Below, one piece after another: positions 1-64,000 of a stretch of 64,000 nucleotides of DNA (position 1 is its first letter; each line of letters opens with the position of its first letter). The notes beneath the pieces were generated by a model. It was given only the letters and a program-made list of their open reading frames with translations. It was not told where the DNA came from and did no database searches. The position numbers were made by a program, and so were the translations under genes. Source of the stretch: Amycolatopsis granulosa (GTDB taxonomy: Bacteria > Actinomycetota > Actinomycetes > Mycobacteriales > Pseudonocardiaceae); contig NZ_JAANOV010000001.1 in assembly GCF_011758745.1 (NCBI RefSeq), forward strand, positions 2,356,001-2,420,000, read 5' to 3'.

Positions 1-1093
1 GGGCGGTGTCGCCGAACTGGAGGACGGGCCAGGCGTTGGGCACGCAGGTTTTGCCGTCGGCCGGCACGGCCTTGGAGTTGTACTGGTCGACCGCGTTCAG
101 CTGGGCCACGTAGTTGTTCGACACGCCGAAGGTCTGCTGCATCATCACCGGTGCCAGCGCGCCGTTCTCCTGGCAGCCCACGTGCGATTTGCCCAGCGCG
201 TGGCCGACCTCGTGGTTGATCGCGTACTGCCGGTACAGGCCGAGGTCGGCGAACGCGAGCCCGCCGCGGACCCACCGGGCGAGGTTGATCACCACCCGGT
301 GGTTGAACGTGCGGGAGTAGCACGAGGTCGGGAACGGGATGCTGAACCCGCACACATCCGGCCGCTTCGCTGTCTCGGGAGTGGTGAGGCTCACGCGGAA
401 GTCGATGTCCCCGTAGTCCGCGCCGACCCGTTGCAGCCTGACCTTGCCGGTGCCGATCCAGCTGCGCACGTCGGACAGCGTCCGCTCGACCGCGCTGGCG
501 AACGCGTCGTCACCCGCGTAGCTGGACGGGTCGATGCCGTTTTCCACCTCGATCGTGTAGTGGTAGATCTTCCCGCCGCTGCCCGCCTCCTTGCCGCTGA
601 CGCCGTCGTTCGGGACCGGGACGACGTGGTAGGCCATGGCGGCGCTCCGCGTGAACTCACCGCCGGTGGGGAGCTCGGCGGTGGGGATGTTCAGGTCCCG
701 CGGCGCGGCCGGTTGTTCCGCGAGTGCACCGTCACCACCCTGGCCGGCGCCACCGTTCTGCGACGCGCCCGTCTCGGTCGGGGCGGGTGCGGTGGCGGTG
801 TTGAACGCCACGAGGACGGTGATCACGACGAGAACCGGGAGCGCGTAGACCCGCCAGCCGTAGGCGCCGACGAGACGGCCGACCCGGCCCTGGCGGCGCC
901 GCGCCTTGCGAGCTTCCTCCGGGTCCTGTTCGAGCTGTGCCTGGGGCGGCCGCCACTGCGCCGCGAGCGGCTCGGCCTGCACCCGGCGGGCCCGCGGCCG
1001 GTACCGGTCCTCACTCAGGCGAACCGACGATCGATCCGACCGGGGCGCGTACTGCGTTCGCCGTTCATCGCCACGCTCGCTCGCCCGGTTCAC
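1..1093 (-). CDS. DUF3152 membrane-anchored zinc-metalloprotease-like protein, 3' end outside window
   Basis: Open to the window edge; 364 residues are visible from a GTG start, the only good start after an in-frame TAA upstream. The N-terminal 80 residues are basic and disordered-looking, one membrane segment spans about 83-100, then comes an Ala/Pro/Gly linker and a DUF3152 domain (about 150 to the end). The domain carries HEVGHALGKSH at 294-304, the HExxHxxGxxH zinc-binding pattern of metzincin-type proteases. Cys pairs at 248/258 and 307/350 suggest disulfides, fitting an extracytoplasmic domain. Mycobacterium has the same protein (Rv3207c) beside the TetR/DUF3107/RhlE genes found downstream here. 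Protease activity is inferred from the motif and is not established for the family. Confidence 0.85.
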   Translation of the reverse strand, partial: MNRASERGDERRTQYAPRSDRSSVRLSEDRYRPRARRVQAEPLAAQWRPPQAQLEQDPEEARKARRRQGRVGRLVGAYGWRVYALPVLVVITVLVAFNTATAPAPTETGASQNGGAGQGGDGALAEQPAAPRDLNIPTAELPTGGEFTRSAAMAYHVVPVPNDGVSGKEAGSGGKIYHYTIEVENGIDPSSYAGDDAFASAVERTLSDVRSWIGTGKVRLQRVGADYGDIDFRVSLTTPETAKRPDVCGFSIPFPTSCYSRTFNHRVVINLARWVRGGLAFADLGLYRQYAINHEVGHALGKSHVGCQENGALAPVMMQQTFGVSNNYVAQLNAVDQYNSKAVPADGKTCVPNAWPVLQFGDTA

Positions 1094-1175
1094 GGCACCC
1101 AGATTGCCACATGCGCAGAGTTACGCAACGCGCGACCAAGTCGTCACGCAGCGGGCTCGGCTTAACCCGAATGGG

Positions 1176-2186
1176 CTACCACGAACCGGCGGCGACGGCT
1201 TCCCACATACCCAGAACAGCCTTCGCTACGACAACCGGGCGTTCCATTTGTGCCACGTGACCGGTCCGCGGCAGCACGAGCAGCCGGGCCCGCGGGATCA
1301 CCTTCGCGGTCCGGGCGGCGCGGCGCACCGAGATCACCTTGTCCTCCGTGCCCCACACCACCAGCGTCGGCACGCGCACGTTCGGCGCGACCCGCCACAG
1401 CGACGCCGCACCACGCGCGAACCAGGTCCGGAAGATACCGAACGTGCTGCGCGACATCGCGACGTTCGCCCACGCCTGCTCGGCCCGCGCGGTGTGCTCC
1501 TCGACCAGCTCGGCCATCCGGTGCTCCGGGAACCCGTCCGGGTCGGCGAAGCACAGCTTGATGACCATCTTCGCCCGCTCGTACGCCGTGTAGGCGGCGA
1601 GCCTGCGGCGCGCTCTGCGGCCCACCAGCGGCAGGTAGGCCAGCGCCATCAGCGGATCGGACAGCCGGCGCGGATCCGGCCGCCGGTCCGGCATGGCCGG
1701 CGAGACCAGGGTGAGCGTCCGCACCAGGTCCGGGTGCCGGGCCGCCATCAGCAGCGCCACCGCGCCGCCCATCGAGTTGCCCAGCAGGTGCACCGGCCCC
1801 GTGCCCAGGCCCCGCACGAACCTGGCGAGCACCTCGGCGTGCGCGTCGAGGCTGAAGTCGAAGGCGCGTTCCGGCTCGGAGAACCCGAACCCGGGCAGGT
1901 CGATCGCCACTCCCCCGGCCACCGGCGCGAGCAGCGCGGCCAGGTCGGTCCAGTTCGTCGACGACCCGCCGAGCCCGTGCACGTAGACGGCGGTCTCGTC
2001 CTGTGCGCCGGGTGTGCGGCGCACGTGCAGGGAAACCCCGTCGACCTGCTCGGTGACGCCCGGCCACGGCGGCAGCCGCGGGTCCAGTTCGGGCAGCTCC
2101 CGAGTGGACAGCGGTACCCGGGTGAGTGGCTCGCGGCCCGCTCCGGAGTCCGGGGCGGGCCGGGAGGCCGGGACGGTGCCGGTCAT
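1176..2186 (-). CDS. alpha/beta hydrolase
   Basis: 336 residues, complete. After about 45 variable residues come the alpha/beta-hydrolase marks: the oxyanion HG motif at 70-71, the nucleophile elbow GNSMGG with Ser138, an acid in the WGTEDKV segment and a C-terminal His in TGHVAQMERP. The ATG was chosen because upstream in-frame codons run into the divergent promoter of the TetR gene. It is divergent from that regulator, so the regulator probably controls it. Substrate unknown; the family includes esterases, lipases and C-C bond hydrolases. Confidence 0.85.
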   Translation of the reverse strand: MTGTVPASRPAPDSGAGREPLTRVPLSTRELPELDPRLPPWPGVTEQVDGVSLHVRRTPGAQDETAVYVHGLGGSSTNWTDLAALLAPVAGGVAIDLPGFGFSEPERAFDFSLDAHAEVLARFVRGLGTGPVHLLGNSMGGAVALLMAARHPDLVRTLTLVSPAMPDRRPDPRRLSDPLMALAYLPLVGRRARRRLAAYTAYERAKMVIKLCFADPDGFPEHRMAELVEEHTARAEQAWANVAMSRSTFGIFRTWFARGAASLWRVAPNVRVPTLVVWGTEDKVISVRRAARTAKVIPRARLLVLPRTGHVAQMERPVVVAKAVLGMWEAVAAGSW

Positions 2187-2214
2187 GTGTCCAGGATGCC
2201 TAGCCACCCGTCGC

Positions 2215-2245
2215 TTGGCGAGCCGGCGATACCGGCGAGTAATCT
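2215..2245 (+). promoter_or_regulatory. candidate promoter of first TetR gene
   Basis: TTGGCG (2215-2220) and TAATCT (2240-2245), 19 bp apart, lie in the divergent gap and precede the GGGAGGG ribosome site of the TetR gene. Consensus match by eye only. Confidence 0.4.
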
Positions 2246-2270
2246 CGAATGGGCTCTTTGGGAGGGAAGC

Positions 2271-2909
2271 ATGACGGAGACCGCGGCGGCGCAACCACGG
2301 GGAGTACGACTGCCCCGTACGGAACGGCGGGCGCAGCTTCTGGCTGCGGCGCAACGGGTCTTCGCGGCCAACGGCTACCACGCGGCGGCCATGGACGAGA
2401 TCGCCGAGCAGGCCGGCGTCAGCAAGCCCGTGCTGTACCAGCACTTCCCCGGCAAGCTCGACCTCTACACCGCGCTGCTGGAGAACCACGTCGACGAGCT
2501 GGTCGCGCGTGTGGGCGCGGCGCTCGCCTCGACCACCGACAACAAGCTGCGCGTGCAGGCCGCCGTCGGCGCGTTCTTCGACTTCGTCGCCAACGAGACC
2601 GGCGCCTTCCGGATGATCTTCGAATCCGACCTGCGGGGTGAGCCGGTCGTGCAGGAGGCGGTCGACCGCGCCACCACCGAGTGCATCAACGCGATCACCG
2701 ACACCATCACGGCCGACGCCGGCCTGGACGAGGGCCGGGCACGTCTGCTGGCGGTCGGCCTGGTCGGGCTGAGCCAGGTCAGCGCCCGGTTCTGGCTGGC
2801 GCACCACAGCACCATGAGCCGCGAGGAGGCGGTGTCGCTGACCGCGACGCTCGCCTGGCGCGGCATCGGCGGTGGCTTCCCCCTCCAGCACGCACCGGGT
2901 GAGGCGTGA
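2271..2909 (+). CDS. TetR/AcrR family transcriptional regulator
   Basis: 212 residues. The N-terminal TetR DNA-binding domain has its helix-turn-helix at about 40-61 (AMDEIAEQAGVSKPVLYQHF), followed by a helical ligand-binding domain. The start ATG has a strong GGGAGGG site 4-5 nt upstream; longer in-frame versions run through the antisense of the neighbouring hydrolase and are unlikely. It is divergent from an alpha/beta hydrolase and convergent with a second hydrolase gene, so it probably represses the first or both. Ligand unknown; neighbours suggest an acyl-type compound. Confidence 0.9.
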   Translation: MTETAAAQPRGVRLPRTERRAQLLAAAQRVFAANGYHAAAMDEIAEQAGVSKPVLYQHFPGKLDLYTALLENHVDELVARVGAALASTTDNKLRVQAAVGAFFDFVANETGAFRMIFESDLRGEPVVQEAVDRATTECINAITDTITADAGLDEGRARLLAVGLVGLSQVSARFWLAHHSTMSREEAVSLTATLAWRGIGGGFPLQHAPGEA

Positions 2910-2910
2910 G

Positions 2911-3804
2911 CTAGGGCCCGAGCAGGCGGTTCAGGCGCGCGGCGACCTCGCGGGTCCGCTCGTAGGTCAGCTCGTGGCCGGCGCCGGGGAGCAGCACGAA
3001 CTCCGCTTCGGGCAGCTCCTCGGCGATGACCCGCGCGTGGTGCACCGGCGTGATCCGGTCCCGGTCGCCGACCATCACCACGGTCGGGGTGCCGCGCAGG
3101 TTCTTCAGTGCGACGCGCCGGTCGTGGTCGGACATCGAGTCGCGGAACCCGCCCACGCTGCGCGGATGCGCCCGCAGGAACTGGTCCGTCATCGCCCGCA
3201 CGTCCGCGCGGCGGGCCTTCTTGCCGAACGCCAGCCACTTCACCGACGGCCGGGCCAGCGGCGCCGGGATCGGCAGGTGGTCCTTGCCGTACCTGGTCAG
3301 CATCCGGCCGAAGGACTTGTCGGCCCGCATCGCGATCCGGCCCGCGGCGCCGTTCAGGCCCAGGGTGAGGCGGTCCATGTCGCAGCACGAGGTCGCAATG
3401 AACGCGACGCCGCCGGCCCGCGCGGCGACCAGGTCCGGGTGCCGTTCGGCCAGTGCCATCACGGTCATCCCGCCCATCGAGTGCCCGGCCAGGACGAGCC
3501 TGCCCGCCGGCACCAGCTCGCCGATCAGCTCGGCGAGGTCGTCGGCCAGCTGCGCCACGGTCGCCGTTCCGGGCCGCGCCGGCTCGCTCAGCCCGTGCCC
3601 GCGGTGGTCGTAGCGCAGCACCTGGACGCCGGAGGGCAGCAGCGGCAGCACCGGATCCCATTCGCGGTGGTCCTGCGTCCAGGCGTGCACCAGGACCAGG
3701 GTGGCCGCGGCGTCGCGCGGCCCGGACAGCTCGACGTGGAGTGCGGTGCCGTCGCTGGTGGTGAAGCGACGGTCCGTCCCCCGTCGCCGGACCGTCGCCG
3801 TCAT
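2911..3804 (-). CDS. alpha/beta hydrolase, coupled to the AurF-type oxygenase
   Basis: 297 residues with a complete catalytic set: nucleophile elbow GHSMGG (Ser109), an acid in GDRDRITP and His in PGAGHELTY. Its ATG overlaps the TGA of the upstream diiron-oxygenase gene (ATGA), so the two are translationally coupled and probably act on one pathway. It converges on the TetR gene with only one intervening base. The fold resembles alpha/beta hydrolases such as haloperoxidase-like and lactone hydrolases; substrate not predictable. Confidence 0.87.
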   Translation of the reverse strand: MTATVRRRGTDRRFTTSDGTALHVELSGPRDAAATLVLVHAWTQDHREWDPVLPLLPSGVQVLRYDHRGHGLSEPARPGTATVAQLADDLAELIGELVPAGRLVLAGHSMGGMTVMALAERHPDLVAARAGGVAFIATSCCDMDRLTLGLNGAAGRIAMRADKSFGRMLTRYGKDHLPIPAPLARPSVKWLAFGKKARRADVRAMTDQFLRAHPRSVGGFRDSMSDHDRRVALKNLRGTPTVVMVGDRDRITPVHHARVIAEELPEAEFVLLPGAGHELTYERTREVAARLNRLLGP

Positions 3805-4706
3805 CGGGCCCCCAGCAGGAAGGACTTGCGCCACCAGTAGGTCCCCGGCTGACCGACCAGCCCGGCGTCGTCCAGGAACGCCATGATGCGCTCACCGGAC
3901 CAGCGCAGCGTCTCGTGCCAGTGCGGGTTGGCCATCGCGGTCTGCCACGCCTCGCGCGCGTCGAGCCCGATGGCGCGGTAGACGCGCGGGTTGATCAGGC
4001 TGCGGGTGATCGCGAAGCTGACCACGGCGATGAGCCAGCGCTGGTAGAACAGCTCGGCCTTGCCGAGGCCGGCCATCCCGCGGGTGACCTCCTCGCGGGC
4101 GAACGTGACGTGCCGCGCCTCTTCCAGCACGTGGATGCGGTTGACCATGCGCACCAGCGGCTGGATGTTCTCGTCCGCCATGCTCTCCCGCTGGATGCGG
4201 TCCAGGATCTCCTCGGCGACCAGGATCGAGCCGTACAGCGCGGGGCCGTAGCCGATGAACGGCAGCAGCTTGCCCAGCCGGTGCACGATCTTCACCGGCC
4301 CGTAGGCGGGCGCACCGACGGTTTCCACCGAGCGCGCGAACATCGTGGAGTGGCGGCACTCGTCGGCGATCTCGGTGAGCGCGTACTGCACGTGCTTGCG
4401 GGTGGGGTCGGAGTTGTAGACCTCCTTGAGCAGCAGCTGCATCAGCAGCACCTCGAAGAAGATGCCGTTGCTGGCGATGCTGGCGAGCTCGTGCCTGCCC
4501 AGCTCGAGCCGCTGCTCGTCGCTGAGCCGGTCCCACAGGTGGGTGCCGTAGAGCGAGCTGCGGTGTTCCAGCTGGAAGGGCTTGCCCTCCGCGAGCGGGG
4601 CGGACCAGTCGATGTCCACCTCGGGGTCGTAGAACTTGCCGGCGGAGGACTTGAGCAGTCGGTCGGCGGTCTTCTCACGGCCGTGGTCGTCCAGCGTGCG
4701 CGTCAT
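3801..4706 (-). CDS. AurF-type diiron oxygenase
   Basis: 301 residues, the usual length for the AurF (p-aminobenzoate N-oxygenase-like) diiron family. Two iron-ligand motifs of the ExxRH type are visible: EIADECRH at 112-119 and EEARH at 195-199, with additional Glu in VAEE near 163-167. The start has a GGGGAG ribosome site. It is followed in an overlapping operon by an alpha/beta hydrolase and is divergent from a TetR gene across a short intergenic palindrome, which suggests induction by the regulator's ligand. Characterised AurF relatives oxidise arylamines; many actinobacterial copies are uncharacterised, so N-oxygenation here is only a possibility. Confidence 0.85.
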   Translation of the reverse strand: MTRTLDDHGREKTADRLLKSSAGKFYDPEVDIDWSAPLAEGKPFQLEHRSSLYGTHLWDRLSDEQRLELGRHELASIASNGIFFEVLLMQLLLKEVYNSDPTRKHVQYALTEIADECRHSTMFARSVETVGAPAYGPVKIVHRLGKLLPFIGYGPALYGSILVAEEILDRIQRESMADENIQPLVRMVNRIHVLEEARHVTFAREEVTRGMAGLGKAELFYQRWLIAVVSFAITRSLINPRVYRAIGLDAREAWQTAMANPHWHETLRWSGERIMAFLDDAGLVGQPGTYWWRKSFLLGAR

Positions 4707-4736
4707 CGCGTGCTCCCCACTGATTCTGTAACCCGT

Positions 4737-4749
4737 GGTAACAGTTACC
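4737..4749. promoter_or_regulatory. candidate TetR operator palindrome
   Basis: GGTAAC-A-GTTACC, a perfect 6-bp inverted repeat with a 1-bp centre. It sits in the 52-bp gap between the divergent diiron oxygenase and TetR genes. Position and symmetry fit autoregulation by the TetR protein together with control of the oxygenase-hydrolase operon. Confidence 0.55.
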
Positions 4750-4758
4750 TCTGGTAGC

Positions 4759-5526
4759 ATGAGGCGCGTGGCGGATCATGTCAAGCGCGGCGGCAAGCAC
4801 CCGACGGCCGGCGAACCGGCGACCGGTGACGCACGGCGGGACCGGTGGCGCAAGCACCGGGTGGAGCGGCGCGCCGAGTTCGTCGAGGCCGCGCTGAGGG
4901 CGCTGGCCGAGCACGGGCCGGACCTGGCGATGGACGACGTCGCCGTCGCGGCCGGCGTGACCAAACCGGTGCTGTACCGGCACTTCGCGGACAAGGCCGA
5001 CCTGTACGACGCGCTCGGGCAGCGCGGCACCGAGCTGCTGTTCTCGCGCCTGGTGCCGGCGATCAACGCCGAGCTGGCGCCGGTGCCGCGGATCCGCATG
5101 GCGCTGGATGCCTTCTTCACCGTCATCGAGGAGCACCCGAACCTGTACCGGCTGCTGGTGCGCGGGTCGTTCGCCGGCAAGCCGGCCGACGCCGACGTGG
5201 TGGCCGAGGACAAGGAACTGATCGCCACCGCGCTGACCGCCCTGCTCGGCGACTACATGCGGATGTTCAACATGGACTCCGGCGCCGCCGAGCCGTGGGC
5301 CTACGGCATCGTCGGGATGGTGCAGAACACCGGCGAGTGGTGGCTGGACCGCCGGTCGATGAGCCGGGACAGCGTCGTGGAGTACCTGACGCAGATCATC
5401 TGGGCCGCCATCGACGGGCTCGCCCGTCAGCACGGGGTCACGATCGACCCGAACAAGCCGCTGGAGGAGAACAAGATCGTCCAGCTCGGACGGGCGCACC
5501 CGAAGGAGGACACGGATGTCGGCTGA
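4759..5526 (+). CDS. TetR/AcrR family transcriptional regulator (Rv3208-like)
   Basis: 255 residues from ATG; a GTG nine bases downstream is an alternative start. A basic N-terminal extension of about 35 residues precedes the TetR domain, with the helix-turn-helix at about 57-78 (MDDVAVAAGVTKPVLYRHF). In Mycobacterium the regulator Rv3208 also sits next to the DUF3107 gene. It overlaps the following DUF4873 gene by 11 nt, so they form a small operon. The palindrome just upstream is its likely operator. Regulon inferred: the divergent oxygenase operon. Confidence 0.9.
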   Translation: MRRVADHVKRGGKHPTAGEPATGDARRDRWRKHRVERRAEFVEAALRALAEHGPDLAMDDVAVAAGVTKPVLYRHFADKADLYDALGQRGTELLFSRLVPAINAELAPVPRIRMALDAFFTVIEEHPNLYRLLVRGSFAGKPADADVVAEDKELIATALTALLGDYMRMFNMDSGAAEPWAYGIVGMVQNTGEWWLDRRSMSRDSVVEYLTQIIWAAIDGLARQHGVTIDPNKPLEENKIVQLGRAHPKEDTDVG

Positions 5527-5872
5527 CAGCGCTGACAGTGCTGACAACGCTGACCACACGGACGACGCTGAGGGCTACACCGGCCCGGCGACCGTGGTGA
5601 TCGACGGCAGGGAGATCGCCGTCGAGGTGGAGTTGCGCGGCCACTTCCAGCCGATCGACGGCTACTACCGCTGGTACGGCCGGATCGCGCCGAACGCCTC
5701 GCTGGACGCGGCGTGCGGCGGCCGGAAGAAGAAGGGCGAGATCCGCACCCCGGACGGCGCCGCGGCCGGCGAGCTGTCGGATCCCGACCCCTGGGGCCGC
5801 TACCGCATCCTCGGCACGAGCACGCCACCGTTCACGGTGCCGAAAACCCTCGCCCAGCTGGCCGATCAGTGA
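5516..5872 (+). CDS. DUF4873 domain protein
   Basis: 118 residues. The N terminus is a short Ser/Asp/Ala repeat (SADSADSAD). The rest matches DUF4873, with GYTGPATVVIDG near 20, a GHFQPIDGYYRWYGR segment and GRYRILGTSTPPF near the end. It begins inside the 3' end of the TetR gene with AAGGAGG about 7 nt before ATG. DUF4873 also occurs fused to flavin monooxygenases, so a role with the neighbouring diiron oxygenase is plausible. Biochemical function unknown. Confidence 0.8.
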   Translation: MSADSADSADNADHTDDAEGYTGPATVVIDGREIAVEVELRGHFQPIDGYYRWYGRIAPNASLDAACGGRKKKGEIRTPDGAAAGELSDPDPWGRYRILGTSTPPFTVPKTLAQLADQ

Positions 5873-5886
5873 AAGCCGGTCAGTGA

Positions 5887-5926
5887 AAAAAGGGGCGCCC
5901 GCCGAATTCGGCGGGCGCCCCTTTTT
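5887..5926. terminator. bidirectional intrinsic terminator
   Basis: A perfect 40-nt palindrome centred on GAATTC: A-run, GGGGCGCCCGCC, then its complement and a T-run. The symmetric A/T flanks make it work for both the DUF4873 gene (+) and the convergent DUF3107 gene (-). Confidence 0.9.
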
Positions 5927-5937
5927 CCGGGAAGACT

Positions 5938-6168
5938 TCAGGAGCCGACCGCGAACCCGACCCGGCGCACGTCCGAGGGGGCGATCTCGACGTAGGCGAT
6001 CCGGTCCGACGGGACCAGGAACTTCCGGCCCTTGTCGTCGGTGAGGCTGAACAGGCCGTCCGCGGTCTTCAGCGCGTCGGCGACCAGCTTCTCGACCTCC
6101 TCGGCGGACTGGCCACTGGACACCACCAGCTCACGCGGGGTGTCCTTGATGCCGATCTTGACCTCCAC
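5938..6168 (-). CDS. DUF3107 family small protein
   Basis: 76 residues from GTG, preceded by CGGAGG at good spacing. It matches the DUF3107 family of actinobacteria (mycobacterial Rv3208A/TB9.4): N-terminal MEVKIGIKDTPRELV, a helix around ADALKTADGL and SDRIAYVEIAPSDVRRVGFAVG at the end. Function unknown. The gene order TetR, DUF3107, ferritin-like, RhlE is the mycobacterial one. Confidence 0.93.
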   Translation of the reverse strand: MEVKIGIKDTPRELVVSSGQSAEEVEKLVADALKTADGLFSLTDDKGRKFLVPSDRIAYVEIAPSDVRRVGFAVGS

Positions 6169-6211
6169 CTGTTACCTCCGACTGGTTCTGCCACGTTCTG
6201 CAAGGCCCAGG

Positions 6212-6859
6212 CTAGCCCAGCCCGAGCACCTGCATCCGTTTGGTGTGCCCCTGCTGCAACCGGCGGAACAGTCCCGCGATTCCCGACAGGTCGCCCGAGG
6301 AGGACACGATCAACTCGGCCAGCGGGTCCCGCTCGGCCACCACGTACTGCGCCTGGGTGAGCGCCTCGCCGAGCAGCCGCCGCCCCCACAGGGCCAGCTT
6401 GTCCCGTGTCTTCGGATCGGCCTGGATGCCGGCGGCGACCTCGCGCTCGGCGAAGGCCGAGTGCCCGGTGTCGGCCAGCACGGTGACCACGAGATCCTTG
6501 GTCTCCGGGTCCAGCCAGCTGCCGACCTCCCGGTACAGGTCGGCCGCCAGCCCGTCGCCGACATACGCCTTGACCAGCGATTCCAGCCACGACCTGGGCG
6601 CGGTGGAGGCGTGCCAGGCGTCGAACCGGGCCACGAACGGCGCCATCGCGTCCTCGACCCGCCGGCCGTGGTCGGCGAGGAACTTCGCGAGCATCTCGTA
6701 GTGCCCGATCTCGGCGGCCGCCATCGACGACAACGCGGCGCGCCCGGCCAGGGTGGGCGCCTTGCGGGCGTCCTCCGCCATCCGGTCGAACGCGGACAAC
6801 TCGCCGTAGGCGATGACCCCGAGCAGGTCGACGACGCCTTCGCTGATCTCTCGTGTCAC
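6212..6859 (-). CDS. ferritin-like fold protein (Rv3210c-like)
   Basis: 215 residues from GTG. All-helical, with Glu and His spaced as in ferritin-like four-helix bundles: YGELSAFDRMAEDA near 18-31, SMAAAEIGHYEMLAKFLADHG near 44-65 and DTGHSAFAEREVAAG later. It corresponds in position to mycobacterial Rv3210c and resembles the ferritin-like domain related to tRNA-hydroxylating monooxygenases (MiaE-like). Metal binding is likely from the Glu/His pattern; the reaction is unknown. It is divergent from the RhlE helicase gene, with about 300 bp between them. Confidence 0.85.
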   Translation of the reverse strand: MTREISEGVVDLLGVIAYGELSAFDRMAEDARKAPTLAGRAALSSMAAAEIGHYEMLAKFLADHGRRVEDAMAPFVARFDAWHASTAPRSWLESLVKAYVGDGLAADLYREVGSWLDPETKDLVVTVLADTGHSAFAEREVAAGIQADPKTRDKLALWGRRLLGEALTQAQYVVAERDPLAELIVSSSGDLSGIAGLFRRLQQGHTKRMQVLGLG

Positions 6860-7157
6860 GGGCGTGAGCGTACCGCCGTGACGAAGAGACGAATCTTACG
6901 CGGACACACCGGGCCGAAATACCGGGGCCGGGCCGGTACCGGTTACAATTGGACGGGAAAGCTACCGCATCCGCAGTAGCGCGCCCCATCCGAGGCACCC
7001 CCGCCTCGACTCGCCGGAGGACGAGCAGACCCGGGCGCCATTGCGAGCGGCAGGTAATGCGCGTGCACGCCGTCCAGGCAATCCCGGTGGACCTTCCCGC
7101 CGGTTGAGTGCCCAGTCTCGACCAGGCCGTGCGCGCTGGTAGAGAGAGGCGATCACA
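6860..7157 (+). promoter_or_regulatory. promoter and long 5' leader of rhlE
   Basis: No gene is visible here. TACAAT at 6944-6949 is a good -10 hexamer; a start near 6956 would give an untranslated leader of about 200 nt before the helicase. The leader holds several GC-rich inverted stretches (for example GCGTGCACGC near 7060). Long structured leaders are known for RNA-helicase genes elsewhere; here it is an inference from spacing. Confidence 0.45.
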
Positions 7158-8804
7158 CTGACCGCGACCGAATCCGACCACAACCAGATCGACCCGGTGG
7201 CCCTGGAGCACAGCGAGACCGGGGTCCCCGATACCGACACCTCCCACCCGCTGCAGGCCGACCACCTCGAACCGGCCACGCCGACCTTCGCCGAGCTGGG
7301 CGTCCGCCCCGAGATCGTGCGGGCGCTCGCCGAAGCCGGCATCGAACGCACCTTCGCGATCCAGGCCCTGACCCTGCCGCTGGCGCTCGCCGGCGACGAC
7401 CTCATCGGCCAGGCCCGCACCGGCATGGGCAAGACCCTCGGGTTCGGCGTGCCGCTGCTCCAGCGCGTGGTGACGCCCGGTGACGGCACGCCGCAGGCAC
7501 TGGTCGTCGTGCCGACCCGCGAGCTGTGCCTGCAGGTCACGCGCGACCTCACCGACGCCGGCAAGCACCTGGACGTGCGCACCCTGGCGATCTACGGCGG
7601 CCGCCCGTACGAGCAGCAGATCAGCGCCCTGCGCAAGGGCGTCGACGTGGTCGTCGGCACCCCCGGCCGCCTGCTGGACCTGGCCGAACAGAAGGCGCTG
7701 GTGCTGGGCAAGGTCCGCGCCCTGGTGCTGGACGAGGCCGACGAGATGCTCGACCTGGGCTTCCTCCCGGACATCGAGCGCATCCTGGGCATGGTGCCCG
7801 ACCAGCGCCAGACGATGCTGTTCTCGGCCACGATGCCGGACCCGATCATCAAGCTGGCCCGCACCTTCCTCGACCGCCCCACGCACGTGCGGGCCGAGGA
7901 GAACGACTCGAGCGCGGTGCACGAGCGCACCGCGCAGTTCGCCTACCGGGCGCATTCGCTGGACAAGCCGGAGCTCATCGCCCGCGTCCTGCAGGCGAAG
8001 GACCGTGGGCTGACCATGATCTTCACCCGCACCAAGCGCACCGCGCAGAAGGTGGCCGACGACCTCGCCGAGCGCGGGTTCGCGGCGGCCGCGGTGCACG
8101 GTGACCTGGGCCAGGGCGCCCGCGAGCAGGCGCTGCGCGCGTTCCGCTCGGGCAAGGTGGACGTGCTGGTGGCCACCGACGTGGCGGCACGCGGGATCGA
8201 CGTCACCGACGTGACGCACGTGATCAACTACCAGACGCCCGAGGACGAGAGCACGTACGTGCACCGCATCGGCCGCACCGGCCGCGCGGGCAAGACCGGT
8301 GTCGCGATCACCCTGGTCGACTGGGACGACCTGCACCGCTGGCAGAGCATCAACGACGCGCTCAAGCTCGGCATGCCCGAGCCGGTGGAGACGTACTCGA
8401 CGTCGAAGCACCTGTTCAGCGACCTGGACATCCCGGCGGACGCCACCGGGCGGCTGCCGCTGTCCCAGCGCACCCGGGCCGGCCTGGCGGCCGAGCCGGA
8501 GGAGCAGATGGGCGGGCGCCGGCGGACCGCCGCGCCGCCCCGCGCCCGCCGGCGCACGCGGGGCGCGAAGACGACCGAGGGCGAAACGGCCGAAACCACC
8601 GAAACCGCTGGTGAGGAGCGCCGCCGGCGGCGCACCCGCGGCGGCAAGGCGACCGGTGAGACCTCCGGACCGGCGGAGAAGGGCCCGGCCGAGCGCGAGG
8701 CCGGCGAGTCCGCCGACCGTCCCGCCCGCCGTCGCCGCCGTCGCCGTCCGGGCTCGGCGGGGGCCGCGGCGAACACGTCTGATACACCGGGTTCGGCAGA
8801 CTGA
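7158..8804 (+). CDS. rhlE: DEAD-box ATP-dependent RNA helicase
   Basis: 548 residues from a CTG start, chosen because GAGAGG lies 8 nt upstream and the in-frame stop is only 18 nt away; a GTG 39 nt downstream is the alternative. Helicase motifs in order: Q motif region FAELGVRPEIVRALAEAGI; motif I ARTGMGKT at about 86-93; PTREL; TPGRLLD; DEAD at about 192-195; SAT; and motif VI HRIGRTGRAG near 375. The roughly 100-residue tail is strongly Arg-rich (RRRTRG and RRRRRRR runs), as in RNA-binding tails of actinobacterial RhlE/CsdA-type helicases. Likely roles are ribosome assembly and RNA decay. Positional match to mycobacterial Rv3211. Confidence 0.92.
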   Translation: MTATESDHNQIDPVALEHSETGVPDTDTSHPLQADHLEPATPTFAELGVRPEIVRALAEAGIERTFAIQALTLPLALAGDDLIGQARTGMGKTLGFGVPLLQRVVTPGDGTPQALVVVPTRELCLQVTRDLTDAGKHLDVRTLAIYGGRPYEQQISALRKGVDVVVGTPGRLLDLAEQKALVLGKVRALVLDEADEMLDLGFLPDIERILGMVPDQRQTMLFSATMPDPIIKLARTFLDRPTHVRAEENDSSAVHERTAQFAYRAHSLDKPELIARVLQAKDRGLTMIFTRTKRTAQKVADDLAERGFAAAAVHGDLGQGAREQALRAFRSGKVDVLVATDVAARGIDVTDVTHVINYQTPEDESTYVHRIGRTGRAGKTGVAITLVDWDDLHRWQSINDALKLGMPEPVETYSTSKHLFSDLDIPADATGRLPLSQRTRAGLAAEPEEQMGGRRRTAAPPRARRRTRGAKTTEGETAETTETAGEERRRRRTRGGKATGETSGPAEKGPAEREAGESADRPARRRRRRRPGSAGAAANTSDTPGSAD

Positions 8805-8849
8805 GGCCGACCGGCGCCGTCGGCGCCGTCGAACACCGGGAGCAGGAAC

Positions 8850-10202
8850 GTGAGCGAGCCCGTGGAAGGGGGACGTCATCGCCGTCCCGAGGGCGGTGAG
8901 ACCACCGGGCTGATCGGCGCGGAGGACGTGCTGGCCGGCGGCCCCGCCGCGGCTCACGGTACGAAGCCACGCCGGAGCCGCCCGTCGCCGTGGAACCGCC
9001 CGCGCGACCGGGTGACCGCGGTCGTGCTCGCCGTCGCCGTCATCGCCACCGGCCTCGCCGTCTGGGCCGGAAGCGAGAGCCGGGCCACGGTCCAGCAGAC
9101 CTCCGCGCCCGGCGCCCCGGTGCCGCTCGGGCCGGACGCGGTGCCGGCGACCCTGCGTGAGCTGTGGCAGGCGCCCAGCGGCGCGGCCCCGGTCCCGATC
9201 GCCGAGGGGACGGCCGTGGCCACCGCGAACGGCGACGAGATCACCGGCCGGGACCCGTTCACCGGCCAGGTCCGCTGGCGCTACGCCCGCGACCTCCCGT
9301 TGTGCACCGCGGCGGAGGTGTGGGGCCGCGTACTGGCGGTCTACCGCAAGGACGGCCTGGACGGTCGGTCCGGCTGCTCGGAGGTCGTCGGCCTCGGCAT
9401 CGACACCGGCCTGCGCAAGGCCCAGCGCACCGGCAGCGCCGAGCTGGGCACGGGGCTGGTGACCGACGGCAGCCAGGTCACCGCGACCGGCCCGGACCTG
9501 CTCGTGACGTGGCGGGACGACCTCGTCGAGACCAACGAGTACGGCCGGGTTCCCGCGCTGGTCAACCCGGACAAGCAGCCGCGCACCGGGTGCACCTACG
9601 GCTCGGTCGCGATGGCTTCCGGCCGGGTCGGCGTGATCGAACGCTGCGCGGGCGACCCGGGCGACCGGTTGACCGTGATGAAGGCTGTGCCGAAGGAGTC
9701 GGACCAGCCGCAGGTCTCGTTCAGCACGATCGTGGCCGGTCACCACGCGCAACTGGTCGCGATGTCCGGCGACTACACCGCGGTGGCGCTGCCAGACCAG
9801 CGGCTGCTGGTCCGTTACGACGCGGACGGCGAGCAGACGGCGGCGTACCCGCTGGACCTGCCGGCGCCGGACCTGGGGCAGGATCCGCCGGGCCGGGTTG
9901 CCGCGACGGAGTCCACCTCCGCGAACGTGTACTGGTACACCGGGTCGAAGGTGCTGGCGCTGTCCCGGGACAACCTGACTCCACTGTGGACGGTTAATGG
10001 CGCTCTCGGTCCGGGGGTCACCTTCGCGCACCAGCTGGTCGTGCCGATCCCGGGCGGGCTGGCGGTGCTGAACGAGTCGGACGGCTCGACGATCCGCACG
10101 ATCGCGGTGGACCGGCACGGCTACCCCGGCCCGGTGCGCCTGGCCGCACTGGGGCCGGTGCTGCTCGAACAGCGCGGCGGGACGCTGGCCGCGTTGTCGT
10201 GA
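8850..10202 (+). CDS. membrane-anchored beta-propeller (PQQ-like) protein
   Basis: 450 residues from GTG with a GGGAGCAGG site upstream. A cytoplasmic basic N terminus of about 50 residues is followed by one membrane segment (about 54-73). The extracellular region has repeated beta blades such as GDEITGRDPFTGQVRWRY and YTGSKVLALSRDNLTPLW, characteristic of PQQ/WD-like propellers. It lies directly after the helicase, as mycobacterial Rv3212 follows rhlE. Cys residues in CTAAEVW, SGCSEV, TGCTYG and IERCAG could pair outside the cell. Function unknown, perhaps an envelope scaffold. Confidence 0.85.
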   Translation: MSEPVEGGRHRRPEGGETTGLIGAEDVLAGGPAAAHGTKPRRSRPSPWNRPRDRVTAVVLAVAVIATGLAVWAGSESRATVQQTSAPGAPVPLGPDAVPATLRELWQAPSGAAPVPIAEGTAVATANGDEITGRDPFTGQVRWRYARDLPLCTAAEVWGRVLAVYRKDGLDGRSGCSEVVGLGIDTGLRKAQRTGSAELGTGLVTDGSQVTATGPDLLVTWRDDLVETNEYGRVPALVNPDKQPRTGCTYGSVAMASGRVGVIERCAGDPGDRLTVMKAVPKESDQPQVSFSTIVAGHHAQLVAMSGDYTAVALPDQRLLVRYDADGEQTAAYPLDLPAPDLGQDPPGRVAATESTSANVYWYTGSKVLALSRDNLTPLWTVNGALGPGVTFAHQLVVPIPGGLAVLNESDGSTIRTIAVDRHGYPGPVRLAALGPVLLEQRGGTLAALS

Positions 10203-11035
10203 CCGCTCAGTTGACGCCGCACGGCGCGGAGAAGGTCCGGGTGCGGGGCCTGGCGGCGTTGCGGACTCCGGCTCCGGCGAAGGCGACGGCCGTGCTGGTT
10301 CCCGGCTACACCGGGTCCAAAGAGGACTTCGCGCCACTGCTGGACGGATTGGCGGCCGGTGACTTCCGCGCTCTCGCCATCGACCTGCCGGGCCAGTTCG
10401 AGTCGCCCGGTCCGGCGGATGAGACCGCCTACCTGCCCGCACCGCTGGGCGCCGTGGTGGCCGGGCTGGTCGAAGACGTCGCGGCCGAGGGGCCGGTGGT
10501 GCTGCTCGGGCACTCCTACGGTGGCCTGGTCGCGCGCGCCGCGGTGCTGGCGGGCGCGCCGGCAACGGGGCTGACCCTGCTGGACAGCGGCCCGGCCGAG
10601 CTGCCCGACGGTGCCCGGCGGCAGGCGCTCGGCGCCGGTGAGCCGGTGCTGCGGGCGTCCGGCCTGGACGCCGTGTACCGGGTGCGCGAGCAGGTGAGCG
10701 CACGGTCACCGCTGTGGGCCGCGCTGCCACCTGATCTGAAGGACTTCCTGCGGGAGCGGTTCCTGGCCTCCAGCCCGGCCGGCCTGCTGGGGATGGCCGC
10801 GGGGCTGCGCACGGAACCGGACCGGGTCGAGGAGCTCGCCGCGACCGGCGTGCCGATCCTGGTGGTGGCCGGTGAGCGCGACGACGCGTGGAGCGTGCCT
10901 GCGCAGCGCGCGATGGCCGCGCGGCTCGGCGCCCCGTTCGAGCTCATCCCGGGCGCCGCGCACTCGCCGAACACCGAGAATCCCGCTGCACTCGTGCGTG
11001 TGCTGCTACGTGCGTGGCGGCAGTGGCTGGTGTGA
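10199..11035 (+). CDS. alpha/beta hydrolase
   Basis: 278 residues. Its GTG overlaps the TGA of the propeller gene (GTGA), so it is coupled to it. Catalytic marks: VLVPGYTGSKEDF oxyanion region, GHSYGG with Ser106, an acid in AGERDDAW and His in GAAHSPNTENP. The last 30 nt overlap the 3' end of the convergent M48 peptidase gene. Substrate unknown. Confidence 0.87.
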   Translation: MTAQLTPHGAEKVRVRGLAALRTPAPAKATAVLVPGYTGSKEDFAPLLDGLAAGDFRALAIDLPGQFESPGPADETAYLPAPLGAVVAGLVEDVAAEGPVVLLGHSYGGLVARAAVLAGAPATGLTLLDSGPAELPDGARRQALGAGEPVLRASGLDAVYRVREQVSARSPLWAALPPDLKDFLRERFLASSPAGLLGMAAGLRTEPDRVEELAATGVPILVVAGERDDAWSVPAQRAMAARLGAPFELIPGAAHSPNTENPAALVRVLLRAWRQWLV

Positions 11036-12928
11036 GACGCCCACGGTCATCAGCGGCGGCAGCGGGCAGTGCAGCATCGCGCAGACGGTGCGCAACAGCT
11101 CGCTCTCGGCCACGCCCACCACGCCGTCGTTGCCGATGACCGTGGTCAGCCCTTCCACCACCAGTGCCTTGTCCGGCCCGGCAAGACCGTCGAGGACCGG
11201 CCACACCCCGTCCAGCGCCTGCCACGCCTGAGCGGGCGGCTGGAACGGGACCGTCGCCACGAGCACGACCCGCGACAGCCCGGCGCGGAACGCGGCCTCG
11301 GCCGCCGCCTGCTCCCGGTGCCCGACCGCGGCGACCACGGCGAACAGCGCGGCGACCGCGGGTCCGGCGTGCGGCAGCGCGATCCGCCGCACCGGCCACG
11401 GCGGCCGGTGGTGCACGGCCTCGTGCAGGTCACGACTGAGCAAAGTGGACAGGCAATACTCGAAGGTGTCCACGTTCCCGTCGAGACGGACCACTTCGGA
11501 CAGCACCGCCTGGACCGCGTGCAGCTCGTGCGCGGGCCGTCCGCTCAACGCGGGGAAGGCCAGTTCGGTGAGCGGCAGCCGCAGCGCGGGATCGAGCCCG
11601 CGGAGCCGCTCGCCCTCGCGCCACGCGGCATCGGCGAGCGGGGTGCCCAGCCGGGCCGCGAGCAGCCGGTACTGCGCCGTGCGCATGTGCGGTTGCGCCG
11701 ACAACAGCAGGCCGAGGACCAGCGGCACGACGGTTTCGGCTCGCCGCGCCTGCGCCTGCACGTCCTCCGGGATGCCGCGCAGCAAGCCGCCGGCATGACC
11801 GAAGGAGCCGCTCGCCGGGTTGCCGATCGACGCGACCACCGTGGCGGGTGGCGCGGCCACCGAGGCCGGTACGGCCACCGGCGCCGCGGGACCGGCCAGG
11901 CCGAGCGCCCGGTCTTCGTCCGTGCCGGACGGTGGCACGGCCGTCCACCGCGCGCCCAGCTCGTCCAGCTCGCGCACGTCGAAGGCCGGGTCGAGCAGCT
12001 GGATGCGGCGCTCCAGCGGCGGGTGGGTGGCGAACAGGGGCAAGGACTTCCGGCCTTCCCCGAACAGCATGTGGCTCACGTCCTCGGCTTTCGCCGCGTG
12101 CAACCGGGAACCGGCGGGCACCCCGCCGATCTTCTTCAGCGCACCCGCGAGCCCTGCGGTCTGCCGGGTGAACTGCACGGCCGAGGCGTCGGCGAGGAAC
12201 TCCCGCTGACGGGACACGCCGGCTTTGATGAGCCGTCCGATGAGGACACCGGCGTACCCGGCGGCCACCGCGGCCAGCGCCGGGAGGACCAGCGGGCCGG
12301 CCTGGCGCCTGCTGCCGCGCCCGGACAGCAGCATCCGGCCGAGGACGGCGAGGCCGACGATGCCGGCGAGCACGCCCATCAGCCGGATGTTGAGCCGCAT
12401 GTCGCCGTTGACGATGTGGCTGAACTCGTGCGCGACCACGCCCTGGAGCTCGTCGCGGTTGAGCCGGGCGAGGGCCCCGCCGGTGACGACGATGGCCGCG
12501 TTGGCGGGAGTCCACCCGGCCGCGAAGGCGTTGATGCCGGGCTCGTGCGGCAGCACGTACAGCTGCGGCACCGGCATGCCGGAGGCGATCGCGATCTCCT
12601 CGACCACGTTCCGCAGGCGCCGCAGGCCCGGGGCCGCGGTGTCCGGCGGGACCACCACCCCGCCCAGGGCCACGGCGACCTTGCCGCCGCCACCACGGCG
12701 CAGCAGCAGGGTGCGGATCCACGAGGTGAGACCGATGACGAGCACGGTGAGCAGACCGGCCGCGACCAGCACGCGCACGGCAACGCCGGTGGGCCGGTGC
12801 CCCAGCCGGAAGGCCACCCAGACGGCCAGGTCCACGAACGCGACGATGATGAGCACGGCGAGCGCGAACAGCCACACCAGCCGCGCCGAGGCGCGGCGCA
12901 CTTCCAGTTGTCGTTCGAAGAAGTTCAT
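11006..12928 (-). CDS. M48 family (HtpX-like) membrane zinc metalloprotease
   Basis: 640 residues, much longer than HtpX (about 290). Two N-terminal membrane segments (about 18-40 and 52-72), then the zinc site HEFSH at 167-171 with the third ligand Glu243 in QREFLADASA. Two more hydrophobic stretches lie near 183-200 and 213-232. The C-terminal 300 residues are an extra domain rich in Ala/Leu/Arg that I cannot assign. The gene is 3 nt after a LemA gene; LemA/M48 pairs are common and suggest joint membrane-protein quality control. The start ATG follows directly on the upstream stop. Confidence 0.9.
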   Translation of the reverse strand: MNFFERQLEVRRASARLVWLFALAVLIIVAFVDLAVWVAFRLGHRPTGVAVRVLVAAGLLTVLVIGLTSWIRTLLLRRGGGGKVAVALGGVVVPPDTAAPGLRRLRNVVEEIAIASGMPVPQLYVLPHEPGINAFAAGWTPANAAIVVTGGALARLNRDELQGVVAHEFSHIVNGDMRLNIRLMGVLAGIVGLAVLGRMLLSGRGSRRQAGPLVLPALAAVAAGYAGVLIGRLIKAGVSRQREFLADASAVQFTRQTAGLAGALKKIGGVPAGSRLHAAKAEDVSHMLFGEGRKSLPLFATHPPLERRIQLLDPAFDVRELDELGARWTAVPPSGTDEDRALGLAGPAAPVAVPASVAAPPATVVASIGNPASGSFGHAGGLLRGIPEDVQAQARRAETVVPLVLGLLLSAQPHMRTAQYRLLAARLGTPLADAAWREGERLRGLDPALRLPLTELAFPALSGRPAHELHAVQAVLSEVVRLDGNVDTFEYCLSTLLSRDLHEAVHHRPPWPVRRIALPHAGPAVAALFAVVAAVGHREQAAAEAAFRAGLSRVVLVATVPFQPPAQAWQALDGVWPVLDGLAGPDKALVVEGLTTVIGNDGVVGVAESELLRTVCAMLHCPLPPLMTVGVSHQPLPPRT

Positions 12929-12931
12929 GGG

Positions 12932-13519
12932 TCAGAAGGAGATCCGGGGCGCCTCGCGCTGTTCGGGCGACTCGATCTCCAGCAAGGCGGCCGGGGCGAA
13001 CCCGGACACGCTCGCGATCAGGTTGCCGGGGAACACCTCGCGCTTGGTGTTGTAGGCCATCACCGAGTCGTTGTAGCCCTGCCGCGCGAAGGCCACGCGG
13101 TTCTCGGTGGAGGTCAGTTCCTCGGACAGCTGCATCATGGTCCGGTCGCCCTTGAGGTCCGGATAGGACTCGGCGAGCGCGAACATGCGGCCCAGGGACC
13201 GGGTGAGGGTTTGCTCGGCGCCGGCGAGCCGCCGCATCGCGCCGGGCTCGCCCGGGTTCCCGCGGGCGGCGGCCCGGGCGCGGACGGCGCCGCCGCGGGC
13301 CGCGACGACGGCTTCGAGCGTCTGCCGCTCGTGCTGGAGGTAGCCGCGGGCGATCTCCACCAGGTTCGGGATCAGGTCGTGCCGGCGCGTCAGCTGCACG
13401 TCGATCTGCGCGAACGCGTTCCGGTACGCGTTGCGTCGCTTGACCAGCCCGTTGTAGATCCCGATCGTCGCGATGGCGAGCACCAGCACGACGACCACGA
13501 CCAGGATCGCCACTGTCAC
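12932..13519 (-). CDS. LemA family protein
   Basis: 195 residues from GTG. One N-terminal membrane segment (about 2-21), then the helical LemA domain: YNGLVKRRNAYRNAFAQIDVQLTRRHDLIPNLVEIARGYLQHE is the family signature region (about 22-64), followed by NRVAFARQGYNDSVMAYN and the conserved EVFPGNL. It forms an operon with the M48 peptidase that follows. LemA proteins are membrane-anchored with the helical domain outside; their role is unclear. Confidence 0.92.
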   Translation of the reverse strand: MTVAILVVVVVLVLAIATIGIYNGLVKRRNAYRNAFAQIDVQLTRRHDLIPNLVEIARGYLQHERQTLEAVVAARGGAVRARAAARGNPGEPGAMRRLAGAEQTLTRSLGRMFALAESYPDLKGDRTMMQLSEELTSTENRVAFARQGYNDSVMAYNTKREVFPGNLIASVSGFAPAALLEIESPEQREAPRISF

Positions 13520-13650
13520 CCCAGTACCGTTCCCTTGAACCGTGTTCTCGGCGGGAACGATAGGGGTGCCGCGGAACCGGCGGAGTCCAGTTCGCGAAGA
13601 TCGCCTCGGCTGTACCCGTTAGGGTGAAATGGGTGAGCCGGGGGCCGGGT

Positions 13651-13992
13651 CTAGGCCCACCAGAAGGTCCACAGCGCCACGGCAACGATGACGACGACCG
13701 CGACCCCCGCGACACCGGCCACCGGACCGTCCCGCCGATCGGCGGCGCGTTGCGCGAGGAGGGCGAGCACGGCGGCGACGGGGTGAGCGATCATCGGAAC
13801 GGCACCGGGGCCGGGCACGTCGAGGAAGGTGCACAGCAGCCCGGCGCCCAGAACCACGACCGCGAGCGCGACGAGACCCGCGGCGAGCGAGCCGGTGAAC
13901 CCACGCCACCAGCGGGACATCCACCGCCGCCCACCGGCCGGGGGCCGTGCCAGCTCCTCGGTGTCCATCGTTTCGTCGCTCACCAGTGCCAC
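13651..13992 (-). CDS. small membrane protein, unassigned
   Basis: 113 residues from a GTG with GGGGAGG 5-6 nt upstream; GTG codons at 13983 and later are alternatives. A soluble N terminus with a Trp/Arg-rich patch (RRWMSRWWRG) precedes three hydrophobic segments: about 33-53, 61-79 and 93-111. I do not recognise a family. It lies upstream of lemA on the same strand with a 130-bp gap, which may hold the lemA promoter, so cotranscription is uncertain. Confidence 0.6.
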   Translation of the reverse strand: MALVSDETMDTEELARPPAGGRRWMSRWWRGFTGSLAAGLVALAVVVLGAGLLCTFLDVPGPGAVPMIAHPVAAVLALLAQRAADRRDGPVAGVAGVAVVVIVAVALWTFWWA

Positions 13993-14004
13993 CGGATTCC
14001 TCCC

Positions 14005-14415
14005 CACCGAGCCGCCGTCGAAGATTCCACCATGCCCCACGCCCCGGGGAACAGGACCACCCGGGCCGGGACCTCGTGCGCGTGCCCGTGCCATGGCGTC
14101 CGGGTCGGAGACCCACCGGCGCCACCGACGCCACCGGCCCGCCACAACGCCCTGCTCCGCCGGCCCGGTGCAGCCCAGCACTCCCGGCCTCTCCCCCGGC
14201 CCGCGGGAACCCACCCCGAGCCGGCCGCCCAGCCACCGTTCCCCACCTGCGCCCTGCCCTTCCGGCTCACCACGTCCGCGCACCCCGGCAACCGGCAGAC
14301 GCACCCGACCACGAACCCGGCCGACGCTCGCCCCTCATCTCCGGCGCCGGTCCGCCGGATCCCAGCTCCCCGCGGCCACCGTCGGTAACCCATCCGCGAA
14401 CCCGTCCGCGAACCC
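14005..14415. other. intergenic stretch without a supported gene
   Basis: About 410 bp in which C strongly exceeds G on the + strand and codon-position GC is not gene-like. Open frames exist on both strands but have no ribosome sites or recognisable domains. A short direct repeat (TCCGCGAACCC twice) occurs near 14393-14415. Confidence 0.5.
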
Positions 14416-15303
14416 CTACGGGGACAACAGCTCCCACGGCTTCGCGGCGGGACCCGCTTCCCGGCCCACTGCGCAGCTGGGACGGAAGTCGCACCAGGCG
14501 CAGCGGCGATCGGGGCGGGCGGGAAACAGCTCGTCGGCGTCGCCGCCCGCGTCGAGGCTGTCCGTGGCCAGCCGGACGTCCTCCGCGGTCTCCTGCGCGC
14601 GGCGGAGGTGCCGGGTCAGGCTTTCCGGCGTGTGCGCCGCCTCGGCGACCGTGCCGCTGGGCAGGTGGTGCAGCTCGACCTTCCGGCACGGCCGCCGCAG
14701 CGTGCGTTCGGCCGCCACCGCGTACATCGCCAGCGCCTGTGAGCTACGCGCCTCGAACTCGTCCGGCGCGCGGCGGCCCGTCTTGTAGTCCACGATCACC
14801 AGTTCGCCGCCACGCTGGTCGATGCGGTCGGCCCGGCCCTCGATGATCATCGACGCGGGCTGCCCCGGCTCCGGGTTCACCGGCGCGGACACCCACCGCT
14901 CCAGTCCGACCGGGTCGCTGCTCACGTCGTGGTGCTCGGCGTACCCGGCGACCCACTCCTTCGCGCGGGCGCGGTACACCGCCGCCTGCTCCCGGTCGGC
15001 GAAACCCGCGTCCTGCCAGTGTTCGGACAACAACGCCGCCGCGCGCTCCGGGGTGCGGCGCTCCGGTGGCAGGTCGAACAGCGCACGCAGCGCGTTGTGG
15101 ACGACCGCGCCGAGCGTGCTGTGCGCCCACGGCCCGGTGCGCGGCGGGGTCGGCCGGTCCAGGTAGGTCATGCGGTACCGGCGCGGGCAGTCCGCGAAGG
15201 TGGCCAGGCGCGCCGGACTCACCTTCGTCAACCGCCGCGGCTGGACCGCGAACTCGAACCCCAGTTGCTCCACGTCCACTACGGTACGCACCACCACCGA
15301 CAC
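14416..15303 (-). CDS. RecB-family PD-(D/E)XK nuclease, standalone, with probable Fe-S cluster
   Basis: Up to 295 residues; several in-frame GTG codons make the exact start uncertain (10 residues of slack). The nuclease core shows GRADRID (Asp159) and VIVDYKTGR (Asp172, Lys174), the PD-(D/E)XK pattern of RecB/AddB. Cys39 in SPARLATFADCPRRY, plus Cys residues in RRCAWCDFRPSC near the C terminus, match the four-Cys iron-sulfur staple of AddB/Cas4-type nucleases. No helicase domain and no recB/recD neighbours are present. Role probably DNA repair; not shown. Confidence 0.87.
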   Translation of the reverse strand: MSVVVRTVVDVEQLGFEFAVQPRRLTKVSPARLATFADCPRRYRMTYLDRPTPPRTGPWAHSTLGAVVHNALRALFDLPPERRTPERAAALLSEHWQDAGFADREQAAVYRARAKEWVAGYAEHHDVSSDPVGLERWVSAPVNPEPGQPASMIIEGRADRIDQRGGELVIVDYKTGRRAPDEFEARSSQALAMYAVAAERTLRRPCRKVELHHLPSGTVAEAAHTPESLTRHLRRAQETAEDVRLATDSLDAGGDADELFPARPDRRCAWCDFRPSCAVGREAGPAAKPWELLSP

Positions 15304-15332
15304 TTTCGGCTCCGCCCGCCTTCCACGCCCCC

Positions 15333-15338
15333 TATGAT
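15333..15338 (+). promoter_or_regulatory. -10 box of espG-like gene
   Basis: TATGAT lies 36 nt before the GTG start, which has its own GGGGGG ribosome site. No clear -35. Confidence 0.4.
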
Positions 15339-15373
15339 CTGGGCGGTTGGCTTTCGAATCCGGGGGGAAATGG

Positions 15374-16108
15374 GTGTTGACGTTCGAAACCGCGCCTGCC
15401 GAACTGGACGTGCTCGACGAGGAACTGGGGCTCGGGAGGTTCGTCTATCCGCACCGGATCCCCTTCGTCAGCGGCACCCACACCGAACGCGCCGAGCAGC
15501 GGCAGCGCGTGTTCGACCACTGGCAGCGCCTCGGGCGCATGTCGCGGGACCGGCTGCGCGGCGAGTTCGAGGACCTGCTGCGGTTGTGGGCGCGCCCCAC
15601 GGTTGTCGTCACCCAGGTCCTCGCCGAGCTGTCGGCGGACGTCACCGTCCTGTCCCGCGGCGGGTGGACCGGTGAGCACGGCGTGCTGAGCCGTCAGACC
15701 GGGGACCGGGTCAGGTTCACCGAGCTGCGTGCGGGCCAGGTGCTTCCCCAGCTCCTCGACGCCCTGCCGGAGGTGCCGCCGGCACGGATGACGCCGGTGA
15801 GCTACGTGTCGCCCGGCCGCGATGACGCCGATCCGTTCGGCGGTGCGGAGCCGCCGCGCGAGAAACGGCTCGCGGACCGGTACTTCACGGTGCCGCCGCA
15901 GCGCGCCGGGGTGATCTCGTGCTCCGTGCGGGGCACCGACGCGGGTCGGCTGACCTGGTTCGACACCCCGGACGGCCGCTTCTTCACGACAGTCGAGACC
16001 CTGCCCGACGGTGCCCAGCGGCACACGTTCACCCCGGCCGACCGGGCACGCATCGGGCAGTGGGTGCGCGACCACGTCAACCGGCTCCTGTCCGAGGCGA
16101 ACCGGTAA
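15374..16108 (+). CDS. espG: EspG family ESX secretion-associated protein
   Basis: 244 residues. GTG was chosen over an upstream TTG because GGGGGG precedes it at good spacing and the N terminus LTFETAPAELDVLDEELGL is the family pattern. Family features include the beta-rich start, RGGWTGEHGVLSRQ in the middle, and RLTWFDTPDGRFFT with a C-terminal helix (RARIGQWVRDHVNRLL). In mycobacteria EspG proteins are cytosolic chaperones that bind PPE proteins before export through ESX. The adjacent downstream PPE-like gene is the obvious client. No ESX machinery genes lie in the window. Confidence 0.85.
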   Translation: MLTFETAPAELDVLDEELGLGRFVYPHRIPFVSGTHTERAEQRQRVFDHWQRLGRMSRDRLRGEFEDLLRLWARPTVVVTQVLAELSADVTVLSRGGWTGEHGVLSRQTGDRVRFTELRAGQVLPQLLDALPEVPPARMTPVSYVSPGRDDADPFGGAEPPREKRLADRYFTVPPQRAGVISCSVRGTDAGRLTWFDTPDGRFFTTVETLPDGAQRHTFTPADRARIGQWVRDHVNRLLSEANR

Positions 16109-16167
16109 CACGATGAGCGGGAAAGCGCTACCGTGAGCAACCGGGAGCCAGGGGAGGACGAACAACC

Positions 16168-17607
16168 ATGACACAGCCGGACAGCGGGTACTCCCGCCGC
16201 AGGTACGAGGCCGAGGTCTACGCCGAAACGGCGGGCAAGTCGGCCGGGAAGTTCTTCCGCCCGGACCCCGCGGCGGTCGCGGGCAAGTACTCGACCAAGT
16301 CGGCCGAGATCTACACGACCAAGCTACAAGCCGAGGGCGGCGGCTACCGCGACGGGCTGGCTCCGTCGGACATGCGGTACGAGTCGATGCCGCACCAGCA
16401 GCTGGCCGAGATGGTCAAAGCCTCCTCGCCAGAGGAGGTCGACGAGCAGGGCGTCATCGTCAACGACCTCGGCAACGCGTTCGGCGAGATGTCGACCGCG
16501 CTCCGGCAGGGGGTCGCCAAGGAGCAGGCCGGCTGGCAGGGCAACGGCGCGTCGTCGGCGTTCGGGTACTTCACCACCCTGGCGGGCTGGGCGGACACCT
16601 CGCGCGACGCGGCGTTCCTGTCGGCCAACCGGTATTCGCAGACCTCCGCGGCGCTGGTCGACGCACGCAACAAGATGCCGGAACCGGCGGGCCGCACGGT
16701 CGAGGAGTCGGTCGCCACCGCGCGCCGGCAACTGGTCGGCGGTGACTGGGAGGCCGCGAGCGCCACCATGAACGACATGCAGAACCAGGCCGCGCTGCAG
16801 CACCAGGCGCAGCAGCAGGCCGCGGCGGTCCTGGCGCAGCGGGACGTCATGCTCCACTCGGGCGGCTCCACCCAGCCGGTCTACGCGACGCCGACCGCGC
16901 CGGCCGGCACCGGTCAGCGCACCGCTCCGCAGTTCCCCTCCGACGACCACACCGTCGCGGCCCACGCGGGCGGTGTCGGCCCGATGGGCGCGCCGACGGG
17001 AACCGTGCGGACCACGGCGGGCATCGCACCGCCCAGCACGGCACTGCCCAGCGGCGCCGGATCGGCCACCGGTGCCGTGCCGCCCGGCGGCTGGGCCGAC
17101 GCGGGCGGTGGCTGGGGTCGTTCCCCCGCGCCCACCGTGCCCGGCAGCAGCACCGCGGCATCGGCAGGTGCGGGGATGATGCCGGTCGCCCCGGGCCAGG
17201 CCGAGCAGAACCGCACGGCACCGCGGCCGGGTTCGGGTGGGGGCCGGACGGGATCGTCTCCGTACGGGGGCGGTGGCGGGGGCGGCCGCGCCGCCGGGGG
17301 CGCGGGCGGCCGTCTCGGCGGTGCCGCCGGTGCGGAACGGGCTCCCGGCCGCAGGGCCGGGATCGGCGAGCCCGGCGCGCGGGCCGCGGCGGAAAGCGCC
17401 GGCAGCGGCCGGGCGGGAGCCGCCGGGAAGGCGGGCACGTCCGGGGCCCCGGGCGTGGGTCCGGCGGGCGGCAAGAAGAAGGACGAGGACAAGGACCACG
17501 AGCGCGCCGCGTACCTGCTCGAGGACGACCCGGACAGCATCTTCGGCCTCGACGGCGCCACGGACGAGAACGGCAACCGCATCAGCCCGCCGGTGATCGG
17601 CGGGTGA
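16168..17607 (+). CDS. PPE-like / WXG-containing putative ESX substrate
   Basis: 479 residues. A helical N-terminal region of about 230 residues contains GWQGNG (Trp123) between helices, the WXG turn of ESX substrates, and a Gln/Ala-rich helix (QHQAQQQAAA). Residues about 235-440 are low complexity, rich in Gly, Ala, Pro and Ser. The last 35 residues are acidic and ordered-looking (AYLLEDDPDSIFGLDG ... PPVIGG), a tail common in Pseudonocardiaceae homologues to my knowledge. It follows espG by 59 bp with GGGAGCCAGGGGAGG as ribosome site. Secretion via a distant ESX locus is inferred. Confidence 0.75.
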   Translation: MTQPDSGYSRRRYEAEVYAETAGKSAGKFFRPDPAAVAGKYSTKSAEIYTTKLQAEGGGYRDGLAPSDMRYESMPHQQLAEMVKASSPEEVDEQGVIVNDLGNAFGEMSTALRQGVAKEQAGWQGNGASSAFGYFTTLAGWADTSRDAAFLSANRYSQTSAALVDARNKMPEPAGRTVEESVATARRQLVGGDWEAASATMNDMQNQAALQHQAQQQAAAVLAQRDVMLHSGGSTQPVYATPTAPAGTGQRTAPQFPSDDHTVAAHAGGVGPMGAPTGTVRTTAGIAPPSTALPSGAGSATGAVPPGGWADAGGGWGRSPAPTVPGSSTAASAGAGMMPVAPGQAEQNRTAPRPGSGGGRTGSSPYGGGGGGGRAAGGAGGRLGGAAGAERAPGRRAGIGEPGARAAAESAGSGRAGAAGKAGTSGAPGVGPAGGKKKDEDKDHERAAYLLEDDPDSIFGLDGATDENGNRISPPVIGG

Positions 17608-17616
17608 CGCCGGGAA

Positions 17617-18246
17617 TCAGCCGCCCGCGATGAAGCCGCGCACCGAGTTCGCCACCAGCTCCACCGCGATCGCGGCCAGGAGCAGGCCCGCGATCTTCGC
17701 GAGCAGGGTGATACCGCTTTCCCGGATGACCCGGATCACCAGGCCGGAGAACCGCATGGCCGCGTAGATCACGAGGTGCACCGCGACGATCGCGCACGCC
17801 AGCGCGACGTAGGCACCAACGTGCCCGGCCGCTTGCCGGGCGAAGACGATCGTCGCGGCGATGGCGCCCGGCCCGGCCAGCAGCGGAGTGCCCAGCGGCA
17901 CCAGCGCGACGTTGACGTCCTCGACCACGTTGGGCTCGCTCGTCGCGCCGCGTCCGGTCAGCAGGTCCAGCGCGATCAGCAGCAACAGCAGGCCGCCGGC
18001 GCCCTGCAGCGCCGGCACCCCGATCCCGAGGTAGGCGAGGATGGCCTGCCCCGCGATCGCGAACAACGAGATCACCAGCAGCGACACCAGCGCCGCCTGC
18101 CGGGCGGCGCGTGCCCGCACCGCCGGTGGCTTGCGGCCGACCAGGCTCAGGAACACCGGCACCGTCCCCGGCGGGTCCATGATCACGACTAGCGTGATGG
18201 ACGACGCCAGAAACAGCTTCACGTCGAAGAAGTCGGCGACGGCCAA
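17617..18246 (-). CDS. MarC family integral membrane protein
   Basis: 209 residues with six hydrophobic segments, as in MarC/NAAT proteins. The signature ITLVVIMDPPGTVPVFLSL lies near the N terminus. TTG was taken as start because GGTGGG precedes it at about 8 nt; a GTG eight codons later would give the more typical N terminus. It begins 2 nt after the stop of the PHP gene, so the two are cotranscribed. MarC substrates are not established; the old multiple-antibiotic-resistance link has been withdrawn. Confidence 0.88.
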   Translation of the reverse strand: MAVADFFDVKLFLASSITLVVIMDPPGTVPVFLSLVGRKPPAVRARAARQAALVSLLVISLFAIAGQAILAYLGIGVPALQGAGGLLLLLIALDLLTGRGATSEPNVVEDVNVALVPLGTPLLAGPGAIAATIVFARQAAGHVGAYVALACAIVAVHLVIYAAMRFSGLVIRVIRESGITLLAKIAGLLLAAIAVELVANSVRGFIAGG

Positions 18247-18248
18247 GG

Positions 18249-19097
18249 TCAGCCCACCGCGATCTGGGCGCCCGACGCCTTGTCGATCAACGCCTCGAAC
18301 TGGTCCGGATCGGTGTTCTCGGCACCGATGGGGATCGTCTTGTTGGTTCCGTGGTAGTCGCTCGATCCGGTCCGCACCAGCCCCAGCTCACCGGCCAGCC
18401 CGCGCAGCTCGGCGCGCGTCCCCTCGTCGTGGTTGGGGTGGTCGACCTCGAGCCCGGTCAGGCCGATCTCCGCCAGGTCGGCGATCACCTCCGGCGAGAC
18501 GATCCGGCCGCGGCTGCGCGCGAACGGGTGCGCGAACACCGTCACACCGCCGGCCTCGGCGATCATCTCGATCGCCCGCTCCACCGGCGTGTCCTGCCGC
18601 GGCAGGTAGTAGCCGCGGCCGCCGCCGAGGTACTCGGCGAACGCCTGGTCCACACTGGTCACCAGCCCGGCCCGCACCAGTGCCTGCGCGAGGTGCGGCC
18701 GCCCGGCCGGCGAGTCCGGTCCGAGGGAGTCGAGCAGCTCGTCCGGATCGATCGGCAGTCCGTCGGCCGCCATCCGCACCGCCATCGCCCGCAGCCGGGT
18801 GCGACGTTCCTGGCGCAGCCGGGTCTGCTCGGCCACGATCGCCGGCGCGGTCGGGTCGAACAGGTAGGCCAGCAGGTGGATGCTGATGCCGAGACTGCTC
18901 ACGCAGGACAGTTCCGCTCCCGGCACGAGCGTGAGGCCTGGCGGGAGCGCGGCGGCCGCCTCGGCCCAGCCGGCAGTGGTGTCGTGATCGGTCAGTGCGA
19001 CCACGTCGAGCCCGGCGGCGGCGGCCGTGGCCACGAGTTCGGCGGGAGTGTCCGTGCCGTCCGACACGGTGGAGTGGGTGTGCAGGTCGATGCGCAT
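18249..19097 (-). CDS. PHP-domain phosphoesterase
   Basis: 282 residues. PHP motifs: HTH at 6-8, TDHD at 37-40, Glu in GAELSC, FAHP near 194 and SDYHG near 258, supplying a trinuclear metal site. Closest recognisable group is the YciV/TrpH-type PHP phosphoesterases, which cleave 3',5'-nucleoside bisphosphates and short 5'-RNA. The start ATG is followed by the canonical RIDLHTHST. Operon with marC. Confidence 0.9.
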   Translation of the reverse strand: MRIDLHTHSTVSDGTDTPAELVATAAAAGLDVVALTDHDTTAGWAEAAAALPPGLTLVPGAELSCVSSLGISIHLLAYLFDPTAPAIVAEQTRLRQERRTRLRAMAVRMAADGLPIDPDELLDSLGPDSPAGRPHLAQALVRAGLVTSVDQAFAEYLGGGRGYYLPRQDTPVERAIEMIAEAGGVTVFAHPFARSRGRIVSPEVIADLAEIGLTGLEVDHPNHDEGTRAELRGLAGELGLVRTGSSDYHGTNKTIPIGAENTDPDQFEALIDKASGAQIAVG

Positions 19098-19153
19098 CGC
19101 CCTACATTGTCGCCTACCCGGCCGGCAGGCCGCCGACCAGGCACGACGACCGG

Positions 19154-19714
19154 TCAGCCGACGATCTTCTTGCCGCGCGCGAGACGCTGCGCCTTGATCA
19201 TCGAGAAGCGCTCGCTCTGCTTGTGCTTGTCGCCGAACACGAGCTCGGAGATGGTGTCGTAGAAGTCCTCGGGGCTCGGCAGGAACTCGATGCGGTTCAG
19301 TGCCTGGATCTGACCCGCGGACTCGACCACGACCGTGCCGTAGCCGAACATCCGGCCCCACCACGTGCGCTCGTAGGTCAGGTCGGTGACCTTGGAGATC
19401 GGCATCATGGCGACCTTCGTGGTGAAGACACCGGTGGTGAGCACGAACCGCTTGTCGGTGACCACCAGGCGTTCGACCCACCACTCGATGACCTTGAACG
19501 CGTACACGAGGACCACCAGCAGCGCCGCGTACCAGAGGATGTTCTGGACCACCCACAGCGACGGCGGCAGCAGGTAGGACACCATGACGCAGATCGCGAG
19601 CAGGGCGATCGCCTCGAACGTGTCCCAGGCGAGGTACGCCCAGTGCCTGCGAACCCGGACGACGCGCCGCTCGGTGTCGAGCAGGTACTCGTCGGGGTCC
19701 CGTGGGGCGAACAT
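19154..19714 (-). CDS. PH-domain (YdbT-like) membrane protein
   Basis: 186 residues from ATG; a TTG one codon upstream is possible. Two adjacent hydrophobic segments at about 32-52 and 57-77 form a hairpin, then a bacterial PH-like domain with VTDKRFVLTTGVFTTKVAMMPISKVTDL, typical of DUF304 proteins. The C-terminal tail is basic (KHKQSERFSMIKAQRLARGKK). Cytoplasmic-facing domain inferred. Function unknown. Confidence 0.85.
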   Translation of the reverse strand: MFAPRDPDEYLLDTERRVVRVRRHWAYLAWDTFEAIALLAICVMVSYLLPPSLWVVQNILWYAALLVVLVYAFKVIEWWVERLVVTDKRFVLTTGVFTTKVAMMPISKVTDLTYERTWWGRMFGYGTVVVESAGQIQALNRIEFLPSPEDFYDTISELVFGDKHKQSERFSMIKAQRLARGKKIVG

Positions 19715-19734
19715 CAAGCCAGCCTACCGGCCGA

Positions 19735-19899
19735 CTACGAAGTGAACACGTTGCTGACGAAGGTGATGACGGCTTCGGCCGATTCACGCAGGAAGCCGAC
19801 GATGTTGCCGACGAGGTTGGCCGCGTTGGCCGGCTGGGCGATCACGAAGAACAGCACCAACGCGATACCCACGAGCCCGGCAATCTTCTTCGCGTTCAC
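19735..19899 (-). CDS. 54-residue membrane peptide
   Basis: GTG start, 54 codons, stop TAG. The sequence begins MNAKKIAGLVGIALVLFFV, a Lys-anchored hydrophobic stretch ending in IAQPANAA, then an amphipathic helix (IVGFLRESAEAVITFVSNVF). The hydrophobic core plus PANAA could be a signal peptide (cleavage after ANA) or a single membrane span. I recall similar short genes in related genomes, but the family is unnamed. It lies 20 bp upstream of the PH-domain gene on the same strand, so it probably shares its mRNA. Confidence 0.7.
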   Translation of the reverse strand: MNAKKIAGLVGIALVLFFVIAQPANAANLVGNIVGFLRESAEAVITFVSNVFTS

Positions 19900-20057
19900 A
19901 AGATCAATCCCGTCTCTTACTCCGGCATCGGACTGGCAAGGTCACCAGTAACGTTGTACCGCACTCCGCAGTGTTACGGGAGGTAAGTCCCGCGCTTGGG
20001 TCAGTGTCCGGGTGTGATCTCATCGGTCGATTACTCTCCGCTTCCACCCTGCCGGGC

Positions 20058-20063
20058 TAGGCT
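20058..20063 (+). promoter_or_regulatory. -10 box, leaderless Nudix gene
   Basis: TAGGCT ends 6 nt before the ATG of the Nudix gene, and no ribosome site is present. This implies transcription starts at or next to the start codon. Confidence 0.5.
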
Positions 20064-20069
20064 GCGGTC

Positions 20070-20471
20070 ATGAGCGCGAGCGGCCGGGCCCGGGTGCGGT
20101 GCGTGGGCGGGATCGTGCACGATCCGGCGGGCCGGCTGCTGCTGGTCAAGCGCGCGAACGAGCCCGGGCGCGGGCTGTGGTCGATCCCCGGCGGACGGGT
20201 GGAGCCGGGGGAAACCGACGGCGCGGCCCTGGTCCGGGAGATGCGCGAGGAGACCGGTCTGCGGGTGCGGCCGGACGAGCTGGCGGGCCACGTGGTCCGT
20301 GGCCGCTACGAGATCTACGACTACGTCTGCCACGTCGAGGGCGGTGTGCTGCGCGCCGGGGACGACGCGGCGGACGCGCGCTGGGTCGACGCGGCGGCCT
20401 TCGCGGCACTCGCCTTGACCGATGGGCTGGCCGACACGCTCCGCGGCTGGGCGATGCTCCCGCGCTGCTGA
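20070..20471 (+). CDS. Nudix hydrolase
   Basis: 133 residues. The Nudix box GxxxxxETxGAAxREMREETGL is complete at about 41-64 (GGRVEPGETD, REMREETG). The N terminus VRCVGGIVHDPAGRLLLVKRANEPGRGLWSIPGG is that of MutT/ADP-ribose-type enzymes. Substrate unknown. Convergent with an acyl-CoA ligase gene across the 21-bp repeat array. Confidence 0.92.
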   Translation: MSASGRARVRCVGGIVHDPAGRLLLVKRANEPGRGLWSIPGGRVEPGETDGAALVREMREETGLRVRPDELAGHVVRGRYEIYDYVCHVEGGVLRAGDDAADARWVDAAAFAALALTDGLADTLRGWAMLPRC

Positions 20472-20530
20472 TTGCGCTTTCCGCCGGACTGCGCGTCCCC
20501 GCCCGACCCGCGGGACGCCTCCGCCCAGCC

Positions 20531-20735
20531 AACACCCCGCCCGCAACGGCAAACACGCCAACCCGAACAGCGAACACGCCACCCACCCGGCGTGTTCGCC
20601 GCTCCCCGCGGCGTGTTTGCCGCTGGCGGCGGCGTGTTTGCCGCTCCCGGTGGTGTGTTTGCCGCTCCCGGTGGTGTGTTTGCCGCGCGCGGCGGCGTGT
20701 TCGGCGCTCGTGGCGGCGTGTTGGGTGCTCAGCCC
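20531..20735. repeat. 21-bp tandem repeat array, inverted then direct
   Basis: Seven direct units of 21 bp run from 20589 to 20735, core GGYGTGTTTGCCGCTCCCGGT, successive units starting at 20589, 20610, 20631, 20652, 20673, 20694 and 20715. Three units in the opposite orientation (AACACGCC at 20531, 20552, 20573) precede them, also at 21-bp spacing. The two arms meet at about 20581-20588 and can pair into a long hairpin. The last unit runs into the 3' end of the acyl-CoA ligase gene. It sits between convergent genes. A related two-unit copy occurs at 39163. Confidence 0.85.
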
Positions 20736-22321
20736 TGGATGCGTGCCTCCGCGCCGCCCCACTCGCGTTCCCGCAGCTGGAACTTCTGGATCTTGCCGGT
20801 CGAGGTCTTCGGCAGCGCGTCCAGGAACTCGACCTGGTCCGGCACCTTGAAGCGCGCGATCTGGCTGCGCACGTGCGCCCGCAGCTCGTCCGCCGACACC
20901 GATGCCCCCGGCCGCAACACGACGTACGCCTTCGGCCGCTCGCCCCACTTCTCGTCCGGCACGCCGACGACCGCTACCTCCGCCACGGCCTCGTGCGAGT
21001 CCAGCGCCGCCTCGACCTCGATCGTGGAGATGTTCTCGCCCCCGGAGACGATGATGTCCTTGGCGCGGTCGCGCAGCTGGATGTAGCCATCGGGGTGCCA
21101 CACGCCCAGATCGCCGGAGTGGAACCAGCCGCCGCGGAACGCCTTCTCCGTCGCCTCCGGGTCGGCGAAGTAGCCGGACATCACGTTGTTGCCGCGCATC
21201 ACGACCTCGCCCATCGTGGCCCCGTCGCGGGGCACGTCGCGCATCTGCTCGTCAACCACGCGGATCCCGTCGGTGACCACCATGCCGACGCCCTGCCGCG
21301 CCATCAGCGTGCTGCGCTGGGCGATGTCCAGACCGAGCCACCCCTCCTGCGGCTCGCACACCGTGTACGGGCCGTACGTCTCGGTCAGCCCGTACACGTG
21401 CACCAGCCGGGCGCCGAGGTCGGTCATCCGGCGGATCACGGTCGGCGACGGCGGTGCGCCCGCCGTGGTCACCACCACCTCGCGCGCGAGCGGGTGCGCG
21501 CCCGAGTAGCCGGCGATCGTGTTCAGCACCGTCGGCGCGCCGTTGAGGTGCGTGATCCGCTCGGTGTCCAGCAGCCGCCAGATCTCCGCCGCGTCGACCG
21601 CCCGCAGGCACACGTGCGTGCCGCCGATCGCCGTGACCGCCCACGTGGTGCACCAGCCGTTGCAGTGGAACATCGGGAGCGTCCACAGGTACCGCGACTC
21701 CGGCGAGTGCCCCGAATGGATGATCTCCGCGAGCGAGTTCAGGTAGGCGCCGCGGTGGTGGTACTGGACGCCCTTGGGCCGCCCGGTGGTGCCGGACGTG
21801 TAGTTGATCGAGATCGTGGACCGCTCGTCCGCGACACGCCACGGCAGCGGCTCGTCGCTGCCGCGCGCCAGCAGCTCGTCGTAGGTGATGCCGCCGACGG
21901 CCGGGTCGGGAACAGCTCCGTCGACGACGGTCACGATGTCCACCGCGGCGTCGCGCGGCACCGAGGAGTGCAGTGCGGCGTCGACGACCAGCACCTTCGC
22001 GCCGGAGTGCTCGAGGATGTAGCGGATCTCGGCCGCCGCGAGCCGGGTGTTGATCGCCACCAGCACCGCGCCGGCGAGCGGCACCGCGAAGTGCGCGACC
22101 AGCATCTCCGGGATGTTCGGCAGCAGGTAGGCGACCCGGTCACCGGGCTCGACGCCGCTCGCCCGCAGCGCGTGCGCCACCCGGGTGGTCTCGGCGGCGA
22201 ACTCGCGGTAGCTCACCCGGCGCTCGCCGTGGACGATCGCCTCCTTGTCGCCGAAGACCTCGGCGGATCGCTCCAGGAAGGCCAGCGGGGTGAGCGGGGT
22301 GAACCACGTGTCCTCAGCCAT
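20729..22321 (-). CDS. fatty-acyl-CoA synthetase (AMP-forming)
   Basis: 530 residues. Adenylate-forming signatures in order: TSGTTGRPKG at 175-184, YGLTE near 318, SGDLGVWHPDGY with the RDRAKD hinge near 420, GGENIS, and the catalytic Lys segment TSTGKIQKF near 512-520. Length and the QYHHRGAYLNSL region resemble medium-chain acyl-CoA ligases of the AlkK group. Reaction: acid + ATP + CoA to acyl-CoA. Start ATG is set by GTGAGGAT upstream. It is third in an operon after MaoC and DUF2332 genes, suggesting acyl-CoA catabolism. Confidence 0.9.
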   Translation of the reverse strand: MAEDTWFTPLTPLAFLERSAEVFGDKEAIVHGERRVSYREFAAETTRVAHALRASGVEPGDRVAYLLPNIPEMLVAHFAVPLAGAVLVAINTRLAAAEIRYILEHSGAKVLVVDAALHSSVPRDAAVDIVTVVDGAVPDPAVGGITYDELLARGSDEPLPWRVADERSTISINYTSGTTGRPKGVQYHHRGAYLNSLAEIIHSGHSPESRYLWTLPMFHCNGWCTTWAVTAIGGTHVCLRAVDAAEIWRLLDTERITHLNGAPTVLNTIAGYSGAHPLAREVVVTTAGAPPSPTVIRRMTDLGARLVHVYGLTETYGPYTVCEPQEGWLGLDIAQRSTLMARQGVGMVVTDGIRVVDEQMRDVPRDGATMGEVVMRGNNVMSGYFADPEATEKAFRGGWFHSGDLGVWHPDGYIQLRDRAKDIIVSGGENISTIEVEAALDSHEAVAEVAVVGVPDEKWGERPKAYVVLRPGASVSADELRAHVRSQIARFKVPDQVEFLDALPKTSTGKIQKFQLREREWGGAEARIQG

Positions 22322-22360
22322 GACGACATCCTCACCGCAGTGGCGGCCATCACACAACAG

Positions 22361-23464
22361 CTAGGCGGCCAGCCAGGTCATCCGGGCGCCGTAGCGGGTG
22401 GTGCGGGCCAGCGCGACGGCGTCCCAGCCACCGGCGACCGGTCGCGCGAGGCCCAGCGTGGTCAGCCCGTCCGCGGCGAAGGCCAGCTCGTCCCGGCCCG
22501 GCAGGACCGCCGACAGACCGTGCTCGTAGGTCTCGTCCATGACCCACCACAGTGGACGGGACTCGCCCAGGGCCGCGAGCTTGGACCGGAACTCCGCGCG
22601 GTCACCGTCCGGTATGTGCCCCATCGTCCGGCTGGTGAGCACCACCAGCGGCAGCTCGGCGGGGAACCGGGAGACGGCCTCGTCGAACCCGCCGACCGCG
22701 TCCGCGGCGATGATCTCCGGCGGCGACTTGCGCTGGGCGAGCGCGGCCGCCCGCAGCAACCGCACCCGGTCCGGCTGGTCGGCCCAGACGCACGCCTCCA
22801 GCCACGCCAGCTCGTCCTCATCGGACAGATCGATCGGCTGCGGGTCGAGACCGGCGCGGGCCGCGACCGTGAGCTTCTTCGGCAGCTTCGGCAGCGTCGC
22901 GCCGGGCGCCAGGTCCAGCGCACAGTGCAGGCCGACCGCCGCCTTCGCCGGGCCGGCCACCAGCTGCTCACCGCCGTCGCACTGGTAGCGGTAGGCGAAC
23001 TTGTCCATGCCGAGCAGCAGGCCGCCCGCGGTGCCCACCTCGAGCAGCGCGATCTTGCCGCCGGCCTGCTTGGCGGCCATCGCGACCGCCGGGAACGCGC
23101 ACGCGGCCCGGCGCACCTCGTTGTTCGCCAGCGACCGGGACGCGAGCATCTCCGCCGCGACATCGGCGTTGGCGAGCAGGAACTCGCGGAACACCGCCCA
23201 GGTCCCGTCGTCCACGCCGTCGAACCCGCCCAGCGACGGGTAGTAGCGCGACAGCGGGTGGATCGGATCGGCCTGGATGAGCCGGTGCGCGACCGCGAAC
23301 AGCAGCGCGGGACTGGCACTGTCCGGCGCGGCGGCAAGCAGGCCGGCCACCTCGTCGTCCTCGGCGGCCCGGGACGCGAGGTATTCGTAGAGCGGCGACT
23401 CGTCCGCCGCGCCCCCCGCGAACTCCGCCAGCTGCCGCTTGGCCCCGGTCAGCCCGATCGCCAC
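22361..23464 (-). CDS. DUF2332 family protein
   Basis: 367 residues from GTG with GGGAGG at 5 nt. DUF2332 hallmarks: HRLIQADPIHPLSRYYPSLGG near 85, EVGTAGGLLLGMDKF near 170, and SRTMGHIPDGDRAEF near 290. The EVGxxxGLLL stretch resembles a nucleotide-binding loop but no reaction is established. It sits between MaoC and the acyl-CoA ligase, an arrangement that suggests lipid metabolism. Confidence 0.88.
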   Translation of the reverse strand: MAIGLTGAKRQLAEFAGGAADESPLYEYLASRAAEDDEVAGLLAAAPDSASPALLFAVAHRLIQADPIHPLSRYYPSLGGFDGVDDGTWAVFREFLLANADVAAEMLASRSLANNEVRRAACAFPAVAMAAKQAGGKIALLEVGTAGGLLLGMDKFAYRYQCDGGEQLVAGPAKAAVGLHCALDLAPGATLPKLPKKLTVAARAGLDPQPIDLSDEDELAWLEACVWADQPDRVRLLRAAALAQRKSPPEIIAADAVGGFDEAVSRFPAELPLVVLTSRTMGHIPDGDRAEFRSKLAALGESRPLWWVMDETYEHGLSAVLPGRDELAFAADGLTTLGLARPVAGGWDAVALARTTRYGARMTWLAA

Positions 23465-23474
23465 CGGCCCTCCC

Positions 23475-23978
23475 TCACTCGTGCGGAACGGGACGGCCCG
23501 GCTGCTCGCCCCCGCGCGCCTCACCGTAGTTCTGCTTCGGCACCAGAACCTTACGCCGGAAAACGCACACTACCGTGCCGTCCTGCTTGTAGCCCCGGGT
23601 CTCCACGTACACCACGCCGCGGTCGTCCTTGGACTTCGACGGCGTCTTCTCCAGCACCTCGGTCTCACCGTAGATGGTGTCGCCGTGGAACGTGGGCTTG
23701 ACGTGCCGCAGCGATTCGATCTCCAGGTTCGCGATCGCCTTGCCCGACACGTCCGGCACCGACATGCCCAGCAGCAGGGAGTAGATGTAGTTGCCCACCA
23801 CCACGTTCTTGCCGAAATCGGTGGTCTCGCCGGCGTAGTGGGCGTCCAGGTGCAGCGGGTGGTGGTTCATGGTGAGCAGGCAGAACAGGTGGTCGTCGTA
23901 TTCGGTCACCGTCTTGCCGGGCCAGTGCTTGTACACCGCGCCCACCTCGAACTCCTCGAAGTACCGCCCGAACTGCAC
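23475..23978 (-). CDS. MaoC-like hotdog dehydratase
   Basis: 167 residues from GTG with GGAGGT upstream. A single hotdog fold of R-hydratase type: RYFEEFEVGAVYKHWPGKTVTEYD, then MNHHPLHLDAHYA at 37-49, and KPTFHGDTIYGETEVLEK. In catalytic hydratases this loop reads roughly T-G-D-x-N-P-L-H; here it is T-M-N-H-H-P-L-H, so the usual Asp is Asn38 while His43 remains. Similar loops occur in methylmalyl/mesaconyl-CoA-type MaoC proteins. It is first in an operon with DUF2332 and acyl-CoA ligase genes. Confidence 0.87.
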   Translation of the reverse strand: MQFGRYFEEFEVGAVYKHWPGKTVTEYDDHLFCLLTMNHHPLHLDAHYAGETTDFGKNVVVGNYIYSLLLGMSVPDVSGKAIANLEIESLRHVKPTFHGDTIYGETEVLEKTPSKSKDDRGVVYVETRGYKQDGTVVCVFRRKVLVPKQNYGEARGGEQPGRPVPHE

Positions 23979-24041
23979 TGCTGGACCTCCCTGCGGGTAA
24001 CGCCACACCGACCTGGAGCGACGTCAGCTGATGTTGAGGAG

Positions 24042-24047
24042 TACCCT
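24042..24047 (+). promoter_or_regulatory. -10 box of corA transcript
   Basis: TACCCT ends 6 nt before an ATG at 24054 that opens a short reading frame. Spacing fits a leaderless start. Prediction by eye. Confidence 0.4.
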
Positions 24048-24122
24048 CGACCAATGGTGGCAGTGCGTCAACGCGACAGCCGCCACGTTGCCGGTCCGGC
24101 TGGAGGAGGTGAGGAACGCGCG

Positions 24123-24200
24123 ATGAGTAGTGGCGATAGTCCGCTCCCTAGTGAACCCAGCGTTTCCCTCCGGACGACCGGATCCCGTTTCCGTCGTTAG
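24123..24200 (+). CDS. candidate leader peptide upstream of corA
   Basis: 25 codons starting ATG with a very strong GGAGGAGGTGAGG site 6 nt upstream. The same frame is open from the leaderless-type ATG at 24054 (48 codons). The peptide is MSSGDSPLPSEPS followed by a basic end (TGSRFRR); Asp/Glu next to Pro are enriched in its first half. It ends 91 nt before the CorA start and just before a GC-rich hairpin. Leader peptides control Mg2+ transporter genes in enterobacteria (mgtL, corL), and acidic/Pro-rich ones sense Mg2+ through ribosome stability. Coding is not proven; high-GC DNA gives chance frames. Confidence 0.4.
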   Translation: MSSGDSPLPSEPSVSLRTTGSRFRR

Positions 24201-24229
24201 GCGCAATTTCCCGGGAAAACGCTGGTAGT

Positions 24230-24256
24230 GCCGGGCGGACACCTGTGCCGCCCGGC
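24230..24256 (+). terminator. GC-rich hairpin between leader peptide and corA
   Basis: GCCGGGCGG and CCGCCCGGC form a 9-bp perfect stem with a 9-nt loop. There is no U-run. It could be an attenuator, a Rho-related structure or part of a ribosome-controlled switch for corA. Confidence 0.45.
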
Positions 24257-24291
24257 GGTCGTGGTACGCACTGCGAAAGCCAGGAGATCCC

Positions 24292-25377
24292 ATGCCTGCG
24301 ATTCCCTCCCTCGGTGGCCTGCGCGGCCGGGGCAACGGCCGCACCAGCCGTGTCGAGCCGCCCGTGCCCGTGCCGGTCTCGGCCTACATCGTCGACTGCG
24401 CCGTGTACGTCGACGGTGCACGGCTGCCCGGGCGCTGGACGCACGCCGAGGCCATCAAGGAGGTCCGGCGCAGGCGGGACGGGTTCGTCTGGATCGGCCT
24501 GCACGAGCCGGACCAGCAGCAGATCCAGGGCATCGCGGACGTCTACGGCCTGCACGAACTGGCCGTAGAGGACGCGGTCCAGGCGCACCAGCGGCCCAAG
24601 CTGGAGCGCTACGACGACACGCTGTTCATGGTGCTCAAGACGGTCCGCTACGTCGAGCACGAGTCGCCGACCACGGCCAACGAGATCGTGGAGACCGGCG
24701 AGCTCATGGCGTTCCTCGGGCTGGATTTCATCATCACGGTGCGGCACGGCGCGCATTCGGGCCTCGCCCGGCTGCGCCGCGACCTCGACCAGGACCCGGA
24801 GCGCCTGGCCGCCGGGCCGGCCGCGGTGCTGCACGCCATCACCGACCTGATCGTCGACCAGTACCTCGACGTCACCGCATCGATCGAGGACGACATCGAC
24901 GAGATGGAGACGCGCGTGTTCGCGCCCCGCTCGACCGTCAGCGCCGAGCAGATCTACCTGATGAAACGCGAGGTGCTGGAGCTGCGCCGCGCGGTGCTGC
25001 CGCTGGTCACGCCGGTGCGCCGGCTCGCCGAGGGTTTCACCCGGCTGGTGCCGGAGGAGGTCCGGTCCTACTTCCGGGACGTCGACGACCACCTGGCCAC
25101 CGTGTCGGAACGGGTGAACAACTTCGACGAGCTGCTGACCACGCTGGTCGACGCGACGGTCGCGAAGATCACGCTCCAGCAGAACACCGACATGCGCAAG
25201 ATCACCTCGTGGGCCGCGATGATCACGGTGCCGACGATGATCGCGGGCATTTACGGGATGAACTTCGATTTCATGCCCGAGTTGCACTGGCGCTTCGGAT
25301 ATCCGGTGGTGCTCGTGCTGATTCTCGGGATCTGCCTGCTTCTCTACCGAATATTCAGGAAGAACAACTGGCTGTGA
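24292..25377 (+). CDS. corA: CorA-type Mg2+/Co2+ channel
   Basis: 361 residues. The cytoplasmic N domain includes FVWIGLHEPDQQQIQGIADVYGLHELAVEDA. Long stalk helices follow, then two C-terminal membrane helices. The selectivity motif YGMN stands at 321-324 and the protein ends in the basic FRKNNWL, both diagnostic for CorA. Ribosome site AGGAG. In Mycobacterium corA (Rv1239c) lies next to lpqY-sugABC; here the same cluster begins 3 kb downstream. It would take up Mg2+ through a homopentamer. Confidence 0.95.
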   Translation: MPAIPSLGGLRGRGNGRTSRVEPPVPVPVSAYIVDCAVYVDGARLPGRWTHAEAIKEVRRRRDGFVWIGLHEPDQQQIQGIADVYGLHELAVEDAVQAHQRPKLERYDDTLFMVLKTVRYVEHESPTTANEIVETGELMAFLGLDFIITVRHGAHSGLARLRRDLDQDPERLAAGPAAVLHAITDLIVDQYLDVTASIEDDIDEMETRVFAPRSTVSAEQIYLMKREVLELRRAVLPLVTPVRRLAEGFTRLVPEEVRSYFRDVDDHLATVSERVNNFDELLTTLVDATVAKITLQQNTDMRKITSWAAMITVPTMIAGIYGMNFDFMPELHWRFGYPVVLVLILGICLLLYRIFRKNNWL

Positions 25378-25416
25378 GTCCCGTTTCCTGAACTGTTCGC
25401 CGGAAGGAGTTGAGCG

Positions 25417-25530
25417 ATGACCAGACTGCTCACGAGCCTGAAGTTCTGGGCCCTCACGCTCACCGTCGCGTGGATCGCGGTGGTGGCGGTCCTGATCGCC
25501 GACCACCCGGAACTCGCGCAGGCCCGCTGA
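25417..25530 (+). CDS. 37-residue single-span membrane peptide
   Basis: ATG with GGAAGGAG at 8-9 nt, 37 codons, TGA. Sequence begins MTRLLTSLKFWALTLTVAWIAVV, a single hydrophobic span of about 20 residues (10-29), with a short polar C terminus. It starts 39 bp after corA on the same strand, so it is likely cotranscribed. Small membrane peptides modulate Mg2+ transporters elsewhere (MgtR, MgtS); such a role here is a guess from position. Confidence 0.7.
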   Translation: MTRLLTSLKFWALTLTVAWIAVVAVLIADHPELAQAR

Positions 25531-25538
25531 CGAGTCCC

Positions 25539-25544
25539 TATCGT
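25539..25544 (+). promoter_or_regulatory. -10 box, leaderless phosphoesterase gene
   Basis: TATCGT ends 6 nt before the ATG of the metallophosphoesterase gene, with no ribosome site between. Confidence 0.45.
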
Positions 25545-25550
25545 GGAGTC

Positions 25551-26219
25551 ATGCGTGCACTGGTGGTCGCCGACGAGGTCGACGAACAGCTGTGGGCCGG
25601 TCTCGGCCCGGGCGGCGAGGTCGATCTCGTGCTGGCCGCCGGTGACCTGCCGTTCGACTACCTGGAGTTCCTGACCGACTCGTTGGGCGGGGTGCCGTGC
25701 GTGTTCGTGCCCGGCAACCACGACCCGGACCTGTCCGGGTTCACCCGCCACGGCGGCCTGTTCCTGCGCGCCGGTTTCCCGCAGGCGTGGCCGGGCCCGG
25801 CCGGCGGCATCAACGCCGACGGCCGGGTCGTCGACGTGTGCGGCCTGCGCATCGCCGGCCTGGGCGGTTCGGTCCGCTACAACGACGGCCCCAACCAGTG
25901 GACGCAGGCGCAGCAAGCCCGGCGGGCCCGGCGACTGGTCCGGCTGGCCGCGCGCCGGAACCGCCGCGACGGACGCGGGGTCGACGTGCTGCTCACGCAC
26001 GCCCCGCCGCGCGGCGTCGGCGACCGCGAGGACCCGCCGCACCACGGGTTCGACTGCCTGCACGGCGCGGTCGCGAAGATGCGGCCGGACTGGTTGCTGC
26101 ACGGCCACATCCACCCCTACGGCGAGCATCCCCGGGAGCACCGGATGGGCGGCACGCGCGTCCGCAACGTCGTCGGCAAGCACGTCATCGAGTTCACCCC
26201 GCACGGAGTGCGGGCATGA
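25551..26219 (+). CDS. calcineurin-like metallophosphoesterase
   Basis: 222 residues. Metal-site motifs of the class: AAGDLPFDY near 30, PGNHDPD near 60, LTHAPPRG near 150 and HGHIHPYG near 184. The usual first D-x-H is replaced by VADEVDEQL, so one metal ligand may differ. The ATG overlaps no upstream gene; its stop overlaps the ATG of the ParB-like gene (ATGA), which implies a joint function. Substrate unknown. Confidence 0.87.
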   Translation: MRALVVADEVDEQLWAGLGPGGEVDLVLAAGDLPFDYLEFLTDSLGGVPCVFVPGNHDPDLSGFTRHGGLFLRAGFPQAWPGPAGGINADGRVVDVCGLRIAGLGGSVRYNDGPNQWTQAQQARRARRLVRLAARRNRRDGRGVDVLLTHAPPRGVGDREDPPHHGFDCLHGAVAKMRPDWLLHGHIHPYGEHPREHRMGGTRVRNVVGKHVIEFTPHGVRA

Positions 26220-27064
26220 ACGCCGCGCGCGACACCGGTTTCCCCCGCGCGGACGCCGAGCACGACTTCCTGCGCGCGCGGCGGCGCCAGGTGCTGTCCC
26301 GGCTGGCGAACTGGCTGCGCCGGGAACCCGACGACGTCAACATCATGCTGCCGTTCGACGAGGTGGTGGACGCGCTCGGTTACCTGAGCGAGCGGCGGAT
26401 CGGGCTGCGGGTGATCCCGCTCAGCTCGATCGTCGGCAGCGTCGACCGCGGCCGCGACTTCGACCGCCGGTTCCGTCCCACGTCCGGGCGGGTGCGGGAA
26501 CGCTGGGAACGGCTCGCGCTGGCGGCCCGCCGCGGCGAGAGCATTCCGCCGATCGAGGTGTACCGGGTCGGTGACCTGCACTTCGTGATCGACGGGCACC
26601 ACCGCGTTTCGGTCGCCTACGCCCTGGGGCTGACGACCATCGACGCGATGGTCACCGAGGTGCGGACGAAGCTGAACCCGCAGGGCATCCGGTACCGGGG
26701 CGACCTGATCGTCAAGGACTACCGGCGGTTGTTCCTCGCCCGGGTGCCGCTGCCGGGCGAGGCCCGCGCGTCGGTGGTGGTGACCGACCCGTGGGACTAC
26801 GCGCACCTCGGCGAGCACGTGGAGGCGTGGGGGTTCCGCCTCATGCAGGACGAGGGACGGTTCCTGGACCGGCCGGCCGTGGCGAAGCGCTGGTACGAGG
26901 AGGAGTACCAGCCGGTGGTGGAGATGCTTCGCCAGGCCGACCTGATCGGCGACCGGACCGAGGCGGAGGCGTACATGTGGGTCGCGGGTGAACGCTACCG
27001 CCTGATCCGGACGCACCGCTGGGACGACGAGGTCATCGAGGCCCTGCGCTCCCGCCGGCGCTGA
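26216..27064 (+). CDS. ParB/Srx-fold (ParB N-domain-like) protein
   Basis: 282 residues. The ParB/sulfiredoxin-type core is seen in IPLSSIVGSVDRGRDF, PPIEVYRVGDLHFVIDGHHRVSVAYALG with the key GHHR at 127-130. Chromosomal ParB has a helix-turn-helix and dimer domain; neither is evident, so this is not the segregation ParB. ParB-fold proteins include CTPases, kinases and nucleases. Coupled to the phosphoesterase upstream through a 4-nt overlap. Confidence 0.8.
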   Translation: MNAARDTGFPRADAEHDFLRARRRQVLSRLANWLRREPDDVNIMLPFDEVVDALGYLSERRIGLRVIPLSSIVGSVDRGRDFDRRFRPTSGRVRERWERLALAARRGESIPPIEVYRVGDLHFVIDGHHRVSVAYALGLTTIDAMVTEVRTKLNPQGIRYRGDLIVKDYRRLFLARVPLPGEARASVVVTDPWDYAHLGEHVEAWGFRLMQDEGRFLDRPAVAKRWYEEEYQPVVEMLRQADLIGDRTEAEAYMWVAGERYRLIRTHRWDDEVIEALRSRRR

Positions 27065-27072
27065 GCCCCGGG

Positions 27073-28473
27073 TCAGCCGCGCTCCCCGCTTCCCGGTGAC
27101 GTGGTGGCCAGCGGGGCCGGCCGGCCGCGGAGCCTGCGGAACGCCGCGTCGCTGAGGGCCCGGCCGCACACCGTCACCGAGCCCACGGCCCGCCCGTCGG
27201 CGTCGAGGATCTGCACGTCGTAGCGCGGCCGGTTGCCGCGCTCGCCCGCCTTGGCCCAGCTCAGGACCGCTCCGGCGGACGGTCCAGCGGGCACCGTGGC
27301 GGCGAGCCGGGTGAGCACGAAGCGGGTGCCCTCCTGCCGCTGGTTGTCCGCGTACTCCAGGAGGGTCACGAACTGCCGCGCCGCTTCGATGAGCCGTTCC
27401 GCGGTCCGCCCGCCGTCGAGGTGGTGCCCGGCGGGCGGCGGCAGCACGGTCACACGCCAGTCGTGTTCGCTCTCCACGAGGTCACCGACGAACACGTTCT
27501 CCGCGCGCCTGCGGTGCACGAGCCGTTGATCGACGGGCTGCACGGGCCAGGAGGGCGACCCCGGCGAGGTCTCGGCCGGGTCGCCTTGCTCGATCGTGCC
27601 GGTCATGATCGTTCTGCCGTCCTGGTCGGCGTGGACCTGCCACAGCCGGCCGGTGGAGTCCGGCGAGTCGGCGGACAGCCGGACCGGCGCGTCCAGCTCG
27701 CCCATGCCGCGGAAGTCGAGCGTCAGGGTGACGGCGGGGTCCGCGCCGGCCGGGCGGACGAGGTCGAGCGCGGCGCTCAGGAGCATCATGCCGGGCAGGT
27801 GGTCGAGTTCGTGGTCGAAGAAGAACGGATCGTCGAGGTCGGCCAGGAGCTCACGGGTCCGCCGCTCGGGCCGCGGCCACCGGTCGACCACGAGCACGTC
27901 GGCGAGCGGCGCGCGCCGGGCGGGGCGGAACGATCCGCCGTCGTGGTAGGCGGTCGGGATCAGCACACCCTGCCGGATCCCGGGCGGCAGGCCGAGGATG
28001 TCCGCGATCTCGGCCTCCCGGCGCAGGTGGCAGGTGGTCCACGCGGTGCCGAGCCCGCGTGTGCGAGCGGCGAGCATGTAGCTCCAGGCGGCCGGCAGCA
28101 ACGACCCCCACGAACCGGCCTGGCTGCCCTCGGGCAGCCGCGGCGCGACGAGGCACGGCAGCACGAGCACGGGCACGCGGTGCAGGTTGTCGGCCAGGAA
28201 CCGGGCGCTGTCCAGGTCCCGGGACGGTCCCGGGTTGCCCAGCTCCGCGACGTACTCGGCGAAGCACCGCCGGTACACCTCGGCGATCCTGGCGCGCTGC
28301 ACCTCGTCCCGCACGACGATCCACCGCCACGGCTGGCGGTTGCCGCCGTTGGGCGCCTGCAAGGCGACCTCCAGGCACTCTTCGATCACCTGCTCCTCGA
28401 CGGGCACGTCGAGCAGCAGCCGCCTGCGAACGGCCCGAGTGGTGGTGAGCACCTCATCGACCGGCAATGTCAT
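27073..28473 (-). CDS. nitroreductase fused to AfsA-like hotdog repeats in permuted order
   Basis: 466 residues; ATG with GGAAGGAG upstream. Residues 1-200 are an FMN nitroreductase: TTRAVRRRLL, APNGGNRQPWRW (40-51), and a C-terminal segment with LGTAWTTCHL. Residues about 211-296 match the C-terminal AfsA repeat (PFFFDHELDHLPGMMLLSAA). Residues about 310-450 match the N-terminal AfsA repeat (VHRRRAENVFVGD at 319-331, ERLIEAARQ, FRRLRG). Canonical AfsA has these in the other order, so the region looks circularly permuted. AfsA makes the butenolide core of gamma-butyrolactone signals, and later a reductase saturates the double bond; the fused flavin domain could do that step. Product and activity unknown. 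Confidence 0.85.
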   Translation of the reverse strand: MTLPVDEVLTTTRAVRRRLLLDVPVEEQVIEECLEVALQAPNGGNRQPWRWIVVRDEVQRARIAEVYRRCFAEYVAELGNPGPSRDLDSARFLADNLHRVPVLVLPCLVAPRLPEGSQAGSWGSLLPAAWSYMLAARTRGLGTAWTTCHLRREAEIADILGLPPGIRQGVLIPTAYHDGGSFRPARRAPLADVLVVDRWPRPERRTRELLADLDDPFFFDHELDHLPGMMLLSAALDLVRPAGADPAVTLTLDFRGMGELDAPVRLSADSPDSTGRLWQVHADQDGRTIMTGTIEQGDPAETSPGSPSWPVQPVDQRLVHRRRAENVFVGDLVESEHDWRVTVLPPPAGHHLDGGRTAERLIEAARQFVTLLEYADNQRQEGTRFVLTRLAATVPAGPSAGAVLSWAKAGERGNRPRYDVQILDADGRAVGSVTVCGRALSDAAFRRLRGRPAPLATTSPGSGERG

Positions 28474-28489
28474 CGGAATCTCCTTCCGC

Positions 28490-28504
28490 AATACCAACGG
28501 TATT
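28490..28504. promoter_or_regulatory. candidate operator of the nitroreductase-AfsA gene
   Basis: AATACC-AAC-GGTATT, a perfect 6-bp inverted repeat 17 nt upstream of the ATG, where a repressor would block transcription or translation. The ACC/GGT arms resemble sites of TetR-family butyrolactone receptors only loosely. Confidence 0.45.
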
Positions 28505-28567
28505 TCGACATTACCGAACGAGGCGTCACCCTCGTGGGCCAATTCACACTTCGCTTTGGTAACGACA

Positions 28568-28601
28568 GAGGGCCACTCCTCCAGCCGGAGGAATGGCCCT
28601 C
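28568..28601 (-). terminator. hairpin after the sugC gene
   Basis: GAGGGCCA and TCCTCC pair with GGAGGA and TGGCCCTC across an AGCC loop, with one mismatch between the two stem parts. It lies 20 nt past the sugC stop; there is no U-run. Confidence 0.65.
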
Positions 28602-28620
28602 GTCGCACACCGCGGTGCGG

Positions 28621-29805
28621 TCACTCCTCGTACGTCAGGTTCCGTCCCGAGGCCGGGTCGAACAGCTGGACCTTCTGCACGTCGAACCAGACGTCGAGCG
28701 ACCCGCCCTCCCGCGCCGCCGACGACGGCGACAGCCGGGCCGTGATGGACGCGCCACCGCCGGGCACGTCGTCCGCCCCGGCGTCCGCCGCCAGCTCGGC
28801 CAGCTCCGACGTGGTGGCCACCTCGCCGCCCTCGACGGTGAAGTAGGCGTACTTCTCCGAGCCCATCGACTCCAGCACGTCCACGTGCGCGCTGAACACG
28901 CAGCCCCGGCCGACGGCCGCCTCGTCGAGCAGGCCGGCGTCCTCGAAGTGCTCCGGCCGGATACCGGCGATCAGCTCACGCGGCGCGTTCGCCTCCTCCG
29001 CCAGCCGGCGCAGCCGGTCCGGCAGCTGGACCGTGCCCAGAGCGCTCTTCAGACTGCCGTCCTCGAGCGTCGCCGGGACGAAGTTCATCGACGGCGACCC
29101 GATGAACCCGGCCACGAACAGGTTCCGCGGGTGGTCGTAGAGGAACTGCGGCGAGCCGATCTGCTGCACGTACCCGGCCCGCAGCACCACGACCCGGTCG
29201 CCCAGCGTCATCGCCTCGGTCTGGTCGTGCGTGACGTACAACGTGGTGGTGCCGAGCTGGCGCTGCAACTTCGACACCGACGTGCGCATCTGGCCACGCA
29301 GCTTCGCGTCCAGGTTGGACAGCGGCTCGTCCATCAGGAACGCCTTGGGGCTGCGCACGATCGCCCGGCCCATCGCCACCCGCTGCCGCTGCCCGCCGGA
29401 GAGGTTGGACGGCTTGCGATCCAGGTGCTGGGTCAGGTCCAGGATCTCCGCGGCCTCCTCGACCTTCGCCTTCACGGTCGCGTCGTCGACCTTGGCCAGC
29501 CGCAGCGGGAAGGCCATGTTCTCCCGCACGCTCATGTGCGGGTACAGCGCGTAGGACTGGAACACCATCGCGATGTCCCGGTCCTTCGGCGCCCGCTCGT
29601 TCATCCGCTCACCGTCGATGCGCAGCTCACCGGAGGAGATGTCCTCCAGCCCGGCCACCATGTTCAGCGTGGTCGACTTCCCGCAACCGGACGGGCCGAC
29701 CAGGATGATGAACTCACCGTCGGCGATCTGCAGGTCCACTTCGGACACGGCGAGCGCGCCGTCCGGGTAACGCTTGCTCACCTTGTCCAGCACGATCTCA
29801 GCCAT
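28621..29805 (-). CDS. sugC: trehalose ABC transporter ATPase SugC
   Basis: 394 residues. Walker A GPSGCGKST at 37-45, signature LSGGQ at 135-139, Walker B LMDEP at 157-161, switch His in YVTHDQTEA. The C-terminal 150 residues form the OB-fold regulatory domain of the MalK/UgpC group (GIRPEHF). Last gene of an operon lpqY-sugA-sugB-sugC, the same order as the mycobacterial trehalose-recycling importer, with corA nearby as there. Cytoplasmic ATP hydrolysis drives import. Confidence 0.9.
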   Translation of the reverse strand: MAEIVLDKVSKRYPDGALAVSEVDLQIADGEFIILVGPSGCGKSTTLNMVAGLEDISSGELRIDGERMNERAPKDRDIAMVFQSYALYPHMSVRENMAFPLRLAKVDDATVKAKVEEAAEILDLTQHLDRKPSNLSGGQRQRVAMGRAIVRSPKAFLMDEPLSNLDAKLRGQMRTSVSKLQRQLGTTTLYVTHDQTEAMTLGDRVVVLRAGYVQQIGSPQFLYDHPRNLFVAGFIGSPSMNFVPATLEDGSLKSALGTVQLPDRLRRLAEEANAPRELIAGIRPEHFEDAGLLDEAAVGRGCVFSAHVDVLESMGSEKYAYFTVEGGEVATTSELAELAADAGADDVPGGGASITARLSPSSAAREGGSLDVWFDVQKVQLFDPASGRNLTYEE

Positions 29806-29809
29806 GGCG

Positions 29810-30652
29810 CTACCCCTTCACCGCACCGGAGGTCAGCCCCGCGACGATGCGGCGCTGGAAGAACAACACGAACAGGATGATCGGGACGGTGATCACCACG
29901 GCCGCGGCGCAGATCGTCCCGGTCGGGTCCTCGAACTGGGAGGCCCCGGTGAAGAACGACAACGCCGCCGGCACCGTCCGCGACGCGTTGGTCGAGGTCA
30001 GCGAGATGGCGAACAGGAAGTCGTTCCAGCAGAAGATGAACACCAGGATGGCCGTGGTGAACACGCCCGGCGCGGCCAGCGGCGCGATCACCCGCCGGAA
30101 CGCCTGCCCCGGCGTGGCACCGTCCATCTTGGCCGCCTTCTCCAGCTCCCACGGGATCTCGCGGAAGAACGCCGACAGCGTGTAGATCGCCAGCGGCAGG
30201 GCGAAGGTGATGTAGGGCAGGATCAGCCCCGGCCAGGTGTCGAACAGCCCGAGCGTGCGCTCGATGTTGAACAGCGGGCTCACCAGCGACACCTGCGGGA
30301 ACATCGCGATCAGCAGCGAGACGCCGACCAGCAGCTGCTTGCCGGGGAAGTCCAGCCGCGCGATCGCGTACGCCGCCATCGTCCCCAGGACCACCGCGAT
30401 CAGCGTCGCGATGAGCGCGATGCCGATCGAGTTGATCAGCGCCCGCACGAAGTCCAGGGTCTGGAAGATGTCCCCGTAGTTCTGCAGCGTCCACGAGCGC
30501 GGGATGAACTTCCCGTCGTCGATCGTGTCCTTGGTCTTCAGCGACAACGACAGGATCCACAGCACCGGGACCAGCGCGTAGACCACCACGACGATGTCGA
30601 TCAGCGTCCACCGGGTCTTGCGGGCGGTGGTGACCGCTCCCCCCATCACCAT
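29810..30652 (-). CDS. sugB: trehalose ABC transporter permease SugB
   Basis: 280 residues, six membrane spans. The EAA loop is visible as [32 protein letters not shown] near 180-210. Start ATG overlaps the sugA stop by one base (TGATG); a second ATG two codons on is possible. Carbohydrate-uptake family MalG-like. Substrate assigned by gene order with lpqY-sugABC of Mycobacterium. Confidence 0.88.
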
Positions 30653-31602
30653 CAGCGCTTCCCTCCCTGGTCACTGCCCGGCGCCGCGGTGCCGAACAGC
30701 TTGATGAAGATGAACGCGATGATCGCGACCGTGATGAAGATGAGCACCGACATCGTGGACCCGATCCCCAGGTTCAGACCCTTGATCAGGTTGTTGTACG
30801 TCTGCATGGACACCGACGACGTGTTGTTCTGCCCGCTGGTGAGCACGTAGATGTTGTCGAAGATGCGGAACGCGTCCAGCGTCCGGAACAGCAGCGCCAC
30901 CAGGATCGCCGGCTTCATCACCGGCACCATCACCTTGATGAACCGCTGCCACGCGTTCGCGCCGTCCATCGCCGCCGCCTTGAGCAGGTCGTCGGGCACC
31001 AGCGCGAGACCGGCCATCAGCAGCAGCGCCATGAACGGCGTCGTCTTCCACACCTCGGCGAGGATGATGATCGCCAGCGACGGGATGTACTGCGTCAGCG
31101 GCGCCGAGTTCCCGGCGAGGGTGTTCGCCAGGTAGCCGGTGTCCGGCGTCCACGCGTAGTACCACGAGAACGCCGCGACCACGGTCACGATGCCGTACGG
31201 GATCAGCGAGACGGTCCGCACCAGGCCGCGCCCGACGAGCGTGCGGTGCATGATCAGCGCCAGCAGCATGCCCAGCACCAGCTCGACGGCCACCGAGATC
31301 ACCGTGATGACCATCGTGGTGGCGAACGCGGTCCACCAGTAGGAATCGGACAGCACGGCCGCGTAGTTCGCGAGTCCCACGAACGCGGTGTCCTGCGGGA
31401 ACCGCAGGTCGTACCGCTGCAACGACAGCCAGACCGAGTACACGATCGGGTAGGCGGTGACCGCGACCATCACGATCGCGGCCGGTGCGCAGAGCAGCCA
31501 CCCCAGCCGCCGCTCCGCCCGCTTCCCTTCGCTCAGCGCCGGTTTGCCGGATCTTGCCGTGGTCTGCCGCGGAGTCGCGGAGACGTCCTCGACCGTGCTC
31601 AC
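30652..31602 (-). CDS. sugA: trehalose ABC transporter permease SugA
   Basis: 316 residues from GTG with AAAGGGGTGA upstream; the start overlaps the lpqY stop (GTGA). A charged N terminus of about 32 residues precedes six membrane spans. EAA loop: [27 protein letters not shown]. MalF-like. Pairs with SugB to form the translocation channel. Confidence 0.88.
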
Positions 31603-32915
31603 GGAATCACCCCTTTCGAGTTCAGCGCGTCGGTCAGCTTGCTGCGCAGCTCGTCGGCCGTCTTCTGCGGGTCGATCTTGGACGGCGGCGACAGCACCTT
31701 GGAGATGACCGTCGACAGGCTCTGGTACGCCGGGGTCAGCGGGCGCACCGCGGAGTCCTTGAGCGCGGCGAGGATGGTGTCCCGCATCGGGTACGCGGTG
31801 GCCATGCTCGGGTTGTTGTCCGCGTCGACGGGTTTGGCCGGGTCGAGCGGGGTGTTGTCGGTGTAGAGGGACTCCAGGCTCGGCGGGACACCGTCCTTGA
31901 CCGCGGAGAACTTCTGGTTGTCCCGGTTGCGCAGGCACAGCGCCGCCTCGAACGCTTCCGGCTTGTGCTGCGACGTGGTGCTGACCGCCAGGTCGTAGCC
32001 ACCGATCGTGGTTTTCGCCGGGACGCCGGGCTGGACGGACGGGTAGGTGGACCACTTGAAGTGCGCGAGGTCCTTCGGCTGCTCGTCGGCGTAGGACGCG
32101 TAGACGAACGGCCAGTTCAGCTCGAACGCGCCGTTCCCGCGCTGGAACGCCTGCCGGACGTCGTCCTCCTTCTGGTTCGTCAGCGACGGGTCGGTGATGC
32201 CGCTGGAGGTGACCCGTTTGAGGATCTCCAGCGCCTGCACCGCGCCCTGGTCCATCACGACGGACTTCCCGTCGGCGGACAGGATGTGCCCGCCCGCGGA
32301 GGCGACCAGGGTGTTGTAGATGACCACCAGTCCCTCGTACTGGGCGCCGGTGAACAGGATGTTGTGCGGCTTGCCCGCGGCCTTGAGCTGCTCGGCCTCA
32401 CCGATCATCTGGTCCCAGGTGGCCGGTGGCTGCGGCGTGATCCGGTCGTCGTACCAGAGCAGCTGGACGTTGGTGTTCTTCGTGGCCGCGTAGAGCTTGT
32501 CGTTCCAGGTCGCCGTGGCCAGCGGGCCGGGCAGCACGCCCGCCTCGGCCTGCGCCTTGTTCGCGCCCGTCCACTCCTCGGCCCAGCCGGCCTCGGCGAA
32601 CTCCGGCACCCAGGTGACGTCCAGGCCCAGGATGTCCAGGCCCTTGTCACCGGCGGCGAGCCGGCGCGCCATCTGCAGCCGCTGGTCGTCGGCGCCGCGC
32701 TGGAGCTTGTTGTAGACGATCTTGTAACGACCGGCCGCCTGCGCGTTGCAGTTGTCCACGACCTTCTGGAACGTGTCCTCCGGCGCGTAGTACAGGTTGA
32801 GCGTGATTCCCTGATCGGATCCGCAGGCGGTGACGAGACCAGCGGTCAGCATGCCCGCGCCGACCACCGCCGCCATCCTGCCGGGCGGCCTGCCCCGCCC
32901 CGTTCCGTTCCCCAT
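31599..32915 (-). CDS. lpqY: trehalose-binding lipoprotein LpqY
   Basis: 438 residues; ATG with AGGAGG 6 nt upstream. A signal peptide with twin Arg-like basic region and lipobox LVTAC (Cys at about 31) marks it as a lipoprotein on the outer face of the membrane. The body is a family 1 extracellular sugar-binding protein (LGLDVTWVPEFAEAGW, ENWPF-type region NGAFELNWPFVY, IGGYDLAVS). First gene of the sugar importer operon. Trehalose specificity is inferred from conserved order with mycobacterial lpqY-sugABC. Confidence 0.87.
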   Translation of the reverse strand: MGNGTGRGRPPGRMAAVVGAGMLTAGLVTACGSDQGITLNLYYAPEDTFQKVVDNCNAQAAGRYKIVYNKLQRGADDQRLQMARRLAAGDKGLDILGLDVTWVPEFAEAGWAEEWTGANKAQAEAGVLPGPLATATWNDKLYAATKNTNVQLLWYDDRITPQPPATWDQMIGEAEQLKAAGKPHNILFTGAQYEGLVVIYNTLVASAGGHILSADGKSVVMDQGAVQALEILKRVTSSGITDPSLTNQKEDDVRQAFQRGNGAFELNWPFVYASYADEQPKDLAHFKWSTYPSVQPGVPAKTTIGGYDLAVSTTSQHKPEAFEAALCLRNRDNQKFSAVKDGVPPSLESLYTDNTPLDPAKPVDADNNPSMATAYPMRDTILAALKDSAVRPLTPAYQSLSTVISKVLSPPSKIDPQKTADELRSKLTDALNSKGVIP

Positions 32916-32968
32916 GAGGCCTCCTACTCGGCACGCGGCCGGCGGGAGACCCACCCCACACGCCGTCG

Positions 32969-32999
32969 TGCATGCAATCAAGCAACCCGAGGCTGTCAA
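32969..32999 (-). promoter_or_regulatory. candidate lpqY operon promoter with palindrome
   Basis: On the minus strand TTGACA (32994-32999 on plus coordinates) lies 17 bp ahead of the palindrome TGCATGCA (32969-32976), which overlaps where the -10 should be. The -10 itself is weak, fitting an activated or repressor-controlled promoter. Confidence 0.4.
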
Positions 33000-33072
33000 C
33001 CCGGGTCGCACGATCGGTGGGAAGTCAAACTATTCCTAGCGATCACGGCCCGCAACCGCTGGAGGTCACGAT

Positions 33073-33606
33073 TCAGCCGGTTGACCCGGATGGCCGCATC
33101 GCGAGCTTCGCGAGCAGGTTGCGGCCCTGCTCGGCGTTCCGCGGCTGGCACAGCACGTCGTACCGGCCGGCCACGAGCTGGCTCGCCGACGCGAAGTCCC
33201 GGCGCCCGCGTGAAGAGGCGTAGCTGATCGCGGCGAACACCAGCCCGAACAGCACACCGGAGGCCAGGCCGACCAGGATCGGCTGGTAGGTGACCGTCGC
33301 GCCGGAGGCGAACATCGCCAGCAGGAAGCCCACGAACAGGCCGAACCAGGCGCCCGACATCGCGCCCGTCATCAGGACGCGGCCCCACGACAGCCGGCCC
33401 AGCACCCGCTCCACGAGCATCAGGTCGACGCCGACGATGGTCACGTCCTCGACCGCGAACTGGTTGTCGGCGAGGTAGTCGACGGCCCGCTGCGCCTCCT
33501 GGTAGGTGGCGTACGACCCGATCGGCCATCCGGTGGGCGGGGTGGGCAAGCGCGGCAGACCCTGTGCGGGGCGGCCGCCGGAGCTGAACGGGCTGGTCAC
33601 GGTCAT
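33073..33606 (-). CDS. general stress protein with two membrane spans (Rv1234-like)
   Basis: 177 residues from ATG; a GTG one codon earlier is possible. N-terminal YflT-type stress domain (IGSYATYQEAQRAVDYLADNQFAVEDVTIVGVDL), then two hydrophobic helices (about 80-100 and 107-127) and a short cytoplasmic tail. Mycobacterium has a comparable membrane protein just upstream of lpqY. Lies between the importer and an acyl-CoA dehydrogenase on the same strand. Confidence 0.82.
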   Translation of the reverse strand: MTVTSPFSSGGRPAQGLPRLPTPPTGWPIGSYATYQEAQRAVDYLADNQFAVEDVTIVGVDLMLVERVLGRLSWGRVLMTGAMSGAWFGLFVGFLLAMFASGATVTYQPILVGLASGVLFGLVFAAISYASSRGRRDFASASQLVAGRYDVLCQPRNAEQGRNLLAKLAMRPSGSTG

Positions 33607-33690
33607 CACCTGTGCTGTCGTAGTGATCGAGTGACTTCATCCTGCCAACCCCCATGAAACCACGCGAACCCGACACTCCAGGGGCTTCGG

Positions 33691-34914
33691 TCAGGAGCGG
33701 GACCGGTAGTCGCGCAGGAGGCCGCGGCTGATGATGGTTTTCTGGATCTCGCTGGTGCCCTCGCCGATGAGCAGGAACGGCGCCTCACGCATGAGCCGTT
33801 CGATCTCGTACTCCTTGGAGTAGCCGTAGCCGCCGTGGATGCGGAACGCATCCTGGGTCACCTCGGCGCAGTACTCCGAGGCGATCAGCTTGGCCATGCC
33901 GGCGGCGACGTCGTTGCGTTCGCCGGTGTCCTTGAGCCGGGCCGCGTTGACCATCATCAGGTGGGCCGCCTCGACCTTGGTGGCCATCTCGGCCAGCTTG
34001 AACGCGATCGCCTGGTGCTGCGCGATCGGCTTGCCGAACGTCCGGCGCTGCTGCGCGTACTCGATCGCGAGCTCGAAGGCCCGGATCGCGATGCCGCACG
34101 CCCGCGCCGCGACGTTCACCCGGCCGACCTCGATACCGTCCATCATGAACGCGAACCCGCGGCCCGGCGCCTCACCCAGCACCTGCGACGCCGGGATCCG
34201 GAAGCCGTCGAACACCGCCTCGGTCGTGTCGACGCCCTTGTAGCCCATTTTGTCGATCTTGCCCGGGATGGTCAGGCCCGGTGCGACCTCGCCGAAGCCC
34301 TCCGGCTTCTCCACCAGGAACGTGGTGAGGCGATCGTGCGCCTTCACCGGTTTCTGATCGCCGGCACCGTCGGCAGGACCCTCGTCGGTGCGCACCAGCA
34401 GCGCGATCAGGTTCGACGAGCCGCCGTTGGTCAGCCACATCTTCGACCCGTCGATGACGTAGCTGTCCCCGTCGCGCTCCGCCCGGGTCTTGATGGCGGC
34501 GACATCGGAGCCGAGGTCCGGCTCCGACATGGAGAACGAGCCACGGATTTCCCCGGCCGCCATCCGCGGCAGGTACTTCCGCTTCTGCCCGTCCGTCCCG
34601 TGCCGGGAGATCATGTGCGCCACGATGAAGTGCGTGTTGATCACGCCCGACACGCTCATCCAGCCCCGCGCGATCTCCTCCACCACCAGCGCGTAGGTCA
34701 GCAGCGACTCGCCCAGCCCCCCGTACTCCTCCGGGATGGTGATCCCGAACAGCCCCATCTCCTTCATGCCCTCGACGATGTCGGCCGGGTAGGCGTCCGC
34801 GTGCTCCAGCTCCTGGGCGTGCGGGATGATCTCCTTGTCCACGAACGACCGGACCGTGGACAGGATTTCCGCCTGCACGTCGGTGAGGCCGGCGGTCTGG
34901 GCCAGACGGGCCAT
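33691..34914 (-). CDS. acyl-CoA dehydrogenase
   Basis: 407 residues; ATG with AGGAG upstream. Acyl-CoA dehydrogenase features: FSMSEPDLGSDVAAIKTRA with the FAD-contact segment, GVDTTEAVFDGFRIPASQVLG, RRTFGKPIAQHQ and IHGGYGYSKEYEIERLMREA. The catalytic base is probably Glu385 in GEGTSEIQ. It oxidises an acyl-CoA with FAD, passing electrons to ETF. Chain-length specificity unknown. Its neighbours are not beta-oxidation genes, so its pathway is open. Confidence 0.92.
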   Translation of the reverse strand: MARLAQTAGLTDVQAEILSTVRSFVDKEIIPHAQELEHADAYPADIVEGMKEMGLFGITIPEEYGGLGESLLTYALVVEEIARGWMSVSGVINTHFIVAHMISRHGTDGQKRKYLPRMAAGEIRGSFSMSEPDLGSDVAAIKTRAERDGDSYVIDGSKMWLTNGGSSNLIALLVRTDEGPADGAGDQKPVKAHDRLTTFLVEKPEGFGEVAPGLTIPGKIDKMGYKGVDTTEAVFDGFRIPASQVLGEAPGRGFAFMMDGIEVGRVNVAARACGIAIRAFELAIEYAQQRRTFGKPIAQHQAIAFKLAEMATKVEAAHLMMVNAARLKDTGERNDVAAGMAKLIASEYCAEVTQDAFRIHGGYGYSKEYEIERLMREAPFLLIGEGTSEIQKTIISRGLLRDYRSRS

Positions 34915-34991
34915 GGGGCGACTCCTGTCGTCTGCGGGACGTGTTACCGGCGAGTATGGCCGTCGGCACCGCCGCCCGCATATGGCGCGTC

Positions 34992-35825
34992 TCACCCAGC
35001 GGCGCGGTCCTCCGACTGGCGGGGAATCGTGGCGTGGCCGTTCACCGGCTGCTCGGCGGGCGGCTTGTCGGGCTGGGTGGTCTGTCGTTCGAGAAAGCGC
35101 AGCAGCTCCACCGGGAACGGCAGCACCAGCGTGGAGTTCTTCTCCGCCGCCACCTGCACCACCGTCTCCAGCAGCCGCAGCTGCAAGGCGGCCGGGGTGT
35201 CGGCCATGACGCCCGCCGCCTCGGACAGCTTGTGCGACGCCTGCAGCTCGCCGTCCGCGGAGATCACCCGCGCCCGGCGCTCCCGCTCGGCCTCGGCCTG
35301 ACGCGACATCGAGCGCTTCATCGACTCGGGCAGCGCGACGTCCTTGATCTCCACCCGGTCGATGTGCACGCCCCAGTCCAGGGCCGGGCTGTCGATCATC
35401 AGCTCGAGCCCCTGGTTGAGGCGCTCGCGGTTGGACAACAGGTCGTCCAGGTCGCTCTTGCCGATGATCGAGCGCAGCGACGTCTGCGCCACCTGCCCGA
35501 CGGCGAACCGGTAGTCCTGCACGTTGATCGCGGCGACCACCGGGTCGATGACCTTGAAGTACACGACCGCGTCCACGCGGACCGTGACGTTGTCCCGCGT
35601 GATGCCCTCCTGCGCCGGCACCGGCAGGGTGACGATCTGCATGTTCACCTTCTGCAACCGGTCGGCGCCCGGCACCAGCAGGGTCATGCCGGGCTCGCGG
35701 ACGGCGGGCCGGACCCGGCCGAACCGGTAGACCAGTCCGCGTTCGTACTGCCGGATGATGCGGACGCTGGTGGCGAGCCCGGTGACTCCCACCGCGGCGA
35801 CGATGGAGATGATTTCGGCCAGCAT
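34992..35825 (-). CDS. slipin (stomatin/prohibitin SPFH protein)
   Basis: 277 residues. N-terminal membrane segment (about 1-20), then an SPFH domain: IRQYERGLVYRFGRVRPAVREPG, TVRVDAVVYFKVIDP, RSIIGKSDLDDLLSNRERLN, and a coiled region MKRSMSRQAEAERERRARVISADGE typical of slipins. A Pro/Gln-rich tail follows. Slipins scaffold membrane microdomains and often pair with NfeD; no NfeD gene is next to it. Start ATG after GGGAGC. Confidence 0.92.
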   Translation of the reverse strand: MLAEIISIVAAVGVTGLATSVRIIRQYERGLVYRFGRVRPAVREPGMTLLVPGADRLQKVNMQIVTLPVPAQEGITRDNVTVRVDAVVYFKVIDPVVAAINVQDYRFAVGQVAQTSLRSIIGKSDLDDLLSNRERLNQGLELMIDSPALDWGVHIDRVEIKDVALPESMKRSMSRQAEAERERRARVISADGELQASHKLSEAAGVMADTPAALQLRLLETVVQVAAEKNSTLVLPFPVELLRFLERQTTQPDKPPAEQPVNGHATIPRQSEDRAAG

Positions 35826-36169
35826 GGCGGCTCCCGGGGGTGCGTGTCCCTTGACGCGATGTTACCCCCGTCACAGCGGATGGGAAGTGCCTGATCAGGG
35901 CCCCGCGCGGCCCGCGGATGCGGCCCCGTTCGTCCCCCGGTGCCCCGACGGGCCCGGACACCGGGGACGAACCGGCGGAACTGTCCACCTGGGACGGCTC
36001 GGGCGTTCCGGCACGCCCGGCGCGCGGGCCCCGATTCCCTGCCGTGGAACCGGTCCACCCGGTCCACAGTGGAAGCACGGCCCGGCGGCGGCCCGCGCCC
36101 CCGGCCGGTGCCCGCGCGCGGGCACGCGCTGAGATCGCCGAGCGCGCGGCGCTCGAATAGTGTGACGGC
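35826..36169. other. divergent intergenic region
   Basis: About 340 bp between the slipin and the MgtE-N/CBS gene. No convincing coding. TAGTGT at 36158-36163 ends 6 nt before the ATG at 36170, a leaderless promoter. GC-rich complementary stretches (GCCCGCGCGCGGGC near 36110) may form a hairpin. Confidence 0.5.
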
Positions 36170-37462
36170 ATGGCTGGAGTGAACAGGGTCTTCGCCGCCC
36201 AGCTGGCCGGCCTGCCGGTGTTCGGGCCGGACGGCGAGTCGATCGGCAAGGCACGCGACCTGGTCGCCGGCCTCCGGCTCGACCAGCAGCCGCCGCGGGT
36301 GCTGGGGCTCGTCGTCGAGCTCGCCACCCGGCGCCGGGTCTTCGTCCCCATGCTCCGGGTCACCGCGATCGAGCCCAACGCCGTCACGCTCGCCACCGGT
36401 TCGGTCAACATGCGCCGGTTCCACCGGCGCCCCAACGAGGTGCTCGTGCTCGGGCAGCTCATCGACGCCCAGGCGCACCTGGCGTCCACCGGTGCGCGGG
36501 TCACCGTCGCCGACGCGGCCATGGAACCGCTGCGCAGCCGGGACTGGGTGCTGACGAAGCTCGCGGTGCGGGAACGCGCCACCCGGCTCGGGCTGGGCCG
36601 CCGGCGGTCGGCGCTGCAGGTCCTGCCGTGGTCGGACGTGCGCGGCCTCGGCCTGACCGATCTGACCGGCCAGCCGCAGGGCGCCGGTCAGCTGCTGATG
36701 CTGTTCGACACGATGCGCGCGGTGGACATCGCGGCGACGATGCGCGACCTGCCGACCAAGCGGCGGCACGAGGTGGTCGACTCGATGGACGACGAGCGGC
36801 TCGCGGACGTGCTGGAGGAGCTGCCCGAGGAGGACCAGAAGGAGCTGCTCGCGCACCTGGCCGAGGAACGCGCCGCCGACATCCTCGAAGCGATGAACCC
36901 GGACGACGCCGCCGACCTGCTCGCCGAGCTCGCACCGGCCGACCAGAGCAGGCTGCTCGACCTGATGCACCCCGACGAGTCCGAGCCGTTGAAACGGCTG
37001 CTCACCTACTCCTCGGACACCGCCGGCGGCCTGATGACGCCGGAACCGGTCGTCCTCACCCCGGACGCCACGATCGCCGAAGCACTGGCCCACATCCGCA
37101 ACCCGGACCTGCCCGCCGCGATAGCCAGCCTGGTGTTCGTATGCCGCCCGCCCACCGAAACCCCCACCGGGCGGTACGTCGGCTGCGTGCACTTCCAGCG
37201 CCTGCTGCGGGAGCCACCGGCGGAGCTGGTCGCCACCGCCGTGGACACCGACCTGCCCGCGCTCGGCCCCGACGCCACGCTGCCCGAGATCACCCGGTAC
37301 TTCGCGGCCTACAACCTCGCCTGCGGCCCGGTCGTGGACGACCAGGACCACCTGCTGGGGGCCGTCACCGTCGACGACCTGCTCGACCACCTGCTGCCGG
37401 ACGGCTGGCGGGAGACCGGGCTGCACGACATCACCGAAGGACAGGAGATCGACAGTGCCTGA
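36170..37462 (+). CDS. MgtE N-domain / CBS protein without membrane domain (Rv1232c-like)
   Basis: 430 residues. Order: PRC-barrel-like N terminus (GLPVFGPDGESIGKARDLVAGL); a second barrel-like segment; an MgtE intracellular N domain with repeated acidic helices (MDDERLADVLEELPEEDQKELLAHL, MNPDDAADLLAEL); then two CBS motifs (TPEPVVLTPDATIAEAL, PALGPDATLPEITRYF). Full MgtE channels have five membrane helices after the CBS pair; here the chain ends instead. It is probably a soluble Mg2+-sensing relative. Its stop overlaps the start of the DUF1003 gene. Same neighbours as mycobacterial Rv1232c. Confidence 0.88.
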   Translation: MAGVNRVFAAQLAGLPVFGPDGESIGKARDLVAGLRLDQQPPRVLGLVVELATRRRVFVPMLRVTAIEPNAVTLATGSVNMRRFHRRPNEVLVLGQLIDAQAHLASTGARVTVADAAMEPLRSRDWVLTKLAVRERATRLGLGRRRSALQVLPWSDVRGLGLTDLTGQPQGAGQLLMLFDTMRAVDIAATMRDLPTKRRHEVVDSMDDERLADVLEELPEEDQKELLAHLAEERAADILEAMNPDDAADLLAELAPADQSRLLDLMHPDESEPLKRLLTYSSDTAGGLMTPEPVVLTPDATIAEALAHIRNPDLPAAIASLVFVCRPPTETPTGRYVGCVHFQRLLREPPAELVATAVDTDLPALGPDATLPEITRYFAAYNLACGPVVDDQDHLLGAVTVDDLLDHLLPDGWRETGLHDITEGQEIDSA

Positions 37463-37976
37463 GCTGACCACGCGCCGCCGTCTCGACCAACCCCGCGCCG
37501 GGCGGGGTCTTCTGGTAAGCATCGACCCGGACAGTTTCGGCCGGGTGTCGGAGCGGCTGGCCCGGTTCCTCGGAACCGGGAAGTACTTGTTCTGGCAGAC
37601 CCTGATCGTCGTCGTCTGGATCGCGATCAACCTCGGCGCGGCCACGCTGCGCTGGGACCCGTACCCGTTCATCCTGCTCAACCTGGCGTTTTCCACCCAG
37701 GCCGCGTACGCCGCGCCGCTGATCCTGCTGGCGCAGAACCGGCAGGACGACCGCGACCGGGTGTCGCTGGAGGAGGACCGGCACCGGGCGGCGCAGACCA
37801 AGGCCGACACCGAGTTCCTGGCGCGCGAACTGGCGGCGCTGCGCCTGGCCGTCGGCGAGGTCGCCACCCGCGACTACCTGCGCGGGGAGCTGGACAAGCT
37901 GCGCGAGGACCTCAACACCAAGCCCCGGCGTGGCAAAGGCAATAGGGCCCAGGCGGATGCCACTACCGGTCCGTAG
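37455..37976 (+). CDS. DUF1003 membrane protein (Rv1231c-like)
   Basis: 173 residues from GTG with AGGAG. DUF1003: two membrane helices (about 46-63 and 72-92) flanked by FLGTGKYLFWQTLIVVVWIAIN and PYPFILLNLAFSTQAAYAAPLILLAQNRQ. The C-terminal half is a charged coiled coil with RDRVSLEEDRHRAAQTKAD. Overlaps the upstream gene by 8 nt. Function unknown; linked with Mg2+-related proteins only by order. Confidence 0.9.
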   Translation: MPELTTRRRLDQPRAGRGLLVSIDPDSFGRVSERLARFLGTGKYLFWQTLIVVVWIAINLGAATLRWDPYPFILLNLAFSTQAAYAAPLILLAQNRQDDRDRVSLEEDRHRAAQTKADTEFLARELAALRLAVGEVATRDYLRGELDKLREDLNTKPRRGKGNRAQADATTGP

Positions 37977-37979
37977 CAT
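37974..37979 (+). promoter_or_regulatory. -10 box of mrp
   Basis: TAGCAT, partly inside the DUF1003 stop codon, ends 6 nt before the mrp GTG. It fits a leaderless internal promoter. Confidence 0.4.
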
Positions 37980-37985
37980 GGTGGG

Positions 37986-39140
37986 GTGACCAGTACGCAG
38001 CAGATCCCCAGCGTCGAGGACGTCCGCGCGGCGCTGAAGGACGTTCACGACCCCGAGATCCGCAAGCCCATCACGGAACTCGGCATGGTCAAGGACGTCA
38101 CGGTCGGCTCGGGAGACACTGCCGGCGTCGTGACCGTCTCGGTGTACCTGACGGTGGCCGGTTGTCCGCTGAAGGACACGATCACCAAGGACACCCAGGC
38201 CGCGGTCGGCAAGCTCGACGGGGTGCGGGAGGTGCGGGTCGAGCTCGACGTGATGAGCGACGAGCAGCGCACCAAGCTGCGGAAACAGCTGCGTGGGGAC
38301 GCGGCGGAGCCGGTCATCCCGTTCGCCCAGCCCGGCTCGATGACGCGGGTGTACTGCGTGGCGTCCGGCAAGGGCGGGGTCGGCAAGTCCAGCGTGACGG
38401 TCAACCTCGCGGTGGCGATGGCGCAGCGCGGGCTGTCGGTGGGGGTCGTCGACGCGGACATCTACGGGCACTCGGTGCCGCGCATGCTGGGCGCGCGCGA
38501 GAAGCCGACCAAGGTCGAGCAGATGATCATGCCGCCGCAGGCGCACGGCGTGAAGGTCATCTCGATCGGCATGTTCACCCCGGGCAACACCCCTGTGGTG
38601 TGGCGCGGCCCGATGCTGCACCGGGCGTTGCAGCAGTTCCTCGCCGACGTGTTCTGGGGCGACCTGGACATCCTGCTGCTCGACCTGCCACCGGGCACCG
38701 GTGACATCGCGATCTCGGTGGCACAGCTGATCCCGAACGCGGAGATCCTGGTCGTGACGACCCCGCAGCAGGCCGCCGCCGAGGTGGCCGAACGCGCGGG
38801 TGCGATCGCCATGCAGACGCGGCAGCGGCTGGCCGGCGTCATCGAGAACATGTCGTGGCTGGAGACGCCGTCCGGGGAGCGCATGGAGATCTTCGGTTCG
38901 GGCGGCGGCCGGACGGTGGCGGAGTCGCTGAGCAAGTCGGTGGGCACCGAGGTGCCGCTGCTGGGCCAGGTCCCGCTCGACCCGCGGCTGCGCGAGCAAG
39001 GGGACGCCGGAACGCCTCTCGTGCTGGCCGAACCGGACGCCCCGGCGTCGGAGGTGCTGCGCGACGTGGCGAAGAAGCTGTCCGTCCGGGCCCGCGGCCT
39101 GGCCGGCAAGATGCTGAACCTCAGCCCCAGCGGCCGCTGA
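37986..39140 (+). CDS. mrp: Mrp/ApbC-type Fe-S cluster carrier P-loop ATPase
   Basis: 384 residues from GTG. N-terminal DUF59/MIP18 domain (about 8-85) with the reactive Cys in AGCPLKD, then the ParA-like ATPase with deviant Walker A GKGGVGKSS near 125-133, DADIYGHSVPRML, and LLDLPPGTGD. No CxxC motif is visible in the C-terminal half (family members of the ApbC type often have it). Presumed role is loading Fe-S clusters on target proteins. Same order as mycobacterial mrp-tatB. Confidence 0.93.
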   Translation: MTSTQQIPSVEDVRAALKDVHDPEIRKPITELGMVKDVTVGSGDTAGVVTVSVYLTVAGCPLKDTITKDTQAAVGKLDGVREVRVELDVMSDEQRTKLRKQLRGDAAEPVIPFAQPGSMTRVYCVASGKGGVGKSSVTVNLAVAMAQRGLSVGVVDADIYGHSVPRMLGAREKPTKVEQMIMPPQAHGVKVISIGMFTPGNTPVVWRGPMLHRALQQFLADVFWGDLDILLLDLPPGTGDIAISVAQLIPNAEILVVTTPQQAAAEVAERAGAIAMQTRQRLAGVIENMSWLETPSGERMEIFGSGGGRTVAESLSKSVGTEVPLLGQVPLDPRLREQGDAGTPLVLAEPDAPASEVLRDVAKKLSVRARGLAGKMLNLSPSGR

Positions 39141-39162
39141 TCAGGAGCCCGACGCCACTCCC

Positions 39163-39204
39163 GGCGCCGTGTTCGCCGCTGCGGGCGCCGTGTTGGCCGG
39201 TGCG
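39163..39204. repeat. two-unit copy of the 21-bp intergenic repeat
   Basis: Two 21-bp units, GGCGCCGTGTTCGCCGCTGCG and GGCGCCGTGTTGGCCGGTGCG, sharing the GTGTTsGCCG core and 21-bp period with the large array near 20.6 kb. Like that array it lies just after a stop codon between convergent genes (mrp and tatB). Confidence 0.75.
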
Positions 39205-39274
39205 CTTCAGCCCGTTCGCGTTCCGGCTCCGCTCGCGCTGACCGGCGAGTCAACGCGCAACAGCGAGCCCCGGC

Positions 39275-39685
39275 TCAGGTGGCGTCCGGGTCCACCGGGG
39301 GCTTCTCGCCGGGCTTGAGGGTCTCCGGCTCCGCCTTCGCGGTCGGGCTGGTGGCCGCGGGGTAACCGTTGGGCTTCGTGCTGCCGCCGGACAGGCCGTT
39401 GATCCCGAGCGGGTCCGGGTCGCCGTCGAACAGGTGCTGCGTCACCGCGCGGCGGGGATCGAAGTTGCGCAGCTGCCGCAGATCCTCGAGCGGCTTCTGG
39501 AACTGCTCGAAGTCCGAGCCCATCTCCTCCTTGAGCTGCTGCCGCGCCCCGTTCGCGAACTCGCGCACCTTCCGCACGTTGCGGCCCAGCCACGCGGCCG
39601 CTTCGGGCAGGCGCTCCGGCCCGAGGATGAACAGGCCCGCGACGATGAGGACGAGGATCTCGCCCCAGCCAACGCTGTCGAACAT
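39275..39685 (-). CDS. tatB: twin-arginine translocase subunit TatB
   Basis: 136 residues; ATG with GGAGG upstream. TatB pattern: [30 protein letters not shown] with one membrane span (about 7-22), the GPERLP hinge and amphipathic helix [16 protein letters not shown]. The tail is hydrophilic and Pro-rich. It completes the Tat recognition complex with TatA/TatC encoded elsewhere. A -10 TAATCT (plus 39722-39727) lies upstream. Position after htrA as in Mycobacterium. Confidence 0.95.
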
Positions 39686-39787
39686 TCGCGAACCTCCGCC
39701 TCACCCGGCCGTAGCTTCCTCAGATTACCTCGTCACCCAGCCCGTCCGGGGCTGCCGAGAGGAGTTCACCGCGCGTCCACCGGGCTG

Positions 39788-41314
39788 TCAGTCCGAGCCC
39801 AGCGTCACATCCACGACCAGCGCGCGGCCCTGGCGCACCAGCTGCACCGGCACGGTTTCGCCGATCCCGTGCTGCCGCACCGCCACCGTCAGCTCGGCCG
39901 CGTTGCGGACCAGCCGGCCGCCGAGCTTGGTGATGACGTCACCCTCCGCGATGCCGGCCCGGGCGGCCGGACCGCCGTCGGCGACGTTGAGCACCTGCGC
40001 GCCCTCCGACGTCTCCGCCGCGACCGACGCCGCGTTGACCCCGATGTCGGAGTGCCTGACCTGGCCACTGCTGATGAGCGTGCGTGCGATCTTGATGGCG
40101 TCGTCGGCGGGGATCGCGAACCCGATGCCGATGCTGCCGCCGGAACCGTCCGCACCGCCGTCGGTGCGGATCGAGGAGTTGATGCCGACCAGCGCGCCCG
40201 TCGAGTCGACCAGCGCCCCGCCGGAGTTGCCGCGGTTGATCGGCGCGTCGGTCTGGATGGCGTCGTAGGTGACCGGTGGCTCACCGTTGTCCCCCGCCGC
40301 GGTGACCGGCCGGTGCAGCGCGCTCACGATGCCCGATGTCACGGTGTTCTCCAGACCCAGCGGCGAGCCGACGGCGATCACCGAATCGCCCGGCTCGAGC
40401 TTGGCCGGATCGCCGATCTGCAGCACGACCGGGTTGCGCACCGCGACCTTGATCACCGCGAGGTCGGTCTTCGGGTCCGTCCCGACGATGCGCGCCTCGG
40501 TGCGGGTGCCGTCGGTGAACACCGCGGTGATCTTGGCCTGCGGGTCGCTCGTGGCCAGCGAGACGACGTGGTTGTTCGTGATCGCGTAGCCCTGCGGGTC
40601 GATCACGACCCCCGAGCCGACACTGCCGGACTGACCGGACTTGACCTCGATGGAGAGCACCGCGGGCGCGACCCGTTGCGCGATGTCCGCGATCGACCCG
40701 GGCGCGCGCTCCTTGCCCGCCTCGGCCTCGGAGATCGTCGCCGACCCGGTCAGTGCATCACCCGCGCCGCCCAGCCACCAGCCGATCAGACCGCCGACCG
40801 CACCGATGAGCAGGCAGACCACCCCGAGCAGGCCCAGCGCGACCGGCTTGACCCGGCGGCCGAACAGCAGCTCGGGCAGGGACAGCTGGGCGCTGCGCGG
40901 GCGGGTGGCGTCCGCGTTGTCCTCGTCACCGGGCTCCAGCGCGGGCCGGCCCAGCACCGCCGCGGATCCCGGATCGCGCCACGGGTCGGTGACGCGCGAC
41001 CACAGCGGTGGCTCCGGATCACCACCCGGCCGCCTGCCGTTGTCCCCGGCGGGGCGCTGGAGCTGGACGTCCTCGGCGCCGGGCGGGCGGCCGAACGCCT
41101 CGGCGAGCGATTCGGGCGCGGGCGGAGCCGCGGCCACCTTGTCGCCGTTGCGCGTGCCGGGGGTGTAAAGCTTGTCGAACGCGCCGTCCACGCCGCGCGG
41201 ACGGCCGAACACACCCGCCTCGGCCGGATCCACCGGCGGCCGCGCCAGGGGCCGCGGCGCCAGCCGCGGTTCGGCCTGCGGCGCGCTGTCCTGTGGCGGA
41301 TTCGGCTGACTCAT
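39788..41314 (-). CDS. htrA: HtrA/DegP-like membrane serine protease with PDZ domain
   Basis: 508 residues. A long acidic/Pro-rich cytosolic N terminus (about 1-150), one membrane span (about 158-180), an extracellular trypsin-like domain with His249 (TNNHVV), Asp284 (TDLAVIK) and Ser364 (RGNSGGALV), and a C-terminal PDZ domain (about 410-500, starting near the GVNAAS region). It degrades or refolds misfolded envelope proteins. Directly follows rseA-sigE on the same strand, as in Mycobacterium, consistent with envelope stress control. Confidence 0.95.
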   Translation of the reverse strand: MSQPNPPQDSAPQAEPRLAPRPLARPPVDPAEAGVFGRPRGVDGAFDKLYTPGTRNGDKVAAAPPAPESLAEAFGRPPGAEDVQLQRPAGDNGRRPGGDPEPPLWSRVTDPWRDPGSAAVLGRPALEPGDEDNADATRPRSAQLSLPELLFGRRVKPVALGLLGVVCLLIGAVGGLIGWWLGGAGDALTGSATISEAEAGKERAPGSIADIAQRVAPAVLSIEVKSGQSGSVGSGVVIDPQGYAITNNHVVSLATSDPQAKITAVFTDGTRTEARIVGTDPKTDLAVIKVAVRNPVVLQIGDPAKLEPGDSVIAVGSPLGLENTVTSGIVSALHRPVTAAGDNGEPPVTYDAIQTDAPINRGNSGGALVDSTGALVGINSSIRTDGGADGSGGSIGIGFAIPADDAIKIARTLISSGQVRHSDIGVNAASVAAETSEGAQVLNVADGGPAARAGIAEGDVITKLGGRLVRNAAELTVAVRQHGIGETVPVQLVRQGRALVVDVTLGSD

Positions 41315-41395
41315 CGTTCCCCGGGTGGCTGGCTCGTCGTGCTGTCGGCGCGACCCTACGCCACCGATTGTCCCGGGCGGACGGTGAAGGGCGCG

Positions 41396-42052
41396 TCAGC
41401 GCCCGGCCACGGGCGTGGGAGCCGTCGTGGTCGTCGTGGCACTCGCCGGGACGGCGGGCTCGCCACCGAGCTGGGCACGCAGCACACCCGGTGCGGGCGC
41501 CGGACCCGGCTCCGGGTTGGACGGGGTCGGGTCGGCGCTGGTCGCCGAGGTCGCGACGAGCGCCAGCGCGCTCAGGACGAGACCGGACACGGCCACTCCC
41601 GCGCCCTGCGCGACGCGGCGCCGCACGGACGGCTGGCGCTGCGCGCCCAGTACCGCGGAACCGCTACCGAGTGGCGCGCTCGACCCGAGCGGCGCCGAAG
41701 ATCCGAAAGGGGACGATTGGAGACCGGCCACCCGGTCGGGTCGCTGGATCGCCACCAGCTGCCCGTCCTCGGTCATCGCGAGGTTGTCCGGGCTGGTCGG
41801 CAGGTCGGTGTCCTGCGGGATGTTGCGCAGGACCGCCATCAGGCCGGCGGGCATCGAGGGTGCCTGCGCGTGTCGCACGGCCGCGCGCACCTGACGTTGT
41901 GAGGTCACCTCGGCCGCGCAGACCGGGCACCGCGCCACGTGCGACGCGGCGCGCTCACGGGCGCCCAGGCCCATCTCGCCGTCCACGAAGGCGACGACGG
42001 CGTCGGGAAGCAGGTGAGACTCGGGCAGGCCCCAGCCTCGCGGTTCGCTCAT
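41396..42052 (-). CDS. rseA: anti-sigma-E factor RseA, zinc-binding
   Basis: 218 residues. Zinc-binding anti-sigma motif H-x3-C-x2-C: His38, Cys42, Cys45 (SHVARCPVC). A disordered middle is followed by a membrane span at about 149-168 and an extracellular Pro/Thr-rich end. Its ATG overlaps the sigE stop (ATGA), so the pair is coupled for stoichiometry. It holds SigE until a stress signal releases it; in Mycobacterium RseA is cleaved after phosphorylation. Confidence 0.92.
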
Positions 42053-42705
42053 GCGGAAACCCCCACGGACTCCTCCTTGGCCGCCCGGCGCCGTTCGAGC
42101 GAGGCACGCAGCGCCTGCCGGCCGCGGTGGATCCGGCTGCGCACGGTGCCCAGCTTCACGCCGAGCGTCGCACCGATCTCCTCGTAGGACAGTCCTTCGA
42201 CGTCGCACAGCACCACGGCGGCGCGGAACTCCGGCGGCAGCTCGTCGAGCGCGGCCTGCAGGTCCGGATCCAGGTGGGTGTCGCTGTAGACCTGCTCGGG
42301 GCTCGGGTCGTCACCGACGATGCGGTCGGTGTCCTCGGGCAGCCCCTCCATGCGCACCCGCGAACGGCGGCGCGCCATGTCCAGGAACAGGTTCGTGGTG
42401 ATGCGGTGGAGCCAGCCTTCGAAGGTGCCGGGCTTGTAGGAGGCCAGCGAGCGGAACACCCGGATGAACGTCTCCTGGGTGAGGTCCTCGGCGTCGTGGC
42501 TGTTGCCCGTCAGCCGGTAGGCGAGCCGGTACACCCGGTCGCCGTGCTCGCGGACAACCTCGTCCCACGACGGCGGAGTCCACGCGGACTCGTCCACCGT
42601 GACCGGCTGGCCCTCGGCCTGGTCGTTCTTCAGGCTGTTCTGCATCGTGGGGGACGGCACCTCCATCAGGCTGTTCTCCCAACTGATCTCTCCAACGCGG
42701 GCCAT
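42049..42705 (-). CDS. sigE: ECF sigma factor SigE
   Basis: Up to 218 residues. Region 2 ([40 protein letters not shown]) and region 4 ([45 protein letters not shown]) are almost identical in pattern to mycobacterial SigE. Two candidate starts: ATG at 42705 (weak GGGG site) and ATG at 42666 (codon 14), whose A overlaps the TGA of a short upstream frame. Mycobacterial sigE also uses several starts. It directs transcription of envelope stress genes, including probably htrA and itself. Confidence 0.93.
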
Positions 42706-42725
42706 CGGCCCCGTGTTCCCAGCAT
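42666..42725 (-). CDS. 19-codon upstream frame overlapping the sigE start
   Basis: ATG with a perfect AAGGAG site, 19 codons ([19 protein letters not shown]), stop TGA. The stop and the internal sigE ATG share bases as TGATG. The frame is +1 relative to sigE, so only termination-reinitiation can link them. The strong ribosome site fits this frame better than either sigE start. It may set how much SigE is made. Coding not proven. Confidence 0.45.
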
Positions 42726-42758
42726 CGCCCCTCTCCTTATGGAGGTGGTGAGACGAGA

Positions 42759-42776
42759 CTGAGAGTCACCTGAGAG
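42759..42776 (-). promoter_or_regulatory. direct repeat resembling an MprA/response-regulator box
   Basis: CTCTCAG occurs twice at an 11-bp step on the minus strand (plus 42759-42765 and 42770-42776), about 40-50 nt upstream of the first sigE-region ATG. Tandem 11-bp repeats suit OmpR-family dimers. MprA controls sigE in Mycobacterium. Confidence 0.45.
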
Positions 42777-42816
42777 AACTGTGCACGTCCTGCACGGGTT
42801 TGGCGGCGGCCGGCGC

Positions 42817-42822
42817 TAACCT
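42817..42822 (+). promoter_or_regulatory. -10 box of O-methyltransferase gene
   Basis: TAACCT ends 7 nt before the GTG; no ribosome site is seen, implying a leaderless mRNA. Confidence 0.45.
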
Positions 42823-42829
42823 TGCCCGC

Positions 42830-43468
42830 GTGACCTCCGAGACGCTCGCGGCGAGTGGCGGCGACCACACCGAGGGCTACCTGCCCGGCCACCCCGCCGA
42901 CGCCGCGCTGCTCACCGCACGCGTGCGGGCGGAGGAGCTGGGTTGCGCGGTGCTGGAGCCGGACGCCGGGGCGGCGCTGTGCTTCCTGGCGACCAGCCTG
43001 CGCGCCCGCGCGGTTGTCGAGATCGGCACCGGCGTCGGGGTCAGCGGGCTCTACCTGCTGCGGGGCATGGCCCCGGACGGCGTCCTGACCTCGATCGACA
43101 TCGAGCCGGAGCACCACCACGCGGCGCGTCGCACGCTCCGCGAGGCGGGGTACCCGCCCGGCCGGACGCGGTTGATCATGGGCCGGGCGCTGGACGTCCT
43201 GCCGCGGCTGACCAGCGGCGGGTACGACCTGGTGTTCGTGGACGCCGCGCGGGCGGAGTACCCGCGCTACTACGAACACGGGGTGCAGCTGCTGCGGCAG
43301 GGCGGGGTGATCGCGTTCCACGGCGTGACGGACGCCGCGCGCGGCGAGCGGCGGGATCCGGCGCTGCTGGCGGCGCGTGAGCTGGCGCGGGCGATCCGCG
43401 AGGACGAGCGGTTGGTGCCGGCACTGCTGCCGGTCGGCGGGGGGATGCTGGTCGCCGCGGTCCAGTAG
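42830..43468 (+). CDS. SAM-dependent O-methyltransferase (Rv1220c-like)
   Basis: 212 residues from GTG. Class I methyltransferase: AVVEIGTGVGVSGLYLL (motif I, about 60-76), TSIDIEPEH (motif II), and YDLVFVDAARAEYPRY like catechol O-methyltransferase-type enzymes. Divergent from sigE as is Rv1220c in Mycobacterium. Substrate unknown. A longer upstream frame exists but the leaderless -10 box supports this start. Confidence 0.88.
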   Translation: MTSETLAASGGDHTEGYLPGHPADAALLTARVRAEELGCAVLEPDAGAALCFLATSLRARAVVEIGTGVGVSGLYLLRGMAPDGVLTSIDIEPEHHHAARRTLREAGYPPGRTRLIMGRALDVLPRLTSGGYDLVFVDAARAEYPRYYEHGVQLLRQGGVIAFHGVTDAARGERRDPALLAARELARAIREDERLVPALLPVGGGMLVAAVQ

Positions 43469-43578
43469 CGCTGGTCCGTGTCGGCGCGCGGACCGGGAGT
43501 GACGCCGCTCGAAATTGTCGTACCCCTGGGGCACGATCTGCTCATCTGGAACTGTCCGGATCGGCGAGGGGTCGGCAC

Positions 43579-44358
43579 ATGCGTGAGGCAGTCGTCAGCG
43601 CCGCGCGGTTCATCAGCACCCGCGCGGCGGAACCCATCGGGCTGGGGGACGTCGCGGACCACGTCGGCTACAGCCCGTTCCACCTGGCGCGCGTGTTCGA
43701 GCAGGAGCTGGGCCTGCCGCCCGGCCAGTACCTCACCGCGCGGCGGTTCGAGAAGGCCAAACAGCTGCTGTTGCGCGGTGACGAGCGGATCATCGACGTC
43801 TGCAACGCGGTCGGGTTCTCCGCACCGGGCACGTTCACCACGCGGTTCACCGCGGCGGTCGGCGCCACGCCGGTGGAGTTCCGGCGGCTGCCGGAGGTCC
43901 TCACCGGCTCGCCGCCGCGACCGGTCGTCCTCCCGGGCGGCGATCGCACCGGTGGCACGGTGATGGGCACCGTCCGGCTGAGCCCGGCGGCGGCGGTGGC
44001 GCTCGGCCCGGACCCCGCGGTGTACGTCGGCCTGTTCCCGAAGCGCGTGGCGCGCGGGTTCCCGGTCAGCGGCACGCTGCTGGCGCAGCCGGGTGATTTC
44101 CTGCTCGGCGGCGTTCCGCCGGGCACGTACTGGGTGCTGTCCTCGGCGCTGCCGAGCCGGGCCGGTGCGGCGGCGCAGCTCCTGCCGGGGCGCAGCGTGG
44201 TCGGGGCGTCCTCCCGGGCGGTCCACGTGTCGGCGCAGGCCCCGGTCCACCAGCGGGACGTGCACCTCGACCTCGGCGCGGACTGGTCGACGCCGGTCCT
44301 GATCGCGCTGCCCGCTCTCGCCTCGGCCGGCGCCCAGGACCGGCGGCGGCGCCGGTGA
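43579..44358 (+). CDS. AraC family regulator with C-terminal sensor-like domain
   Basis: 259 residues. The AraC DNA-binding pair of helix-turn-helix motifs lies at the N terminus (about 8-105: IGLGDVADHVGYSPFHLARVFEQELG; IIDVCNAVGFSAPGTFTTRF). The C-terminal 140 residues resemble a beta-rich small-molecule domain, not the GyrI type I can recognise clearly. HTH-first AraC proteins are less common than the reverse. Target unknown; convergent with the MFS gene. Confidence 0.85.
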   Translation: MREAVVSAARFISTRAAEPIGLGDVADHVGYSPFHLARVFEQELGLPPGQYLTARRFEKAKQLLLRGDERIIDVCNAVGFSAPGTFTTRFTAAVGATPVEFRRLPEVLTGSPPRPVVLPGGDRTGGTVMGTVRLSPAAAVALGPDPAVYVGLFPKRVARGFPVSGTLLAQPGDFLLGGVPPGTYWVLSSALPSRAGAAAQLLPGRSVVGASSRAVHVSAQAPVHQRDVHLDLGADWSTPVLIALPALASAGAQDRRRRR

Positions 44359-44365
44359 CGCGAGG

Positions 44366-45568
44366 TCAGGCCGGAACCGCCGCGCGCGAGCGGGCCCGGC
44401 CGGTCAGGCGCGCCACCGCCAGCCCGGCCAGCCCCAGCCACAGCACGGCCACGCCGACGAGCCAGCTCCAGCCGAAGTGGCCGAACACCACGCTGCCGAG
44501 CGTGCCGCCGACGCTGCTGCCCAGGTAGTAGGCCAGGGTGTAGGCGCCGGACGCCTGGCCGCGCGCGCCCTCCGGGGCCTCGGCCGCGGCCCACCCGTTC
44601 GCCACCGCGTGGGCGGCGAAGAACCCGCCGGTGAGCACCACGAATCCGGCCACCACCAGCGGCAGCGAATCGGGCAGCGTGAGCAGGATCCCGGTCGCCA
44701 TCACGGCCAGCCCGCCGAGCACCGCCCGCCGCCGGCCGAACCGGGCGACCAGCCGGCCCGCGTTCGAGGACGACACCGAACCCACCGCGTAGGCCAGGAA
44801 CACCAGCGACGCCACCGCCGGTGACAAGTTGAGCGGCGCACCGGTCAACCGGAAGCCGGCCGCGTTGTACATCGCCACGAAGGCGCCCATCGCGAGCATC
44901 GCCACGCCGTACTGCACCAGCAGCACCGGCCGCCGCAGCGCCATGCCCACTCCGCTCAGCACGTTCGGGGACCGCTCCCCCGGCGCCGTCCGGGAGGCGC
45001 CGGGCAGGGCCAGGATCGTCGTCGCGCTGAAGGCCAGCGCCACCCCCGCGACGACAGCCAGTGCGCCGTGCCAGCCCAGCGCCCCGGCGCTGAACCCGGC
45101 GGACAGCCGGCCGAGCATGCCGCCCACCGTGTTGCCCGCGATCATCGCACCGACCGCCGCGGCCACCCCGGTCTTGCCGAGCTGCTCCACCAGGTAGGCC
45201 GAGGCGACCCCCGGGAAGCCGGCGATCGCCACCCCCTGCAGCGCCCGCAGCACGAGCAGCACCGGGTACGACGGTGCGAGCGGCATCACCAGGCCCAGCA
45301 CGACCGACAGCGTCACCGACGCGATGATGATCGGCCGCCTGCCGAGGATCTCCGACAACGCCGCGATCGGCAGTACCGCGATGGCCAGCGCCCCAGTCGC
45401 CACCGACACGGCGAGCGAGGCCGAACCGGGGTCGAGGTGGAACTGCGCGGCAAGCTGCGGCAGGACCGGCTGCGGGGCGTAGAGCAGCGCGAACGAGGAG
45501 ATACCCGCGGCGGCGACCGCGAGCTTCACCCGGCGGGTGACCGGCATGGCGAGCACATCGACTGACAC
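44366..45568 (-). CDS. MFS transporter
   Basis: 400 residues from GTG, with twelve predicted membrane spans. MFS loop motif LSEILGRRPIIIAS near 70 and the mirrored GRLVARFGRRRAVLG near 270; no lipoprotein or soluble insert. Resembles the YnfM/multidrug or arabinose-efflux group. Divergent from a LysR gene across a short palindrome-bearing gap, so likely controlled by it. Substrate unknown. Confidence 0.88.
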   Translation of the reverse strand: MSVDVLAMPVTRRVKLAVAAAGISSFALLYAPQPVLPQLAAQFHLDPGSASLAVSVATGALAIAVLPIAALSEILGRRPIIIASVTLSVVLGLVMPLAPSYPVLLVLRALQGVAIAGFPGVASAYLVEQLGKTGVAAAVGAMIAGNTVGGMLGRLSAGFSAGALGWHGALAVVAGVALAFSATTILALPGASRTAPGERSPNVLSGVGMALRRPVLLVQYGVAMLAMGAFVAMYNAAGFRLTGAPLNLSPAVASLVFLAYAVGSVSSSNAGRLVARFGRRRAVLGGLAVMATGILLTLPDSLPLVVAGFVVLTGGFFAAHAVANGWAAAEAPEGARGQASGAYTLAYYLGSSVGGTLGSVVFGHFGWSWLVGVAVLWLGLAGLAVARLTGRARSRAAVPA

Positions 45569-45604
45569 GACCTCGAAAGTAAGCTTCGCTAATCAATACG
45601 TCCA

Positions 45605-45640
45605 ATACGACGAAGTGGCATCATCCATACCGTGTCGTAT
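45605..45640. promoter_or_regulatory. inverted repeat between MFS and LysR genes
   Basis: ATACGAC (45605-45611) and GTCGTAT (45634-45640) are complementary and 22 bp apart; a third, direct AATACG is at 45594-45599. The right arm overlaps the LysR start. Candidate LysR binding region. Confidence 0.4.
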
Positions 45641-46561
45641 GAGATTGGCGGGGAAGCCTCCGACCAGCGGCTGGCCGCGCAGCTGGCGCCCAGCCTGGCC
45701 CTGCTGGCGGCCGTCCGGAACACTCGCAACATCACCCGTGCGGCGGAGCGGCTCGGCATCCCGCAACCGACGGTGAGCCGACGGCTCGCCGCGCTGTCCG
45801 AAGTCGTCGGGGCGCCGCTGACCCAGCCGGACGGGCGCGGGGTGCGCCTGACGCGGGCGGGCGAAATCCTCGCCGCGAGTGCGGCCCGGGCACTCACCGT
45901 GGTCGAGACCGGCGTGCGGCAGACCCGGGAGGAGATCGCACCGGACAGCGGGCACGTGGTGCTGGGCTTCCTGCACCTGCTCGGCCGGTGGCTGGTCCCC
46001 TCGCTGCTGCACGGTTTCCGGGCCGGCCATCCGGGCGTGCGGTTCTCGCTGGTCCAGGGGTCGCGACAGCACGTGCTGGACCGTCTGGCCGGCGGCGAAC
46101 TGGACCTCGCCCTGGTGGCTCCGCTGCCCGACGACCCGGCGCTGGACGGTTTCGCGCTGTCGGAGCAGGAGCTGCTGCTGTCGGTTCCGGAGGCGCACCC
46201 GCTGGCGCGGCGCCGCCGGATCCGGGTCGCCGAGCTGGCCGACGAGCCGTTCGTGACGCTCGAGCACGGCTACGGGCTGCGCCAGATCGTGGACGACCTG
46301 TGCGCGGCGGCCGGGTTCGAGCCGAAGATCGCGTTCGAGAGCCAGGAATCGGACACCGCCCGCGGCCTGGTGGCGGCGGGACTCGGGGTCGCGCTGCTGC
46401 CGCACTTCGCGGGCGCATCACCGGCCGGAGTGGTGGAGGTGCCGCTGTCCCCCCGGGTCAGCCGCACGATCGGGGCGGCCTGGCGGGCGGGCGAGCAGCT
46501 GACCCCGGCGGTGCGCACCTTCCGCGACTACGTCCGCGCGAACGGCACGCGCTACGCCTGA
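45632..46561 (+). CDS. LysR family transcriptional regulator
   Basis: 309 residues from GTG. Winged helix-turn-helix at about 22-50 (NITRAAERLGIPQPTVSRRLAALSEVVG), then a periplasmic-binding-type effector domain with DLALVAPLPDDPAL and GLVAAGLGVALLPHFAG. Typical length. Divergent from the MFS transporter, the usual LysR/target layout. Ligand unknown. Confidence 0.92.
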   Translation: MSYEIGGEASDQRLAAQLAPSLALLAAVRNTRNITRAAERLGIPQPTVSRRLAALSEVVGAPLTQPDGRGVRLTRAGEILAASAARALTVVETGVRQTREEIAPDSGHVVLGFLHLLGRWLVPSLLHGFRAGHPGVRFSLVQGSRQHVLDRLAGGELDLALVAPLPDDPALDGFALSEQELLLSVPEAHPLARRRRIRVAELADEPFVTLEHGYGLRQIVDDLCAAAGFEPKIAFESQESDTARGLVAAGLGVALLPHFAGASPAGVVEVPLSPRVSRTIGAAWRAGEQLTPAVRTFRDYVRANGTRYA

Positions 46562-46571
46562 CGCGCCGGGT

Positions 46572-47987
46572 CTAGGCCTGGTCCGACCCGAACGCCTCCG
46601 CGAACGCCACCAGCGTCCGCGCCGCGAAACCGGTCGCGCCGGGGACCACTTCCGCGTAGGGCTTCTCGGCGCGGGCGGGACCCGCGATGTCCAGATGGGC
46701 CCACGGCAGGCCCTCGGTGAACTCGCGCAGGAACAGCGCCGCCGTGATGCCGCCGGGACCGCCGGGCGCCTGCCTGACGTCGCCCAGCTCGCCGCGCACC
46801 GCGTCGGCGTGGGCGTCCAGCAGCGGCATCCGCCACCACGCCTCCCCGACGCTCGCGCCGGCCTCGCGGATCTCGTCGGCCAGCTTGTCGTCCGTCGCGA
46901 ACAACCCGCCGGTCCGCAGGCCCAGCGCGACCTTCATGGCGCCGGTCAGGGTCGCCACGTCGACCACCGCGTCCGGGCCGAACCGGCGGATGCCGTACGC
47001 CAGCGCGTCGGCCAGCACCATCCGGCCCTCGGCGTCGGTGTTGGACACCTCGGTGGTCCGCCCGCCGTAGTGCCGCACCACGTCGCCCGGCCGGTACGAC
47101 GACCCGGACACGTGGTTCTCGGCCGCCGGCACCAGCGCCGTCACGCGCACCGGCAGGCGCAGCGCGGCGATCGCCCGCGCCGCGGCGATGACCGCACCAC
47201 CGCCGGCCATGTCGGTGCGCATCAGGTGCATCCCGTCGGCGGGCTTCACGGACAGGCCGCCGGTGTCGAACGTGATGCCCTTGCCGACCAGCAGCAGGTG
47301 CCGGAGCGCGCCGCGCGGCCGGTAGGTCAGCTCGATCAGCCGCGGCGGGCTCGCCGAGCCGCCGCCGACCGCGAGCATCCCGCCGAAGCCCTGCGCGGCC
47401 AGCCACTGCTCGTCCCGGATGGTGGCCGACAGGCCGGGCACCTCGCCGGCCAGACGCGCGGCCGTGTCCGCCAGCCACTCCGGGTTCTTGATGTTCGATG
47501 GGGTGTTCGCGAGGTCGCGGGCCAGCGCCGTCGCCTCCGCCAGCGCCCGCACGCGCGCCACGACCCGCTGGTGCCCGGCGTCCTGGGTGACCAGCCGCAG
47601 GGTGCGCAGCACACCCGGGCCGGCATCCGCACTGACCCGGAAGCGGTACCCACCGAGCAGGGCACCCAGCATCAGCTCCGCCACCTGCTCCCCGGTGGTG
47701 TCCGCGGGCAGTTCGACCTGGACCGCCGGGACGGCGTCGGCGGCCTCCCGGGCGAGCGCGGCGCCCGCGGTGCGCCACCGCGCGGGCTCACCGTCGCCGA
47801 TCCCGACCAGCCAGCGCGCGTCCCCGCCGGGCATCCGCCGGACCTCACCGGCCTTGCCGGAGTGCTCCGCCCCACCGGCCGGGCCCGCCGGAACCAGCAC
47901 GGCCCGCTCGGCGCCGCGGCGGCGCTCGCCGGCGACCTCGACGTCGATCAGCCGGCTGGGAACGGACGGCAGGGGAAAGCGCGCCAT
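46572..47987 (-). CDS. pepA: leucyl aminopeptidase (M17)
   Basis: 471 residues; ATG with AGGAGG. M17 hallmarks in the C-terminal catalytic domain: VGKGITFDTGGLSVKPADGMHLMRTDMAG with Lys/Asp metal ligands and NTDAEGRMVLADAL near 318-331. The N-terminal domain is divergent. Hydrolyses N-terminal amino acids from peptides using two metal ions; cytoplasmic hexamer expected. Confidence 0.94.
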   Translation of the reverse strand: MARFPLPSVPSRLIDVEVAGERRRGAERAVLVPAGPAGGAEHSGKAGEVRRMPGGDARWLVGIGDGEPARWRTAGAALAREAADAVPAVQVELPADTTGEQVAELMLGALLGGYRFRVSADAGPGVLRTLRLVTQDAGHQRVVARVRALAEATALARDLANTPSNIKNPEWLADTAARLAGEVPGLSATIRDEQWLAAQGFGGMLAVGGGSASPPRLIELTYRPRGALRHLLLVGKGITFDTGGLSVKPADGMHLMRTDMAGGGAVIAAARAIAALRLPVRVTALVPAAENHVSGSSYRPGDVVRHYGGRTTEVSNTDAEGRMVLADALAYGIRRFGPDAVVDVATLTGAMKVALGLRTGGLFATDDKLADEIREAGASVGEAWWRMPLLDAHADAVRGELGDVRQAPGGPGGITAALFLREFTEGLPWAHLDIAGPARAEKPYAEVVPGATGFAARTLVAFAEAFGSDQA

Positions 47988-48059
47988 CTGGCGACCTCCT
48001 GGAACTCGGGGACTGCGGCCGCGCGTGACGTCAGCCGGTGACGACGGGACGGGAACAGC

Positions 48060-48227
48060 TCAGCTGGTGGCCTCCTGCAGGGCGACCCCCAGGTCCTTGG
48101 CCTCTTCGGCCGACAGCTCGACGACAAGTCGCCCACCGCCCTCGAGCGGAACGCGCATCACGAGGCCCCGCCCCTCCTTAGTCACCTCGAGGGGACCATC
48201 TCCGGTCCGGGGCTTCATGGCCGCCAT
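48060..48227 (-). CDS. DUF3117 small protein (Rv1211-like)
   Basis: 55 residues; ATG with GAGGGAGC upstream. Begins MAAMKPRTGDGPLEVTKEGRG, the near-invariant start of DUF3117, then VMRVPLEGGGRLVVELSAEEA. Mycobacterium has it next to tagA as here. Function unknown. Confidence 0.93.
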   Translation of the reverse strand: MAAMKPRTGDGPLEVTKEGRGLVMRVPLEGGGRLVVELSAEEAKDLGVALQEATS

Positions 48228-48394
48228 AGCGTGCTCCCTCCGTATCAACCGGCGCGCCCGGGTCGCGCTCTTCAAGCCAACCGGGTCAGGCCCATTCTCC
48301 CTCATCAGGATGGGCGCGCGAACGCGGACCGATCTTTTCGTGTTTGCTTGGGTGTTTGGTATCCCCCGTACCCGAGATATCAGGAGGACCTCCG

Positions 48395-49189
48395 GTGACC
48401 TCAGAGGACGTGCTGCTCACCGCCGACGCCGAGGGCGTCCGCACCGTGACGTTGAACCGCCCCGCCGCGTACAACTCACTCACCGTGGAACTCAAGGAGC
48501 GCCTGCTGGCCGCGCTGCGCGAGGCGGCCGGGGACCCGGCGGTGCGCGCGGTGGTGCTGACCGGAGCAGGCAAGGCGTTCTGCGCGGGCCAGGACCTCAA
48601 GGAGCACGTCGGGCTGCTCCAGGCCGGCGACCCGGCGCCGCTGCGCACGGTCCAGGACCACTACAACCCCATCGTCCGGGAGATCGTCGGCATGCCGAAG
48701 CCGGTCGTCGCGGCGGTCAAGGGGCCGGCCGCGGGCGCCGGGGCGGCCTTCGCCTACGCCGCCGACCTGCGCATCGCGGCGTCCTCGGCGAACTTCCTGA
48801 TGGCCTTCGCGAACGTCGGGCTGGGTCCGGACTCGGGCGCGTCGTGGACGCTGCAGCGGCTCGTCGGGTACGGGCGGGCGGCCGAGCTGATGCTGCTCGC
48901 CCGCACCGTAGACGCCGGGGAAGCGCTCTCCCTGGGACTGGTCACCGAGGTCGTCGGGGACGAGGAGCTGGCCGACCGGGCCCAGGCGGTCGCGGCGAAG
49001 CTGGCCGCCGGGCCGACGGTGAGCTACGCCAAGATCAAGCAGGTCCTGACGGTCGCCGCGGAGGGCTCGCTGGAGGACGCGCTCGCCGCCGAGGACGCCG
49101 CCCAGACGGTGCTCGGCTCGACGGCCGACCACCGCGAGGCGGTGGAGGCGTTCGTCGCCAAGCGCAAGCCGGACTTCCAGGGCAAGTAG
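48395..49189 (+). CDS. enoyl-CoA hydratase/isomerase family protein
   Basis: 264 residues from GTG with CAGGAGG. Crotonase fold: NRPAAYNSL, oxyanion-hole segments GKAFCAGQDLKEH near 65 and KGPAAGAGAAFAYAADLRIA near 110-128, and the FANVGLGPDSGASWTLQRLVG loop. In active hydratases two Glu sit in the last segments; here the second Glu position is Asp/Ser (GPDSGA), as in isomerase-type PaaG relatives, so the reaction is open. Converges on the tag gene. Confidence 0.9.
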   Translation: MTSEDVLLTADAEGVRTVTLNRPAAYNSLTVELKERLLAALREAAGDPAVRAVVLTGAGKAFCAGQDLKEHVGLLQAGDPAPLRTVQDHYNPIVREIVGMPKPVVAAVKGPAAGAGAAFAYAADLRIAASSANFLMAFANVGLGPDSGASWTLQRLVGYGRAAELMLLARTVDAGEALSLGLVTEVVGDEELADRAQAVAAKLAAGPTVSYAKIKQVLTVAAEGSLEDALAAEDAAQTVLGSTADHREAVEAFVAKRKPDFQGK

Positions 49190-49227
49190 GTCGAGGTCCG
49201 GACCGCGGAGCCACGGCCGGCGCCGGG

Positions 49228-49797
49228 TCACGGAGTCGCGCGGAAGCAGGTCGCCAGGTGGTCGTCGACCATGCCGGTGGCCTGCATCAGCGCGTAGCAC
49301 GTGGTCGGCCCGACGAAGGCGAACCCGCGTTTCTTCAGCGCCTTCGCCATGGCCGTCGACTCGGGCGTGATCGCCGGGACGTCGGCCATGGTGCGGGGGC
49401 GCGGGCGCTCCCCCGCCGGCGCGAACGACCACAGCAGCTCGTCCAGCGGCTGGTCCAGCGCGACGACCGCGCGGGCGTTGGTGATCGCGGCGAGGATCTT
49501 GGCCCGGTTCCGCACGATGGCGGCGTCGGCCATCAGGCGCTCGACGTCGTCGTCGCCGAACAGGGCCACCTTCTCCGGCACGAACCCGGCGAACGCGGCC
49601 CGGAAGCCGGCGCGCTTGCGCAGGATGGTGATCCAGGACAGCCCCGACTGGAACGCCTCCAGGCACAGCCGCTCGTACAGCGCGTCCTGCCCGCGCACCG
49701 GCACGCCCCACTCGGTGTCGTGGTACTCGGCGTAGTCCGGGGCCGAGTTCCCCCACGGGCACCGCGCCACCCCGTCGGCGCCGACCGTCGCCGTCAT
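49228..49797 (-). CDS. tag: DNA-3-methyladenine glycosylase I
   Basis: 189 residues; ATG overlaps the stop of the SRPBCC gene. TagI marks: RCPWGNSAPDYAEYHDTEWGVP at the start, WITILRKR, and zinc ligands Cys13, His26 and C-terminal His/Cys in DDHLATCF. Removes 3-methyladenine from alkylated DNA. Mycobacterial tagA lies in the same neighbourhood (DUF3117, gpgS). Confidence 0.95.
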   Translation of the reverse strand: MTATVGADGVARCPWGNSAPDYAEYHDTEWGVPVRGQDALYERLCLEAFQSGLSWITILRKRAGFRAAFAGFVPEKVALFGDDDVERLMADAAIVRNRAKILAAITNARAVVALDQPLDELLWSFAPAGERPRPRTMADVPAITPESTAMAKALKKRGFAFVGPTTCYALMQATGMVDDHLATCFRATP

Positions 49798-50249
49798 GCC
49801 TGCCCCACCGTGTAACCCTCCGCGAACCTGGCGAACCGTTTCAACGAGTACCGCAGCCCGAGCACGAACGCGGGCTTGACGACCGGCCAGCCCAGCTGCC
49901 CCGCGGGCCCGAGCGGCGGCACGAGGCTCTCCGCCCAGACGAACGTGGACCGGTGCGGTCCCTTCGCGTGCACGTGGAACGCCCCGGTGCCCTTGACGAC
50001 GCTGCCCACGTGACGGACCGTGCACCGCACCGGCGGCTCCCAGCTGGTGATCTCCATCGGATCGGTGAACCCCACCCCGCGCACGCCGGTGAACGCCGTC
50101 AGCTTCGACCCGACGCTGCGGCCGTCGCCCTCGGCCACCTCGACGTAGGTGCCCAGCATCCACTCGTGCTGCCGCTCCCAGTCGGTCAGCGCGAGCCACG
50201 TGGTGCCGGCGTCCGCCTGCACGTCCACCGACAGGACCAGATCGATCAT
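49794..50249 (-). CDS. SRPBCC/polyketide cyclase-like protein
   Basis: 151 residues. START-like fold: begins MIDLVLSVDVQADAGTTWLALTDWERQHEWMLG, with FVWAESLVPPLGPAG and a C-terminal helix. Overlaps both neighbours by 4 nt (tag and the DivIVA-like gene), so it belongs to one transcript. Probably binds a small hydrophobic ligand; function unknown. Confidence 0.87.
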   Translation of the reverse strand: MIDLVLSVDVQADAGTTWLALTDWERQHEWMLGTYVEVAEGDGRSVGSKLTAFTGVRGVGFTDPMEITSWEPPVRCTVRHVGSVVKGTGAFHVHAKGPHRSTFVWAESLVPPLGPAGQLGWPVVKPAFVLGLRYSLKRFARFAEGYTVGQA

Positions 50250-50548
50250 CCCGACGTCTGCCGTTCCGCCTCGAGCTCGGCGACCCGGTGCCGGAGCGTG
50301 TCGATCTCGCCGCCGAGGCGCCGCATCACCCAGTCCACTTCGGACATCTTGTACCCGCGCAGGACGAGCTGGAAGCGCACCTCCCGCACGTCCTCCCCGG
50401 TGATGTCGCGCACCGGCAGCCGCGTCGGCGAGCTGCCCGGCGGCAGCGGCGCGAGCTCCTCGCCGCGGCCGAACACGACGGCGGCCAGCAGGAACACCAC
50501 CGCCGCCACCAGCAGCATGATCACGAGGTAGATCAGGGCGGTCGTCAC
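50246..50548 (-). CDS. small DivIVA-like membrane protein
   Basis: 100 residues from GTG; one N-terminal membrane span (about 5-26), a Pro-rich linker, then a DivIVA-type motif VREVRFQLVLRGYKMSEVDWVMRRL and a coiled coil. DivIVA-domain proteins of this kind are often near gpgS in actinobacteria. It may link to polar growth. Start overlaps the gpgS stop (GTGA). Confidence 0.88.
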   Translation of the reverse strand: MTTALIYLVIMLLVAAVVFLLAAVVFGRGEELAPLPPGSSPTRLPVRDITGEDVREVRFQLVLRGYKMSEVDWVMRRLGGEIDTLRHRVAELEAERQTSG

Positions 50549-51513
50549 GCAGGAAATCGTGTCACACCGGGCCGTGGTTCGTCCCGCGAGCGCACCTGCC
50601 GCATGGGCGGCCGGTCGGCGACCAGGACGTCGGTGACCTGCGGCCGCCACGTTCCGTCGTCGGGGACGAACTGGGTCAGCGCACCGGAGGCGCCCGCGTC
50701 GATCCCGCAGCGCGCCAGCGCCGTGCCGAGGATCTGCCGGGCCATGACGCCCAGCTGCAGCAGCGACCGGTTGCGGTGCTTGCGCACCCCGAGGTTGACC
50801 TGCGCGAGCCCGTCCATGCCGTACCGGGCCTCGGCGTCGAGCAGCAGCCCGATCTCCACGCCGTACCCGGCCGCGAACGGCACCGACTCGAGGAACTCGC
50901 GGGTCGCCGCGTACTCGCCGCCCAGCGGCTGGACCACCGACGACAGCGCGGGCCGCAACGCGGACAGCACCGGCCGCGCGAGCAGCTCGGTGACCCGGCC
51001 GCCGCCGGTGCCTGCCTCGGCCGTCTCCAGCCGCAGCGGCCGCCGGTAGAACCCCTTCACCAGGTGCACGTCCTCGGCGAGCAGCAGCGGGCCGAGCAGC
51101 GCGGGCACGAACCCGGGGTCGGGGTCGACCAGGTCGGAGTCGAGGAACACGACGAGGTCCCCGGTGGTCGCGGCGAGCGACCGCCACAGCACCTCACCCT
51201 TGCCCGGCAGCGGTTCGAGGTGCGGCAGCACGTCCTCGCGGCGCACGACCCGCGCGCCGGCCGCCGCGGCGACCTCGATCGTCGCGTCCGTGGAACCGGA
51301 GTCCACCACCACGAGCTCGTCGACGAGGGTGCCGGCCAGTGGCCGCACCGAGGCGATCACGTCACCGACCGTCTCCTCCTCGTCGAGCGCGGGCAGCACC
51401 ACCGACACGGTCCGGCCCGCTTTCGCCCGAACCAGGTCAGCCGGGTCGAAATCGGGCTCCTGCCACGTGCGCCGCGCGAACCAGCCGGTGTCCATGACCG
51501 CCGATCGTGCCAT
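50545..51513 (-). CDS. gpgS: glucosyl-3-phosphoglycerate synthase
   Basis: 322 residues; ATG at 51513, with ATG six codons on as alternative. GT81 glycosyltransferase: VSVVLPALDEEETVGDV, the DSD metal motif at 125-127, VKGFYRRPLR and QPLGGEYAATREFL. Nearly collinear with mycobacterial GpgS (Rv1208). Makes glucosyl-3-phosphoglycerate from NDP-glucose and 3-phosphoglycerate, the first step to glucosylglycerate and methylglucose lipopolysaccharide. Confidence 0.95.
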   Translation of the reverse strand: MARSAVMDTGWFARRTWQEPDFDPADLVRAKAGRTVSVVLPALDEEETVGDVIASVRPLAGTLVDELVVVDSGSTDATIEVAAAAGARVVRREDVLPHLEPLPGKGEVLWRSLAATTGDLVVFLDSDLVDPDPGFVPALLGPLLLAEDVHLVKGFYRRPLRLETAEAGTGGGRVTELLARPVLSALRPALSSVVQPLGGEYAATREFLESVPFAAGYGVEIGLLLDAEARYGMDGLAQVNLGVRKHRNRSLLQLGVMARQILGTALARCGIDAGASGALTQFVPDDGTWRPQVTDVLVADRPPMRQVRSRDEPRPGVTRFPA

Positions 51514-51542
51514 GCTGGGATCGACGACGAACGGGAGGAACC

Positions 51543-52214
51543 GTGCTTTACCAGCTCATCCGCGTCCTGGCGGTCCCGGTGGTCAAACTGATCTACCGGC
51601 CGGAGGTGCGTGGCGCGGACCGGGTTCCCGAGCACGGGCCGGTGATCCTCGCGCCGAACCACCGGGCGGCCGTGGACACGACGCTGCTCGCGCTGGTCAG
51701 CCCGCGGCGGGTGCGGTTCCTCGGCAAGGCGGAGTACTTCACCGGCAAGGGGCTGAAGGGCCGGTTGATGGCCGCGTTCCTGGACGCGGTGGGGTTCGTG
51801 CCGGTCGAACGCGGCAACGCGAAGGCCGGGCTGGCCGCGCTGGAGTCCGGCCGCAAGGTGCTCGACGAGGGCGGCGTGTTCGGCATCTACCCGGAGGGCA
51901 CCCGGTCGCTGGACGGCCGGCTGCACCGCGGGCACACCGGCGTCGGGTCGCTCGCGCTGGCGACCGGCGCGAAGGTGGTGCCCGTGGCGCTGATCGGGAC
52001 GGAGAAGCTGGTGCCGAACGGCAAGCTGTTCCCGCGGTTCGCGAAGGTCGTCGTGGAGTTCGGCGAGCCGCTGGACTTCTCGCGCTACGACGGGCTGGAC
52101 GCCTCACCGGCCATCCGGCGCGCGGTCACCGACGAGGTGATGTACGCGATCGCCGAGCTGTCCGGGCAGGAGTACGTGGACAAGTACCACAAGCGGCCCG
52201 GGGAAGCCGCCTAG
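51543..52214 (+). CDS. 1-acylglycerol-3-phosphate acyltransferase family protein
   Basis: 223 residues from GTG with GGGAGG. PlsC motifs: NHRAAVDT (H-x4-D) at about 38-45, GRLMAAFLDAVGFVPVERG, and PEGTRS near 121-126. Acylates lysophosphatidate or a related lipid alcohol at the membrane. Divergent from gpgS across about 30 bp. Confidence 0.92.
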   Translation: MLYQLIRVLAVPVVKLIYRPEVRGADRVPEHGPVILAPNHRAAVDTTLLALVSPRRVRFLGKAEYFTGKGLKGRLMAAFLDAVGFVPVERGNAKAGLAALESGRKVLDEGGVFGIYPEGTRSLDGRLHRGHTGVGSLALATGAKVVPVALIGTEKLVPNGKLFPRFAKVVVEFGEPLDFSRYDGLDASPAIRRAVTDEVMYAIAELSGQEYVDKYHKRPGEAA

Positions 52215-52262
52215 CACTCCCGCTGAAGATCGTGCTCCGGCCGGCCGGACCGGGTGGACTGA

Positions 52263-52877
52263 TCAGCGTTGCGCTGCCGGCCAGGCCGCCAGCGCCAGTT
52301 CGGCCACCTCGGTCAGCTGAGTGGCGGTGGCGCCGTCCTGGGCTCGTTGCGAGAGTCCCTGGAGGACGGTGGCGAAGTACTCGGCCAGGGCGCGGGGGCT
52401 GGCCTCGGCGGGCAGTTCCCCCGCCCGCTGTGCCTCCCGCAGCCGGGCCTCGAACCCCGCTACGTTCTTGTTGCGCAGGTCACGCAGGAATGCGCGCACT
52501 TCGGTGTCCTGCGGGCTGACGTTGATCGCCGCGCTCATGGCCAGGCAGCCCGCCGGGTGCGAGGGGTCCGGGTAGATGACCGCGGCCTCCCGGAGGATGC
52601 GCGCGAACGCCCGGTAAGCCGTGGGCTCCTCGCGAAGCGCCGCACCGGCGAAGCCGCCGACAGCTGACCGGCCGTAGGCCTCGACGACTTCCTCGAACAG
52701 CGACTTCTTGTCCCCGAAGGCCGCGTACAGGCTTCCTGAGCGGATGCCCATCGCCTCGGTCAGCTCGCCGATGGAAACGCCTTCGTAGCCGCGCTCCCAG
52801 AACAGGCGCGTGGCCGCGGTGAGCGCGGCTGCGCGGTCGAAGGTGCGCGGGCGGCCGCGTTTCGCTGTCTCGGTCAT
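52263..52877 (-). CDS. TetR/AcrR family regulator
   Basis: 204 residues. N-terminal HTH at about 37-57 (SIGELTEAMGIRSGSLYAAFGDKKSLF), after a basic start (TAKRGRPRTFDRAAAL). Contains a single Cys111 and the PDPSHPAGCLAMSAA segment of the AcrR/NemR-like subgroup that senses electrophiles or oxidants through a Cys. Divergent from an SDR gene over an inverted repeat. A -10 TAGAAT (plus 52885-52890) lies 7 nt before the ATG, a leaderless start. Confidence 0.9.
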   Translation of the reverse strand: MTETAKRGRPRTFDRAAALTAATRLFWERGYEGVSIGELTEAMGIRSGSLYAAFGDKKSLFEEVVEAYGRSAVGGFAGAALREEPTAYRAFARILREAAVIYPDPSHPAGCLAMSAAINVSPQDTEVRAFLRDLRNKNVAGFEARLREAQRAGELPAEASPRALAEYFATVLQGLSQRAQDGATATQLTEVAELALAAWPAAQR

Positions 52878-52896
52878 ACGTCACATTCTAGAACGC

Positions 52897-52933
52897 TCGA
52901 CCAACAAACCGTGCTACGGTCTTTCTTGGTCGA
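52897..52933. promoter_or_regulatory. nested operator-like inverted repeats, TetR/SDR gap
   Basis: TCGACCAA (52897-52904) and TTGGTCGA (52926-52933) form an 8-bp inverted repeat around ACCGT-GCT-ACGGT (52908-52920). The inner copy overlaps a TACGGT -10 for the SDR gene. A TetR repressor bound here would control both genes. Confidence 0.55.
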
Positions 52934-52964
52934 TCACTCAACAAATGGAAGGTGGCCTACGATC

Positions 52965-53738
52965 ATGGGTACGCAGCAGCTCGAGGGCAAGATCGCGCTC
53001 GTCACCGGAGGCAGCAGGGGCATCGGGCGCGCCGTCGCGGAGCGGCTCGCCCAGGACGGTGCCCTCGTCGCACTGACCTACGCCCGCGACGAAGACGCGG
53101 CGCACGACACCGTGGAGCGCATCCGGAAGGACGGCGGCCGGGCCTTCGCCATCCACGCACCGCTGGGCCGGCACGGCGACGCCGCGGCCCTGTGGTCGGG
53201 CTTCGACGCCGAGATCCGCCACCACGCACCCGGGCCGGCCGTCGACATCATCGTCAACAACGCGGGTATCGGACGCAGTGCGGACCTGGCCGCACTGACC
53301 GAGGACGGGTTCGACGAGGTCTTCGCCGTCAACGTGCGAGCGCCGTTCTTCATCGTGCAAGAGGGCCTGAAACGACTGCGCGACGCCGGCCGGATCATCA
53401 ACATCTCCAGCGGCGCGGCCCACCTCGCCATGCCGGAGGCCATCGCCTACGGCGCCACCAAGAGCGCCCTGGACAACTTCACCCGCAACCTCGCCAAGGA
53501 GCTGGGCGCCCGGGGCATCACCGTGAACTCGGTCGCGCCCGGGATCATCGACACCGACGTCAACGCGGGGTGGCTGCGGGGCAACCCGGAGGCCGAAGCC
53601 CACGCGGCTTCCCTCGCCGCGCTGGGCCGCGTGGGCCGCCCGGAGGACGTGGCCGACGTCGTGGCCTTCCTCGCCTCGGACGACGCGCGCTGGGTCACCG
53701 GCAAGGTGGTCGACGCGACCGGCGGCTCCGGCCTGTGA
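52965..53738 (+). CDS. short-chain dehydrogenase/reductase
   Basis: 257 residues. Rossmann motif TGGSRGIG at 14-21, NNAG near 98, Ser148, and the catalytic Tyr162-x3-Lys166 (YGATK). Classical SDR, 3-oxoacyl-reductase-like. Ribosome site GGAAGGTGG. Divergent from the TetR gene that likely represses it; substrate probably an aldehyde or ketone, in keeping with the Cys-type regulator. Confidence 0.92.
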   Translation: MGTQQLEGKIALVTGGSRGIGRAVAERLAQDGALVALTYARDEDAAHDTVERIRKDGGRAFAIHAPLGRHGDAAALWSGFDAEIRHHAPGPAVDIIVNNAGIGRSADLAALTEDGFDEVFAVNVRAPFFIVQEGLKRLRDAGRIINISSGAAHLAMPEAIAYGATKSALDNFTRNLAKELGARGITVNSVAPGIIDTDVNAGWLRGNPEAEAHAASLAALGRVGRPEDVADVVAFLASDDARWVTGKVVDATGGSGL

Positions 53739-53745
53739 GCCCGCG

Positions 53746-53787
53746 CCCCCGGGCGGGAGTCCCACCACGGGACCTCCCGCCCGGGGG
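53746..53787. terminator. bidirectional hairpin between SDR and LOG genes
   Basis: CCCCCGGGCGGGAG/TCCC pairs with GGGACCTCCCGCCCGGGGG across a 5-nt loop with one bulge. Very stable stem, no U-run; between convergent genes. Confidence 0.75.
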
Positions 53788-53852
53788 AACTCACCGGTGG
53801 GATCGGGTGCGAGAGGCGAACCGGTTCGCGCGGTGGGCGGGGTGCCCGGCCG

Positions 53853-54419
53853 CTACTGCCACTTCGCCACGTCGGGCGCCCGGTAGGCCGCGAACGCGTC
53901 CAGCAGCGCGGCGGGGTCCTCGTCCACGAAGACCAGGTCCCGGTGCTCCGGGCGCAGGAACTTCTCCGCCACCATGTGGTCGATGAAGTCGCGGAACGGC
54001 CGGTAGTACCCGGCCACGTCGACCAGCCCGATCGGCTTGCCGTGCAGCCCCAGCTGCGCCCAGGTCCAGACCTCGGCCAGCTCCTCGAGGGTGCCCGCCC
54101 CGCCGGGCAGGGCGAGGAAGGCGTCGGCGTACTCGGCCATCTTCGCCTTGCGCTCGTGCATGTCGGCGGTCACCACCAGCTCCGACAGGTGGTCGTGAGC
54201 GATCTCGACGCGCTTGAGGTGCTCCGGGATCACGCCGATCACCTCGCCGCCCGCGGCCAGCGCGCCACCGGCGACCGCACCCATCAGGCCGACGCTCGCG
54301 CCGCCGTACACCAGTCCGATGCCGCGCTCGGCGAGCAGCTTGCCCAGCCCGGTGGCCGCGTCGGCGTACACCGGATCGCCGCCGCCGGACGACCCGCAAA
54401 ACACACAGATCCGCTTCAC
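53853..54419 (-). CDS. LOG family protein (TIGR00730), copy 1
   Basis: 188 residues from GTG. LOG signature PGGAGTLEE near 105 and GGASVGLMGAVAG near 42. LOG proteins release cytokinin-type bases from nucleoside monophosphates (phosphoribohydrolase). It starts right at the stop of the second LOG gene, so the two are an operon. Some bacterial LOG-fold proteins have no cytokinin role. Confidence 0.9.
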   Translation of the reverse strand: MKRICVFCGSSGGGDPVYADAATGLGKLLAERGIGLVYGGASVGLMGAVAGGALAAGGEVIGVIPEHLKRVEIAHDHLSELVVTADMHERKAKMAEYADAFLALPGGAGTLEELAEVWTWAQLGLHGKPIGLVDVAGYYRPFRDFIDHMVAEKFLRPEHRDLVFVDEDPAALLDAFAAYRAPDVAKWQ

Positions 54420-55205
54420 CTAGTGCGTGTCCTCCCATGCCTTGTAGGCATCCTCGACCATCGCGACCGCCTCGTCCACGTCGTCGGTGAGGTGCAGCAG
54501 CGCGAGGTCCGAATCGCTGATCTTGCCCTGGGCGTGCACCGAGTCGCGCACCCAGTCGTAGAGCCCGCCCCAGTAGGACCGTCCGAACAGGACCACCGGG
54601 AACTTCGTCACCTTCTTGGTCTGGACCAGCGTGAGCGCCTCGAACAACTCGTCCAGTGTGCCGAACCCGCCGGGCAGGCAGATGAACGCCTGCGCGTACT
54701 TGATGAACATCGTCTTGCGGGCGAAGAAATACCGGAAGTTCACCCCGAGATCGACCCACGGGTTCAGACCCTGCTCGAACGGCAGCTCGATGCCCAGCCC
54801 GACGGACAGACCGCCGGCTTCCGACGCGCCGCGGTTGACCGCCTCCATCGCGCCCGGGCCGCCGCCGGTGATCACGGCGAACCCGGCGCCGGCCAGGCCG
54901 GCACCGATCTTGCGGCCCAGCTCGTACTCGGGGTGGTCGCGGGGCGTGCGGGCGGAACCGAACACGGTGACCGCGCGCGGCACCTCGGCCAGCGCGCCGA
55001 AGCCCTCGACGAACTCGGCCTGGATGCGCATGACCCGCCACGGGTCGGTGTGCACCCAGTCGCTGGGCCCGCGCGAGTCGAGCAGGCGCTGGTCGGTCGT
55101 GGTCGACTCGATGCGCCGGTCGCGGCGCAGCACGACCGGTCCCCGCTGCTTCTCCCGCGGGTGCTCGGGATACTCGGACGTTCCGTCCACCTCTGACCCT
55201 GTCAC
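54420..55205 (-). CDS. LOG family protein (TIGR00730), copy 2 (Rv1205-like)
   Basis: 261 residues from GTG with GGCGAGG upstream. The longer N terminus (about 75 residues) is of the type-II LOG form; core motifs GGGPGAMEAVNRG and PGGFGTLDE are present. It follows dapE with a 10-nt gap. In Mycobacterium Rv1205 stands near dapE and gpgS. Predicted cytokinin-riboside 5'-phosphate phosphoribohydrolase. Confidence 0.9.
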   Translation of the reverse strand: MTGSEVDGTSEYPEHPREKQRGPVVLRRDRRIESTTTDQRLLDSRGPSDWVHTDPWRVMRIQAEFVEGFGALAEVPRAVTVFGSARTPRDHPEYELGRKIGAGLAGAGFAVITGGGPGAMEAVNRGASEAGGLSVGLGIELPFEQGLNPWVDLGVNFRYFFARKTMFIKYAQAFICLPGGFGTLDELFEALTLVQTKKVTKFPVVLFGRSYWGGLYDWVRDSVHAQGKISDSDLALLHLTDDVDEAVAMVEDAYKAWEDTH

Positions 55206-55215
55206 CTCGCCGAGC

Positions 55216-56292
55216 TTACTGGGCCAGGAAGTCCCGCAGCACCCGCGTAACCTGCCGGATCTCCCGGGCCGCCACGCGCTCCTCGCGGGTGTGCGCGAGG
55301 GTCGGATCACCCGGGCCGAAGTTCACCGCCGGCATGCCCAGCGCGGCGAACCGGGCCACGTCGGTCCAGCCCAGTTTCGCCGCGACCCGGCCGCCCGCCG
55401 CCTCGACCAGCTCGGCCGTCGCGGGCGCGGTCAGCCCGGGCAGCGCGCCCGGTGACAAGTCCACAACGGACAGTTCGTAGCCGTCGAACACCTCCCGCAG
55501 GTGCTTTTCCGCCTGTTCCGCGCTGCGGTCCGGGGCGAACCGGAAGTTCACCGCGAGCACCGCCTCGTCCGGCACGACGTTGCCGGCGACGCCGCCGGAG
55601 ACCCGCACCGCCTGCAGGCCCTCCCGGTAGGTGAGGCCGTCGATGTCCACGGTCCGCGCCTGGTACGCCTCCAGCCGCCGCAGCGGTTCGCCGAGCGCGT
55701 GGATCGCGTTCACACCCATCCACGCCCGCGCGGTGTGGGCGCGCCTGCCGGGCAACCGCAGCTCGACCCGCATGGTGCCCTGGCAGCCGGCCTCGACGAC
55801 CGCGTTCGACGGTTCGCCGACGATCGCCAGGTCACCGGCGAGCCAGTCCGGCAGCTCCCGCTCGATGCGGCCGAGACCGTTGCGCACGGCCTCGACCTCC
55901 TCGTTGTCGTAGAAGACGAACGTGACGTCGTGCCGCGGCTCGGTGACGGTGGCCGCGAGGTGCAGGAACACCGCGTCGCCGCCCTTCATGTCCACCGTGC
56001 CGAGCCCGTGCAGCACCTCGTCGTCGCCGGAGCCCTCGCGGCGCACCGGGAGGTTCTCGTTGACCGGCACGGTGTCCAGGTGCCCGGCGAGCACCACGCG
56101 CGAGCGGCGGCCCAGGTTGGTCCTGGCGAGCACGGCGTCGCCGTTGCGCACCACCTCCAGGTGCCCGGCCTGCGCACGGAGGGCGGACAGCACCGCGTCG
56201 GCGAGCGCGGCCTCCTGACCGGAGACGCTGTGGACGTCCGCCAGCGCGGCGGTCAGGTCGACCGGGTCGGCGTGCAGGTCGAGAGTGGTCAT
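55216..56292 (-). CDS. dapE: succinyl-diaminopimelate desuccinylase
   Basis: 358 residues. M20 metallopeptidase: [10 protein letters not shown] near 67-76, [14 protein letters not shown] near 96, [18 protein letters not shown] and [15 protein letters not shown]; a final His in [11 protein letters not shown]. Cleaves N-succinyl-LL-2,6-diaminopimelate to LL-diaminopimelate. Start ATG; upstream convergence with dapD-operon promoter gap. Same neighbours as mycobacterial Rv1202c. Confidence 0.95.
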
Positions 56293-56314
56293 GCCCCGAC
56301 TCTAAGGGGTGCCG

Positions 56315-56320
56315 TACGGT
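56315..56320 (+). promoter_or_regulatory. -10 box of lipoprotein gene
   Basis: TACGGT ends 6 nt before the GTG; leaderless-type. Confidence 0.45.
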
Positions 56321-56326
56321 GAACAC

Positions 56327-56761
56327 GTGCGCACGTGGAAGCCCCTGATCACCCTCGGCGCGGTGGCACTGGTGCTGGCGGGCTGCTCCAACGAGGCCGG
56401 GCCGACCCCGAAGGGCAGTGTCGGCCAGGCGACCAGTCCGTACGCGCTGTCGGTCAAGCTCGACGCCATCACCACCGACGGGTGCTTCCGCGAGCCGGCC
56501 GGATCGACCCCCCGGGGCTGCGCCAAGTACGTCACCGAGCTGGGCAGCGTCCCCGGCCTGGCGCGCGAGCAGGCCGGCACCAAGCACCCGGACCTGGTCG
56601 CCACGGCGAACGACCTGGACAAGGGCATCGGCGCCTACCGCGACAACCACTGCGACACCGTCCCCCAGCCCGGTGGCGCGTGCACCACGGCGCTCACCGC
56701 GATCGCGGACAGCCTGCGGTCGGCGAAGCAACTGGTGGACACCCAGCTGACGAACCACTGA
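56327..56761 (+). CDS. hypothetical lipoprotein
   Basis: 144 residues from GTG. A signal peptide with lipobox LAGC (Cys at about 20) precedes a small domain with three further Cys (CFREP, RGCAKY, NHCDTV, GGACTT). The even number suggests disulfides. No named family seen. A GTG 18 nt upstream is possible. Lies between the dapE and dapD genes. Confidence 0.75.
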   Translation: MRTWKPLITLGAVALVLAGCSNEAGPTPKGSVGQATSPYALSVKLDAITTDGCFREPAGSTPRGCAKYVTELGSVPGLAREQAGTKHPDLVATANDLDKGIGAYRDNHCDTVPQPGGACTTALTAIADSLRSAKQLVDTQLTNH

Positions 56762-56763
56762 GT

Positions 56764-56769
56764 TACGGT
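56764..56769 (+). promoter_or_regulatory. -10 box of dapD
   Basis: TACGGT ends 7 nt before the dapD GTG, leaderless-type; it directly abuts the stop of the lipoprotein gene. Confidence 0.45.
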
Positions 56770-56776
56770 TACGGCC

Positions 56777-57757
56777 GTGAGCGAGCAGACCCCGAACCCC
56801 GAGACCACCGGTGCGCACGGCGTCGGCCTGGCCACCGTCACCACCGACGGGACCGTGCTGGACACCTGGTTCCCCCAGCCCAAGCTGAGCGAGCCCGGCA
56901 CCAGCGGGACCGAGCGGCTGACCCGCGACCAGGCCGCCGAGCTCCTGGGCGAGGAGGCCGCCGCGCTGCTCGGGCCGGACGACGCCCGCGGCGTCGAGGT
57001 GGTCGCGGTCCGCACCACCATCGGCACCCTCGCGCAGCCCCCGGCCGACGCGCACGACGTCTACCTGCGCCTGCACCTGCTGTCGCACCGCCTGGTGCAG
57101 CCGCACGGGCAGAACCTCGACGGCATCTTCGGGCTGCTGGCCAACGTCGTGTGGACCAACCACGGCCCGTGCCAGGTCGAGGGCTTCGAGCGGACCCGCC
57201 TGCGGCTGCGCGCACGCGGCCCGGTCACCGTCTACAGCGTCGACAAGTTCCCGCGGATGGTCGACTACGTGGTGCCGGCCGGTGTCCGGATCGGGGACGC
57301 CGACCGCGTGCGCCTCGGCGCGCACCTGGCCAGTGGCACCACGGTCATGCACGAAGGTTTCGTGAACTTCAACGCCGGCACGCTCGGCGCGTCGATGGTC
57401 GAGGGCCGCATCTCGGCCGGGGTGGTCGTCGGCGACGGCACCGACGTCGGCGGCGGCGCGTCGATCATGGGCACGCTGTCCGGCGGCGGCAAGGAGATCA
57501 TCTCGCTCGGTGAGCGCTGCCTGATCGGCGCCAACGGCGGGGTGGGCATCTCGCTGGGTGACGACTCGGTGGTCGAGGCCGGGCTGTACGTCACCGCGGG
57601 CACGAAGGTCGTGGTCGAGGGCAAGACCGTCAAGGCGCGTGAGCTGTCCGGCATTTCCGGCGCGTTGTTCCGGCGCAACTCCGGGACCGGCGCGGTCGAG
57701 GCCGTGCCGCGCACCGGGGCCGGCATCGAGCTGAACGAAATGCTGCACGCGAACTGA
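56777..57757 (+). CDS. dapD: 2,3,4,5-tetrahydropyridine-2,6-dicarboxylate N-succinyltransferase
   Basis: 326 residues from GTG. N-terminal domain about 1-150, then a left-handed beta-helix hexapeptide-repeat domain: [53 protein letters not shown]. Actinobacterial DapD (Rv1201c type) is this long form. Adds succinyl to the tetrahydrodipicolinate nitrogen, the second-stage step of the succinylase route. Confidence 0.95.
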
Positions 57758-57771
57758 GTTCGTCCCGCGGC

Positions 57772-57798
57772 CAGGCGCCGGGCTCACCGGCGCCTGGC
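57772..57798. terminator. bidirectional hairpin between dapD and dapC
   Basis: CCAGGCGCCGG and CCGGCGCCTGG, an 11-bp perfect stem with the loop GCTCA; no U-run. Between convergent genes. Confidence 0.75.
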
Positions 57799-57833
57799 AG
57801 GCGGCAGTGCCGCGGCCGATGCCGCACGGGGTG

Positions 57834-58925
57834 CTACTGGAGCCGCTCGGCCGCGGCCTCGACGCGCTCGTCGGTCGCGGTCAGCGCGATCCGGACGTGC
57901 CGGCCGCCCGCGGGACCGTAGAAAGTGCCCGGCGCGACGAGGATCCCGCGCTCGGACAGCCACTGCACGGTCTGCCAGGCGTCCTCCCCGCGGGTGGCCC
58001 ACAGGTACAGCCCGGCCTCGGAGTGGTCGATGTCGAAACCGTTGTCCTGCAACGCCTTGTGCAGCACCACGCGGCGGCGCGCGTAGCGTTCGCGCTGGGT
58101 CTCCAGCGCGCTGTCGTCGGCCAGCGCGGCGGTCATCGCCTCCTGCACCGGGCGCGGCACGATCATGCCGGCGTGCTTGCGCACCGCCAGCAGCCCGGCG
58201 ACCAGCTCCGGGTCACCGGTGACGAACCCGGCCCGGTAGCTCGCCAGGTTCGCGGACTTGGACAGCGAGTGCACGGCCAGCAGGTTGTCGTGGCGGCCGC
58301 CGCACACCGAGGGGTGCAGGATCGACACCGGATCGGCCTCCCAGCCGAGCGCGAGGTAGCACTCGTCGGAGACCACGATCACGTCCTGCTCACGCGCCCA
58401 CTCCACGATGCCGCGGAGGGTGCCCGCATCGGCCACCCGGCCGGTCGGGTTGGACGGCGAGTTCAGCCAGACCATCGCGGGCGGCTCGGCGAGCTCCCGC
58501 GGATCGTCGCTGCGCAGCACGCCGGCACCGGCCAGCAGCGCACCCACTTCGTACGTCGGGTACGCGAGTTCGGGGATCACCACGGTGTCGCCCGGCTCGG
58601 CGCCGAGCAGCCGCGGCAGCCATGCCACGAGCTCCTTGGACCCGATCGTGGGCAGCACCGCCACCGGGTCCACGCCCGTCACGCCGTGCCGCCGGCGCAG
58701 CGCCGCCACCGCGGCGGCGCGCAGTTCGGGCGTGCCGTGCGTGGTCGGGTAGCCCGGGATCTCGGAGACCGACGCCAGCGCGGCCCGGATCGACTCCGGC
58801 ACCGGATCGACCGGAGTGCCGATCGACAGGTCGACCAGGCCACCCGGATGGGACTTGGCCCGCGCCGCGGGCCCGGCGAGCGAGTCCCAGGGGAAGTCGG
58901 GCAGGCCGGTACCGCCGCGGTTCAT
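57834..58925 (-). CDS. dapC: succinyldiaminopimelate transaminase
   Basis: 363 residues; ATG overlaps the ferredoxin stop (ATGA). Class I aminotransferase fold: [30 protein letters not shown], and the PLP Lys in [15 protein letters not shown]. Transfers amino to N-succinyl-2-amino-6-ketopimelate. Pairs with dapE and dapD of this window; fdxC-dapC is the mycobacterial pair. Confidence 0.92.
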
Positions 58926-59242
58926 TCGCCCTGCGGCGGCAGGTCCTTGATCCACTGGGGATCGTTGCTGGTCTTGCCGACCTTGGAGGCGCCGCCGGGC
59001 GAGCCCAGGCTGTCGAAGAAGTCGACGTTGGCCTTGGTGTACTCGGCCCACTCGTCCGGCACGTCGTCCTCGTAGTAGATCGCCTCGACCGGGCACACCG
59101 GCTCGCAGGCGCCGCAGTCCACGCACTCGTCGGGGTGGATGTAGAGCATGCGGTCGCCCTCGTAGATGCAGTCGACAGGGCACTCGTCGATGCACGCCTT
59201 GTCGAGCACGTCGACGCAGGGCTCGGCGATCACGTACGTCAC
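58922..59242 (-). CDS. fdxC: 7Fe ferredoxin
   Basis: 106 residues from GTG with GGAG. Cys pattern fits Azotobacter FdI-type 7Fe ferredoxins: Cys9, Cys17 and Cys50 for a 3Fe-4S cluster and Cys21, Cys40, Cys43, Cys46 for a 4Fe-4S cluster, with Cys25 spare. Low-potential electron carrier. First gene of the operon with dapC. Confidence 0.95.
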
Positions 59243-59360
59243 TGCGGTCTCCTGCTAGGTCAAAGGATCCACTACTCATGCTGGACATTACGCGCAGACG
59301 TGGTGGCCTTCCACAGTGAGGCCACCCTTAATCCGGCGGCCGGCGAGCACAATGGGAGCC

Positions 59361-60116
59361 GTGGACGCCTTCGAGGAGCTCGAGCTGCGCTGTGCCGACG
59401 CCTGGCCCGCAGTGACCGTGGACAAGATCGGTGACTGGCGGCTTCGCGCCGCGGGCGGGTTCACCGGCCGGGCCAACAGCGCGCTGGCGGTCGGCGATCC
59501 CGGGATGCCGATCGCGAGCGCCCTGCGGGAGGTGTGTGACTTCGCCCACGCCCACGACATTCCGCCGGTCCTGCACGCGGTCGTGGGCAGCGCGAACGAG
59601 CGCGCGATCGAAGCGGCGGGCTGGGTGCCGAACACCGGCCACGTGGCCGGGCACCGCGTGTCGGTGCTCACCGGTCCGCTGGGCACCGGCGCCGAGGGTG
59701 CCGGGGGCGCCACGGTGCTCGCGTCCCCGACGGCCGGGTGGTGGGAACTGACTGTCGGACGGCCCGAGCCCACCGCGGCCGAGCGGCACGTGCTGACCAC
59801 CGGCGAGGTCGGCTACGGGGTCGCGGAAGTGACCGGCGTCACCGCGGGCGTGGTGCGCGCGGCCGTCGCCGGCGACGTCCTGCACCTCGCCCGGCTCGAG
59901 GTCCGGTCCCGGCACCGCCGCCGTGGCCTCGGCTCGGCGCTGATGGCCGCGTGCGGGGCGTGGGCGGCACGCCGCGGCGCGCGGCGGACGGTGCTGCAGG
60001 TCGCGGCCGGCAACCACGCGGCGCTCGCGTTGTACCGGCGGCTCGGGTTCACCGAGCACCACGAGTACCGGTACTGGGTCCCCCGCCCCCGGGCGTGCGA
60101 GGATCGCTCGCTGTGA
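59361..60116 (+). CDS. GNAT N-acetyltransferase
   Basis: 251 residues from GTG, favoured because CACAAT (59348-59353) lies 7 nt upstream and fits the leaderless pattern seen elsewhere; ATG at 59352 is the alternative. C-terminal GNAT domain: LARLEVRSRHRRRGLGSALMAACGAWAARRG (acetyl-CoA loop RRRGLGSAL) and ALALYRRLGFTEHHEYRYW. The N-terminal half is a less clear degenerate copy. Coupled to fbiA by a GTGA overlap. Confidence 0.88.
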   Translation: MDAFEELELRCADAWPAVTVDKIGDWRLRAAGGFTGRANSALAVGDPGMPIASALREVCDFAHAHDIPPVLHAVVGSANERAIEAAGWVPNTGHVAGHRVSVLTGPLGTGAEGAGGATVLASPTAGWWELTVGRPEPTAAERHVLTTGEVGYGVAEVTGVTAGVVRAAVAGDVLHLARLEVRSRHRRRGLGSALMAACGAWAARRGARRTVLQVAAGNHAALALYRRLGFTEHHEYRYWVPRPRACEDRSL

Positions 60117-61108
60117 AGGTTGTCGTAGTTGTCGGCGGGGTGGGCGGCGCCCGCTTCCTGCTCGGAGTCAAAGCGGCGCTGGGCCTGCCCCCGATCGGCC
60201 CTGGCGAGTCACCGCACGAGATCACCGCGGTGGTGAACACCGGTGACGACGTGTGGATGCACGGTCTGCGCATCAGTCCGGACCTGGACACCTGCATGTA
60301 CACGCTCGGCGGTGGCATCGACACCGAGCGTGGCTGGGGCCACCAGGGCGAGACCTGGGTGGTGAAGGAGGAGCTGGCCGCCTACGGCGCCGAGCCGACC
60401 TGGTTCGGCCTCGGCGACAAGGACATCGCCACCCACTTGATCCGCAGCCGCATGCTGCGCGCCGGCTACCCGTTGTCCGCGGTCACCGAGGCGCTGTGCG
60501 ACCGGTGGCAGCCGGGCGTGCGGCTGCTGCCGATGACCGACGACCGGGTCGAGACCCACGTCGTCATCGACGACCCGGACGAGCCCGGCAACCGCAAGGC
60601 GATCCACTTCCAGGAATGGTGGGTGCGCTACCGCGCGGAACCCCCGGCGCATTCGATCGTGCCGGTCGGCGTCGAGGAGGCCAAGCCGGCACCGGGCGTG
60701 CTGGACGCGTTCGCCGAGGCCGACGCGGTCCTGTTCGCACCGTCCAATCCGGTCGTCTCGGTCGGGACGGTGCTGGCCGTGCCCGGCGTCAAGGAGGCGC
60801 TGCGCAAGACCGACGCCGGCGTGGTCGGCGTGTCCCCGATCATCAGCGGCAAGCCGGTGCGCGGCATGGCCGACGCGTGCCTGACCGCGATCGGGGTGGA
60901 GACATCGGCGGAGGCGGTCGGCATCCACTACGGATCGCGGCAGACCTCGGAGGACGGGCTGCTCGACGGCTGGCTCGTCGCGGAGGGCGAAACCGTGCAC
61001 GTGCCGGGCGTCGCGGTGCGCGCCGTGCCACTGTTGATGTCCGATGTGGACGCCACCGCCGCCATGGCCGCTGCGGCCCTGGAACTCGCGGGGGTCGACG
61101 TTGACTGA
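60113..61108 (+). CDS. fbiA: 2-phospho-L-lactate (PEP-type) transferase FbiA
   Basis: 331 residues from GTG. CofD/FbiA features: [22 protein letters not shown] at the N terminus, [38 protein letters not shown], and [19 protein letters not shown]. Transfers the activated phosphoenolpyruvate (or phospholactate) group to Fo to give dehydro-F420-0 in mycobacteria. Overlaps GNAT upstream and fbiB downstream. Confidence 0.95.
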
Positions 61109-62432
61109 CCACTCCACCCGACGGCTGGAGATCCTGCCGGTGGAAGGGCTGCCGGAGTTCCGTCCCGGCGACGACCTGACGGGCGCGATCGCGTCCGCCG
61201 CGCCGTGGCTGCGCTCCGGTGACGTCGTCGTGGTCACCAGCAAGGTCGTGTCCAAGATCGAGGGACAGCTGGTTCGCGTGCCCGCCGATCCGGAGGCGCG
61301 CGACGCGGCCCGGCGCGAGCTGGTCGAGCGCGAGGCGGTGCGGGTGCTCGCGCGGTTCAACCGGACGCTGATCACGCAGAACCGCATCGGCATCGTCCAG
61401 GCCGCGTCCGGGGTGGATGCGTCCAATGTGGAGGGCGACGAGATCGCGCTGCTGCCGGCCGACCCGGACGCCTCCGCGCTGGCGCTGCGCAACGGGCTGC
61501 GCGAGCGGCTCGGCGTGGAGATCGCGGTCGTGGTCACCGACACGATGGGCCGGGCGTGGCGGGTCGGGCAGACCGACAACGCCATCGGCGCCAGCGGCAT
61601 CCGGGTGCTGCACTCCTACGAGGGCGAGGTCGACGCCCAGGGCAACGAGCTGCAGGTCACCGAGATCGCGGTGGCGGACGAGATCGCGGCGGCCGCGGAC
61701 CTGGTGAAGGGCAAGCTGACCGCCACCCCGGTCGCGGTGGTACGCGGGCTGGAGCTGACCGACGACGGGTCCACCGCGCGCAAGCTGGTGCGACCGTCCG
61801 AAGAGGACATGTTCTCGCTCGGCACGCGGGAGGCGATCGCGCAGGGCCGGCGCGAGGCGGTGCTGGTGCGCCGGTCGGTGCGCTCGTTCACCGGCGAGCC
61901 GGTCGACCCGGAGGCGGTGCGCCGCGCGATCGGCGCCGGGCTGACCGCGCCCGCGCCGCACCACACGCGGCCGGTGCGGTTCGTCTGGCTGCGCGACCGC
62001 GGGCTGCGCACGAAGCTGCTGGAGGCGATGCGCGCCGCCTGGCGGGCCGACCTGTCGCGCGACGCGTTCACCGAGGAGCAGATCGCGAAGCGGATCGCGC
62101 GCGGCGACATCCTGTTCGACGCGCCGGAGGTGGTGATCCCGTTCCTGGTGCCCGACGGCATGCACACGTATCCGGACGAGCGGCGCAACGCCTGCGAGCG
62201 GACGATGTTCACCGTCGCCGGGGGTGCCGCGGTGCAGGGGCTGCTCGTGGCGCTGGCGGCCGAGGACCTGGGATCCTGCTGGATCGGGTCGACGATCTTC
62301 GCCGCGGACGTGGTGCGCGAGGTGCTGGGGCTGGAGCCGTCGTGGCAGCCGCTGGGCGCGGTGGCCATCGGACATCCGGATGCGGCCGCCTTGCCGCGCG
62401 AGCCGAGGACCGACGGACTGGTGGAGCTGTGA
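61101..62432 (+). CDS. fbiB: bifunctional F420:gamma-glutamyl ligase / dehydro-F420 reductase FbiB
   Basis: 443 residues from TTG with GGGGG upstream, overlapping the fbiA stop by 8 nt. Residues about 1-245 are a CofE-type gamma-glutamyl ligase ([34 protein letters not shown]). Residues about 250-443 are an FMN nitroreductase domain ([31 protein letters not shown]) that reduces dehydro-F420. Adds the poly-gamma-glutamate tail. Confidence 0.95.
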
Positions 62433-62962
62433 GCCTGCACGCGGACGCCGTGGCGACGCTGACGAAGTGGCCGGCGGGGACCAGCGGGCAGGAGGCGCTG
62501 CGGCACGCGTTCCTCGGTTTCCTCGCCGCGCGGGAGGACGCGTGCCGCCGGGCGTGCGCGGCCGGGCACATCACGGCCTCGGCGGTGGTGCTCGACCAGT
62601 CGCGTACGCACGTGCTGCTGACCCTGCACCCGCGGGTCGGGCGGTGGGTGCAGCTGGGCGGGCACTGCGAGGAATCGGATGCTTCGCTGTCGGCGGCGGC
62701 GCTGCGCGAGGCGTCGGAGGAGTCCGGGCTGAGCGGGCTGACCATCTCGGCTGAGCCCGTGCACCTCGACGTGCACCCGGTGACCTGCTCGCTCGGGGTG
62801 CCGACGCGGCACTTCGACGTGCGGTACGTGGTGACCGCACCGGACGGTGCGGCACCGGTGCGCAGCGCGGAGTCCGACGACCTGCGCTGGTGGCCGCTGG
62901 CCGCGCTGCCGCCCGGGTCGGAGGCGGATCTGACGGAGCTGATCGCGGCGGCGTGCGCATGA
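62429..62962 (+). CDS. Nudix hydrolase in the F420 operon
   Basis: 177 residues from GTG overlapping the fbiB stop. Nudix box [25 protein letters not shown] near 78-102 has Glu-Glu but the first Glu is replaced (GHCEES rather than GxxxxxE), a frequent Nudix variant. [15 protein letters not shown] segment precedes it. Overlaps the GntR start. Likely substrate a nucleotide related to F420 or activated phosphate donors; not known. Confidence 0.85.
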
Positions 62963-63321
62963 TCGTGCCGGTCGACCCGTCGTCCGGGGTGCCGCCGTTC
63001 GAGCAGGTCCGGTCCGGACTGGCGCGGCGGATCAACGACGGGACGCTGGCGGTGGGCACGAAGCTGCCGACGGTGCGGGGGCTGGCCGGGGAACTGGGCA
63101 TCGCGCCGAACACGATCGCGCGCGCGTACCGGGAGCTGGAGGACGCGGGCCTGATCGAGACCCGCGGCCGGGCCGGTTCCTTCGTGGCCGCCGCCGGCGA
63201 CGAGTCACGCGCCCGCGCCCGCGAAGCGGCGGAGAGCTACGCCGCCGTGACCCGCGCACTCGGCCTGTCCCCGGACGAAGCGCTGCAGATCGCCCGCGCC
63301 GCACTGAACCACACCCGCTGA
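62959..63321 (+). CDS. GntR family (YtrA-type) regulator
   Basis: 120 residues; ATG overlaps the Nudix stop (ATGA). Winged HTH (PPFEQVRSGLARRINDGTLAVGTKLPTVRGLAGELGIAPNTIARAYRELE) then a short tail, the size of YtrA-type GntR proteins without a ligand domain. It closes the F420 operon and may regulate it; target unknown. Confidence 0.9.
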   Translation: MIVPVDPSSGVPPFEQVRSGLARRINDGTLAVGTKLPTVRGLAGELGIAPNTIARAYRELEDAGLIETRGRAGSFVAAAGDESRARAREAAESYAAVTRALGLSPDEALQIARAALNHTR

Positions 63322-63332
63322 CCGCGCGGGCG

Positions 63333-64000
63333 TCAGATCGCGCGGTAGTCCCGCGGCGAGAACCGCGGCCCGAAGCGCGGGCGGGAGAAGCCCGCCGCCT
63401 CCAGGTACCGCACGGCGCGCTGGCGCTGCGGCGCGTAGGGCGCCAGGACTTCGGCCATGCCCTCGTCGTCCAGCGGCTCACCGAGCAGCGCGTAACCGAC
63501 CACCGCCGGGATGTGGACGTCGCCGAAGCTGACCGCGTCCGGGTCGCCCCACGCGCGCTGCGCCACCTCCGCCGCGGTCCACACCCCGATGCCCGGCACC
63601 TTGCGCAGCCAGGCCCGGCCCTCCGCGCCACGCAGCGTCGCGGCACGCTCCAGCCGGTGCGCCACCTGCGCGGCGAAGATCAGCGCCTTGCGCCGCGCCA
63701 GGTCCACCCCGGCGCGATGCCAGGTCCAGTCCGGAATGGACAGGACCGCCTCCGGTGCCGGCGGCACCCGCATGCCCGCCGGGGCGGGGCCGGGCGCCGG
63801 CTCGCCGAACCAGCGGCACAGCTCCCGCCACGACCGGCGCGCCTCGTAGCCGGTGACCTTCTGCTCCAGGACCGCGGGCAGCAGCGCGTCCCACACCCGG
63901 CCGCTCGCCCCCAGGCGCAGCCCCGGCATCCGGCGCCGCACCTGGGCGATCCGGTCGTGGTGCGAGACGAACCCGCTGTCGTCGTCCCCGGCGCCGACCA
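63333..64000 (-). CDS. HhH-GPD DNA glycosylase (AlkA-type), 5' end outside window
   Basis: 222 residues visible, open to the window edge. Helix-hairpin-helix core LRKVPGIGVWTAAEVAQRAWGDPDAVSFGDVHIP with catalytic Asp in GDVHIP, near the end of the HhH. LRLGASGRVWDALLPAVLEQKVTGYEARRSWREL is the AlkA-like stretch before it. No C-terminal Fe-S Cys set is visible. Likely removes alkylated bases. Convergent with the F420 operon. Confidence 0.88.
   Translation of the reverse strand, partial: VGAGDDDSGFVSHHDRIAQVRRRMPGLRLGASGRVWDALLPAVLEQKVTGYEARRSWRELCRWFGEPAPGPAPAGMRVPPAPEAVLSIPDWTWHRAGVDLARRKALIFAAQVAHRLERAATLRGAEGRAWLRKVPGIGVWTAAEVAQRAWGDPDAVSFGDVHIPAVVGYALLGEPLDDEGMAEVLAPYAPQRQRAVRYLEAAGFSRPRFGPRFSPRDYRAI

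Follow-up and report, generated by a model that had tools for sequence, protein, structure and literature searches.

AfsA proteins start the best-known bacterial hormone pathway. The 64,000-nucleotide stretch of Amycolatopsis granulosa DNA analysed here (hereafter the window) holds a gene whose product joins a nitroreductase (NTR) to both halves of an AfsA-like protein, apparently in the wrong order. Such a fusion brings AfsA chemistry and a flavin nitroreductase together in one protein that can be purified, and raises the questions of whether the reversed order is genuine, how the protein came about, and which reaction it may carry out.

The gene itself is well defined (Table 1). Read from 28473 to 27073 on the minus strand, the window contains an uninterrupted frame of 466 codons and a stop, as seen in the open reading frames; the plus-strand reading of 27073-28473 is not the gene. 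The initial annotation of this locus placed the gene at 27073..28473 and quoted its motifs, both rightly, and left the strand unmentioned. The frame is full-length and intact in four genomes and is under purifying selection in all three parts, so that it is not a chance frame. Across six genome pairs, dN/dS ranges from 0 to 0.23 in the NTR part, from 0.07 to 0.24 in the half that resembles the N-terminal half of AfsA (N-type), and from 0.20 to 0.44 in the half that resembles the C-terminal one (C-type), which is higher than in the other two and makes the C-type half the least constrained part. Upstream, the leader of about 77 bases (28474..28550), compared among the four fusion-carrying genomes, may contain a promoter of its own; a search of this leader for sigma-70-type promoters matched none. 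The leader also includes a palindrome-like sequence, TTCGGTAATGTCGAA, present in all four aligned genomes, which is a possible regulator site. Further upstream, a strong inverted repeat (28568-28601, 15-base arms with one G-T pair, read by eye) stands directly after the stop of an ABC-transporter ATPase gene, and may end the ABC-transporter operon ahead of the fusion gene.

Table 1. Features of the fusion gene and its product in the window, with the basis of each assignment.
Feature	Position	Strand	Basis
Gene for the 466-aa fusion of NTR and permuted AfsA	27073..28473	-	Open frame, four genomes, purifying selection
Ribosome-binding site AAGGAG	28480..28485	-	6 nt before ATG 28473
Upstream leader, largely conserved in the 4 fusion-bearing genomes	28474..28550	-	Alignment
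Nitroreductase domain, residues 1-190	27904..28473	-	PF00881, 87.5 bits; 61% identity to G202 NTR
C-type AfsA hotdog half, residues 205-298, comes first	27580..27861	-	Half-HMM scores
DHELDHLPGM loop motif, residues 220-229	27787..27816	-	Alignments and residue tally
Linker between AfsA halves	27529..27579	-	Expanded in A. thermalba homologue
N-type AfsA hotdog half, residues 316-450, comes second	27124..27528	-	Half-HMM scores
EAARQ catalytic-type motif of N-type half, residues 363-367	27373..27387	-	Residue tally

The first domain belongs, by score, to the Pfam family Nitroreductase (PF00881), which matches residues 19-168 over positions 9-159 of its 167, with a whole-protein E-value of 1.5e-24 and 87.5 bits against a curated cut-off of 23.5. 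The NTR domain is thus whole, and the nearest curated names are BluB and the C-terminal domain of FbiB; however, it is an equivalog of neither (49 bits against a cut-off of 150 for BluB, TIGR02476, and 34 bits against 249.55 for the C-terminal domain of FbiB), and it differs from the rest of the family in its fusion to an AfsA part. It contains the stretches TTRAVRRR, NRQPW and GLGTAW, and stretches like these presumably bind FMN; FMN binding by the fused domain is predicted on this basis. In the remainder of the chain, both Pfam and the half HMMs described below find two AfsA hotdog halves. The Pfam family AfsA (PF03756) matches it in two stretches (1.1e-10, 42 bits, with a whole-protein score over the curated cut-off). 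The NCBIfam model for ScbA/BarX (NF041195) also matches in two stretches, the better of which pairs residues 191-294 with profile positions 183-289 of 290, and therefore sets the C-terminal half of AfsA in the middle of the protein. With 87 bits against an equivalog cut-off of 200, the protein falls short of the ScbA/BarX equivalog score.

To define the order of the halves, a canonical AfsA set was drawn from the genomes of the family and the class, where 29 candidates carried the motif of at least one half. The 26 that were kept were selected for the N half preceding the C half, and are hence no measure of how usual that order is; L047 and L077 were dropped for lack of a C-type motif and L079 because its N-type motif was not in range. 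Separate HMMs were then built from the N and the C halves. The first half of the window protein scored 83.3 bits with the canonical C-half HMM and -1.2 with the N-half HMM, while its second half scored 34.6 bits with the N-half HMM and 3.7 with the C-half HMM. We use pAfsA (permuted AfsA) for any AfsA protein with its C-type half before its N-type half. In all 11 permuted proteins scored, the first halves gave 42.5-88.5 bits to the C HMM and at most 1.0 to the N HMM, and the second halves 26.3-49.8 bits to the N HMM and at most 6.8 to the C HMM. From 22 further pAfsA loci, 20, split by motif, agree (first halves 44.1-79.2 bits to C and at most 6.3 to N, second halves 22.8-68.4 bits to N and at most 12.6 to C). 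The remaining two, L159 and L173, were missed by the motif split and have the C-type ahead of the N-type half by domain positions. A near copy of the fusion in genome G018 was excluded from these half counts. Neither in the window protein nor in any of the 33 other pAfsA examined does the N-type half come before the C-type half.

The NCBIfam model leads to the same result. NF041195 matches a canonical control protein (L061) in a single stretch, positions 1-289, with 326 bits, whereas three unfused pAfsA are matched in two stretches each, with the best stretches at swapped ends: residues 133-276 against positions 4-156 in the protein of Streptomyces durmitorensis, and early residues against late profile positions in L065 and L083. 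The four pAfsA scanned with this model scored 67-93 bits against the curated cut-off of 200. In a tree of 76 halves, the permuted first halves and the canonical C halves fall on one side with a support of 99.8; since an AU test that instead grouped the first halves with the N halves returned p 0.06, the tree is not decisive by itself, but the HMM scores are clear. There is therefore little doubt, as far as sequence comparison can tell, that the AfsA halves stand in reversed order, C-type then N-type. The agreement of Pfam, NCBIfam and the half HMMs upholds the initial annotation, which had described an NTR fused to both AfsA halves in reversed order, and the HMM scores exclude the outcome that would have undone it, namely an order that turned out normal after correct alignment. 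The initial annotation also knew of no described enzyme with this half order, and among the open-access papers listed in literature searches none was found to describe the reversed order, nor the fusion, nor the gene cluster discussed below.

The initial annotation had tied the reversed order to the fusion. The order is certainly present in the fusion, but it is also common to 31 pAfsA proteins of other genomes that are not fused to an NTR. The fusion was found in 4 of 19 genomes of the genus (the window's genome, G018, Amycolatopsis deserti and A. thermalba), and a contig scan recovered no other full fusion among its 12 loci. The A. thermalba homologue of the fusion (L023, 6001-7881) carries an enlarged linker between its AfsA halves, which contains a repeated segment, and an extra partial copy of the 3′ end of the fusion gene lies downstream. 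The domain order was also followed across the family, a check proposed at the outset, and unfused pAfsA with reversed halves occur in at least 4 of 297 family genomes, one of which has two copies. A class-wide search found pAfsA in at least 3 of 394 genomes besides the window's own, and searches of two further families in at least 11 of 200 (the three class-wide ones included) and at least 14 of 297 genomes; these counts are lower bounds, because only part of the candidates was scored in each genome. One pAfsA is located on plasmid p1 of S. durmitorensis, annotated as 'AfsA-related hotdog domain-containing protein'. In a phylum-wide search at 1e-20, the window's own genome was the sole match of 396, with six candidates scored per genome, so that copies may be missed, and no relative was found in the viral contigs searched.

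A tree built from 32 pAfsA and 26 canonical proteins separates the two kinds by a branch with a support of 100. The fused proteins (support 100) nest among the other pAfsA (an inner set of 25 is supported at 94). Since the pAfsA lie on one branch and the fused proteins within it, the permutation would most simply have happened once and the fusion later. Judged from these sequences, pAfsA is a family of its own within AfsA, reaching well beyond the fusion. We hold the anatomy and the family history of pAfsA with high confidence.

The genes around unfused pAfsA bear on both the origin and the function of the fusion. The neighbourhoods of the 31 unfused pAfsA were analysed over about 8 kb on each side where the contig allowed (L083, L085, L087, L159, L170 and L175 have shorter stretches). 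The queries came mostly from L065, L067 and L087, which are themselves among the counted loci, and the counts were identical with trimmed queries. A PEP-synthase-like (PEPS) gene was found near 29 of the 31 pAfsA, an isoprenylcysteine-methyltransferase-like (ICMT) gene near 28, a UbiA-like gene near 25, a P450 gene near 23, and a KASIII-like gene near 16; an NTR gene was present near 16, the other 15 having none in the stretch. Altogether, 29 of the 31 loci have at least one other cluster gene nearby, and two (L064 and L173) have none in the stretches around pAfsA. The cluster NTR is encoded on the same strand as pAfsA in 16 of 16 cases and within 1.5 kb in 10, and in L065 and L067 it stands directly upstream of pAfsA, which is the order of the fusion. 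As a control, 29 other AfsA-half loci, almost all of them canonical, were examined over flanks of 1.5 kb; 2 of the 29, and in addition one remnant locus, have an NTR there. These two control loci, L125 (G037) and L126 (G155), carry a canonical-order AfsA adjoining not only the NTR but also UbiA-like and PEPS-like genes; therefore, this type of cluster exists with normal AfsA too. In the cluster of S. durmitorensis (132221-142543 of the plasmid p1 record), nine genes received Pfam names, and the one UbiA-like protein scanned scored below the Pfam cut-off (28.6 against 34.2). For the most part, pAfsA is found in a conserved set of biosynthesis genes that seems to be undescribed, and these conserved neighbours point to an unexplored class of products in Streptomyces and other actinobacteria.

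Two other loci deserve mention. L068 (G160, 127-14378) combines a canonical-order AfsA with a PEPS-like gene, more PEPS-like pieces, and UbiA-like and KASIII-like genes, with no NTR found in that interval. In L042 (G129, 1378-2061, plus strand), a frame of 227 amino acids joins the C-type half of a pAfsA to the last 80 or so residues of an NTR, and is apparently a deletion remnant of a pAfsA-NTR cluster.

The NTR subfamily to which the fused domain belongs is widespread in the family, with 46 of 150 genomes matched at 1e-35, and separate relatives there are up to 63-64% identical to the fused NTR, which in turn is 61% identical to the separate NTR adjoining pAfsA in G202. In a first NTR tree, the cluster NTRs formed several lineages; a single clade uniting the 4 fused NTRs with the 7 cluster NTRs from the first set was rejected (p 6.6e-89). 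A second tree was built with 9 further cluster NTRs and with 6 rows dropped, one very long and five duplicate or near-duplicate; L026 is not part of A2. For a clade of the fused NTR with that of G202, p rose from 0.04 in the first tree to 0.57 in the second, where the clade is not rejected, so that the fused NTR may stem from a cluster NTR. AfsA-type genes seem to have gained an NTR neighbour on more than one occasion, and this recurrence argues for a functional link between NTR and AfsA. Two neighbours in the cluster seem to have been joined at a later stage to give the fusion, a reading that is conditional as regards the NTR part; the joining would be a late step because the reversed order is shared with 31 unfused pAfsA, 29 of which have cluster genes nearby.

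The surroundings of the fusion are quite different. None of the other pAfsA-cluster genes is present in the 64-kb window, and the other three fusion loci, in stretches of 13-14 kb, contain neither PEPS nor ICMT. In the window's genome, a single PEPS-like match (27.8 bits) falls on the end of PEPS, a search for ICMT, run without a positive control, gave no match, and no second AfsA was found. Given this weak PEPS match and the missing ICMT match, the substrate of the fused enzyme may since have changed. The best of 97 matches to ScbR/ArpA-type receptors in this genome reached 69.8 bits against a cut-off of 150, so the genome differs from gamma-butyrolactone systems in having no ScbR-type receptor over the family cut-off; a diverged one is possible. 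The fusion is a free-standing offshoot of the mostly cluster-borne pAfsA family.

With respect to the possible reaction, the residues of the active site are of great interest. Like AfsA, ScbA, BarX and GblA, the pAfsA proteins have both hotdog halves, with VHR, RLR and [ED]xxRQ in the N half and DHxxDHxPG in the C half; unlike them, their halves are reversed and the C half lacks the Arg of LLEAARQ, and the window protein in particular is fused to an NTR and far below the equivalog cut-off. After DHELDHLPGM, it has LLSAALDL where canonical proteins have LLEAARQ. The residues were tallied in 32 pAfsA and 26 canonical proteins, L159 and L173 being read by eye outside the tally. In the canonical set, the E, R and Q of the E..RQ motif are present in all 26 N halves, and the E and R in 23 and 24 of the 26 C halves, respectively. 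The [ED], R and Q of [ED]xxRQ persist in the N-type half of all 32 pAfsA (34 of 34 with L159 and L173). From the C-type half, the matching Arg is gone in all 32 (34 of 34) and the acid (Glu or Asp) in 25 of 32, with 7 keeping it; the motif is accordingly found in one half instead of both. In ScbA, we take the residues of note to be E78, E240 and R243. All 32 pAfsA retain DHxxDHxP in the C-type half (33 of 34 with the two read by eye, L173 having DRPVDH), a figure that is partly due to selection, since the 20 added pAfsA were split by their DH motif.

The retention of [ED]xxRQ in the N-type half, together with the loss of the matching Arg in the C-type half, suggests by analogy that pAfsA has one composite active site instead of two. 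The residues of one active site of FabA come from different subunits, and double hotdogs are described as generally keeping one site per dimer (PMC2698920). The eukaryotic hydratase 2, as presented there, is likewise a double hotdog chain with apparently one full set of catalytic-type residues, but it belongs to another subfamily, and the half order of pAfsA is swapped relative to its own canonical family (PMC2698920). With its halves swapped and a single catalytic set left, this natural family offers a ready test of which of the two sites does the work. Structure prediction and searches were less informative: the AlphaFold model of the whole fusion (11 alignment rows) gave pLDDT mostly of 50-90 in the NTR blocks and 21-51 in the AfsA blocks, and that of the AfsA part (3 alignment rows) a mean of 39.8, with a low-confidence secondary structure of a long helix and then four strands, twice. 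A sequence search of the PDB found no AfsA structure, and gave one marginal match worth naming (3koj) for the AfsA part.

From this evidence, the fusion gene would encode a two-part enzyme formed by an NTR and a circularly permuted AfsA-type double hotdog. The two hotdog halves would pack as a pseudo-dimer, and for that reason a swap in their order need alter only the linker. The surviving site would consist of the DHxxDHxP loop of the C-type half facing the [ED]xxRQ of the N-type half, and the mirror site would be gone, with its Arg lost and its Glu mostly lost. This composite site is likely to act on a beta-ketoacyl thioester, joining or processing it in the way that AfsA does with a C3 phosphate, and to yield a butenolide-like product, which the fused FMN-type NTR would then reduce or, less likely, oxidise. 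The initial annotation had suggested that the one protein could make a reduced butyrolactone-like signal; such a product is hypothetical, and the NTR step may run in either direction. The fusion would have arisen in a small group of Amycolatopsis by the joining of two neighbouring genes of the pAfsA cluster, and would have been kept as a free-standing gene. One outline of the A-factor pathway has GblA/AfsA join a fatty-acid and a glycerol derivative by condensation, with a reductase acting afterwards on the double bond of the ring (PMC5735094); this pairing makes condensation followed by a redox step the simplest reading here. The butenolide reductase GblC/BprA of that outline acts after AfsA and reduces the ring double bond, as the fused NTR might do (PMC5735094). 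Taken together, an AfsA-like acyl condensation coupled to an FMN redox step, with a permuted pseudo-dimer and an origin by the joining of neighbours, is in our judgement a reading as apt to be right as wrong, and the condensation and redox reaction itself, argued by analogy, has an about even chance at best.

A wider proposal is tentative and falls somewhat short of an even chance: pAfsA would form a new class of AfsA enzymes, circularly permuted and with a single site, that is central to a recurrent actinobacterial cluster (KASIII-like, ICMT-like, NTR, PEP-synthase-like, UbiA-like and P450 genes), and the Amycolatopsis fusion would be its minimal, one-protein version, condensing and then redox-tailoring a butenolide-like signal in a genome without canonical AfsA. 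The salinipostin (spt) phosphotriester cluster of Salinispora is AfsA-dependent and has phosphorylated butyrolactone-like products; the PEPS-like gene of the pAfsA cluster would suit a phosphotransfer step.

Among the alternatives, the one that survives best, although rather unlikely, is that pAfsA performs another hotdog reaction, as a dehydratase, thioesterase or cyclase acting on the ketide of the KASIII-like partner, and that the NTR oxidises or reduces the product without any butenolide being formed. The 67-93 bits of the four pAfsA scanned, far from the ScbA/BarX cut-off of 200, would fit such a reaction, as would the P450, PEPS, ICMT and UbiA-like genes of the cluster, which are not named in the A-factor pathway outline (PMC5735094). 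Nonetheless, both halves are specifically AfsA-like, and canonical-order AfsA is found in similar clusters with NTR, UbiA-like and PEPS genes (L125 and L126). It is also unlikely that the NTR is the sole enzyme and the AfsA-like part a non-catalytic module that binds lipids or acyl-thioesters, delivering the substrate or fixing the oligomer. All 32 tallied proteins retain [ED]xxRQ in the N-type half, this half is under strong purifying selection, and the presence of PEPS near 29 of the 31 unfused pAfsA is expected of a pathway enzyme; what a binding module would explain is a C-type half that lacks the catalytic-type Arg in 32 of 32 and the Glu/Asp in 25 of 32 and that shows the weakest constraint within the fusion (dN/dS 0.20-0.44), as well as the lack of a clear match to PEPS and ICMT in the window's genome. 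That the gene is the decaying remnant of a lost cluster seems improbable: the intact frame in four genomes, dN/dS values of 0-0.44 in all three parts, and the conserved leader and ribosome-binding site argue otherwise, even though the window has no other cluster gene, PEPS and ICMT were not clearly found in the genome, the fusion occurs in just 4 of 19 genomes of the genus, and an apparent pAfsA and NTR remnant does exist in G129 (L042). Lastly, there is next to no chance that the reversed order is an artefact of alignment or annotation and that the last 260 residues belong to an unrelated hotdog family: the modest AfsA Pfam score (42 bits) and the p 0.06 of one forced alternative grouping in a quick halves tree are set against the HMM scores of both halves, the NCBIfam best stretches at swapped ends in three unfused relatives with a single stretch in the canonical protein, and the grouping of the first halves with canonical C halves (support 99.8).

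A minor observation concerns the NTR subfamily apart from pAfsA. In L123 (G072), two subfamily NTRs (5901-6527 and 16104-16688) are separated by about 10 kb, and neither AfsA nor any other cluster gene was matched in this locus; paired NTR matches spaced by 10-12 kb are also present in G034, G102, G123 and G139.
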